Shown here: positions 1-64,000 of the stretch, piece after piece
Layout: each line of letters starts with the position of its first letter
How positions within the stretch are numbered: the first letter of the stretch is position 1
Assembly (NCBI RefSeq): GCF_026210795.1
Contig: NC_089448.1
Coordinates: 2,108,001 to 2,172,000 of the forward strand
Length of the DNA: 64,000 nt
DNA from: Rhizophagus irregularis
Taxonomy: Eukaryota; Glomeromycota; Glomeromycetes; Glomerales; Glomeraceae
Direction: 5' to 3'
Notes under the pieces: model-generated
What the model saw: only the letters and a program-made list of their open reading frames with translations
What the model was told of the DNA's origin: nothing
The model's database searches: none
Program-made: the position numbers and the translations under genes

Positions 1-1194
1 AAAGGTTTGAATTTCCTTAATTCTGTCAAGGTAAAAATCGCATTTGTAATTTAATTTTTTCATTTCAAATTTTCGAACTTTAAAGTATTAACAAGCATAA
101 ATGTTAACTTTTAATAGATGGTTCATCGGGATATTAAATCTGAAAATATATTAATTACACATCATGATATTGCTAAAATTACAAATTTTAGTAGAAGATT
201 TGATGATGATGCTGGTAATATTGAGATATCTAAAGAATATTTTCGATATAATGCTCCCGAAATTTTAAGAAGAGGATTTACAGGAGAAAAGGAGAAAAAA
301 GACAAGTATTCTAAGTATGATACCAAATGTGAAGTTTATAGTTTTGGTATTCTCCTTTGGGAGATTGCTGAACGTAAAATTCCATACGAGCAATTCAAAG
401 ATTTTATTGAAGTTATAAGAAAAGTAGTAGGTGGGTATCGGGAAAAATTTAGAGCTGGTACTGATATTCCGAAGAAATATCAAGATCTTGTAAATAAATC
501 TGTTGATTCAAATCCGGGTTCTCGACCTATATTCTCAAGGATGTTAACAGATCTTCAGGATATTTTCAGAAATCTTGAAGCACCCACAAGTCGTCCCATT
601 AGTAACATAGCTCCTCCTGTACGAAAAATGACTCAAAGTACAATAGAAGCGATAGAAGATTATGCAATTAATTTGGATTCAGATTCATTTAACACGGTTT
701 GGGATTCATTTGATTATATGACGCTTAATAAAGCAATTGAACTTCATAAAACCGACAGCAAGAAGGATAAGAAAATATTATATAAATGTTTTGATACTTA
801 TGCTGAAATGGATAATCCAAAAGCAAAATATTGGAAAGCTTATTATATTTCAAAAGGTTGGTCTAACCTTGAATGTTCTGAAAAGGAAAAACATAAATTG
901 TCTGTTCAATTATTTAAAGCAGCTGCTGATTATGGTGAAAAGTTTCCTGATGCTCAACTCCGTTATGCATTAATGGTTATGCAAGGCAAAGGTGTCAAAC
1001 CAGATAAAGATGAAGCGATTAAATATTTTCTTAAAGCTGCTAAAAATGGACATTTCGTAGCTATGTTTAACATTGCCACTTATTACTACTCTATACACGA
1101 ATATGAATTAGGGAATTATTATATGATAAGTTCTGCTAATAAGGGCTTCGAACAAGCAATTAACTATTGTAAAAAGAAAAATATTTCTTATTAA
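1..1194 (+). CDS. Pseudokinase with Sel1 repeats, 3' part (copy 1)
   Basis: Partial gene entering from the left edge. Bases 1-30 are the end of an exon that reads KGLNFLNSVK; an 87-bp intron (31-117, GTAAAA...AATAG) joins it in phase 0 to a 358-codon exon. The protein is the C-lobe of a kinase fold followed by Sel1-like helical repeats. The catalytic-loop motif VHRDIKSEN is intact, but the DFG position reads TNF (Asp to Asn), so phosphotransfer is doubtful. The APE motif (APEIL) and the subdomain IX motif (YSFGILLWEIAE) are present. About two Sel1 units follow, with GKGVKPDKDEAIKYFLKAA typical of the family. It is a paralogue of the full gene at 18178-20447, with the same intron position. Product inferred to be a signalling scaffold; function unknown. 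Confidence 0.85.
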
Positions 1195-3303
1195 TTATAG
1201 ATTTTTTGTATAAAGTTTTATATTTGTACTCAATAAGTATTAGAAAATTACACTCTTATATCTAAGGATTCTCGAGGAAGATATAGGAATATAATAACGG
1301 GAGGGTTCAATTTTAGCCAAAATTTTTTATGGGTATTAGATAAGTATTAACCGAGCTTAAATTACTGTAGTAGTAATTATTCGAGTGTTTAAATAAGTCA
1401 AACATATTTAATTAAATCAAATGATGCCGAAGCTTGCTTTGAAGATATCATATGCTTCTTAATTTTACTGTGTGCATAATAAACCATTATAAATACATTA
1501 TTTTGAAACTATTATTAATGTAACTATAAAAAATTTTCGCAGTTTTTTGTCTATTTTAATGAAATCCATAAATTTTAATATTTTTTTTTGGACCGGAAGT
1601 TTATATTCAATAATAAAATTGTAACACTTAAAAATCACTCAGCATTTTAAAAAACATCTAAAAAAATAAGTTTGTAATTTTGCGTTCAATACATTTTAGA
1701 TTTTTAGAAGCACTGAAGTGTCAACTAATATAGTAATATGTTCATCATTTACATAAATCGTTATTGTCGGTTAATTATTACGAAAAATATTATTCCTTCG
1801 CCCAATATGCGTGCGAGATCGATAATAACATTAATTAATTATCTTCTATCATTTATTACTTTTTGTAATATTTTTGAAAGGTGATGCAGCTTTGGGCAAG
1901 CTATCGATTATTGTTGAATAGTGTTTAATATATAAATGGAATACCATTAACGGGAAAAATTATCTTTAAATTTAGAATAGTAAACATGTTAACGTGTACT
2001 ATTTCTCAATATACAGTTCATATAAACCCAATTAGCCGACATCAATATGGCAAAATTCTTATCCCTATTGTGTGATTATGTCTGCTGAGGTTCTATTAAA
2101 TCGTCATCGTATATATACAATATTCCAATTATTAGTTATATTATAAATTATGTCTTTTTTTTTATTTATTTAAAAGAGATTTCAAATTAAATAATCCTGC
2201 CTCAGTCTATTAGGATTAAGTAATGTAAAATGATACAATTAAAAGAATATTGCATTATAAAAAAAAGGAATGTTTTAAATTACATTACAAAATGAATATT
2301 ATTTGAAAAAATATAGCCAGACTAAAGCATACTCAATAGTCGACATGGATACGTGCATCACATATTTCTCTTCGTATATATGATCTTTATCATCAACCTA
2401 TAATACTTTCCTTCACTATAATTTCTCAGCCTAATATAAATACCATACGTACTATTGGCTAATTTTTCTAATTCAATATATCCGACTGAACTACTATCTG
2501 GTATACCGTTATTTAAAAAATCCTTACCCGAATTTATCGTACTCATTTCAATGACGCAATGATCTTACCTAAATAACTAAAAAAATATTTGTAGAGATTA
2601 TTCATTGCTATTATTAATCATATCCTCTCTTGGGACAATATGATTGGGTCATCGCAGCAGATCGCAATCATCGCATCTCCAGCTAAAGTATAACGTGCTT
2701 TGTTTTTTTACTTTTATTTTTTAATATTTTTTTTCGGTTCTTATAATTCCGATTATTAAAGACCAAAATTATTTTCGAATTTTTTTAAAACTGAAAAAAT
2801 TTTTATTTTTTCGGTTTTTTATTCTCAGTTTTTTTTTTCAAGTTTTAATAATAATTAGAATTAACAAAAAAGACTTTTTTACTATTGTTATTGTTTTATT
2901 ATTCGTTTTTTATTGTATTTATTATAACTAACACTAATAAAAAGACAAAAAATTTGGTACAACATTAAATAATAAATATTTTTTCATTCCTTTTGTATTT
3001 AAAGCAAATTACTCATTCTTAAATGAGATTTTTTAACTTGCTCAAAATCTTTTTAATTGATCAATTGACCAAATTTTTTTTTTAAAGAGAACAATATAGT
3101 TAAAAGATGAAATAATTAATAAAAATGAAATTTTTTACTTCATCTATAATTGTATTAAAAATAGTAAAAAATTTTTACGTGATTCATATAGTTATAGGTG
3201 ATTAGGTTATTTTTAGTTATATTGATAGTTACATAAATAAATCACAACTATATATATAACTGATATTTATGATAATACTGGAATAAATTGAAGACAATAA
3301 CAA
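1195..3303. repeat. Duplicated 3' flank, paralogous block copy 1
   Basis: No convincing gene. The whole stretch downstream of the pseudokinase gene aligns by eye with 20448-22308, sharing blocks such as TTCTCGAGGAAGATATAGGA and GGTGATGCAGCTTTGG. Copy 1 contains about 200 bp (roughly 2482-2678) that copy 2 lacks. Similarity stops abruptly near 3303, marking a duplication boundary. A 62-codon open frame at 2358-2546 (minus) is not kept open in copy 2, so I do not call it a gene. Confidence 0.75.
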
Positions 3304-3496
3304 GTATATATCCCATCGGTATTATGTATACACCGATGGATTTTTTTGTAAGCTATATGATTATTCACTTTAAAGACCCACGCGTTCAATTACGACGCCA
3401 ATAGAAGAAATAGACACAAATCATTTACCCAATCAATTAATCCACAAAATTACAGAATGTTTCATGGGTGAAATAGGGATGAAAGAATAATGTGGA

Positions 3497-3740
3497 ACGA
3501 AATGGATATGGAATGATAGGAGACGAAATAGTGGTGGGAAAATGATAGGAGGTGAAATAGTGATTAAAGGAACGAAATGATGATGAAAAAGCGATATAGA
3601 ATGAAATGGTGATAGAAAAAATGATATAGGACGAAATGGAGATGAAAGAGTATATTGAATGAAATGGAGATGGAAAAAGAATGATAGGAGATGAGACAGT
3701 GATGGAAAAAATGATAGAAGACGAAACGGCGAGGAAAGGA
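3497..3740. repeat. Degenerate minisatellite, about 30-bp unit
   Basis: About eight imperfect purine-rich units of roughly 26-32 bp, each beginning close to ACGAAATGG or ATGAAATGG and ending in ATGATAGGA-like sequence. It creates spurious pyrimidine-coded open frames (Phe/Ser/His-rich) on the minus strand, which I regard as artefacts. Confidence 0.75.
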
Positions 3741-4730
3741 ACAGCATGGCATATTAAGAAAGAAACAAAAAAACCGTAAAGCCCAATAAAGTGAAAAGCC
3801 CGACCAAAAAAAAGAAAAAGATAGTTAGATTATAAAGAAAATAAATTTTCAATTCCAAAAGACCCAAAAAATAACTTACCATTTATTAGGATACTAATGC
3901 CAAAGCTTTAAAGTCGTTAAAAGATGGAAAGAACTACCTACAAAAAGTGACGAAGTGGAACAAATGGAGGTGGAAGTGACGAAATAAAATGAAAAGAAGA
4001 GAGAATAGTTAATATTAATGAAGGAAAAAAAGACATACACAACGTTAAGAAATATGTATAACTTACCGAAAGCTAAGGAAGCAACTACAAAAAAAAATAA
4101 AATCGCGTAAATATGATGAGTGACGCAATACAAATAAAAACATGTGACACTGGTGCTGAGCACCACTGGACCACTGATGATGTTTCATAGTAACTTATTA
4201 TAACCAAATCCATATCCAGATTTTTGAATAATGATTTTAATTCAATGGTTTAGTTAAATTAATAATGTATTCGAGTAAAATGAGTATCAAAAGAAGAATA
4301 ATAAATGAAATGAACAAATTCTAATACATGTTCAAATATTGTTCGCAAGTTGATTATAAGTTTAAGATTGACGTAATATAAAATAATAAGAAATAATTAT
4401 AAAATTTATAATTAATTAATAAAAATATTTGTAGTACTTTCATAATATTAAAGTTTTTTCTAAATACTTCTAAAAAATTAGTTGATAATTATTTTTCCAC
4501 AATTCCTTAATTAATCCGAATTTCATTCTACATTCAAACGTCAAATCATTAATATAAATAGCTATATTATTATAAATATAATTTAATACATATTATTTTA
4601 TTATTTTTTGTTGACTAATTATTACCATATTAAATTCCTAATTATAAACAATAAAACTACTGTAACCATCTTTAATTTACTTAGTATTACATTATAATAC
4701 TAAATTTTTCTATTTAAACAAACTCATTGG
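3741..4730. other. Non-coding A+T-rich stretch
   Basis: No gene recognised. A minus-strand open frame of 90 codons (3894-4166) has low-complexity hydrophobic composition and no family signature. Confidence 0.5.
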
Positions 4731-4760
4731 TCCCGGTGCGAAGCAACGGGTGACTGCTAG
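4731..4760 (+). other. Helitron-like 3' terminus candidate
   Basis: A short GC-rich hairpin (CCCGGTGC-GAA-GCAACGGG) is followed about seven bases later by CTAG and then T. Helitron 3' ends are a subterminal hairpin followed by CTRR, with insertion before T. No 5' TC end or Rep/helicase gene was identified, so this is only a candidate terminus of a non-autonomous element. Confidence 0.35.
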
Positions 4761-4761
4761 T

Positions 4762-7059
4762 ATTTTAATAAATTTATTTGTAAAAAAAGACAAAATTTTG
4801 TTCTCGATCGTATTTTTGATAATTGGTCGATTCCACACGCAGAAGGTGCCGTCACACCAAGATCGGCAAATAGCATCTTAAAAAGATAAAAGCAAAAAAG
4901 TCTATTGTCAGCAAAATCAAATCAAAAAATAATATAAGAACACCTTTTTTCTCAAAACATAGTACTAATAGTAATAAACGATATCATTAAAAGTGGTTAA
5001 AAGAGTTTGCGTAAAATGACCAGGGCGAAAATAATATATAGTTCTTGCCTTTTTGGATAATTCAGGTTAATTAATTTTAACTAAATTTGATCATTATATT
5101 TAAATTACAGATTTTTAAACAGCTAAAACATAGCTAAAATTTAATTTAGAAAAAAAAATAAAAATTTTATTACTATTTTTAGATATTAACTGTGATTCTG
5201 CGTACAACGGACTACTCCTGGACAATATCTCTATATATTTTTCGGGTACTAATGGACTCATTATTTAAGGCAAAAGAGCGAACAATGGACCAATACGCGA
5301 AGTTCCTACTAACACACAGCAAGACAAAACTTCATACTAGGGTTAAAGACAAAGAATAAACAAATAATATTGTTTTAATTGCAAAGTGAAAGAATAGGAT
5401 TTCAAAGTCACTCTTAAGCCCTGTAAAAAAAGTCGATCCGTTTTTTATATTCCATCTTATTTTCCCTAAAGGGCTCATATTTATCCCGGAATTTATCGAA
5501 TTATTTACATTTTCCGTGAATGGATCCGTGAAAGGCTCATTTTACGGAGTTTTTACAGAAATAACGGATAAAATTTTTTTAGGAAAGTAATAGTACAATG
5601 AGAATAACATAATAATAAGACAGTCGAAGTTAAGAAGGATAACCTATCATAACCTGGATATAAGAATTTCAAGATGACCAGGCAATTTTGTTCTTATTAA
5701 GCAATGGCCAATACAAAATAGCAACAATCAGACAGGAAACAATTTTGGAAGAAGACCGATTTAATCAAACAAGAGAAGAAAATAAATGATATAAGGGTAG
5801 AGGTGCATCTTATGGCAATAGATACTGTATGATGTTATCAAACACGAACAACAAAAGGGAGAGATGGAGAAGGATGAAATTTAAAATAGTAATAAAAAAA
5901 TGTATATTAATCGACTGAATATATAAAAGTTATATTAATACGATAAAATCAATTATGTTTGCATAGTATCTAATGATGAAACAGGATCTAAAAAAGAAAG
6001 TCTGTTAATCAAAAATAAATGGAACTTTAATATTTAGATGAAGTAACCAAATAATGTGATCGTAAGTTATCGAATGATTACCCCATCATATTACAAGGAT
6101 ATTTATTGAAAGAATAATAAAGTCACTCTTAATTTTTTTGTAATAAGGGATAAATGTTTTTAAGTTTTTTGCAGAAAGAAACGTAATATGACTAATGATG
6201 GTTTAACTCGTGTAAATAAATAATTGACTTACACTGATCATACATCAACTTTCAAATTATCAGAAATAACTAGCTATTTTATATCAATTTTTCTATTACT
6301 AATTTTGGTTAGGCATTTTAAGGTGTAGGTAAGTATTTTTCATTTCGTTAATTCTCTCTAAGCTTGTTTTCTTCATTCTTTGGTTTTCAGTTTGCTCTTT
6401 GTGCTCAGCTGGTTATTTTCGTCCGCTTTCTTCATCAATTCGTCTCTTTTCTTTTTTGGACTTTAGTAGTTAAATTGGTTTAAAATGAAATTGAAAAAAT
6501 GAAAGCGAAAATGAAATATTACCTGATGAGAAAGCCCAACCAACCAAATCTTTTCCTTTTTAGATAATCAATTGTTTTATTAAGAACTTCAAATTTTACT
6601 ATATCGGTATTTAGTCATGAGATAAATTATTATTGTCAATAGATATCAAAATAATTGCTAAAAGAAACGTCACGGTTTAATTACTGTATATGTTTCACCA
6701 AATACACAAATAATGTATGAATTTCAATAAGAAATCTAGATTCTAAAATTTAATAAGTTACATATTGAACTGGATTATTTATTTGACCTTGGCAAAAAAA
6801 TAAAAATATAACTCATATAAATTTATTATAAATAAATACACAAAATCAACTACATATGGGGATCTTTTATAACCGTCTTAAATGAATAATAAATAATCAA
6901 CTATACTTTAAGCTAATATAAATAATGTTTTTAAAGTAAAATATGTCGAATGTGTTCCTTTTGCCATAGCATATTTTGAAAATTTCAACGAATTAATTTT
7001 ATAAAATATGATTATTGTTAATTTAATAATCTTCAATTGAACTATTAAATAACAAATTT
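4762..7059. other. Intergenic, no gene seen
   Basis: A+T-rich DNA. No open frame with family signatures, no RNA gene and no clear repeat was recognised. Confidence 0.5.
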
Positions 7060-10000
7060 TCAGAGTATTTCAGTTTTAACTAGAAATACCAAAATAATTA
7101 GTTTCATATCTTAAAAAAAATAATGATGTAAAATGTCATTAAAATTAATACTTACTGCAAAAATCATCAGAATCACAACTAGCTTGCACATTTGAGGCCG
7201 AAGTTGAACTATTATCTGAACGATAACTAATTTGAGATTCTGAATCTTAATACAAATTTTATCGTTAATAATCAGTAAATTATAACTTAATAAAACAAAA
7301 TTTATTAATATATAAACACATTACAAATACCTTTTCTTAATTTAATTCCAACAATCATCTTTTTAAATTCATTCAATACTTCCTTAATATCTGGCCTTTG
7401 TTCGGGCTCTTGCCTCCAGCAATTTTTGTAAAGATTTTCATATTCCTTAGGGGTATCGGGAACTGGAGTTTCTCGAATTCCACTAATAACAGAAATAGCA
7501 ACTGTTTTATTATCACAATCTTTAAATGGAGGTTCTCCACTGGAAATTTCCCACATTAATACACCAAAGCTATATATGTCTGAAGGTTTAGTATATTTGT
7601 AATTTGGATCTGATAAACGCTTTGGCTCAATATAAGAAGCAACACCAATAGTGCCAATAAAAGTTGTTGTATTATCTTGAATTTTTGAAATACCAAAATC
7701 TGTAATCTTAGCATTATCATCATGAATAACAATATTCTTTGAATGCTAAAATAAAAAAAAGTCAATGTTGACAATCAACAATAATTGCTATAGCAAATAA
7801 GAATAATACTTACAAGATCTCTATGTAAAATATTTTCGTTATGTAAATAATTTAATCCTTCTGCAATTTGAAATGCTAATTTTTTCTTATTATCCCAAGT
7901 TAATTTCTCAAAATTTTCTTTGAGATAATTTTGTAAATCACCACCATTAGCGTATTGCATTATAAGGAAATGATCATTCGTTTTTTGATCTAAATTAAGA
8001 AATTTATTAAAAAAATAATTATAATAATAAATATACGTAGTACAAATAACTTTTTAAATTACCAATACTAATGCCTAAGCAACGCACAATCCTTTCACTA
8101 TAATCAAGTCGCAAATGTATTTTTAATTCATGAATAAATTCGTCTAGTAAATCATGCTTTATGTTAGTTGCTTTAGTCAATTTTTTACAAATGACGTTAT
8201 CATTTAGTTTGTTCCAAATTGCTTTTGAAATTTGTCCAAACCCTCCTTGTTTAAATGATTCAACATTTTCTAATTCATTATAAGGTATCAATTTAATTTT
8301 TTCATGATCTATGGCATCTTCAATCCAATTTTTCGCATTGATTATATTTACATTTTCATTTTTTACTTCTTTAAAACATTCAAATACTAATTTAACATTA
8401 CCCTTTATCAATCCAGTTTCATCTTCTATATTATCTTGGTTTATTGCTGCTCTTTCATACCAATAATAAGCTTTTATTTCATCTTTTTCAATACCAATTC
8501 CTTTTTCATAGTAGAGATTAAGTTTCTTTTGTGCATAAACATATCCTTGTTCAGCTGATTTTTTAATCCATTCAAATGCTTTAACATCATTTTTATCAGT
8601 ACCTATTCCATTTTCATAATATAAACCTAAATTGTATTGCGCAACTTTATACTCATTGTTTGCCGAAATTTGATACCAATCAAAGGCTTTATGTTCATCC
8701 TTTTCAATTCCAATTCCTTTTTCATAACATAAGCCCAAGTTATATTGCGCATATTTATTTTCATCTGCTGCTTTTTGATACCAATAAAAAGCTTTAATTT
8801 CATCTTTTTTAATGCCAATTCCATTTTTATAATATGATCCTAAATTACATTGTGCATATTTATTTTCTTTTTCTGCTGCCTCTTGGTACCAATAAAATGC
8901 TTTTTCCAAATTTTTTTCAATTCCAATTCCATTTCCATAAAAAAAACCAAGTAGATTTTGTGCATCACTATGCCCTTGCTCAGCTGATTTTTCAAACAAA
9001 TTAAATGCTTTAAATTTATCTTTTTTAATATAACTTCCATCTTCACAGTATAAATCTAATAAACTGTATCGAGCAGATTCATTTCCATTTTCCTCTGCTT
9101 TTTGATACCAATAAAATGCATTTTCAAAGTCTTTTTCAACCAATTTATAAAAATCACCAAGCTCATTTTGTGCATTACTATATTCTTGTTTAGCTGATTT
9201 ATAAAACCATAAAACCGATTTAATTTCATCTTTTTTAGTGCCAACTCCATTTTTATAACACAAACCTAATTTGTATTGCGCATATTTATCTTTACTTTCT
9301 GCTGCTTTTTGATACCAAAAGAAAGCTGTATCCTCATCTTTTTTAGTACCAATTCCATTTTCATAAAAATGACCAAGTTTATTTTGTGCAAAACTATAGT
9401 CTTGTTTAACTAATTCTTTAATGTATTCAAATGCTTTAATCTCATTTTTTTCAATACCAATTCCATTTTCATAACATAAACCTAAATTATATTGTGCAAG
9501 TTCATTTCCATTTACTGCTGCTTTTTGATACCAATAAAAAGCTTTTTTCAAATCTTTTTCAACTCCATTTCCATTTTCATAAAAAAATCCAAGTTTATTT
9601 TGTGCATTAGGATATTCTTGTTTGGCTGATTTTTCAAACCATTCAAATGCCTTAACATTATCTTTTTTAATACTATTACCAATCCCTTTTTCGTAACATA
9701 AACCTAAATTATATTGTGCAAATTTGTTTCCACTTTCTGCTGCTTTTTGATACCATAATAAAGCTTCTTTAAAATTTTTCTCAGTACCAATTCCATTTTC
9801 ATAGAAATATCCAAGTTCATTTTGTGCATTACTATAATTTTGTTTGGCTGATTTTTCAAACCACAAAAGTGCCTTAATTTTATTTTTTTCAATACCAATT
9901 CCATTTTTATAGCATAAACCTAAATTATATTGTGCATTTTTATCTTTATTTCTTGCTGCTTTTTGGTACCAATAAAAAGCTCTAATTACATCTTTTTCAA

Positions 10001-11195
10001 CACCAATTCCATTCTCATAGAAATGACCAAGTCTATTTTGTGCAGTATTATGTTCCTGTTCTGCTAATTCTTTAATGTATTCAATTGCTTTTTGATACCA
10101 ATAAACAGCTTTAACTTCATCTTTTTCAATGCCAATTCCATATTCATAACATAAGCCCAAGTTATATTGTGCACATTTATTTTCATCTGCTGCTTTTTGA
10201 TACCAATAAAAAGCTTTAACTTCATCTTTTTTAATGCCAATTTCATTTTCATAACATAAACCTAAATTATATTGTGCAAATTTATTTCCATTTTCTGCTG
10301 CTTTTTGATACCAATAAAAGGCTTTAACTTCATCTTTTTTAATGCCAATTTCATTTTCATAACATAAACCTAAATTATATTGTGCAAATTCATTTCCATT
10401 TTCTGCTGCTTTTTGATACCAATAAAAGGCTTTAACTTTATTTTTTCTAATACCAATTCCATTATCATAACACAAGCCTAAATTATATTGCGCATCTTTA
10501 TCTTTTTCTGCTGCCTTTTCATAATAATAAAAGGCTTTAACTTCATTTTTTTTAATTCCAATTCCATTTTCATAACATATACCTAAATTACATTGTGCAA
10601 ATACATTGCCATTTTCTGCTGCTTTTTGGTACCAATAAAAAGCTTTGGCATCATCTTTTTCAATGCCAATTCCATTTTCATAAAATAAACCTAAATTATA
10701 TTGTGCAGATTCATTTCCATTTTCTGCTGCTTTTTGATACCAATGAAAGGCTTTTTCCAAATCTTTTTCAACTCCAAACCCATTTTCATAAAAAAAGCCA
10801 AGTTTATTTTGTGCACTAGTACATTCTTGTTTGGCTGAAATTTTATACAATTCAAATGCTTTTATAAAGTCCTTTTTAGTACCAATTCCATTTTCATAAC
10901 ATTTGCCTAAATTATATTGTGCAAATTTATTTTCGTTTTCTATTGCTTTTTGGTACCAATAAAAAGCCTTTTCTAAATTTTTTTCAATCTTTTCATAAAA
11001 ATTGCCAAGTTGATTTTGTGCACCACTATATCCTTGTTCAGCTAATTTTTTAAACAACTCAAGTGCTTTAGGAATATCTTGTTCGGTACTAATTCCAGTT
11101 TTATAATGCATGGCCAATTTGTACTGTGCATCTTCATTTTCTCTCGCTTCTGAATACTTATTAAAAACACTATTTTTTTTCTGTTCTTCAGTCAT
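7060..11195 (-). CDS. Sel1-repeat/protein kinase fusion, multi-exon
   Basis: Exon 1 (11195-8063) encodes about 26 Sel1 repeats of about 36 residues (consensus A-Q-Y-N-L-G-x-C-Y-x-x-G-I-G-x-x-K), then the kinase N-lobe: glycine loop QGGFGQISKA, lysine in VICKKL, helix-C Glu in FIHELKIH. A 73-bp intron (7990-8062) leads to exon 2 (7989-7814: hinge MQYANGGDL, then LHRDL). A 68-bp intron leads to exon 3 (7745-7331: HSKNIVI, intact DFG in ITDFGISK, APE-region variant YIEPKRL, C-lobe). Splice phases 1-0-1 keep the frame open. A probable exon 4 (7245-7156, Ser-rich tail) and a tiny last exon ending at 7060 are inferred from splice motifs only. Total about 1,277 residues. All catalytic residues are present, so this is probably an active kinase with a large protein-interaction solenoid. 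Start: first ATG of the open frame. Confidence 0.85.
8430..11100 (-). repeat. Tandem Sel1-coding DNA repeats, about 108-bp unit
   Basis: The Sel1 units of the overlying gene are also similar at nucleotide level, for example the repeated stretches encoding FYWYQKAA and YNLGLCYENGIG. Some neighbouring units, such as those around 10200-10420, are nearly identical, suggesting recent unit duplication or conversion. Confidence 0.8.
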
Positions 11196-12104
11196 TATTT
11201 AGATAGATAATTCAAATGATACTAAAATACAAATACAGTAATTATATACTTTGCAGAAACCTATTGATTTTGAAAAATATGGTAAAAATATTTTTAAAAT
11301 ATGATTGACATATTGCGTGTACATTTCTGTTAACTCTGTTGTAACTCGATAACGGCAATATGTTGAACATATGTTAAAAAACACATGATTAAAATATGTT
11401 TAAAATATGTTTACTATATATCAAAAATATGTCAAAATTTATGAAAAAAATGTGATATTTATATTTTTATTATATATCAAAAATATCATTATAATATATT
11501 GCAAGTAATACAATTTATTATATATTAAAAATACACTAAAATATTACAATTATACATTTTACATTGAAATTATAATAAAAACAAAACTATTATAATGCCT
11601 TCACTGCACAATTTTTGATTTGGATCATTGTGATTTATTCGCAAGGAAATTTCCAAGTCAAATCATGTGACTTCTGATTCTCCTTTCTGTACGACCCTCT
11701 CAATGATAAGGAAACAAAATTATTACTGTACTTTTTTGTATGTTCGCCATTCTCACATCTTATCTCCCTTTTGCAACTCTCCTGGTCACTTCCTTTCCAT
11801 CTCATTTGGAGGTCACACTTATTCTTCTGCGATTTTCTTCAGACTGTTAAATACTATAAGTTGCGGGTAGGATAATAAATAGTAGTAGTAATTAGTCTAG
11901 ATTTCTTGTATGATATTTTGCAATACACTGTAGGTTATTTTTATTAGTATATTTGCTTGTTTGTGGACGTGTAAATTTTCAATAAGTAATTTTATTTCTA
12001 TTTATACAATACAAGATGCTTGATCATTTAAAAAAAAAGTAAAGTCAAAACATTAGTAAGAAATTCGTTAAAGAAATAAAACCAAAGGAACTTCCAATAC
12101 TTAC

Positions 12105-12888
12105 CAAAATCTACAAATCCAAGGTTCCATTGCCTAAAAATGAAATAAATAAAATTGAAATTTTAATAAAATGCTCAATAAAGAAAATTTTTTAAAAAAA
12201 ATTCTGAAGATTCTTACCATAAATTAAGTGTATGCACAACTGTTTAAAAAAAAGAAATAAATAAACTGTTAGTAAAGTTCGCTAAAAATAAAAAAAATTT
12301 AATAAAAAATTTTGAGACTAACCAAAATCCTGAGCTAAGAAACTAAAGAGCTGCTAAAAAAGAAAAAATCAAAATGTTATAAATGACAGTTCGTCAAAGA
12401 GGTCCTGCACATCTAAAGTAATTCAGCCAGTACAGTTGCCTAAAAAGAAGAAACAAATGAACATTTAGCAAAAGTTTATTAAAAAATATAAAATAAACAA
12501 ATAATAAAATCACCCTCTAAAAATCTGCAACTACAAAAGAAAGAAAAATGAAAGGATGTTGATAAATGTTTCATTTCGTCAAAAGTGAAAAAAAAAAGAT
12601 AAAAAAGTTACCAAAAGTCCACATCTAAAGAGACAGCATCCAAAGAGGCCAGATATGCCATAATAAGAGCTACAAAAGAAAAAAATCAAAACATTAATAA
12701 ATATTTGTTAAAATAGAAATTCTAAAAAAAGAAATACCCACTCAATTCCAACGCGCACAAAGATTTAAAAACTTGCTAAAAAAGAGAGTAAATTGTAACA
12801 TTAGTAAAATGTTTTGAAACTTTTAAAAACTTCCGAATACCCTTACCAAAAATCAACATATCTGAAGATCCCATTATATGTTTCGTTG
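12105..12888 (-). other. Array of mini-exon-like units, about 100-bp period
   Basis: On the minus strand, acceptor-like TTTTTAG or TTTGTAG motifs and donor-like GTAAG/GTTAG/GTAA motifs bracket short segments at 12133-12105, 12239-12218, 12353-12323, 12669-12612, 12775-12738 and 12888-12847 (22-58 bp). Several end in GATTTTTG or ACTTTTG immediately before the donor. Less complete units lie at about 12439 and 12530. The segments share no long open frame that I can follow. It may be a repeated-exon gene, a non-coding RNA or a decayed tandem repeat. Confidence 0.4.
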
Positions 12889-24854: not shown

Positions 24855-27386
24855 CATGTAAAACTCGTAGATTTCCATAAAGGTAATATGATAAAATTGC
24901 TACCGCACTTTTAGCGAATGTTATAGTGCCTGTACAGTCAAGATAAATGTGCGTTTCTGTATTATATTTTGTGAATTTAAAGAACTAAAAGTATACTTTT
25001 TTCCGTTGTTTAGTCATCTTATTTAATAGTTAGGAAAAATGGCTAGGAGGAAAAAAAGGAAAAAGGAATGTACTTACATGAATGTTAAATTAAAGAAATA
25101 GTTAGTAATATTGATGCCTCTTTTTTCTTCATCAAACAGCTTTTTGAATTACAATCCATTAGATGTATTCTAATTACCATAGTAAAAATATTAGGGTTAA
25201 CAATCAATTTCTTTTTTCATTTAAAATGCAGCTATACATATGAATGAGAAATCAGGATTTTAATATTTTCCCACGTTCAGTTAAATATCTGGCATTCTGT
25301 CAGGTGTTTATCATCTCATAATCTCATCGACGGTCTATCATCAAAAACATTAATTGCTTTCTTCCTAATGAATCAAAAGAGCTTCTACATAAAAATGAAA
25401 TTTTATTTCAAAAGTACCACTATTTATTTATGAAGTTTTTTACTTAGGAGATCAGTGAAATTAGAGATGTTTAGAAGATAGAAATGGTTTAAGTCCCAAA
25501 TAAAACTATCAAAATTTTTACAATTCTAATTTTTCTCTGAAAAAATTTACTTACAGTATTACCGTATTACAACCATCATTTTCATATTAATTTCCATTCC
25601 CTTATTTTTTCTGGTGCAGTAGATAGATCTTTCAGAATTATGTTGCGGGTCAAATTTTCCTTCTAATTTTTTATCAGCATTCTCAAGTATACCAAAATTT
25701 TTCCAATCAATTTCTATAAGCTCTCATATTGACATTGTGAATGAGTTAGAAGAATTAATTTCTTTAAAGTATATTTATCGTAGAGTAAAAAACAGACAAT
25801 AGCCTTTTCCTATTCGGTAATCTGTCGTACTCTCTGAAATATAGTGGTACAATTTTTTTTTATATTTTTTAAAATAATGTGCCCCATAGACTCCCGGTCA
25901 AACGATCATCAAAACACTTGCAAAGTATACTCTTTTTTGGTTGTAATCAACACGAAAAGTTTGCCTGCGAATTTAATATCTTAGATTTTAGATTATAGAT
26001 TTAATAATAAGAATAATGAATCCTAAATCTAAGAGTATAACGCCCACCCTCCCTCCTTATGAACCGATGGGCTATATATATTTTTTTTCCTTCATTTTTT
26101 TTCATTTTAAAAAAAAAAATAAATTTCGGGTTACTCTCTGTATTACGCAATATTTACTTACGCAAAAAAAAAAAATTTTATTTTATACCCAATATAATTT
26201 ATCAATTTATTCAACAAATCAAAAAAATTTTCTTCATTATCTTCATATATAAAAAATTACTCAATGTATTATGCAATATTTACAAAAAATAAAATAAAGA
26301 AAATTTTACGTATTACTCAATATATACTGTATTATATAATATAAAATTTGTCAATTTATGTAAAAATAAATAAACCCATATATTACTGCAATATAAAATT
26401 TATTTTTTTCATAAAAATTTTTCAAAATTAACTTATTACGAAAATTATTACGAAAAATATATTTCGTAAAAATTATTTTTATCAAAGAAAAAAAACTGAT
26501 CTTTATTTGTTTCCTATCTCTTTTTTTTTACTCATTTACTCAATCAAATTTCATAATTTCATAATTTTTACATTTACATAAATAAATAAATCGAATAAAT
26601 TCATGTAAAAAAACTGGTATAAAAACAAATTTTTTTTTCGTGACTTTTATTTGACTTCTAATTTCCATAAAGGTATAAATAAATAAATAATTAATTACAA
26701 AAAGGCAGATGATGTGGCTATAATACAAATATTACATTAATCAAAATATAAATTATTTCCAAATATATAAGTTGTTTACGATATAATATAAATTTTTATA
26801 TATTATCTATATAAAAAAAGGAAAGATTCAGATGATGTGGTTAAATAATTACAATATTACATAAATTACTCGTGCTTCTAAAAAAAAAAAATCCTAAAAT
26901 AGGTTTTTTTGCGGCGATCAGACTCCTTTATTTTATTATCAAAAAAAAAAAAAAATAGATCTTTAGTTAATCAAATCAAATAAAAATTTTTTTTAAAAAA
27001 AATGAATCTTTATTCTGGAGTGCAAGAATGATTATTAAAAAGAATCCACTCTTTATCATATTTTTTTTAAAAACTTTAATAAAAGAATTCCTTATATTTT
27101 AATTGAAACATTTTTTTTGTCTTTTTTTTTAATTTTTTTAAATAAAAAAAAATTTCATGTAATTAAAATAAAAATAAAAAAATTTCATGTCGTAAATTCA
27201 TACATTTTGCATTTTTTTTCTTCAAATTAAAACCCGATTATCATTTCATCTATTGAATATTCGTATATAAATACTCTGATATTTTTTTTTACTTAAAAAA
27301 AAAACGTATATTTATATTTTTCAAATATACAGTTTTATTCTTAAAAAAAAAAAATTACAATATCTTTTCTACCTCCTATATCTCTA
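24855..27386. other. Intergenic A+T-rich stretch
   Basis: No gene supported. Long A and T runs (26000-27380) dominate and generate Phe/Ile/Lys-rich open frames without family signatures. Confidence 0.5.
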
Positions 27387-28312
27387 ATGCCAGCAAAGTT
27401 GAGTACGATATGCTACATTCACGATTCAACCCAGAGGTCGACAAAGGAATATAGCATAAAAGAAATAACTGGAATATCCAGACTGAGTGATGAAGACCCA
27501 ACCAAAATCATATATCTAAAAATTAAAGCGTTTGTTCCATTGGATAAAGAAATTGATACACAAATTGAAGAATTTGAAAATGGCCAGGTAATTTACTTGA
27601 GAGGTAAATTTATTGCCTGCAATGGATGGTACACGGTAATGTTACTTATTTTTAGTTCAAAAAACAAAAATTAAAATAAAATAAAAATTAGTATCAAATT
27701 ATTAATTTTGAAAAATTGAAATAATAGGTCAACGCTACATCAATTAAACCTATGCCAAGTCTTGATTTTGATATGATGCCAGCTGTAGGCATAAACATAA
27801 TGGTGACGGGTTTGACCACTCAAACTGTTAAAAATGTAGGTGACGAATCTGTTCTTGACTTTCACGTGGAAGAAAATCTTGGAAATAGAGAACCAAAGGA
27901 TTTTTGGTTAGAGATGAGACATAATTCAAATATTAATTATTTGGCCAATAAAACTAATTCTATCAATCAAACCATGAGATCTACGATGGCAATTTTATCA
28001 GGCCTACTCTATTATCAAGAATCCATCATAGATACCAGCACAACTGAAGAGTCTATACCTGGGAAACATATCTTGAAATTAGATGATATATCACTAATTT
28101 CTAGCAACCGACCTAATACGTCTGCTCAATCCATTAATCTACCATGGTTGAACCAAGAGTCAACAAGTTCAAGGAACACACCTCGTACACCAAGAGGATC
28201 TACACCACGTTTAAAAAGAGGTCGTGTTACACTTTCACAACTATCTTCCACCAGGAAGACTCGAAGCCAATCACTAGCATCCGCATTACAAGAAAACCCC
28301 TTCCAACCATGA
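27387..28312 (+). CDS. Two-exon hypothetical protein, possible OB-fold
   Basis: Exon 1 (27387-27635) and exon 2 (27728-28312) are joined in phase 0 over a 92-bp intron (GTAATG...ATAATAG), giving 277 residues. Residues about 40-85 (IYLKIKAFVPLD ... QVIYLRGKFIACNGWYT) have the alternating beta pattern of an OB-fold-like nucleic-acid-binding domain; a second beta-rich stretch follows (GINIMVTGLTTQTVKN). The last 50 residues are Ser/Thr/Arg/Pro-rich and basic (TPRTPRGSTPRLKRGR), typical of a disordered nucleic-acid-binding tail. No close family is recognised; OB-fold is an inference. An AATAAA lies shortly after the stop. A single-strand DNA-binding role or derivation from a mobile element is possible. 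Confidence 0.7.
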
Positions 28313-30191
28313 CCCAAAACGAAACCTCTAGTGAAACTTAAATAATAAAATTTATTTTCTTATTCTTTTTTAAAAATATATATATATATATATTTTTAAC
28401 CATATAATTGCTGAGCATAAAAAAGTTAATAATAAACAAAAAAGGTATCGGAGATTGCATTAAACTTATTTTCCTTTATTAAATATATAAAATTTTTCAC
28501 ATTAATTTTTAATTTATTGTATTTTTTTTTAAATAATAAATAAAATTAAAACAATACATCAAATGAAACAATTTATTTTTCTTCATTATTCTAATGATGA
28601 TTTACAACATTTATGATAATCTCGTATAAACAAATGCATTCTTACATTTCTAAAATTTACGATCTTTAATTATTTTAATATTAAAAAATAATATGCTCCG
28701 ATCCCTGATCGTTGATCCCGTGATGCTATTAATTAATACGCTCGAATTTGTCCCCGTCAGTCCCGTGTTCTGTGGTGGGTACTGAAACAAAAAAAATACT
28801 GGCTAGTTAAAACTATAACTTTATCAGGAATCATACCCGCTATAATAAAACACTCTCTTTATAGTAATGATAAATAACTTACATTTGTTTACTTTCAAAT
28901 TTTTGAGAAAGTATATTTTCATTTCCTGAAGGTTTGAAGAGTCAAAGACTTTGAAGATTTTATAGAGACTTCACAGATTTTGAAAAATAAAAAATTGCAA
29001 TATGCTAATTTTCTAAATTATTAACTTTTAAAAATCCCTTTTTATTGCTCAAAAGTTGAGTATATGATTGATTATTTAGAAAGCTGAATAATGGAAATCT
29101 TCTTAGAAATTATACATTCCTAGAAGTGATAAAGCTTTATCTATTGCTAATTTTTGTCCAAACAAATTAAGACTTTATGTAGTGAGCATTATTACCTGCA
29201 TGAAAAAATAAGTTAATTAAAGACCATTCATAATATTAGACACATATATATGTTTAATTAATGAAAGCAATAACAAAAAATTATTTCTTATTGTTATACT
29301 TGTATATTTTATAAAAAATGGATTAGTTATTAAAAATGAACCAACTATTATTACTATAAAACTTTTAACACAATCCATTATGATTATAAAGGTACTATAA
29401 AGCTTATGTATTTGAAAATGAAAGGAAACAAAATTCCTACATAAAATTTTTTCATAAGGTTCGCATCCTTATTTTTTTAGTTTAGGAAAAATTCTTTAGA
29501 AGTGAACCAATTAAACGTAAATGAGAATTTAATGTGTCAAATCATTCCGAAATGTATCCAGGAATTCGATCCTTATATGCATAAAACTTATGTTTGAAAA
29601 CTAAGTAAATTAATTATATATTATAACATATTTAAAAATTCCTTGTAAACACTAAATAGATAACTGAAATCCTATGCAATTTTAAGCATGACATAAAATA
29701 AAATACCGCGCTAAATTTTCTAACAACGAGCATCACATGATAATTAACAAATATAATTTCAATATTGTCAGTATTACGACTATTACGTGTTTATAACAAG
29801 ATTTCAAAGAAAACATTTGTATTACTGTAATGTTAAATATATTACTTTGATGTGACGATCATATTTTATATTAGACACAAAAGGTTTTATCATCATTCCT
29901 AAATATTATTGATCTTCGTTTAAGTTTGCTAAAATATAAAATTTATTTCGTATGTACTTAATAACTTTAATAGCCTTCGATTTCTAAACATAAATACTAG
30001 AAATTTCTTAATTATAATAAGCATTATCAATATTGTCCTAATCATTAAAAGTTAGAAATTTAATGTACCTCATATTTCTTTTAAAGTAGTACAGTACATA
30101 ATATGAATAATAAAATAATAAATATAAAATACTAAATAATAAAAAATAAACCCTACTATTTAATAAATTATTTCCTTTTTGATTGTTCTGA
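28313..30191. other. Intergenic; TA microsatellite and a duplicated flank
   Basis: A (TA)n run occupies about 28375-28393. From about 29222 to 30130 the sequence is related to a decayed copy at 46973-47860; it is the 3' flank of the kinase gene that follows. No gene otherwise. Confidence 0.6.
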
Positions 30192-33100
30192 CTAATCATT
30201 TTCATTCTTAATTGATGACCTATAAAAGAATTTAAAAATATTAATAATTATTTTTTAATAAAAAAAGACTTAAATAACATACTTTGTAAAATCAATCATT
30301 ACTGAATTATTATCACATTTTAAAAGATCTTTTGTATAAGGATTAAGTAAACGAGATGTATAATAAGCTTCTGGATGAGTAGTTAACTGGGTATTTTCAG
30401 TAGATAAAGGATTTGCCTTTCTATATTTTTCTGATTCATTAAATTGCTTTTTAATTTCCGTATCTCCATTATCATATTTATTATGGTATGAATTATGAAA
30501 AAGCTGAATAAACTCTTCCACTTTAGCAGCATTTGGTCTATTATTAGGATTTGGATCCCAACACTTTTTCATTAAGTCATTATAACATTTTGGTATTTCT
30601 GACTCATTTATTTCGGGTCTAATTCCATTACATATACTTGATGCTAGATATTGATCATGTGCATAATTGGAAAAAGGTTGTCTTTTGGTTGCCACAAAAT
30701 ACATGACCATACCAAAACTATATATGTCTGCCGCTTGAGTATAAGTATTTCCTCTTAATACTTCGGGAGCTACATAGGGCATAATTCCATAAATTTTTGT
30801 TTTATCTACATTACAAACTTCTCCACATAATCCCATATCTGAAATATATACAGTATGAGCACTACTACATAATATATTTCCTATATGAAAATCACGATGA
30901 ACCATCTGATTTTCATGAATTTTTTTAAGTCCATTAATAATTCCAATTAATAGTTCCAATTTATCTGGCCAATGATAAATCTTATTAATGTACTCATTTA
31001 AGTTTCCTTCACTTGCATATTTAAGAACTAATATATAATTTCCTGTATCTGGATTTTGAGATATCCCATATATTGGAAGAATATGATTAGTATCAAAGTG
31101 TTCTTCAATCGAATATGATTTAGCCTATTAATATAGTAAAAAGGAAATTATTTATACATTAAAAAAAGATGATAAAGATTATGAATAAATTTTATACCTC
31201 ATTTAAAAATTCATTAGTAATATTTTGTGAGTCATATAAGCATTTTAAAGCAACAGTTCGATTTAAATTTTTGTATCTTTCATATTTCTTTTCAGAAGCA
31301 TTATAATGTAATATATTATCTTCCCATTTTGCTGAATATACTGTGGCAAACCCACCTGTTCCTATTTCCTCAATATTATCAAACTGGTTGTAAGGTATCC
31401 ATTCAACTACTATATTATTAATACCATTAATCTTTAATTGCATTTCTTGAATGAAATTATCAATCTTTTCATTTTCACTGGTCCAGTTTACAAAATTTTC
31501 TTTTAAATTATTTATTTGACATGGTTTACACCACTTCTCTTTTATATCTGTATATATTTCAGCACATTTTTCACAATATCCATCTTGAAGCACTAAAATA
31601 TAATCATTTGTACTTGGATTTTGAGATATGCCATATATTGAAGGAAGATTATCAGAATATTTAATTGAATATGATTTAGCCTATTAATAAAAAAATATTA
31701 ATACACATTAATAAAAAGCATTTTAATTATGAAAACCATATACCTCACTTAAAATTTCATTTGTAATATTTTGTGAATTATATATGCATTTTAAAATAAC
31801 TCTTTTATTATTAGTTCTTATATATCCCTTTATAAATATAGCATCATCAAATTCCAATGGACCATCCTTCCATATTGCTAAATGTAATGTTCCAAACCCA
31901 TCTTTTCTTATTTCTTTAATATATTCAAACTGATGGTATGGCACCCATTCAACTACTGTGTCATTATAATTATCAATTTGTAATTGCATTTCTTGAGTAT
32001 AATTATCAATTTTCTCATTTCCACTGGTCCAATTTTCAAAAAATTCTTTTAAATCATTTATTTGACATAATTTACACCATCCATATTCTGGATTTGTATA
32101 CTGGTTACCACAATTTTGACAAAATCTATTTACAGAAACTATAATATAATCATTTGTATCTGGATTTTGAGATATTCCACATTTATTAGAATATGATTCA
32201 ACCTGTTATACATAAAAAATATCATTATATTATTATATTGAAATATTAAGTTGAATTTACATAAAAATCTTATACCTTATTTAAAAATTCATCAGTATTA
32301 TTTTGTGAATTATATAAATGTTTTAAAGAAACTTCAACATTGTCCTTCCATGTAGCTAAATGTAATGTTCCGAATTCATCTTTGCTTATTTGCTTAATAT
32401 CATTAAACTGATTATATGGTATCCATTCAAATATTTTTCTACTAACCCAACCCATTTTTAATTGCATTTCTTGATGAATAAAATTATCGATTTTCTCATT
32501 TCCACTAGTCCAGTTCACAAAATTTTCTTTCAAATCATTTATTTGACATAATTTACATAACTTATTTTTCGGTTCACTACTATATGATATATATAGTATT
32601 TCACCACATCTTTTACAATATACTTCTTGAAGTACCATAATATAATCTTTTGTATTTGGATTTTGAGATATACCATATATTTTAATATTATATTTATTAA
32701 GGTAATATGACTTAACCTTATTAAATATAAAAAAATTATTAATACATTAAATATATACAAATATTGAATTATATAAAATTAGCATACCTCATTCAAGAAT
32801 TCATCAATAATATTTTGAGAGTTATATATACATTTTAAAATAACCTTCTTATTATTAATTCTTATATATAAATTTTTATATTTATTATATTTTAATTGGC
32901 CATCTTTCCATAATGCTAAATGTAACATTTCAAATCCATTATTTTCAATTTTATTAATCTCATCAAATTGATCATACTATGGTATCCATTCAAGTACTAT
33001 ATCATAACAATGATCAATTTTTAATTGCATTTCTTGAATAAAATTATCAATTTTCTCATTCCCACTTTTTATACAAGCTTTTTTCAATTCATTCATTTGA

Positions 33101-34830
33101 CATGGTTTACACCATTTATGACATATTTGTGTATATTGATTACCACATTTTTTACAATATCCATCTTCAAAAACCATGATATAATCTTTTGTATCTGGAT
33201 CTTGAGATATTCCATATATTTTAAGGGCATCACCAGAAAATTTTTTAATTGAGTATGAATTTATCTATTAGTTAAATATAGTAAGAAAATTATATTAAAA
33301 AAAAAAATATTTAAAAAGAAGCTTCATACCTCATCATTTAAAAATTGATTATCAATATTTTGTAGATATTTTAAAGTAACCTTCTTATAATTATTATATG
33401 ATTTCCGCTTATATGTCTCTTTATTGCCTTTATAATATAATGGACCATCCTTCCATATTGCTAAATAAATTGTAACAAAACCATCATTTTTTATTTTTTC
33501 AATATTATCAAATTGATTAAATGGTATCCATTCAAATATTATATCTTCACATCCATCAATCTTTAATTGCATTTTTTGAACAATATTATCTATTTCTTCG
33601 CTTCCACTTTTTATACAAACTTTGTTCAATTCATTTATTGAACATTGTTTACACCAATTAAGTTTCTTATAATGCACGTACTCATATATATATTTATCAC
33701 CACATTTTTTACAACATGCACCTTTAATAACAATAATATAATCCTTTGTATTTGGATTTTGAGATATTCCATATATTTTAAAAAAAATTTCACATATATT
33801 AAAGGAATCAGTAGGAATAATAGAGCATATTTTAATCTATTAAATAAACAAATTTATTAGTCAAAAAAAATTTAAATTAAATTTAAACAAAAGATTCATA
33901 CCTCATTTGAAAATTCATCAATGATATTTTGTGAGTTGGATAAAAATTTTAAAGCTACTTTTATATTATTAATTCTTGTATATTCCTTTTTATAATGATC
34001 ATATTCTAATGGACCACTTTTCCATACTGCTAAATATACTGTAACAAAATCACTTTTATCTATTTCTTTTATTATATCAAACTGATTATATGGTATCCAT
34101 TCAAATATTATATTATGATACCTATTAATATCTAATTGTATTGTTTGAATAAAATTATCAATTTTTTCATTTTCACTAGTCCAGTTTCCTAAATTTTCTT
34201 TTAAATTAATTATTTGACAAGGTTTACACCACTTCTTTTTTATATCTGTATATATTTCACCACACTTTTCACAATATCCATCATAAAGAACCATGATATA
34301 ATCTTTTGTTTCTATATTTTGGGATATTCCATATATATAAGGAATATCAATACCATATCTTTTAATTGAAAATGACTTAACCTATTAAATATAGTAAGAA
34401 AATTATTATTATACTAAAAAAAAAAGCATTTAAAAAAGAAATTTCATACCTCATTTAAAAGTTCATTGGTAATATTTTGTGAATTATACAAATATTTTAA
34501 AGTAACTTTTTTATTTGGACATGTTTTTTTATATATCTGTTCATATTCATCATAATATAATGGACCATCTTTCCATATTGCAAAATTTACTGTAGCTTTA
34601 CCTATTTCTTTAATAATTTCAAGCTGATCATATGGTATCCATTCAAATACTGTATCATTATAATAACTAATTTTTAATTGCATTTCTTGAACAAGATTAT
34701 CAATTTTTTCATTTTCACTAGTCCAGTTTCTAAAATTTTCTTTCAAATTATTTATTTGACATGGACCACACCATTCATGGTGACATGCCTTGTCACATTT
34801 TTTACATAGATTTATATTTTCATCATACAT
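30192..34830 (-). CDS. Kinase gene with seven tandem zinc-ribbon/N-lobe exons
   Basis: Nine exons: 34830-34450, 34381-33902, 33836-33330, 33264-32788, 32716-32276, 32202-31744, 31680-31198, 31124-30283, 30219-30192. The first seven are all multiples of three and split in phase 0. Each holds a C-x2-C...W-C-x2-C zinc ribbon, a linker (NWTSENEKIDNFIQEMQL), EWIPYNQF and a kinase N-lobe ending NITNEFLNE. Exons 2-7 also begin with the strand region normally found after the N-lobe (IYGISQNPDT). Exon 8 carries the only C-lobe: VHRDFHIGN, DMG instead of DFG, APEVLRG; exon 9 ends SSIKNEND. Only the seventh N-lobe has a normal glycine loop (GTGGFATVYSA) with VALK; the others are degenerate. Spliced length would be 1,365 residues, but exon 4 has an in-frame TAG (32977-32979). 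Alternative choice or skipping of cassettes would keep frame. Confidence 0.8.
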
Positions 34831-37039
34831 ACTTGAATAATTTTTTTTTAAATTTTGAAGAAAAGTGCGTTAAAATTTTAAATTAGTGATCAGCATACTA
34901 GGGTTACATTACTTACATATAATTTTGTAATACGTTTGACATTATTTTACCACAAAGCACAATGGTTTAGTTATGCTGTACACGACACAACAGTAATACA
35001 AAACTTTATTATTATAAATATTTGTTAGTAATGAGTAAGGTAGGACCCGAAATATATATATATAGAAGCCAGTAGTATTCCGTTGCACGCCAGGCCAGAA
35101 TTAAGATAATGTCAGTCAGTATCTAAAAAAGGTAATAAAATATTGATCGCATTATCCATAATGATAGGCAAGATCTACATGATTATTTTCTTGACCTTTT
35201 TATGCATCTTGTTAAGGTATTACGGTAGTTTTACAATATTATATTATGGTTCATGATTATGACCAAAGAATATAATAGGTTTTGTGCATTTTTTATATCA
35301 TAAAATTGAAAACTTTTCTCATTTTTTTTTAATGTAAACCGTTGCTTAAAGAAAATTTTACACGCGGATTAATATATAATGCGAGGGTATTACACAATTT
35401 AATTTAATTTGTACGAGCTCTATAATTCCTTGAATTTTGTAAAATCAATAATTTTTACAACTTCTACATGAAACAATTTGATAACATCTAATATAGATAT
35501 TGGCTCAAAATAATATGTCTTGCGAACCTTAATAATGTTCTCCTGTTTTGATCATCATTTTGATTTTTATGTATGTACATAATATTTTTGCATTCAAGTG
35601 AAAAAAAAAGCGTCAGAATTCAAATCCATATAATAAATTTGATATATAAGCAATGTGAATTTTGCGGATTTTATACTACATTAGAATGCAAAATTATTTT
35701 AACAAGAAGTGCAGACATTTAATTCGTATTTCAAGTTGCGCCATATTCGTGTTACATCGTTAACGTAAATTCATACGACTTGATGTATCTTTATATATTA
35801 AAAAAATAAATTTAATTTTCTTTTATTGTGCTTACTACTCTTTTAATTAACAGACAGTATCTACTATTCTAATCTATTTATACGTTATTAACTGAATTAA
35901 ATCCATATTATTATCATCTCTATTAGAATTAGTTTAATATTTATATTTGCTTCTAATGAAGCAAGAGGAAGATTAGGGGCTACGTTTGCGTATTCTTATC
36001 ATTATGGTACTGTAGTACGTAAAAAATTAAAACTTGAAAATAAACAAGCGTACTGTATGTGTACTAAGTCTACAATATAAAAGTATTTCATGTCAAAAGT
36101 TTAAAAATCTAAGGCATTTTTAATCAAGTTGTATAAATATATCTAATAAAGAATTATATATATTTTTTGAATGTGCACAAAATTATTTGCTAACCACTTT
36201 AAATGATCGGAAAATTTACTTGTAGCATATCCATTTTTTAACGATCTGCATAACGTCAAACTTATTATTTTTGATTCGATAACGATAACTAATTTTAAAG
36301 AAAGAAATTCAAAAATAAATAAATAAATAAATAAAATTAATAATTCTCTATATAAGGCACAGTAAATTTTATTTTTATCCACATAATAAACTATGAGTTA
36401 TTACTAGTAATTATATTCCTTTAATTTTCTTATTATTATTTGTAATTTATTTTTTTGGCAACAAGCATTTCTTATTAAATATTAGCCTTTCATGGATTAT
36501 CTATTAAGTTAATAAATTTTACTTACTGTTGTTTGTAGATAAAAAATTTTTTAGCTTCTTTCTTTTTGGAAGTCAACTTTGTTAACGATATCAATAATAT
36601 CAATATTTTTTTTTTTATTCTATTAAAGTTCAAAAATTAACCTTTTTCGTTACATATGGTGCAATTACTGTAAAAGAAACTTAAAATTAGCTAAGATAAG
36701 TTGGTGTTTTGGCACACTCTAATCCGAAGTCCTTTAATCGATTCAACCTAGAGCGGATTTGGGCGAAAAATTTAAAATTTACTGCGTAAAATGAGATTAT
36801 AAACTTTTTTTTTCCGCCATATTACAAACGTTTACAACTCTGTTTCAAAGAATAATTTAAGAGCCGAAGTTACATATGTAATATATTAAGCAAATTTTCT
36901 TTTGACAATTAGACTTGGCATGCATTTGTCATACATGATCAACATATGTATTGCCTATATATATACCCAAGGCGTTTAATTGGAAAAAATATTTACATCA
37001 TCTTTTCATTTAAAGAGAGTTTTAGTATATTATATAGTA
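34831..37039. other. Intergenic between divergent kinase genes
   Basis: No gene recognised. A TATATATATATA run at about 35050-35062 lies some 220 bp upstream of the minus-strand kinase gene and could be part of its promoter. Confidence 0.45.
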
Positions 37040-39325
37040 ATGGCTCATAGTAACGATAAAGGTAAAATAACATATAACATGAATATTTAATATAAAATAA
37101 AATTATTCTAAAATTTTTAATCAAATCAATCGAATTGCAATAAGTTTCAAGTGGCACCAAGGAATCTGAAGGTAAATATAATATATTTACAAGCTAAATT
37201 TATGTAATAGCGTAATATTAACATATTAAATAATTTAGCTCGTAAGTTAATAGGTTAAATAATAATAGTATTACTTATTTATGTTATATTCCATATAACT
37301 AAATAATTCATTTAATGATTCATAATACTATAGTTAGTAAGTTATCAGCTGTTTCCTTTACTTTATTTTACATGATATTCAAATAATTAATTTTTGTATA
37401 AATAACTACTTAATAATTAATTATACTATAGATGATAAGTTACAATATTTAATAAATTATTATATTGATTTGTTTAACGCTAATATTTTATTTTTTTAAA
37501 TGATTAAGCTGTAAGTGATATATTTCCATTTAATCGGATTATACTCTAGTAAGTTATAAGTTATTTACTAAATTTATTGTTGCATATTCACATAATATTT
37601 ACATAATGTAAGTTAAAAGTAATCTATCATTACATATGAAATAATTTATTAATCGCACGTGCGATTTCATCGGCTACCCTTTGTCACCTGTGTCGCACCC
37701 TTGGTAATTTATTTTAGCTGGTAAATTACAAGCTATTTATTTCATTCTATTATTACATATTTATATAACATTTTTATATAATTGATAACTAAATTCTTTA
37801 TTTAAAAATTATTTGATAATTTATTTTAGAACGTAAGTTATAAGTTATTTCTTTAATTTATTATTACATAATATTTACATATATTTAAACTAATTAAATT
37901 TTTTATTTAAAAAATTATTTGGTAATTTATTTTAGACCGTCGTAAGTAATATAGTTATTTATTTAATTCTAGTATTATATAATTTTAACTACTAATTAAA
38001 TCCTTTATTTAAAAGATGAATTACTTAGTAATATAGCTCGTAAGGTTATTTTTGTGTATATATAATTATATATTATACAAAAACTAAGGTTATATTTTAT
38101 TAAATCCTATTTAAGAGTAAGTATTGATATTAGTTTTTCTTTTAAAAAAAATCTTAAATTTTGATATAAATTTTAATATAAACTTAATTTATATATAGAT
38201 TTGGAAAAAGTGGAAATGAAACTATGGATGAATTTATTTCTGAAAAACAATTAAAATGGATTCCTTATAATAAATTGAAAAATGTTGAATTTCTTAATGA
38301 AGGAAAATATAATACTATATACAAAGCTATTTAGTTAAATAATGATGGAGACAGGGAAGTAATTCTTCAATGCCACAATAATTTAAATGAAGATTTAAAT
38401 GAATTTTTAAATGAAGTATGATAGTATAATACTTATTTTTTAATTTAAATTATAATTTATTTATACTAACACATTTATTATTTTTTTTTTATAGTGGGAA
38501 TACCATGAAAGTTGTTTATATTCATATGATATTATTGATTTTTATGGATTTACAAAAGTTCCAAATACTTCGAATTATATGGTAGTAATGGATTATGCAA
38601 ACAAAGGTAATTTGAGAGTAAATTTACCAAAAATTATCATAAATGATTGAAATCAAAAATTACAAATGTTATATGAAATTATTTCTGGGCTTAATAATAT
38701 GCATAAAAAAAATCTTATTCATTGTAATCTTCATGATGGCAATATTTTAAATCATGGGGGTAGGTATGAAGGTAAAGTTTATATTAGTGATTTTAGACTA
38801 TGTCAACCTGTAAGCTTATTTTTGAAAAAAAATGATATTCGTGGTGTTATACCATTTATGGCACCTTAAGTTTTAAAAGGCAATTCTTATACTCCGGCTA
38901 GTGATATTTATAGTTTTTCTATGATTATGTGGGAATTTACATCTGGAGTACCACCATTTAATAATAGAGCACATGATCTTCAACTTAGCTTAAGTATATG
39001 TAAAGGGGAACGTCCTGAAATTATTGAAAATACTCCCCAATGTTTAGATTTGATGAAAAAGTGTTGGAATGAAGATTCATTAAAAAGACCATCTTCTGAT
39101 GAAGTTTTTGATATTATTGAAAAATGGATTATTCTTCCTAATGGAAAGAAAGCTGAAGATACTGATGATGAATTAAAATGCAATGTTATGGAATTTATAA
39201 ATGCACCAATTGGGCATAATAATTTTGCTACTAAATCTCATTCACAAGCATATTATACAAATCGTTTACATAATTTTACTAGTAAAGAATTGAATGAAAT
39301 TCTTGAAAGTGATCTTAGTTTGTAA
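37040..39325 (+). pseudogene. Kinase pseudogene with three stop codons
   Basis: Two exons are clear: 38199-38415 (ending NEFLNE before GTATG) and 38495-39325 (WEYHES onward), joined in phase 0. The single reading frame is interrupted by TAG at 38332-38334 where Trp would fit (YKAI-stop-LNN), TGA at 38648-38650 (IIIND-stop-NQKL, Trp again plausible) and TAA at 38867-38869 in the APE motif (MAP-stop-VLKG). The lysine motif reads VILQC (Lys to Gln), HRD reads HCN and DFG reads DFR, so catalysis was lost as well. The C-terminal tail (SQAYYTNRLHNFTSKEL) matches the neighbouring kinase family. Two possible 5' mini-exons at 37040-37061 (MAHSNDK) and 37145-37171 are followed by a 1-kb intron. Confidence 0.8.
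37230..38045 (+). other. Array of juxtaposed acceptor/donor motifs
   Basis: Eight to nine degenerate units of about 100 bp, each with TTATTTTAG- or ATAG-like sequence followed within 0-7 bases by GTAAGT/GTAAAT, for example TTTTAGAACGTAAGT and TTTTAGACCGTCGTAAGT. It lies in what would be the large first intron of the kinase pseudogene. No coding potential. Confidence 0.45.
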
Positions 39326-39653
39326 TTTGAATAATTCCTTTCTTTCAAATATCAAATATATATATATATATATATTTCTTTTTAGGTTTTTATTTTCTAC
39401 GCACCTGCATAAATTGTAGGGTGCATATATTATATATAAAATTTTCGATTTTTGAATATTTTACGCACTGGTAAAAAAATTTAAATAAATTTTCTAAAAA
39501 TAAAACAATGCATATGTATTTCTGTACGCATCCCTTCTATTACATAAAAAAATTATTTTTTCTATTAATTAAATTATATGCCGAAAAAGTATCAAAGATA
39601 AGCTCATACTATTAAAATACTATTAAATGCAAACAGGCGACCGAAGGGAGCCG
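39326..39653. other. Intergenic; TA microsatellite
   Basis: A (TA)n run at about 39357-39376; no other feature recognised. Confidence 0.5.
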
Positions 39654-39717
39654 GGCTCAAATCACTACTGTAATTCAAGCCGCTGCAGCGGCTTGAATTA
39701 CAGTAGTGATTTGAGCC
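39654..39717. repeat. Perfect 64-bp palindrome
   Basis: The 32-bp left half, beginning GGCTCAAATCACTACTG and reaching CCGCTG at the centre, is followed with no spacer by its exact reverse complement. It sits immediately downstream of the FAR1-like relic and is clearly more GC-rich than its surroundings. Confidence 0.9.
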
Positions 39718-39720
39718 ATT

Positions 39721-40064
39721 AAATTACAATGATGTTTTCCTTTTCTTTCCTTTTTGATTGATTATTATAAACTTCTTCACAAAAACATACAATTGTTTGT
39801 TTTCTTAATTTAGATTCTATTTTTTTCTGATCTTCCTTTGCGTATGCCAAAGCCCTGTTGATGAGCTTATTGCTTGATGTGGTTAAATGCAATCTTCCAG
39901 GTGAGAAAAGCCATCCCAACTTCCAATTTCAGAGTTTCATTGGAGGAACCACCATTATCTTCACCATCAGAGTCACTGTCATTAGGAATATTTTCAATAA
40001 AATCATTATCAAAAGCCTCATCGAAAATTTCATCATCGCTTGACATAAATTCGGAGTCACTCAT
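39721..40064 (-). pseudogene. FAR1-like DNA-binding domain relic
   Basis: Minus strand. An acidic start (MSDSEFMSSDDEIFDEAFDN) leads into MAFLTWKIAFNHIKQ, then a TAA where FAR1-type proteins would have Trp, then AHQQGFGIRKGRSEKN, another stop and a frameshift to KLRKQTIVCFCEEVYNNQ. The wording is that of the FAR1/MULE zinc-binding domain of transposase-derived proteins. Truncated at the palindrome. A CT-rich stretch (as read on the minus strand) precedes the start. Confidence 0.6.
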
Positions 40065-41329
40065 TTTAGTTGTAATAAAATTTATAAGTGGGAGAAAGAG
40101 GTTGAGAGGAGAGACTAGAGAAGAAGAGGGGAGATAGGAAGAGAGGAAGAGAGGGGAAGAGGAAAGATGATAATCGTTGGGAAAAAAAGTATAATATAAT
40201 TTAAACACGTGATCATGTGAAATAAAAAAGTCTAAATTTAGACGCGTATCAAAAAAAGCTGCGCATGAGACAATTATGATGTATTTATTAAATAATTTAA
40301 ATACCCATGTATATCAGAATTACTATGCATGGGATGCAATTTATGCATCCCGCATAAAAGTCAAATTCCTTTTCTTTTTTTACTTTGTTTAGAATTATTT
40401 AAACACTAAGGCTAGAATAGTAAATATTTTACAAGTTTAATTTAAATAAATCTTTTTTTTTTGTAACTTATAAATTATTTTAATTTCATATATATTTAAT
40501 ATTGTTTATATGATGATTTATATTTAATAAATTTAATAATATATTGGATAACTTTTTATATGCAGATGATAGATGACATTAAAATAATTAGAATTTCATT
40601 AAGCTCAAAAATTTAAAAAATATTCTCATAAATAATGATATAAAAAACTGATATTTAAACCATAAGAGTTTATTATTATAACTTCAGATCACTGAATAAA
40701 AAATCAAATTAATATTTTTTTGTTTATTTGAATTAATAAATACCACTCTCCTATACTAAACATATGAGTAAAGAAAAATTTAATATTTTTTTTATATTAA
40801 CCAATTAATTAATCAGTTATAATCAGTTAAGATTATTAATATCATTATTGAATCAACCTCTAATTTTTAGTACATAAATTTTATTTTCAGCAATATTAAA
40901 ACTTACAGATTCAAATGTACACTAGTTACATGCATTACGATGATTGCACGTTTTTTTATTATTTTTTTGAAACTTTTTTTTTCCACCTTTCCACCTTGCG
41001 TGACCAATTGGAAAATTGACAAATTTATTTTATCTTTTTCATCTTTTTTATCTTACTGTTACCAAACTATGGTTTTAAATTATCGGAGTAATGATTTTAC
41101 AATTATTAATTATTATATTTAATTATTTCATTTATTTAATTAGCAGATAAATCATTTTTTGTTCATACTTTTATTTTACTATGTAAGGCAAATTGGCAAA
41201 TTTCAATGTAAATGTGAACTTAGTGTAATATGTAACTTAAATAATTGCTTTATAATATCAATATATTTTTCGCCAACTATAATACTGTTCAAAATAAAAC
41301 TTTTTTATCGTGATAATTGATATAGGTCG
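40065..41329. other. Intergenic, no gene seen
   Basis: Starts with a purine-rich patch (40080-40170) that would be the leader of the FAR1-like relic; the rest is featureless A+T-rich DNA. Confidence 0.45.
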
Positions 41330-41585
41330 TACCATCAATAGGATACACCTCTTTCGAAATCTCTTTCTTCACCCACAAATATTACGTGGTCATTATCATT
41401 TTTTGCAAATATAAAACCCGTACCAAGAAATCTGACTTTAAACCCTTCGCTACTAATTTCAGTTCCTCAAATGATCCACTTTTCATAGCTTGAAATTGTC
41501 TGCGGAAAAATTCTTTCTATACTAATAGGTTCGTCCCTACTTATTTTAACAGAGAAAGCGTTCACGATTGTATTACCTTTGATGA
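41330..41585 (-). pseudogene. Decayed coding fragment, unknown family
   Basis: One minus-strand frame reads NTIVNAFSVKISRDEPISIE, then IFPQTISSYEKWII, TGA, then GTEISSEGFKVRFLGTGFIF and EERDFERGVSY, TGA, WYDLY. Two in-frame TGA codons and no start make it a relic. The NAFSVKI segment slightly recalls the ubiquitin-like start of Crinkler effectors, but the rest does not, so the family is left open. Confidence 0.4.
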
Positions 41586-42559
41586 GATAGAATAAAGTAC
41601 ATAGCGCAAAGTGAAATTATTTGCAAAAAAATACTGTACTTATGTGAGAATTTCTCCTGTATCACACGAGACCTGTTGTGTGATCATATTTATTTGTATA
41701 GAACCCATACAAAAGTAAGCCTTGAACACATTCAGTTACGATCAGTTAACTCCTTATTTACTCTTTATTTATCACATATTTGCTAAGATAATTAAAAAAT
41801 TCGAACAAATGGATGTACTTAAAGATCAAGTTTAATTCAAATCAATTGAAACTTTGCCAGTGAGTACGAACTCATTATTATTCTTAAATTAATATCTTTA
41901 TCCTTTTAAAATCTTTCACAAGCAAAGCAATACTACTATAACTTATCGTTCTTCACAATTTCTTAGCGTTTTATTACGAGTTTGAGTCCGATATGTGTCT
42001 TTAAAAAAGGTAGATCGGTACTAATAAATTTTCTATTTGTTTTATTTGGTAACCGTTCCATAAGAGATCATTAGAAATTGTGAAACAAATAAAATATACT
42101 GTAAAGATTTTCTTTTTTATCTGCTTTATGTTTATATACAATATTAAAATTAACATTAAACATTCTTCCCAAAAGTTTGGTGAAGCCATTAACTTGCATT
42201 GCAAAGAAACCCGAAATACATCAGAACTAATTAAATAACAAATTGATAAAAATTTTAATCTAGTTGCAGATTTTAAATTACGATAAATATTATTTTGTAC
42301 TGTACATTCAAAATATCAGCATTGATGGAAACTTATATGACTTTCCGGAGTTCTATCGATCCGTAATCAATATATATTTTTCCTTATCATGTAATAAAAT
42401 ATTGAAGAAACTGAAATTTTTATCTTGACTTCAATATTCGTCCTACTCCAATTCAGAAATTTCATAATGCAGATTTATCTCATATGTTCAGAGATAAGGA
42501 AAAAATGAATTGATATATGCCCTACAAAATTTACAAAATTTTTTAGTCACTATCACCTC
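41586..42559. other. Intergenic, no gene seen
   Basis: No supported feature. Confidence 0.4.
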
Positions 42560-42960
42560 ATACCATATGAGGTTTACCACCCTGTTAATTATGCCTAAGC
42601 AGGGAACTTCAGGACACCTATGTGGCCATCATAGGATTTATGACAATCTCATATAGTATTCAATAACAACAACTAAGTAAGTGATTTGATGACATAGAAA
42701 TATGTGTCATTTCCACGGGCACCACGGCCTGCCCTCCCATATGGATCGGCTTGGGGATCACCTATGTGGCCTCATTGTAGCTACGACTTGTGCACAAAGC
42801 AGCAGATGACTACATAGCCAGTAGCAAATGGTACGTACTACGAGCACATAAACCTCTATGTCAATCATAACAGTCCACCATCCGGAAGACTTTCTGCGAT
42901 CCCTTCTCCGGTGAACACGTACTCGTCGTCCATCCGGCAAACTGTTATTTATACTTACCA
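42560..42960. other. GC-richer island of unknown origin
   Basis: Base composition rises well above the surroundings (for example CACGGGCACCACGGCCTGCC near 42714). A 13-bp direct repeat CACCTATGTGGCC occurs at about 42615 and 42759. A 67-codon minus-strand frame (42758-42961, Arg-rich) has no recognisable family. Possibly a fragment of an inserted element. Confidence 0.4.
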
Positions 42961-43281
42961 TTTAATGATATGACCTAGTCGTTTAGTGTTAGTTTGTCCT
43001 CTGTCACAAATAGATACCAAATTTGGCATTATCTTGATCTTAAATACCGTTTCAGTTGATCTGCCTAAAAAATTGAAAGAATCAAATGTGTGATAGACAG
43101 GAGAAAACATGTAAAAAAGAACCACAAAAGTGTCTAAACTGTCAGGAGTAGTTGGAGTGGTTTTTCACTTACAAAACAAGTTTCCAATAGCTAGTGAAAC
43201 TCGTTACCCATATGTTGTCCAAAGGAAGTTCCACCAGTAAATACAGTTCTTGATGTTGATATATATTTTTTTCCGCCTAAA

Positions 43282-43410
43282 TATTTATTTGCGCGTGAAA
43301 AAAAGTATTTACTTGCGCGTGAAAAAAAAGTATTTACTTACGCGTAAAAAAAAAGGTATTTATTTGCGCGTGAAAATATTTGCGAATTTACGCGTGAAAA
43401 AAAGTTATTT
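43282..43410. repeat. Minisatellite, about 24-26-bp unit with CGCGT core
   Basis: Five units of the type TATTTATTTGCGCGTGAAAA; two units carry ACGCGT in place of GCGCGT. CpG-containing cores stand out in this A+T-rich DNA. Confidence 0.8.
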
Positions 43411-43799
43411 ATTAGATATTTATTTGAAAAGAAAATATTTATAAAAAAGTATTTAGTTGTGTCTGAAGGAGGAGTGAAAGAGATGGGTGTATAAAAAAAA
43501 AAAGAAAGACTGTATAAATATTATTTTTTTGTTGTACAAGCTTTCATATAGGTATAAATGATATCAATACACAACATACACAACAATATATATTATAGCT
43601 TTTAATTACTTAATCATGACGTATTTACCTTCTTTTAGTATGATTCGTCAAAGTTTTTTAGATATAATTTGCAACTTTATCTATAGATAAAATTACAAAG
43701 ATTAAACCAAGGAAGATTATATTAGTTAGTTGAGCCTTCGCAACATCCAGATTATTTTATATTAAAAAAATAGATAAAAGTCAACTACTTATAATGGTA

Positions 43800-44430
43800 A
43801 TTTAATAGAGTTTAACTCCACTTAATGATAATAAGCTTTTAGAATCTCATCTTAGTATTGTACCAAATCGAGAAGGATATTATTTAACAAATATATGTTT
43901 AATATGCTATGATTATATTTGGAATGATCCATTTCGTAATGTTTGTATTTTGTAAGCATAATCATATAGCAAAAATTTAAAAATTTATCAAATAATCACA
44001 AATAAATAATTTATTATATCAACAAGTGAAAGCTGATTTAGTAAATTACGGTATTTCATAAGCATAGAGTATTTCTGGCAGAAAAGAAAAAATGAATTAA
44101 TTAATTTACAATGGTGATATAGAAACAACATTTGAAGAGATCATAAAAATATTTGAAATTCAAGGTAAATTGCTTCTTAGTTATTTGTTAATACTATTAT
44201 AAAAAGGTGAGCAATTTTCAAGTTAATAGAATACAATCAGATATTAATAATGATCCTTTTGCCAAATAATCATGGAACAACAAGCTTTGGAGTACCACCT
44301 AAACCTACAGAAAACCTTCAAGAATTCTTCAAGCAGTTCAACAAAATACTCAAGAAACAAGCTCATCTACATCTGAAAAATGAACTACAAAAAGAATAAG
44401 AAAAAATATTCAAACCGCTAAAGTATAATT
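43800..44430 (+). pseudogene. Decayed gene fragments, unknown family
   Basis: Protein-like fragments on the plus strand: LNDNKLLESHLSIVPNREGY then CLICYDYIWNDPFRN; further on GRKEKMN, LIYNGDIETTFEEIIKIFEI followed by a GTAAAT donor; then QAVQQNTQETSSSTSEK. Stops and frame changes separate them. Spacing suggests an old multi-exon gene. Function unknown. Confidence 0.3.
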
Positions 44431-44551
44431 TAATAATATTATTATTTATTTATCATAATTACTGCTATATTAATGAAATTTTATATTTATTTACTGTAAC
44501 CAAAAAACAAAATATTAGTAAAAATCCTATCAAAATGAATTTTATTCTAAT

Positions 44552-44728
44552 ATGATAGATTTTCCCATGCAAGGATTGCAAAATCCTCTCACATTATCAT
44601 CCTTTACTCCTCAATCTTTTACTTCTCAGTCTATTACCCCTCATTTTTACGCACACCCTACAGACTCTTTTACTAGTATTCATCCTTCACCTTCTAATTA
44701 CGAATATACTTCTTATTCATTACCGTAA
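44552..44728 (+). CDS. Small ORF or last exon, Ser/Thr/Pro-rich
   Basis: An ATG opens a 58-codon frame rich in Ser, Thr, Pro and Gln (MIDFPMQGLQNPLTLSSF ... NYEYTSYSLP) ending in TAA. Composition is that of a low-complexity C-terminal tail, and it may belong to the decayed gene just upstream. No independent evidence of expression. Confidence 0.3.
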   Translation: MIDFPMQGLQNPLTLSSFTPQSFTSQSITPHFYAHPTDSFTSIHPSPSNYEYTSYSLP

Positions 44729-46972
44729 ATTCACACTTTCGTATTCACATTTGCCTAATGGGAAAGAACAGCAGTTTGACGCTCCTTCAGATAACTATAC
44801 GCTGTAAAATGTAGTTTTCGGTTGTTCATCCGTTAATACTGCATGAACTAATTTAGAAGAAAAACCCCCATTTTTTAAAAGAAAAATAATGATGATAGCA
44901 TAACTGGCGAGAAAATATATAACATTTTTACTTACAAGAATCAGGTCATTCGGATTTTGTACAATGATCATATTCATCAAGTATAAACGTCTTAGTGCCT
45001 ATTCTTATAAATACTACCTAGTAAAAAAAAAATAATATTTATTTATTTAAAAGAATTTATTGCATGTTGATTTAAATAAAATAAAACCTACAGGCTCATC
45101 ATAATATGCACTAACGATCGAGGGGTCAAAACGGATAATAACTTGAACATCCAAAAAATAAATAATAAAATTTTTTTGAGACATTCTTTTTTAAAACAAG
45201 GAAATGGTTCGAAAGTATTGTAAATAATTTTAAATGGATGTGCATTATATATAGATAGTTCGTACTTTATTGACGGATGTACTTTGCTTTGTTTTATATT
45301 ATCCATGTATTTTCATGTGTCAAACCAAAGATTATAATATTGAGCCGTACTATACAATTTTACAGATCTTTTTGGATATAATGATCAATAATTCTTCATG
45401 TAAATTAATACTATTATCTTATGCCTAGTTATCATAGTAATATGAATATATGAATAAATACAAATAAGAGTTTTTTAAAAATACTCATTGTTTAAATTCA
45501 GATAATTGGTATTCTTTTTAAAATGCCAGACAAGAAGTCAAGAACAATAAACGTAAATATTCAAATATAATATTATGTCAACTTAATGTACTAAAAAAAT
45601 CAATAATAGTTAGATTCAAATAACTAATCTCTTTGCATAAAATCGTAAGTTTAACATTGTAATACTAAAATAATAATAAAATCAATCAATGATCGATCAA
45701 TTTTAAACCAAATATCCTTTTTTTTGTTTGATCGAGCTACAAAATCAATTAAGGAATCGATTTCATGTGATCCTTGTGAGTAACTTTTTGAGAATACCTA
45801 ACCAAATTTATCATACAAACACTTGTTATATTACAATGACGCAATGATCTCTGTGGTAGCTGCCAAATTGCAAATGATCCATGCACATGATCTGTGTGTT
45901 AATTATTATAGCTATTATTACCTATGAAAGTGTAGATACACAAACTCATATTAACTAAATTTACGTAAAAAATGTATAAAACAAATACACAAGCCTACAA
46001 TAAATTACCAGATTTCTTTAAAAATGCTTGTTAATTCTCATATTGTAAAGTTTCTAACAAAATCACCCAATTTTTTTTTTATTTGAAAGCTAATTCATTA
46101 TAGATTTTAAATTTTAAATAAATAAAGGATATTTTAAAGCATGAAAAAAAAATAGTCTACTTGTTAATTATGTCAACTTTTAGAATTATTTTGTATATTT
46201 ATTTGCGTATAGATAACTTTTAGGATTTTAAACATATTACATTTTTAATTGCATTTTTAAAAACTACAGTTGGTTAACTTTCAAATAAGAAAAAAAGGTT
46301 GAGTGATTTCATTTGAAATTTATAAATTTTTATGTAATGTGAAAATTACTAAGGATTTTTAAAGAAATCCGGTAATTTATTGTAGGCTTGGGTGTAAGTA
46401 TATTATATAATTAAACCCGGAAAATTTTTGGACGTCAACTAAAAAATTCTTGTTAAACTATTTTTGATAATTATATTTCGATCGTGAAATGCATTTCTTC
46501 AACAAAAAAAAGGGGGAATTATCTTATGTATTTTTTAATTTTATTATTTAATATCACAAACTATTAAGGTACTACATTTTGCTTACTTTTGCTATAATAG
46601 ATTGCGTATTTTATTTATCATCAATATTATGATTATTAATTTAATTTCTCTAAATAGTTTGTTCTTATACATTACAAATTTTATTAACCATGTTACATTG
46701 ATATTATAATCAAAGAAGATTCGGCAAAAATTTAAAATGAAACCTGTTTCTATAGAAAATGTCATTGAATTTGACATAGCTCAGTATATCTTACCATGCG
46801 GTATGGCCTCGCCATTGGACAAGCTTCAGCCCAAATTCCAAAGTACAGGTGCGCAATGTTAAAAAGTGTTGGGAAGAACTAAAGAAACTAAACTTGTATC
46901 CCTTTACAATGGTGCCGTTTTGAAGTATTTCTTTGTTTATCTAATGTTAGATGTTTTGCTAGTTGTTTTCAA
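44729..46972. other. Intergenic, no gene seen
   Basis: A+T-rich; no feature supported. A possible isolated start exon (MPDKKSRTIN before GTAAAT) at about 45522 cannot be extended. Confidence 0.4.
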
Positions 46973-47860
46973 GAGACCATTCATGATATTAGGCACATTT
47001 GTTTAATCAGTGAAAACAGTAATAAAAATTACAGAAGATTATTTCTTATTGTCATACTGCATATTTTATAACTTACAAAAAAAAAAAATTATATTATTAT
47101 AAAGCTTACTATACATTTGAAAATGAAAGGAAATCAAAAAAGCTAAATTTCTCTATAAATTTTTTATGAAGTTTTCATAGGTTTAGGAGCAGATTAGTTA
47201 AATAGCATGTAATAACTTTAAGGTTGTATTTATGGGTATAGTAATTACTAGTAGGTAAACTTATTATAGAAGTGAATTAATTAAACGTAAATAAGAATTT
47301 AATGCGATCAAATCATTCCTATGAATTTAAAACTTATATGCATAAAACTTATGAAATTTTTCTAAAATCTGGTAAACCAATTATTATACTATATTATACC
47401 ATTCCTTGTAAATAACTGAAATACTATACAATTTTGGGCATGATATAAAATTGAATACCGTGCCAAACTTTCTATCAATGAGCGTCAAATGATTAACAGA
47501 GATAATTAAAACACAAAGAATAATAGGTCGTTAATAATCGTCATTGAAATAGTTTTACGTGTAAATAACAAAAAATAAAAAAATATCAAATGAAGACCTC
47601 AATAAAATAATATATTAAATACATTGATGGAAAGATCAAATTTATTTACTTTAGACAGAAGATTTTATTATCAATAATTAGGATAATATTGATAATGTTT
47701 ATAGAAATAAGAAATTCTTCATATTAGAAATAAAGTTAGGAATTTAAATATGATTCATATTTTATTCTATTATTATAATTATTTTTTTTTAGTAACAGTA
47801 CATAAAATGAATAAAAAAAAAATACAAATAAGGAATACTAATAATAAGAAACTTTGCAGA
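46973..47860. repeat. Decayed copy of the kinase-gene 3' flank
   Basis: Begins AGACCATTCATGATATTAGG, matching AGACCATTCATAATATTAGA at about 29222, and follows that region with many substitutions and gaps to about 47860 (ACAGTACATAAAATGAATAA versus 30090). The kinase gene itself is absent here. Confidence 0.55.
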
Positions 47861-47967
47861 AACCCGTGATTTGTTACCATGTAGTTAAGAAATCGCCATC
47901 AAATCACAACGATCTATTATCCAACATGTGACGATGTGGTACCAAACGATCTCGTGAAATTGACTAT

Positions 47968-48596
47968 TGTAACACCTGAGCCCATAGAGAATTATGTTTG
48001 CCACCTCAGGTATTAACAAAATGACTCTTTATTAATAATATAACTAAATACAATAATATGCTTGGTTTAATAACATTAAATAACAAAATAAATAATTCAT
48101 AACAAAATTCGTCCAATTTCTCTCCTTTTCCAAAAGTTGATCTTCACGCCCTTTTATGCTTGTTTTTGTGTAACTAAATTCATAATTTCGATTCATGGAT
48201 TTAAATTATTAAAGTATTTCCATTATTTTAAAGTATTTCCATTATCTTAAAGTATTTCCATTATCTTAATTTTGTATCCATTTGATCATCATGAACTCCT
48301 GAATTATGATTTATAATATTAACGTAGTGATCAACAAATTAATCACTTGACACCTCAGATCACTTGATTTCATCCAATTTAGTATCTTTCGGATCTTCAT
48401 TTATCCTTAAATCTCGTGACTAATAGTTTAAGGTCATCACGGACCAATTATCCTTGATTCTCATGACTAATAGTTTAACGACTTTTCGGTCCAATTAAAA
48501 TAAAAATAAAAATAAGTTAAAATTTTATACACTAAGACTAAATGTAATACTGCGCCTCACAATTAATAAATTTACTAGATATACTACGGCATTACA
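47968..48596 (-). repeat. 3' LTR
   Basis: 629 bp, same sequence by eye as 58287-58915. It contains three tandem copies of AAAGTATTTCCATTAT-type sequence and paired GTGACTAATAGTTTAAGG/CATGACTAATAGTTTAACG motifs. Confidence 0.95.
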
Positions 48597-48608
48597 ACTA
48601 TCCCCCGC
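48597..48608 (-). other. Polypurine tract
   Basis: Read on the element's coding strand, GCGGGGGATAGT abuts the 3' LTR; this is the expected plus-strand primer position. Confidence 0.75.
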
Positions 48609-48639
48609 ATAAAAATTTAATGCCCACATTAAATTTATT

Positions 48640-48701
48640 CTAAGAATCGAACTCGTGTCTCGAAGTGGTAGGTGCGAATTATACCACTAAATCAAGCATG
48701 C
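48640..48701 (-). other. tRNA-like sequence beside the 3' LTR
   Basis: Minus strand: GCATGCT, then TGATTTAGTGGTATAATTC (A-box and D-arm like, close to eukaryotic tRNA-Gly), a CTACCAC loop with ACC in the anticodon position, then GAGTTCGATTC (B-box and T-loop like). Anticodon and T stems are mispaired and the 3' acceptor strand is missing, so it is a tRNA relic, not a functional gene. Its 5' acceptor GCATGCT would pair with the AGCATGC implied by the primer-binding site. Confidence 0.55.
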
Positions 48702-48937
48702 ATTGTCACTTGACTCAGCTGCGTTTTAAATATTCTTTTTTTTTTGCTGCGTCTACATCTGCGGTTTATCATGTGTTTGTTAAGTCTACGGTTTTCCTGT
48801 ACCGGATTTCACTTCGGTCTTTCTTAGGAAATTTTCATTAGTTTTTCCTATTTTCGAAAATTATTTTTATGTCATGTGATTTTATTTCACATGATTATAA
48901 GTTATTTTTATTTTTCTAAGTCCATTGATGATAGTTA

Positions 48938-50719
48938 TCATTTACTCATCGGTGTATGGTAAGTCTTTAATAATTCTCCATTTACAGGTATCTTCTTGAT
49001 GACACCTTTAATATTTTTAATTCTATAAGCTCCATTCGGTAGTATTTCATGAATGTAAAATGGTCCCAACCATTTTGATTCTAATTTTCCCGATAGTTGT
49101 TGTGCTTTGGCTTTATCATAGAGTAGTATTTTATCTCCAATTCCAAAGGTGTGTTCTTTGATTATTTTTCTGTCATGATACTCTTTTTGTTTTGTTTGAG
49201 ATTTCAGTATTTGTTCTTTGGCTTCATGTCGGATTTTTGGTAGTTCTTCTAATAATCCAACTATTCTATCACTTAGGTTAATTTCTTTGATATTTTCATA
49301 CATTATTGTCCGTACATTTCTTCCGTATGTTAAATAAAATGGTCGAATTTTTGTTGAACTATGCTTTTTATTTCGGTAAGCAAATAATATGGGTGCTATC
49401 CTTTGGTCCCAATCATCTTTGGTTGATAATTTCGCTAATGCTTGACCTAATGTTCGGTTGAATCTTTCAACAAGTCCATTTGTCTCTGGATGATAACTTG
49501 TAGAAAAATTCCATTTAATTTTGAATTTTTCCATTAATTCTTTAATCATTTCATTATTGAAATGACTTCCTCTATCACTCAATATTTTCATTGGACATCC
49601 ATGTCTACAAATGATGTCTTCATAAATAAATTTTGATACTTCTTTGGCAGTTGCTTCCTTTACTGCTTTGGCTTCTGGCCATTTTGTAAAATAATCCATT
49701 GCTACTATGATGTATTTATTACCATTTGTTGTCGTGTTCAATGGTCCAACAAAGTCAATCCCGATTTGATACCATGGTTCTACTACTTTAATTGGGTGTA
49801 ATTCATTTTTCCCTTGTGGTTTTCCTCTTCTTTGACATTCATCGCATGTCCTTACATATCTTTCAACATCATTCAGCATATTTTCCCAATAATATTTATC
49901 TTTTAAATTATCATAAGTACTTTTGATTCCCATATGTGCCGATAATTCATGACTGTGAGCTAAATATAGTGCTCCCATCTTTTCAAAGTCTTCTATTATT
50001 CTGATGTTTTTACCATCTTTCTCAATATGCTTTTTACCATCAGTTACTCTGATGTTATCCTTAATCTCAACATTTTTAACCTCTATTGGTGGTTTATCTC
50101 CATCTAATTCTATTACTTTATTATATACTCTTTCCCAATCTGTGTCATTATTCGATATTTTAATATTAGCATATTTTTCTCCTTCGTAAATATCTTGACA
50201 TTCTTTAAATGATTTCACCATCTCCATATATCTTTCTTCATCTAATAGTGGGTATGATGTTTTATGTCCTTGATCCTTTTTCGAATATTCTCTACCTTTG
50301 TAATTTTCCCAACATTTTTCATTTTCTAAAAATATCACTATTGATTCATCAATTATCCTTTTGTTCCTAAATACTTCCTTTTCTAATAGGTGGTTCTCAT
50401 ATCTTGTTATGTATCCTCTGTCGAATGATGGTGTTTGTTGATAAAAGTACTCACTATAGGGACTTTTATCTAATATTAACCAATCCTCATTATCATGTTC
50501 TTCCATTCTCCTGTTGATTTGTTCGACAACTTCCTTCCTGAATTCCCATTCTATACCTTTCTTTGGTATTTTATACTTATCATTGTCCTCTCTTCTCCTT
50601 TTAAAGGTGTTAAACCTCACACTTTGTCCTACTTTTTCAAATTCTTTTATAAGTTTATTTACAATGAATGTTTTTCCAGTACCATCAACTCCACATATGA
50701 TTATTATTTTAGGTCCCAT
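48938..50719 (-). CDS. Thymidylate-kinase-like domain fused to integrase
   Basis: 593 residues. Residues 1-205: P-loop nucleoside/nucleotide kinase. Walker A is GVDGTGKT (10-17), with the DG characteristic of thymidylate kinases; LDKSPYSEYFYQQ (83-95) matches the position and spacing of the DR[YH]-S-YQ nucleoside-binding motif; a basic stretch at 140-153 could be a lid. Residues about 250-593: retroviral-type integrase, with HHCC zinc finger (H257, H262, C292, C295), catalytic D322, D382 and E418, and the GPF/Y motif at 552-555 (GPFYIHEILPNG). The start overlaps the end of the preceding 79-codon frame by 11 bases. In ordinary Ty3 elements integrase is continuous with RNase H and has no kinase. 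Inferred role of the kinase: local nucleotide supply for reverse transcription. TMPK versus deoxynucleoside kinase cannot be settled here. Confidence 0.9.
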   Translation of the reverse strand: MGPKIIIICGVDGTGKTFIVNKLIKEFEKVGQSVRFNTFKRRREDNDKYKIPKKGIEWEFRKEVVEQINRRMEEHDNEDWLILDKSPYSEYFYQQTPSFDRGYITRYENHLLEKEVFRNKRIIDESIVIFLENEKCWENYKGREYSKKDQGHKTSYPLLDEERYMEMVKSFKECQDIYEGEKYANIKISNNDTDWERVYNKVIELDGDKPPIEVKNVEIKDNIRVTDGKKHIEKDGKNIRIIEDFEKMGALYLAHSHELSAHMGIKSTYDNLKDKYYWENMLNDVERYVRTCDECQRRGKPQGKNELHPIKVVEPWYQIGIDFVGPLNTTTNGNKYIIVAMDYFTKWPEAKAVKEATAKEVSKFIYEDIICRHGCPMKILSDRGSHFNNEMIKELMEKFKIKWNFSTSYHPETNGLVERFNRTLGQALAKLSTKDDWDQRIAPILFAYRNKKHSSTKIRPFYLTYGRNVRTIMYENIKEINLSDRIVGLLEELPKIRHEAKEQILKSQTKQKEYHDRKIIKEHTFGIGDKILLYDKAKAQQLSGKLESKWLGPFYIHEILPNGAYRIKNIKGVIKKIPVNGELLKTYHTPMSK

Positions 50720-50948
50720 TTTTACATAATTCTGATAATTTTAGCTTGTTTACTTTACTTAATATCACCTCTATTTGTAATATTTCCTCTTGAGTTTCCA
50801 ATATTAATGGTCTTTCTTCACTATCTTCAAAATTTTTGGCTTTGAATTTATAGTTATAATTTATCCTGTTTAATTCCTTTGTTATACCTTCTAAATTTTC
50901 GATTATATCCTTTATTTTATGATTTGTATTTCTTACCACTTGTTCCAT
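50709..50948 (-). CDS. Small charged protein between RNase H and integrase frames
   Basis: 79 residues (MEQVVRNTNHKIKDIIENLE ...), charged and probably helical or coiled-coil, no known domain. It lies 36 bases after the RT-RNase H stop, in that same frame but behind two stops, and overlaps the kinase-integrase start by 11 bases in another frame (AAAAATGGGACCTAA contains both the ATG and the stop). It may couple translation to the next frame. Confidence 0.55.
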   Translation of the reverse strand: MEQVVRNTNHKIKDIIENLEGITKELNRINYNYKFKAKNFEDSEERPLILETQEEILQIEVILSKVNKLKLSELCKNGT

Positions 50949-50984
50949 TTTTATTTTTGAAAAGTGACTCTTTTACCCATCTAT

Positions 50985-52466
50985 TTATATTATTCTTGAT
51001 AAGGCATCTGCATTTTTATTTTCTTTTCCTGGTCTATGGGTTATTTCAAAATCATACTGTTCCAATTCCATGACCCATCTTGATCTCTTTCCTTTTGGTA
51101 CTTTTGCAGTCATTAATCCCTTCAAAGCTGCATGGTCTGTTACTACCTCAAATTTTCTATTGATCAAGTATTTATGGAAATGTTGTATTCCCCATACAAT
51201 TGCATAACATTCTTGTTCGGTTATTGGCCATCTTTGTTCTGTCCTGTTTAAACTTTTACTGGCATATTCTATTACATATTCTTGACCTTTATCATCTTTT
51301 TGAGCTAACACTGCCCCTAATCCTATTCCTGAAGCATCTGTAATTAATATAAATTTCCTTAACCAATCTGGTTGTCTTAACACCGGTTCTTCGGTTAATT
51401 TCCTTTTTAATATTTCTAATGCTTCATGTTGTTTGATGCCCCATTCAAACTTTTCATCTTTTCTCAATAAAGATGTTATTGGTTTTACTATTTTTGAAAA
51501 ATCTTTAATAAATTTTCTATAATACGTACATAACCCTAATATTGACCTTACACCTTTTATATTTATAGGTGCTGTTAATTTTTGTATCTTTTCAACCTTT
51601 CCTGGACTTGGTTTTAATCCATTCTTACCAACTACATGTCCTAAAAATTCTATTTCTGTTTTCCCAAATATACATTTCTTTAACTTTAGTATTAAACTGG
51701 CTTCCTTTAATTTTTCTAACACTAACTTTATGTGTTTTAGGTGGTCTTCAAAATTTTCCGAATATATCATTATATCATCAATGTATACTATCACAAATTC
51801 ATTTAGGTACTCCTTTAATACTTTATCCATTAACCTTTGAAAACTTGCAGGTGCATTTGTTAACCCAAATGGCATGACATTATATTCATATAATCCTGCT
51901 GAGCATATGAATGCTGTTTTCTCAATATCTTCCTCAGCCATTTCTATCTGATTAAACCCTGATGCTAAATCTAGACTGGTAAACCATTTTCCTGAACTTA
52001 TCCTTTCTAATTGTTCATCAATCCTCGGTAATGGATATGCATCTGTTATTGTAACTTTATTTAATTTTCTATAGTCGATGCAAAATCTATAATTTCCTGA
52101 CTTTTTCCCTGCTAAAGTCACTGGTGAAGACCATGGACTTCTAGATTCTCTAATTTTTCCCAATTTTAACATCTCGTCAACCTCTTTTCTGATGAATTTA
52201 CCTTTTTCATCATTTTCTTTGTACCTCTTTTGGGCTATTGGTTCAGTACCCCCTTTTAATCTGATTTCATGTTTTACTAGGTTTGTCCTATTATATTTTT
52301 CACCATCGTACTCAAATATATCCTTATATTTTTCTACTAATACTTTTAATTTACCTTTTTGTTCATTGGTTTGGTCCCCTACTTTAAATTTTTCAGTAAA
52401 TTTTTCATGGTCACTTTTGTGCTTCTTTATCGTCTCTTCAGTATCATTCTGACCAAGACTTATACT
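50985..52466 (-). CDS. pol: Reverse transcriptase and RNase H (pol)
   Basis: Open frame of 493 residues without an ATG near its start; the first Met is at 52172. RT motifs: PWSSPVTLAGKKSG, the LDLASGF aspartate, LTNAPASFQRLM and YIDD (VIVYIDDIMIY). RNase H of the Ty3 type follows: ILITDASGIGLGAVL, ITEQECYAIVWGI and C-terminal HRPGKENKNADALSR. The frame opens at 52466 just after a stop (52467-52469) and is in the -1 frame relative to the protease, whose stop is 52460-52462, so the two overlap by only a few bases. It ends with TAA and integrase is not continuous with it, which is unusual for the family. Confidence 0.93.
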   Translation of the reverse strand, partial: SISLGQNDTEETIKKHKSDHEKFTEKFKVGDQTNEQKGKLKVLVEKYKDIFEYDGEKYNRTNLVKHEIRLKGGTEPIAQKRYKENDEKGKFIRKEVDEMLKLGKIRESRSPWSSPVTLAGKKSGNYRFCIDYRKLNKVTITDAYPLPRIDEQLERISSGKWFTSLDLASGFNQIEMAEEDIEKTAFICSAGLYEYNVMPFGLTNAPASFQRLMDKVLKEYLNEFVIVYIDDIMIYSENFEDHLKHIKLVLEKLKEASLILKLKKCIFGKTEIEFLGHVVGKNGLKPSPGKVEKIQKLTAPINIKGVRSILGLCTYYRKFIKDFSKIVKPITSLLRKDEKFEWGIKQHEALEILKRKLTEEPVLRQPDWLRKFILITDASGIGLGAVLAQKDDKGQEYVIEYASKSLNRTEQRWPITEQECYAIVWGIQHFHKYLINRKFEVVTDHAALKGLMTAKVPKGKRSRWVMELEQYDFEITHRPGKENKNADALSRII

Positions 52467-52987
52467 TTAAAATTTTCATCTTCCTGACCTTCATGGTCAT
52501 CTTCATATATGTTATACAATTCATCCTGGTATAATTCTTCTAATATTTCCTCTTCATCAAATGTTTCTTCAAACCCTTTAATGGTCCTTTGTGTGTATTT
52601 TACTGGTATATCCATAGTTTCATCATTCATTCTAATTATTATTGTTTTATCTGTGTAATCTATATTCGCCTTAAACATATCTAATACTCCATTTCCTAAC
52701 ACAATTTCGTTTTTTCCTGAATCAATTACTTCAACCTTAATGGGTATTTCCTTATCCCCAAATTGTATGTATATTGTCGTGGTACCCCTAGATGCTAATT
52801 TATCCTCATTTATCATCACACATCTTACTGTACTTGGTTCCTCAATTTTTAGGTCCATTTCATCCATTATCTGACTAGTAATTACATTTACTGCTGCTCC
52901 TGTATCAAACATTACGTCCTTTAATTCTTGGTTTATTATTAATTTACCTCTTAATGCAGTTAAATGTTCTGCTTCAATGTTGTTCAT
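52460..52987 (-). CDS. Retropepsin-like aspartic protease
   Basis: 175 residues. The catalytic motif MFDTGAAVNVIT places Asp28-Thr29-Gly30 as in retroviral-type pepsins, followed by a beta-rich body (VEVIDSGKNEIVLGNGVLDM) including the second hydrophobic-Gly element. The C-terminal third is acidic. The ATG is in the same frame as Gag, four codons after the Gag stop, so it is probably made as a Gag-Pro readthrough product; independent initiation cannot be excluded. Confidence 0.85.
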   Translation of the reverse strand: MNNIEAEHLTALRGKLIINQELKDVMFDTGAAVNVITSQIMDEMDLKIEEPSTVRCVMINEDKLASRGTTTIYIQFGDKEIPIKVEVIDSGKNEIVLGNGVLDMFKANIDYTDKTIIIRMNDETMDIPVKYTQRTIKGFEETFDEEEILEELYQDELYNIYEDDHEGQEDENFKV

Positions 52988-52999
52988 TGATTCTTGTAG

Positions 53000-55900
53000 T
53001 CAATCTGTTTGTGGATACCTTCTCATACCATCATAATATATTTTTCTTTGTTCTGGGCTCATATCTATAATTTGTGAAAAAGTTGCATTTGCTCTGGTAC
53101 TTTTCATATCCTCTAATACGTTATATTTTGGTATATTTCTTTGAAATGCGCTTGTCCTATGAATACCTTCAACACGTTCATTTTTACATTGTTTTGCATA
53201 GTGACCTCTTTGTCCACAATTTCCACATGTATTATTATTTCTCCTTGCTTCTTGTGCTTTCCTCAGACTTTCGTCAGTGAATCCTCTTTTTGGTAATGCT
53301 GCTGCCCTTTCCTCTTGGCTTGCATATTTATCATTCCTTCTTCGTGTTTGTTCTTGATCAATTTCCATATCTATATCTCGATTACTTGACCTATTTTTTA
53401 TGTTACTTCTCGTTTGTCTTTCACCAATATAAAAATCTTGATCAACATGGTTAAATGTTACATCATTATCTTGATAATACGGGTCGTCATAACTATATCC
53501 TTGGTCATAATTATCCTGATAATCCTGACTATCATAATCATATTGGTCATATTGGTCATTATAATTATCATATTCCACTACATTGAATCCTCGATTATTG
53601 TTTTGGTGGTTTGGTGGTCTGTTATAGTTATTTGGTCTTCCATTATAGTTATTTGATCTTCTATTATAATTTTGATTATTTGGTCTTCCATAGTTTCTTT
53701 GACCATTATTTACCCTACATTCATTTGCATAATGTCCTGGTTGTTTACAATTATAACATGCTCGAGGTGGTGGTCCTTGTCTATTATTATTGTTTGGTGG
53801 TCTCTTTTGCCCTCCAAGTTGATTTACTAGTTTTACCTCTAATTTTTTAAACATGTCGGCAAGGTCATCCTCATAATTTTTCTCCAATGGTTTTTCAAAT
53901 ATATTCTTTGGTTTGTCATCTTGTATATCGATTCCTTTTCTTTGGGTACTAACTGATATACCACGTGTCTTTCTTATTAATTCATTAGTAGCTTCCTCTT
54001 CTCTTCTTGCTGTATTCACTGCATCATTTAAATTTGCTGGGTTTTGTCTTCTGACTTGATATCCCAATGTTGGTGTTAATCCTTCGATATAATTATCCAC
54101 TTGTAATTCATCATCTAATGCATGGCCTCTGGTAGCTATCCTTAATATTTGTCTAAACCTTATCGTATATGCCTCAACATTTTCATTTACTCCTTGTGTT
54201 ATTTTCCTTAATTCTAACATTTTCCTTTTTCTAACATCTTCCCTGGTAAATCTTTGTTTAATCCTATGTTTTAAATCATTATCATTATCGTTATCTTGCC
54301 AATTTACCAAATGACCATTGTTTGCTTCCTTCTTTTCATTATACCATTGTGCTGCTGCACCTTTCAAACAGGTAGCTGCCATTGCTGCTTGTCTAGCTCC
54401 ATTTACTCCTGCTGCTTTTCCTATGGCAGTAAATGCTGTTTCAAATTGTCTTACCCAATCGTTTATGTCTTCTTCTTCCCTTCCATAAAATTGTGGCATA
54501 CTAATTATTCCTCCAGCTACATTTCCTGCATCCTCAATTGCATTTGCTAATGGGTTGGCTGCGACTAATCCAGCCCAATTACCTCCTATATCATGTCCCG
54601 TTGCTGCTAGTAAAGCCGCTCTAAAATCTTCCCTTACTTCAGCTCTTGTTGCTCCCATAATTATTGGTACTATTGGTGGGATTGGTGGTATCGGTGGTGT
54701 TAAAGGTGTTTCAAATAAATTTTCTATATTATAATCAGATATTTCACTTTTATCCTCAGAATTTGATTCTGAACTTTCACTTGAGTCAAAACCAGGTCTA
54801 TTTATAATGTTTTCTTCATAAGGTTCTTCAAAATTTTCATTGCTATCGGTATTATTTGGATTTAAAATTTCTCCATTTTTTTCAGATCCATCTGATTCTT
54901 TTTCAGATCCATCAGATTTTTCGTTATCAGATTCATTTCCACTACTTTCACTATCTTCAGTTCCAGCTTGCTGTTTTAGAAATTTATCTAATATCCATTT
55001 CAAATTTTTCTCCAAATCATTTTTATTTCCTTGGAATATTTCAATAAATTCTTGATCCAATATTTCTCCATCAGTATATCCCATACTGATTAACCTCAAT
55101 AACTCTCCATCAGTTATTTCTACTCTAGTTTCATCACATATTTGTTTTAATCTTTTGACCCTGATATCAATTTCATTTTCGTCATTTTCACAATCCCTAC
55201 ACTTGGTTTTTCCTTCGTCAAATTTATTGTTTATCCATCTTATTCCACATTCATTACAAAATGTAGTATTTTCATTCATCCATTCGTATAATTTTATCTT
55301 TAATTCTTTATCATCTGAATCAATTTCTTGAAAATATTTTTCCATGAATTCCATCGTTAATATTATGCTATTGCTTATCCTTAACTCCTTTATTCTCCTT
55401 GTCTCTAAAATATCTAGTTCATATCCTAATTTTTCTAAATCATCTTTTAATTCTAATACCTCGGTTAACTCACACTTTCTACATTGTTGTGAATCTTCCA
55501 TCATATCAGGTAATTTTTTGTTTCCACAATCCTTACATGTTAATGTTTCCCTTATTAACCATTCATTTATCTCATCTTTCAATTTTTCATCACTTAGTCC
55601 CATTAATTCGAAAAATGTACCTAAAAAGTCCTCTGTTAATATCAATTCTATCCTTATCCTTAGGTCCCACATTCTTTGTATATCTTTGTCGGTGAACCTT
55701 CCACCCATTTCTTCAATTTTTCTTTTTAATGATTCCACTGTCCATTCGACATCATCCTCTATTTTTATTTCATAATGTATACTACCATCACTGTCCTCTA
55801 ATTCATAACTTTCAGGACTAGCACTCTCTGGGTCTTCAGGTTCCCTTGTAAATTGTTTGGTGTCAATAAATCTTTGTAACACTTTCTGTATCAATCTTTC

Positions 55901-56584
55901 CCATTCTTGTTGTTTTGATTCTTCCTTTCCTAATGAGTTTCTGTAAACAATTGTATTCGTTAAATCAATTACTTTTCTTATTTCTTTAGTTATGGTTTCT
56001 TCCATGTATAATAATTTCCTGAATGTTACTATCGTTTCTGGTGTCGCATGGATTACTTCCACCCCAAATTCTAATATTGAACCGTACCATTCCCAAAATT
56101 TTTGAAATCTGTTTTCAATATCCCAATCTTCCAAAATATATCCATGTTCCATTATTTCTGGACATCCAATTAACCGGTCAAATACTTCATTTTCCAAGTT
56201 TCCTTCAATACAATCCCTTACAATTACTACAATTATTATTCTCAATCCTTTTTCTTTCATTTTTGGTTGTTGTCTGTACCTTATTGATTCAATTATTCTA
56301 TCTACTATATTCCTACATTTTCCTTTATGTATTGTATCCTCCCTTTCTCTATTGTCCATACTTAATAAATTCAATAATTCTTTATGTGTTACATTATTGT
56401 ACATTAGTATTGTATCCTCGAATTTAAATAAAGCATCCCAAAATTTCTTGAATGCTGCTGATACTTCTCTTTCTATTGGGTTACATATTTCACATGCTAA
56501 ACATTCCTCTGGTTCTATCACTCCTAGGTCATGTTCTTGTTTATGGTTTATATATTCAGCGTTCCAAACATGGTACCATTCCAT
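53000..56584 (-). CDS. gag: Gag polyprotein with long N-terminal extension
   Basis: 1,194 residues. Residues 643 onward (MGATRAEVRED) resemble ordinary Ty3 Gag: the retrotransposon Gag capsid region at about 690-840 (FYGREEEDINDWVRQFETAF, AAAQWYNEKK, LRKITQGVNENVEAYTIRF), then two CCHC knuckles, CYNCKQPGHYANEC at 943-956 and CGNCGQRGHYAKQC at 1120-1133, separated by an Asn/Tyr/Asp-rich linker. The first 640 residues are not typical: they hold several C-x2-C pairs, including two related zinc-ribbon-like modules (CKDCGNKK...CRKCE and CNECGIRW...CRDCE), an acidic Ser/Glu/Asp-rich linker and a proline run before residue 643. Stop is TGA followed by CTA. Confidence 0.9.
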   Translation of the reverse strand: MEWYHVWNAEYINHKQEHDLGVIEPEECLACEICNPIEREVSAAFKKFWDALFKFEDTILMYNNVTHKELLNLLSMDNREREDTIHKGKCRNIVDRIIESIRYRQQPKMKEKGLRIIIVVIVRDCIEGNLENEVFDRLIGCPEIMEHGYILEDWDIENRFQKFWEWYGSILEFGVEVIHATPETIVTFRKLLYMEETITKEIRKVIDLTNTIVYRNSLGKEESKQQEWERLIQKVLQRFIDTKQFTREPEDPESASPESYELEDSDGSIHYEIKIEDDVEWTVESLKRKIEEMGGRFTDKDIQRMWDLRIRIELILTEDFLGTFFELMGLSDEKLKDEINEWLIRETLTCKDCGNKKLPDMMEDSQQCRKCELTEVLELKDDLEKLGYELDILETRRIKELRISNSIILTMEFMEKYFQEIDSDDKELKIKLYEWMNENTTFCNECGIRWINNKFDEGKTKCRDCENDENEIDIRVKRLKQICDETRVEITDGELLRLISMGYTDGEILDQEFIEIFQGNKNDLEKNLKWILDKFLKQQAGTEDSESSGNESDNEKSDGSEKESDGSEKNGEILNPNNTDSNENFEEPYEENIINRPGFDSSESSESNSEDKSEISDYNIENLFETPLTPPIPPIPPIVPIIMGATRAEVREDFRAALLAATGHDIGGNWAGLVAANPLANAIEDAGNVAGGIISMPQFYGREEEDINDWVRQFETAFTAIGKAAGVNGARQAAMAATCLKGAAAQWYNEKKEANNGHLVNWQDNDNDNDLKHRIKQRFTREDVRKRKMLELRKITQGVNENVEAYTIRFRQILRIATRGHALDDELQVDNYIEGLTPTLGYQVRRQNPANLNDAVNTARREEEATNELIRKTRGISVSTQRKGIDIQDDKPKNIFEKPLEKNYEDDLADMFKKLEVKLVNQLGGQKRPPNNNNRQGPPPRACYNCKQPGHYANECRVNNGQRNYGRPNNQNYNRRSNNYNGRPNNYNRPPNHQNNNRGFNVVEYDNYNDQYDQYDYDSQDYQDNYDQGYSYDDPYYQDNDVTFNHVDQDFYIGERQTRSNIKNRSSNRDIDMEIDQEQTRRRNDKYASQEERAAALPKRGFTDESLRKAQEARRNNNTCGNCGQRGHYAKQCKNERVEGIHRTSAFQRNIPKYNVLEDMKSTRANATFSQIIDMSPEQRKIYYDGMRRYPQTD

Positions 56585-56750
56585 TTTTAATAAAATTCTC
56601 TAAAAATTTTCACGTCTTTTACTTTTTATCCTTCTTTTATATTTTATTTGACCTATACTGGGCTTGCCTTTACCTCATTTGTTCATTACTGAGTATGGTA
56701 GTTTACAGGTTTGTACAAATAAATTTATATTTTTCCTTAAAATTCCCAAC

Positions 56751-57434
56751 CTAAGGTTGGAGTGTGAATCCATATTTGATTTGTCCGATTATTTGTTGTA
56801 TTTCCGGATTTGTCAATTTTATAATAGTCGTTACAAATGTTTCCTTTACTCTATATATCTTATCTTGACCAATTTCAGTAAAAAGTTTATATATTTTTAT
56901 AGCTCCTTGCATCCTTTTCCTTAATGCTTCCTTTTTCTTTTGTTTTTCATCAGTACTTTCATTAACTATAAATTCCATCATTTCATCATATAATTCTTCT
57001 CTAGCTGTCTGGTCTGGCTTTGTTTGATTTATTCTTGCTTTAATTTCTCGTTCAAAAATTTGTCCAATATTGTACCATATTAAGATGTTTTTACCATTTG
57101 TATTTCCAAGACTGATGTATCTTTCTACTAATTTTTCAACATCATGAATTTCTACATTTTGTATTTCTGGTATCAATAGGTCTTCCACATTTACCGGTGT
57201 CAACAATTCATTTATAAATCTTTCCCCTTTATTCTCACTTTTGGTCCTTTTCACATGTTCTCTATTATCACAGGTCAAACATCTCTTTTTTTTTTTCTTG
57301 GGTAGTCTAACATCATAGATGGTCTTTAGACTGATGGCCTTATTATCTTCATTATAAATTTTTAATTTAATTCCTTTTCCTTTACACAAATATTTTTCTG
57401 AATCCTCTTTTGTTAAATTGATTTTGTATTCCAT
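56751..57434 (-). CDS. Retrotransposon leader protein, unknown
   Basis: 227 residues, first open frame after the leader and in a different frame from Gag. It has a KKKKKR run (46-51) immediately followed by C52-x2-C55 and H60, which could be a nuclear-localisation or nucleic-acid-binding patch, then a mostly helical region. No family recognised. A gap of about 165 bases separates it from Gag. Confidence 0.65.
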   Translation of the reverse strand: MEYKINLTKEDSEKYLCKGKGIKLKIYNEDNKAISLKTIYDVRLPKKKKKRCLTCDNREHVKRTKSENKGERFINELLTPVNVEDLLIPEIQNVEIHDVEKLVERYISLGNTNGKNILIWYNIGQIFEREIKARINQTKPDQTAREELYDEMMEFIVNESTDEKQKKKEALRKRMQGAIKIYKLFTEIGQDKIYRVKETFVTTIIKLTNPEIQQIIGQIKYGFTLQP

Positions 57435-58264
57435 TTTATGGGTGAGAGATCGAATTCCTCACCTTTTTATAACTTTCCTTGAATATATTTGTCCAGCAAA
57501 TATTATTTTTAATAAAAATTTTTAATCATGATTTTTCTTGGGTACCCTCACACAGAATTGTTTTTGAAAGTTCACACAGAACTATTCTCAATTGATCACA
57601 CAGAATACCTCAATTGAGTTCACACAGAAAAAGCTCACACAGAACTATTCTCAATTGATCACACAGAAAACCTCAATTGAGTTCACACAGAATTACCCTA
57701 CCATCGTATTTATAGTGTCGGTTTTTGGGTACACTTTTTATCCTTAACTTAACCTCAATTATTTATAAAAATTATTTTTAATCCTTAATTCATGGAACTT
57801 ATTTACAATATTCTATTAAAACCCCTTCTAACTTGATTAGCCTCGCATTTCCCTTGATAATCAATTACTACCATACATATTTGGTTCATATGTATGAAAA
57901 TTATTATAATAATAATTTTTCATTGACTTATCAGCCGGTGGTCAAGTTAGATCAAAAATTTTATTTTTAACATTATCTCTTTATACATTTATGGTCATAC
58001 TCACCCAAATTAATACCTTTTACCTTGGTAACCATTATTTTCACGTATCCTTTAAAATATTTAACTTTATTTTATTAAAATTTAACGTTAATACACCTTA
58101 AATTCTTTTTTTAACCAAGACTTAGAACTTTTAATTTTATAATTCCTTAACTTCGTCGATCCTTTATTTGTAACTTCTAATGATCACGTGGGGGTGATCA
58201 TTTTCTTTTCCCAGAGATCCTGTACTTATAACCTGTAGTGATCATGTGAGGATGATCACTTTTC
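57435..58264 (-). other. Retrotransposon 5' leader with repeats
   Basis: Non-coding. A 58-bp unit is repeated at 57572-57629 and 57635-57692 (TCACACAGAACTATTCTCAA, with TCAATTGA palindromes). Nearer the primer site, two about 58-bp units each carry TGATCA inverted pairs (58181-58200 and 58239-58258); the second abuts the primer-binding site. Likely secondary structure for packaging or dimerisation (inference). Confidence 0.7.
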
Positions 58265-58284
58265 CTTTCTCGGAGCATGCACCA
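58265..58284 (-). other. Primer-binding site
   Basis: Two bases after the 5' LTR on the coding strand comes TGGTGCATGCTCCGAG. The complement ends in CCA and implies a primer tRNA with acceptor 3' strand AGCATGC, discriminator A and T-stem CTCGG. The tRNA species is not proven; the tRNA-like sequence at 48640-48701 suggests tRNA-Gly. Confidence 0.75.
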
Positions 58285-58286
58285 CT

Positions 58287-58915
58287 TGTAACACCTGAGC
58301 CCATAGAGAATTATGTTTGCCACCTCAGGTATTAACAAAATGACTCTTTATTAATAATATAACTAAATACAATAATATGCTTGGTTTAATAACATTAAAT
58401 AACAAAATAAATAATTCATAACAAAATTCGTCCAATTTCTCTCCTTTTCCAAAAGTTGATCTTCACGCCCTTTTATGCTTGTTTTTGTGTAACTAAATTC
58501 ATAATTTCGATTCATGGATTTAAATTATTAAAGTATTTCCATTATTTTAAAGTATTTCCATTATCTTAAAGTATTTCCATTATCTTAATTTTGTATCCAT
58601 TTGATCATCATGAACTCCTGAATTATGATTTATAATATTAACGTAGTGATCAACAAATTAATCACTTGACACCTCAGATCACTTGATTTCATCCAATTTA
58701 GTATCTTTCGGATCTTCATTTATCCTTAAATCTCGTGACTAATAGTTTAAGGTCATCACGGACCAATTATCCTTGATTCTCATGACTAATAGTTTAACGA
58801 CTTTTCGGTCCAATTAAAATAAAAATAAAAATAAGTTAAAATTTTATACACTAAGACTAAATGTAATACTGCGCCTCACAATTAATAAATTTACTAGATA
58901 TACTACGGCATTACA
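58287..58915 (-). repeat. 5' LTR
   Basis: 629 bp, indistinguishable by eye from 47968-48596. As the upstream LTR on the coding strand it should contain the promoter. Confidence 0.95.
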
Positions 58916-59699
58916 CTATAACATATCTTTACGAAGTTGTAAAATGCTATTAAATAGGTGGTAAATAGGTGGTGAATAGGTGGTAAATAGATGGTAATTG
59001 GCATCAAAATTTAGCCGAAAAAATCAATTCAAGATATTTTTTCGATGCATTAAATATTACTTGACGATGAATCACAATTTTAATTAATTAATTATTTTTT
59101 TTTTTAAATCAATTTAACTTTAATAAATTATTAAAAATATCATTTTGTAAAAATTAATAAGATATAAATAGACTAAACTTTTATAGACCTCAATACCCTA
59201 TAAAAAATCTGTTATGTCTTGTATACGTTTGGTATACGTTTTTATAGATTTCGTATAATTAACTGATCTTTTTTAGCTAATAATTTTATCGTCATTCCGT
59301 ATCATAACACGCGATCACGTGATTGTTTTTTTTTGTGATACGTTTTTTTTATACAGTATATGATTTTGATCTTCCTTTCTTTCCTTTATTTTTCTTATTT
59401 TGTCACTCCCTTTTTTTTTATTCCCCCTTTCTTTTTTTATTTTCTAGCTTCGTCGCCCCTTTAAAAAATATTTATTTCCCACTCGCACCCTTTTTTTTAA
59501 AGAAAAAATTTCTTCTTTCTTCCTTTCATTTGTCTCACCATTTATAAAAATATTTTTTTTCTAACTTTACTCATCGTCCTTTTCCTAACTTTGTTACCCT
59601 CCTTTTTTAAAAAAAATTTTTTTTTATTCCCCTTTTTTAGGCTTATTAATATTCTTTTATTTTATATTTATTCTTTTTTTTTGTCAGTTGATTCTTCTT
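58916..59699. other. Intergenic with a short tandem repeat
   Basis: A 12-13 bp repeat of AATAGGTGGTAA type occupies about 58950-58997. From 59330 on the plus strand is strongly pyrimidine-rich, producing Phe/Leu/Ser open frames that I do not accept as genes. Confidence 0.6.
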
Positions 59700-59912
59700 T
59701 GTGAGTCAATTCTTCTTCATAGGTCAGTTCTTTTAACGTGAGTCAATTATTTTTATGTAGATTAATTCTTTTTCATGGGTCAATTCTTTTTCGTGGGTCA
59801 ATTCTTTTTCGTAGGTGAATTCTTTTTCGTGGATTGTTTCTTTTCGTGGGCTGTTTCTTTTTCGTGGGTCAATTCTTTTCGTGGGTCAATTTTTTTTTGT
59901 GGGTCAATTCTT
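59700..59912. repeat. Minisatellite, about 18-20-bp unit
   Basis: About eleven units of GTGGGTCAATTCTTTTTC with small variations, in a pyrimidine-rich tract. Confidence 0.8.
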
Positions 59913-61162
59913 TTACTCTTACTCCAAACTTTAAAAATGCCAACTCTTGGAGATTTGAATGATCACAGGGGAAGTTTGGCTCCTAATTGACATTCTTATG
60001 TTTCTTTTTTTTTGTTTTTTAGGTTGTTAGATTCTAGAAGACTTGGATTAATCTAGACTTATAAGTAGTTAGGAGAAGTGGGTTTAACTACTAGAAAATT
60101 AAAGTTTCTTTTTGTTTAGTTTGCAATAGTTAGGAAAGAACTTTTCATAATATATTTGTATATTACTTTATTTTTATATTTAAATTAATTTTATAATATA
60201 ACTAGCAATAAACTGTAGTTTAAGTGGTAAATTTTGTGACCAAATTAGTAATCATCATAAATTCAGTGTCCTAATCATGTGAATTCTATATGTAACAAAC
60301 CAATTTCTAATAATAATTAGAATAATCAGAATAAACAATTGTTCGAATTGTTCAATAATATTACGTTGTATTATTTTAATTGATATTTTTTCTTAACTCA
60401 TAATGATTAGCACAATAGTTTACCATAAATAGTTGACAATAGTTTCTAATGAATTGTTTTGTATTGCGTTATTATTAAAGAATTAAAAATGGATCCCTTA
60501 AAAGAAATAGATGAAAAATTCTAAAAATATTTTTGGTAAATTGATAATGTTACCTTTGAAACAGAAAGGTTTTAATTTTTTTTAATCGAAAAAATATATT
60601 AATCAAAATATATTTATATGAAAATATATATTTTTTTATTCAAATTTTTTTAATTGAAAGTTAAATTTTATATTATAGTGTAAATTTTAACTCCAAAAGT
60701 TAAGTTTTGCAGTGTAAATTTAGTAATTTAACTACTTTTTTTTTTTTACAGAAAGTAATTTAACTACACGGTTCACTACCTCCAAAAATTCGGCCAATTT
60801 AGGAAAAATTTGACCTAAATTAGTAATGATATGCAATTCAATCTGCATACGTCGATTTTATACTTTTTTATTCTATTGTTTAACAAAGTTTAAATAAGCT
60901 TCGCATCTTCACGTTTTTTTAGAAATAACTTTGACTTAAAAGTTTATCTTTATTCTTTAAAAGCAAAGTAGTTTTCTTTTATTAGGAACTACTTCATATT
61001 TCTATTAACTTCGAACAATATTACAACTTTATTCCTAATAAAATAACCGAAAGATACTGTCTTATCCTTAACGTTAATAAAAATCTTCTGATCCAATAAT
61101 CTTCACATATTGTTCCGAATAAAATAAATTTTACATTTTTTTTTAAAAAAATTTTTTTTTTT
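59913..61162. other. Intergenic, no gene seen
   Basis: A+T-rich; no supported feature. Confidence 0.4.
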
Positions 61163-62010
61163 TGGAAACCTGGATGAACAGACAAAGCTGGACGACCAGG
61201 GTTTAAAAGAATAAAAGAACGAACTAGGTAGGTTCGTTTCTTTATTTTAGTTTTTACTTTCAGGGAACGTAATTAACGTTTCCCTAGCTTCTTTTTCTTT
61301 AGGAAACCTGGACGGACGAACGACCAGGGTTTAAAAGAATAAAAGAACGACTAGGTAAGTTCGTTTCTTTATTTTTTTTATTTTTTTACTTTCAGGGAAC
61401 GTAATTAACGTTTCCCTTCTTTACTTAGGAAATCTGGATGAACAAACGACTAAAGATGTTGTAATATTTAAGAATGATCGATATTGACATATGTGATTTG
61501 ATTGAACAAGAAGATTCTTTTCGGTTTAAAAAACCAAATTTTATTTATTTTATTTTTTGTTACAGTTTTTTAAACTGAAATTTTATATTCTTTTTTGGTT
61601 CTTTTAAACCGAAATTTTTTTATTTTCTTTTTTTCGGTTTTTTTAAACCGAAACCATTTTTTAATTTTCTTTTTTTTATTCTTTTTCAGTTTTTTAACCA
61701 AAATTTCTTTTTATTTCTTTTTTTTTTATATAAATACACTTTCTTTGTAGGACCCCAAACCCGGACGAATGAGACAACCAGCAGGTAAATGGGATGGGTG
61801 GTATATGTTAATTAAGGAATGTTTTTAACGTTCTTTCTTCTTTTGTAGACACCGGACTCTTGGAATGGACTTAGCTTGACGGGTAAATTGGGAGTGGTGT
61901 TTTTTTAAATTTATTTTTAAGAAACGTTTACTAATGTTTCTTTTTCTTTTATAATAGAGACGCCAGCTTTTTGGGGTTGAAATGGACGAATTAGACTTTG
62001 TGCTGATGAG
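61163..62010 (+). other. Array of mini-exon-like units, plus strand
   Basis: Short GC-richer segments lie between acceptor-like TTTAG/TTGTAG/AATAG and donor-like GTAGGT/GTAAG/GTAAA: about 61163-61227, 61303-61354, 61751-61784, 61849-61882 and 61958-62010 (34-65 bp). The first two are near-identical tandem copies with a 139-bp offset, including GGGAACGTAATTAACGTTTC inverted repeats between them. CCGGAC, TGGACG and GACGACCAG recur among units. Possible repeated-exon gene or non-coding RNA; the frame cannot be established. Confidence 0.45.
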
Positions 62011-62351
62011 GTAAAGAGAATTAGAGGAAGACGGGAAGCGTTTATTTTTAATTTTCTAAATTTTTCTATTTTTAGAACATTTACGGCATTAAGATTGCGA
62101 CATTAAGGATATTACGGCAGAATTTGATTTGTATATGCGAAATTTATATTTTTTCAAAGCCGTTTAATGTTTATTATTTATTTATTAATTACTGTTCATA
62201 AAAAAATTTCATTTTATTCATGATTTAGAACAACAAACTTACGTACAATTGGATTTAGAATAGAATACTTTTTTTCTTAATTAGAGTTGAGTTTTTATGA
62301 TTTATTTGCGACATTGAAAATAAAAATTAATTTGATCTTTAAATACAATTT

Positions 62352-62560
62352 TACGACATGTTAAATATACCTTTATATAAATCAAATGCAATATTACGAT
62401 ATGTTAAATATAACTTGTATATAAATTAAATGCAACTTCACGATATGTTAACTATAAAGTAAACGCAAATTTACGATACATTAAATATGACTTTTATATG
62501 CATTAAATATAACTTTTATATATATTAAATACAACTTTAATATATTTCTAATATATATGT
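62352..62560. repeat. Degenerate tandem repeat, about 43-bp unit
   Basis: Four units starting ACGACATGTTAAATATA or ACGATATGTTAAATATA and continuing into TATAAATTAAATGCAA. Non-coding. Confidence 0.65.
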
Positions 62561-62661
62561 GACTAATCCCGATACGATATTTGTACGACCCAGTTAAATC
62601 AGGTGACGATCTCCTTAATATGCATCAACTTTATACATACGATTGACTTGAACGATGTGAG

Positions 62662-62726
62662 ACCATATCGTGACCAAACCTTGTTATAAGGTTTATGATA
62701 AAATTTCGACTTGGTCACGATATGGT
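62662..62726. repeat. Small hairpin, perfect 16-bp arms
   Basis: ACCATATCGTGACCAA at 62662-62677 is exactly inverted at 62711-62726 across a 33-bp loop, just beyond the 3' end of the right-edge kinase gene. Confidence 0.75.
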
Positions 62727-62793
62727 TTCGATTTTAAAAATTTCTGCAATGAATGCTACTATTTAATAAAATTAACCCCTTTGACTGTTCTGA

Positions 62794-64000
62794 TTAATCA
62801 TTTTCATTCTTAATTGATGACCTACAAAAGAATTTTTTAAAATATTAATAATTATTTTTTAATAAAAAAAAGACTTAAATGAATATAACATACTTTGTAA
62901 AATCAATCATTACTGAATTATTATCACACTTTAAAAGATCTTTTGTATAAGGATTAAGTAAACGAGATGTATAATATGCTTCTGGATGAGTAGTTAACTG
63001 AATATTTTCAGTAGATGAAGGATTTGCCCTTATATATTCTTCTGATTCATCAAATTGCTTTCTAATTTCCTTATCTCCGTTATATACATTATATGAATTA
63101 TTATAAGAATTACAAAAAAGTTGAATCAACTCTTCCACTTTAACAGCATCTGGTCTATTCTTAGGATTTGGATCCCAACACTTTTTCATTAAGTCATTAT
63201 AACATTTTGGTATTTCTGACTCATTTATTTCGGGTCTAATTCCATTACATATACTTGATGCTAGATATTGATCATGTGCATAATTGGCAAAAGGTTGTCT
63301 TTTGGTTGCCACAAAATACATGACCATACCAAAACTATATATGTCTGCCGCTTGAGTATAAGTATTTCCTCTTAATACTTCGGGAGCTACATAGGGCATA
63401 ACTCCATAAATTTTTGTTTTATCTACATTACAAACTTCTCCACATGATCCCATATCTGAAATATATACAGTACAAGTACCACTACATAATATATTTCCTA
63501 TATGAAAATCACGATGAACCATCTGATTTTCATGAATTTTTTTAAGTCCATTAATAATTCCAATTAATAGTTCCAATTTATCTGGCCAATGATAAATCTT
63601 ATTAATGTACTCATTTAAGTTTCCTTCATTTGCATATTCAAGAACTAATATATAATTTCCTGTCTCTGGATTTTGAGATATCCCATATATTGGAAGAATA
63701 TGATTATTATTATTAAAGCATTCTTCAATTGAATATGATTTAGCCTATTAATATTGTAAAAAGGAAATTATTTATACATTAAAAAAGATGATAAAAGATT
63801 ATGAATAAATTTTATACCTCATTTAAAAATTCATTAGTAATATTTTGTGAGTCGTATAAACATTTTAAAGCGACTGTTAAACGATTTGGATTTTTGTATC
63901 TTTTATATTCCTTTTCAGAAGCATTATAATGCAATATATCATCTTTCCATTTTGCTGAATATACTGTGGCAAACCCACCTGTTCCTATTTCCTTAATATT
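62794..64000 (-). CDS. Kinase, 3' part, paralogue of the N-lobe array gene
   Basis: Three exons visible: 64000-63818 (partial; N-lobe with intact loop GTGGFATVYSA and VALKCLYDS, ending NEFLNE), 63744-62894 (IYGISQNPETGNYILVLEYA, VHRDFHIGN, DMG for DFG, APEVLRG, C-lobe and tail), and 62821-62794 (SSIKNEND then stop TAA). Introns are 73 and 72 bp with the same phases as in 30192-34830, and the exon sequences are very similar, differing for example at CSGTCTVYISDMGSCG versus CSSAHTVYISDMGLCG. The gene continues beyond the window, so whether it also has repeated N-lobe cassettes is not visible. Confidence 0.88.

What the first reader, a model, noticed from the sequence alone, without database searches (positions are those of the whole stretch)
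30192..34830. Kinase gene with seven exchangeable N-lobe cassettes before one C-lobe
Seven consecutive exons each encode a zinc ribbon, linker and kinase N-lobe, all with lengths divisible by three and phase-0 borders, before a single exon with the catalytic C-lobe. The cassettes are diverged, and only the last keeps a normal glycine loop. Splicing all would give a protein with a string of mini N-lobes; mutually exclusive splicing or alternative starts would swap the zinc ribbon and N-lobe on a constant C-lobe, a possible diversification system comparable in logic to cassette exons in immune receptors.
Basis: partly seen in the sequence, partly recalled or inferred. Interest (0 to 1): 0.9.

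Follow-up and report, generated by a model that had tools for sequence, protein, structure and literature searches.

The report
Kinase genes with repeated half-kinase domains
In a root-symbiotic fungus many protein kinase genes carry a row of repeated, partly decayed copies of the kinase's upper half (each with a zinc-binding knuckle) in front of one working kinase; the evidence favours one long chain protein with a changeable number of repeats over a set of swappable parts, and the copy in this window looks broken.

Summary
The seven-cassette array is real, on the minus strand, in a Rhizophagus irregularis genome. Corrections: each internal exon holds beta4-beta5 of the PREVIOUS N-lobe, then zinc ribbon, linker and beta1-alphaC of the next; exon 4 has an in-frame TAG; a small ninth exon ends the deposited model. 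The layout is widespread: 20 fetched loci plus the window hold 21 arrays of 3-9 cassettes; 116 of 118 resolved introns are phase 0. Deposited Rhizophagus and Glomus proteins reach 16 cassettes, mostly before one C-lobe. Usually only the cassette next to the C-lobe keeps a glycine loop (last 16/19, middle 1/81, first 0/21), and last cassettes resemble other last cassettes (16/17). Middle exons keep the beta4-beta5 motif, useful only if exons are chained. Exon joining reproduces three deposited proteins almost letter for letter, and the deposited model of this gene joins cassettes in order. AlphaFold models show N-lobes in series. Exchange by mutually exclusive splicing is therefore not supported; a poly-N-lobe kinase whose cassettes change at DNA level is. 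No RNA reads were examined, dN/dS is weak, alternative starts are not fully excluded, and deposited models carry unexplained extra introns inside cassettes. The window copy is probably defective; its paralogue 33 kb away is open throughout.

The parts
34450..34830 (-). Exon 1: ATG, zinc ribbon, linker, beta1-alphaC (cassette 1); no beta4-beta5 part; degenerate G-loop
   Evidence: same exon in deposited model P0006
33902..34381 (-). Exon 2: beta4-beta5 of lobe 1, then zinc ribbon-linker-beta1-alphaC of cassette 2
33330..33836 (-). Exon 3: beta4-beta5 of lobe 2, then cassette 3
32788..33264 (-). Exon 4: beta4-beta5 of lobe 3, then cassette 4, interrupted by an in-frame stop
   Evidence: deposited model P0006 starts this exon at 32976, just after the stop
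32977..32979 (-). In-frame TAG in cassette 4, one extra codon relative to the paralogue
   Evidence: L009 exon 4 has no stop; position
32276..32716 (-). Exon 5: beta4-beta5 of lobe 4, then cassette 5
   Evidence: borders; my model put its start six bases further in
31744..32202 (-). Exon 6: beta4-beta5 of lobe 5, then cassette 6
   Evidence: P0006 has an extra intron inside it
31198..31680 (-). Exon 7: beta4-beta5 of lobe 6, then cassette 7, the only one here with a canonical glycine loop (IGTGGFATVY)
   Evidence: P0006 has an extra intron inside it
30283..31124 (-). Exon 8: beta4-beta5 of lobe 7 and catalytic C-lobe (HRD..N, DMG, APE); open frame runs on to a stop at 30270
   Evidence: Pfam PF07714 E 1.3e-33; end by deposited model
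30192..30219 (-). Exon 9: short C-terminal tail SSIKNEND and stop, after a 63-nt phase-2 intron
   Evidence: deposited model P0006; stop read
62875..63744 (-). C-lobe exon of the paralogous seven-cassette gene; its cassettes run beyond the window end
   Evidence: L009
63818..64000 (-). 3' part of the last cassette of the paralogue (continues outside the window)

Best explanation
The locus is a copy of a poly-N-lobe, TKL-like kinase gene. In the intact members the exons are most likely spliced in order, giving one protein: [zinc ribbon + linker + degenerate N-lobe] repeated, then one intact N-lobe, then one C-lobe. Each N-lobe is built from two exons: beta1-alphaC from one, beta4-beta5 from the next. 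Because nearly every border is phase 0 and lies at the same point of the fold, whole units can be gained, lost or exchanged by recombination without breaking the frame. Only the lobe next to the C-lobe binds ATP and catalyses; the upstream lobes act as a repeated binding, scaffold or autoinhibitory region, plausibly the recognition part. Shown by sequence: architecture, phase, position of the G-loop, recurrence, block sharing. Inferred: chain splicing in vivo, which lobes bind ATP, the recognition role. The window copy carries a stop in cassette 4 and is probably truncated or decaying unless that part is spliced out; the paralogue is open throughout.
For: Same layout in 21 arrays of 3-9 cassettes; 116 of 118 resolved introns phase 0, median 72 nt, one further junction unresolved. 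Glycine loop: last 16/19, middle 1/81, first 0/21; in listed deposited proteins 97 of 109 and 68 of 91 last lobes against 3 of 822 and 0 of 182 non-last. Nearest neighbour of a last cassette is a last cassette of another array in 16 of 17. Beta4-beta5 motif in middle exons: second-position difference 0.05 against third-position 0.234; the G-loop of middle cassettes is unconstrained (0.37/0.35/0.29) and that of last ones constrained (0.10/0.13/0.23). Of 20 joined models, three equal deposited proteins over the protein's full length: L023 (100%), L024 (100% of 903 aa), L022 (99.9%); six more match at 96-100% with gaps or only in part; eleven had no hit of 90% or more. The deposited model of the window gene joins all cassettes in order: five border introns identical to mine, one with an acceptor six bases off, one using the TAG as acceptor. 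AlphaFold models show N-lobes in series. A 3.15-kb block, 98.5% identical, is shared by neighbouring arrays L025/L026; P0016 and P0031 differ by one cassette.
Against: No RNA junction was seen; deposited models are predictions whose support per junction is unknown. Pooled NG86 dN/dS in middle cassettes is 1.05 (0.87-1.29) for the whole beta4-beta5 segment, 0.67 zinc ribbon, 0.54 linker, 0.71 beta1-alphaC, so purifying selection is not strongly shown that way (AT bias may depress dS; my reading). Window gene against paralogue gives 0.86 for the C-lobe exon. P0006 and P0229 carry extra in-frame introns inside cassettes. L027 breaks the rule: its last cassette lacks and its second has a G-loop. 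Of 20 joined models seven count internal stops: the window (cassette 4), L018 (one), L013 (14; its C-lobe lies in two frames), and one each in the C-lobe exons of L011, L021, L024, L025, some of them probably natural ends overrun by my extension. L010 and L026 show no C-lobe in the fetched stretch. Loci were chosen by strong hits, which favours good arrays.
Confidence: 0.75

Rival explanations
1. Exchangeable cassettes: mutually exclusive splicing or alternative starts place one of seven zinc ribbon/N-lobe cassettes on the constant C-lobe.
For: The borders are phase 0, so any cassette can be joined in frame to exon 8. 11 of 200 deposited proteins have a cassette tagged degenerate next to the C-lobe. 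A Met lies upstream of the ribbon in 29 of 81 middle and 5 of 19 last exons.
Against: G-loop nearly locked to the last position; conserved beta4-beta5 motif at the start of internal exons; no excess pairing between introns (z from -0.4 to 6.1 in six arrays, positive meaning weaker than mononucleotide shuffles); the intron lengths allow each to splice singly (inference).
Confidence: 0.08
2. Dead upstream cassettes: only exon 7 to exon 8 makes a functional kinase and the upstream cassettes are silent, degenerating duplicates.
For: G-loops of non-last cassettes are unconstrained; window cassette 4 has a stop; dN/dS near 1 in parts.
Against: Of 81 middle cassettes 79 keep two CxxC, 67 a VxLK, 65 the final Glu, and 2 hold a stop; the beta4-beta5 motif is constrained at protein level; chains recur in deposited proteins of four species.
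Confidence: 0.1
3. Chain protein with splicing variation: the chain is made, but optional in-frame introns inside cassettes, or skipping of single cassettes, give several chain lengths, removing zinc ribbons or G-loop regions. Compatible with the best explanation.
For: Deposited P0006 (window gene) has four extra in-frame introns in exons 5-8 and skips half of exon 4; P0229 (L024 gene) has one extra in-frame phase-1 GT-AG intron in each of four cassettes, while P0091 of the same gene has none.
Against: These may be gene-prediction noise; one P0006 intron removes the catalytic core of the C-lobe. No reads examined.
Confidence: 0.25
4. Assembly or modelling artefact.
For: Arrays of similar repeats are hard to assemble (general knowledge).
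Against: Cassettes are well diverged, the layout recurs in deposited proteins of several species and records, and three deposited proteins agree almost letter for letter with the mechanical chains.
Confidence: 0.01

Closest known systems
Expanded kinase repertoire of Rhizophagus irregularis (PMC8647823 and PMC10234402, passages only; 2,533 kinase genes in the latter)
   Same: Same organism, high-copy kinase genes
   Different: The passages seen treat kinases as a class and do not mention repeated N-lobes before one C-lobe; the label TKL is recalled
Plant tandem kinase proteins (e.g. Yr15, Pm57, Lr9; PMC11153570, passages)
   Same: A kinase fused to kinase-derived domains that have lost catalytic motifs; for Lr9 the pseudokinase and vWA domains are proposed there as integrated decoys
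   Different: There two kinase domains are joined; here mainly the N-lobe with a zinc ribbon is repeated, up to 15 times, before one C-lobe
JAK-type pseudokinase-kinase pairs (recalled)
   Same: Catalytically silent kinase-fold region upstream of an active kinase
   Different: Complete pseudokinase domain, single copy
Fungal NLR/HET receptors with shuffled WD40/ANK/TPR repeats (PMC10197012, passages)
   Same: Sensor built of repeats that recombine within and between genes
   Different: Here the repeat is a kinase N-lobe and the output part is a kinase
Dscam-type mutually exclusive exon arrays (recalled)
   Same: Tandem diverged exons of one phase
   Different: No docking/selector pairing found among introns; only a 3' constant part; the last exon differs in kind

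Membership tests
TKL-like eukaryotic protein kinase | Kinase domain matching PK_Tyr_Ser-Thr/Pkinase with HRD, DxG and APE motifs | tested here: met
   C-lobe exon PF07714 E 1.3e-33; HRDFHIGN, SDMG, APE read; profile of 22 relatives hits solved RIPK1, MAP3K7/TAK1, roco4, CTR1 and B-Raf kinases; their TKL label is recalled
TKL-like eukaryotic protein kinase | Glycine loop, VAIK-type Lys and alphaC Glu in the N-lobe next to the C-lobe | tested here: met
   Last cassette: G-loop 16/19, VxLK 18/19, final Glu 19/19
TKL-like eukaryotic protein kinase | Phosphotransfer activity | not testable with these tools
   no experiment
Mutually exclusive exon system (Dscam-like) | One exon of the array per transcript | not testable with these tools
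   no RNA reads; deposited models chain the exons
Mutually exclusive exon system (Dscam-like) | Competing docking/selector RNA pairs | tested here: not met
   intron duplex energies not below shuffles in six arrays; only introns tested, mononucleotide shuffles
Mutually exclusive exon system (Dscam-like) | Exons equivalent in function at one slot | tested here: not met
   G-loop confined almost wholly to the last cassette; last cassettes group together
Plant tandem kinase protein | Two complete kinase domains, one often pseudokinase | tested here: not met
   184 of 200 listed deposited proteins with a C-lobe give one C-lobe hit, 16 give two, not examined further; a second kinase was seen in L027, other arrays were not scanned for one
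NOB1-type zinc ribbon | Match to PF08772 above cut-off | tested here: inconclusive
   window cassettes 7 and 2: E 0.005 and 0.034, both below the cut-off; PF08772 is precomputed for some relatives

The most novel reading that the evidence does not exclude
The arrays are a fast-evolving recognition repertoire: strings of decayed N-lobes act as sensors or decoys, one intact RIPK-like kinase is the output, and cassettes are shuffled by recombination between arrays. In one array (L027) the C-lobe exon continues in the same reading frame into an MLKL-type four-helix domain (Pfam MLKL_N, E 1.1e-8, above cut-off) and a second kinase, hinting at a RIPK/MLKL-like self-recognition or cell-death pathway; but L027 is also the array that breaks the G-loop rule. 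Optional in-frame introns inside cassettes could add splicing diversity.
Probability: 0.22. Interest if true: 0.9.

Novelty: new variant of a known kind. Interest (0 to 1): 0.68.

Why it matters
A kinase N-lobe used as a tandem repeat, up to 15 decayed copies before one working kinase, would be an unusual way to build a large repeat protein from half of an enzyme fold. It gives a concrete reading of part of the kinase expansion of arbuscular mycorrhizal fungi, makes cassette number and block exchange measurable among isolates, and offers a testable candidate for a recognition repertoire in these fungi.

Tried and rejected
Exchange by mutually exclusive splicing: rejected as main reading. A contrast I first meant to use, that first exons start with Met and internal ones do not (20/21 against 0/100), is worthless: my models begin first exons at an ATG and internal exons at a splice site by construction. 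It is dropped, and the odds of exchange were raised from 0.07 to 0.08 and of the best reading lowered from 0.76 to 0.75 for that reason. dN/dS by NG86 is a weak instrument here, since dS looks saturated by AT-rich codon use; its results against my reading are given. Counting all arrays: only lower bounds, because each search scores 150 of more than 4,000 candidates. Rows dropped before the array count: arrays of fewer than three cassettes (in one search a two-cassette one in L014, a one-cassette gene in L026, and the window's edge and fragment hits). Literature: ten searches (two found nothing) gave listings in which I saw no description of repeated N-lobes; passages of four papers were read. 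That is not proof that none is in print. Further fold searches were not made: the one run hit ordinary kinases. L014 and L018 have one phase-1 junction each, and L014's deposited relative is 33 residues longer, so these junctions are probably mis-modelled; L013's C-lobe hits lie in two frames. Some tags are loose (P0131 and P0196 were tagged near-canonical but do not look so).
Full report
What is there. The window is G000:C20:2108001-2172000 of a 146.7-Mb, 32-contig genome. The deposited protein OCT59_013059 of Rhizophagus irregularis (P0006, contig 3,821,099 bases; C20 here is 3,820,000) maps exactly on this locus, and the published DAOM197198 nuclear assembly is 146,773,001 bp (PMC10234402, passages). 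I take the window to be that strain; this is inference. On the minus strand, exons 1-7 and the C-lobe exon are joined in my models by seven GT...AG introns of 63-77 nt, all phase 0. The deposited model has a ninth small exon.

Register. The repeat unit does not coincide with a domain. The intron falls after the Glu of F-L-N-E, which I read as the alphaC glutamate (recalled motif). Every exon from 2 to 8 opens with beta4-beta5 (YGISQNP..DYI.VL) of the preceding lobe; exons 2-7 go on with the zinc ribbon, linker and beta1-alphaC of the next. Exon 1 lacks the beta4-beta5 part. In chain splicing each lobe is completed by the following exon, and the last lobe by the C-lobe exon.

The window copy. 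Exon 4 has an in-frame TAG, one codon more than the paralogue. The paralogue (C-lobe at 62875-63744, remainder in L009) has seven cassettes and no internal stop over 1,361 residues in my model. The deposited model of the window gene avoids the stop by using that TAG as a splice acceptor and dropping the first half of exon 4. Another deposited model, under the name DAOM 181602 (given as equal to DAOM 197198), P0148, begins in exon 4 a few residues after it, which suggests, without proof, that the stop is not an error of this assembly. Window against paralogue, exons 2-7: dN/dS 0.27 for beta1-alphaC, 0.95 for zinc ribbon plus linker, 1.11 for the beta4-beta5 segment; C-lobe exon 0.86, as expected if a copy is under relaxed constraint.

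A widespread class. In 20 stretches chosen because they held strong hits, plus the window, there are 21 arrays with three or more cassettes (three to nine, 121 in all); 19 show a C-lobe in the fetched stretch. 116 of 118 resolved introns are phase 0; one more junction was unresolved. Two whole-genome searches gave 198 distinct cassette places in 89 clusters (gap up to 2.5 kb), 53 with at least two and 33 with at least three; 62 of 89 have one of 150 listed C-lobe exons within 4.5 kb (coordinates copied by hand). These are lower bounds, since each search scored 150 of over 4,000 candidates. In one search, 149 of 150 scored places had no stop; the exception is cassette 4 here.

Defects. Seven of 20 fully joined models count internal stops: the window, L018 (one), L013 (14) and one each in the C-lobe exons of L011, L021, L024 and L025; in L011, L024 and L025 it lies near the end, where my extension probably ran past the true stop. 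Two of 81 middle cassettes hold a stop. L010 and L026 show no C-lobe in the fetched stretch; for L026 the stretch ends close by.

Other species. The chain query found 472 proteins, 120 listed, from R. irregularis, R. clarus and Glomus cerebriforme; the single-cassette query 1,233, 120 listed, adding R. diaphanus. Of the 240 listed, 200 have a C-lobe hit (16 of them two); none has a cassette hit after the C-lobe; cassette number reaches 16.

Position rule. Canonical glycine loop in fetched arrays: last 16/19, middle 1/81, first 0/21; two of the three last-cassette exceptions are near-canonical, the third is L027, which also supplies the one middle cassette with the loop. In listed deposited proteins: last 97/109 and 68/91; non-last 3/822 and 0/182 (a slightly looser motif). 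Of 200 last lobes there, 165 were canonical, 13 tagged near-canonical, 11 truncated hits, 11 degenerate (loose tags). Last cassettes group on a tree: 5 changes against a shuffled mean of 17.9, 9 against 17.9 with the G-loop columns removed; the nearest neighbour of a last cassette is a last cassette of another array in 16 of 17 (window, L025 and L026 left out). Related sequences inflate such contrasts.

Constraint. Mean differences at codon positions 1/2/3 among middle cassettes (window left out) are 0.16/0.05/0.234 in the 16-codon beta4-beta5 motif, 0.37/0.35/0.29 in the G-loop; in the G-loop of last cassettes 0.10/0.13/0.23. So the beta4-beta5 motif of middle exons is kept as protein while their G-loops are free. 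The alphaC-beta4 loop is unconstrained in middle (0.45/0.38/0.31) and last (0.41/0.37/0.34) exons. Pooled NG86 ratios (37 independent pairs of middle cassettes) are 1.05 (0.87-1.29) for the whole beta4-beta5 segment, 0.67 zinc ribbon, 0.54 linker, 0.71 beta1-alphaC; for last cassettes (9 pairs) 0.82, 0.45, 0.66, 0.47. These do not show strong purifying selection; I give more weight to the codon-position contrast, but the evidence is mixed.

Chain splicing. Of 20 joined models, nine had a deposited best hit of 90% identity or more: L023 (P0113, 899/899, 100%), L024 (P0091, 903 aa, 100%), L022 (P0058, 1198 aa, 99.9%) over the deposited protein's full length; L014 and L016 at 97% and 96% with gaps; L017, L020, L026 and L028 against shorter deposited models. 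P0006, the deposited model of the window gene, has the seven border introns in order: five as in my model, one with an acceptor six bases off, one with the TAG acceptor. The annotation in PMC10234402 used Illumina and Nanopore RNA reads (passages), but support per junction was not seen. Against exchange: a YGIS-type motif is present in 75 of 81 middle and 17 of 19 last exons with a strict motif, and precedes the ribbon in 80 and 19 with a loose one; intron pairs show no excess pairing. Alternative starts are not excluded by Met content: 29 of 81 middle and 5 of 19 last exons have a Met before the ribbon.

Unexplained. Deposited P0006 has extra introns of 216, 198, 120 and 339 nt inside exons 5-8, the last removing the HRD-DMG core. 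Deposited P0229 of the L024 gene has extra phase-1 GT-AG introns of 180, 312, 234 and 201 nt, one per cassette, while P0091 of the same gene has none. All are multiples of three. P0001, a relative of the paralogue, also lacks pieces inside cassettes (by eye). They may be gene-prediction noise or optional in-frame introns; only reads can tell.

Structure. AlphaFold2 of P0140 (two cassettes, 22 rows) has mean pLDDT 75.3, pTM 0.66; the degenerate cassette forms linker helices, strands, alphaC and two closing strands, with one strand fewer than the active lobe. P0113 (four cassettes, 15 rows; the deposited protein equal to my L023 chain) has mean pLDDT 73.1, pTM 0.55, with four lobes of like make-up in series and one C-lobe. 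Lobe-lobe arrangement is not reliable at this pTM. Foldseek's best solved matches to the P0140 model are RIPK1 and other kinases.

Turnover. L025 and L026, neighbouring arrays, share 3,155 columns at 98.5% identity across cassettes while their other matches are 75-80%. P0016 and P0031, two R. irregularis records, match cassette by cassette at 94-100% except that P0031 lacks cassette 4; two pairs of R. clarus records differ in number too (16 against 10, 11 against 8), one pair does not (9 and 9). These may be DNA differences or annotation differences.

Function. Upstream lobes lack the loop that holds ATP phosphates (recalled role) but usually keep the Lys (67/81), the Glu (65/81) and both CxxC (79/81). 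I infer non-catalytic N-lobes used as binding or regulatory beads. L027 carries, in the same open frame after its C-lobe, an MLKL_N domain (E 1.1e-8, above cut-off) and a second kinase; its C-lobe reads LRD and DMK, so it may be inactive, and it breaks the G-loop rule. That single case, with the RIPK1 similarity, is the ground for the bold reading in the section on the most novel reading. Other arrays were not scanned for such a domain.

Verdict. Observation essentially right with three corrections; exchange interpretation not supported; a widespread poly-N-lobe kinase class is supported at sequence level.

Noticed in passing
window 48938-57458 (-): Gypsy-like retroelement ORFs (gag, protease, RT/RNase H, integrase); in the integrase ORF a P-loop-like stretch (AAA_28, E 5e-5, below cut-off) precedes the integrase zinc-binding domain.
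   Followed up: no
window 18148-20447 (+): Kinase gene whose N-terminal part weakly matches MLKL_N (E 2.9e-4, below cut-off); a further kinase-like ORF follows at 19287-20447.
   Followed up: no
window 8019-11198 (-): Long ORF with 24 matched Sel1 repeat stretches.
   Followed up: no
window 38525-39301 (+): C-lobe fragment of the same kinase class with two in-frame stops and no cassette hit.
   Followed up: no
L027, C-lobe exon of the array at oriented 3987-6884: After the C-lobe the same open frame continues into an MLKL_N four-helix domain (E 1.1e-8) and a second kinase.
   Followed up: partly
window 30564-32979 and L024 3084-4905: Deposited models place extra in-frame GT-AG introns inside cassettes, removing zinc ribbon, linker or G-loop parts.
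   Followed up: partly
L025 3533-6679 and L026 1115-4268: Neighbouring arrays share a 3.15-kb, 98.5% identical block of cassettes.
   Followed up: partly
L010 4623-5938: Three-cassette array without a C-lobe hit in the fetched stretch.
   Followed up: no
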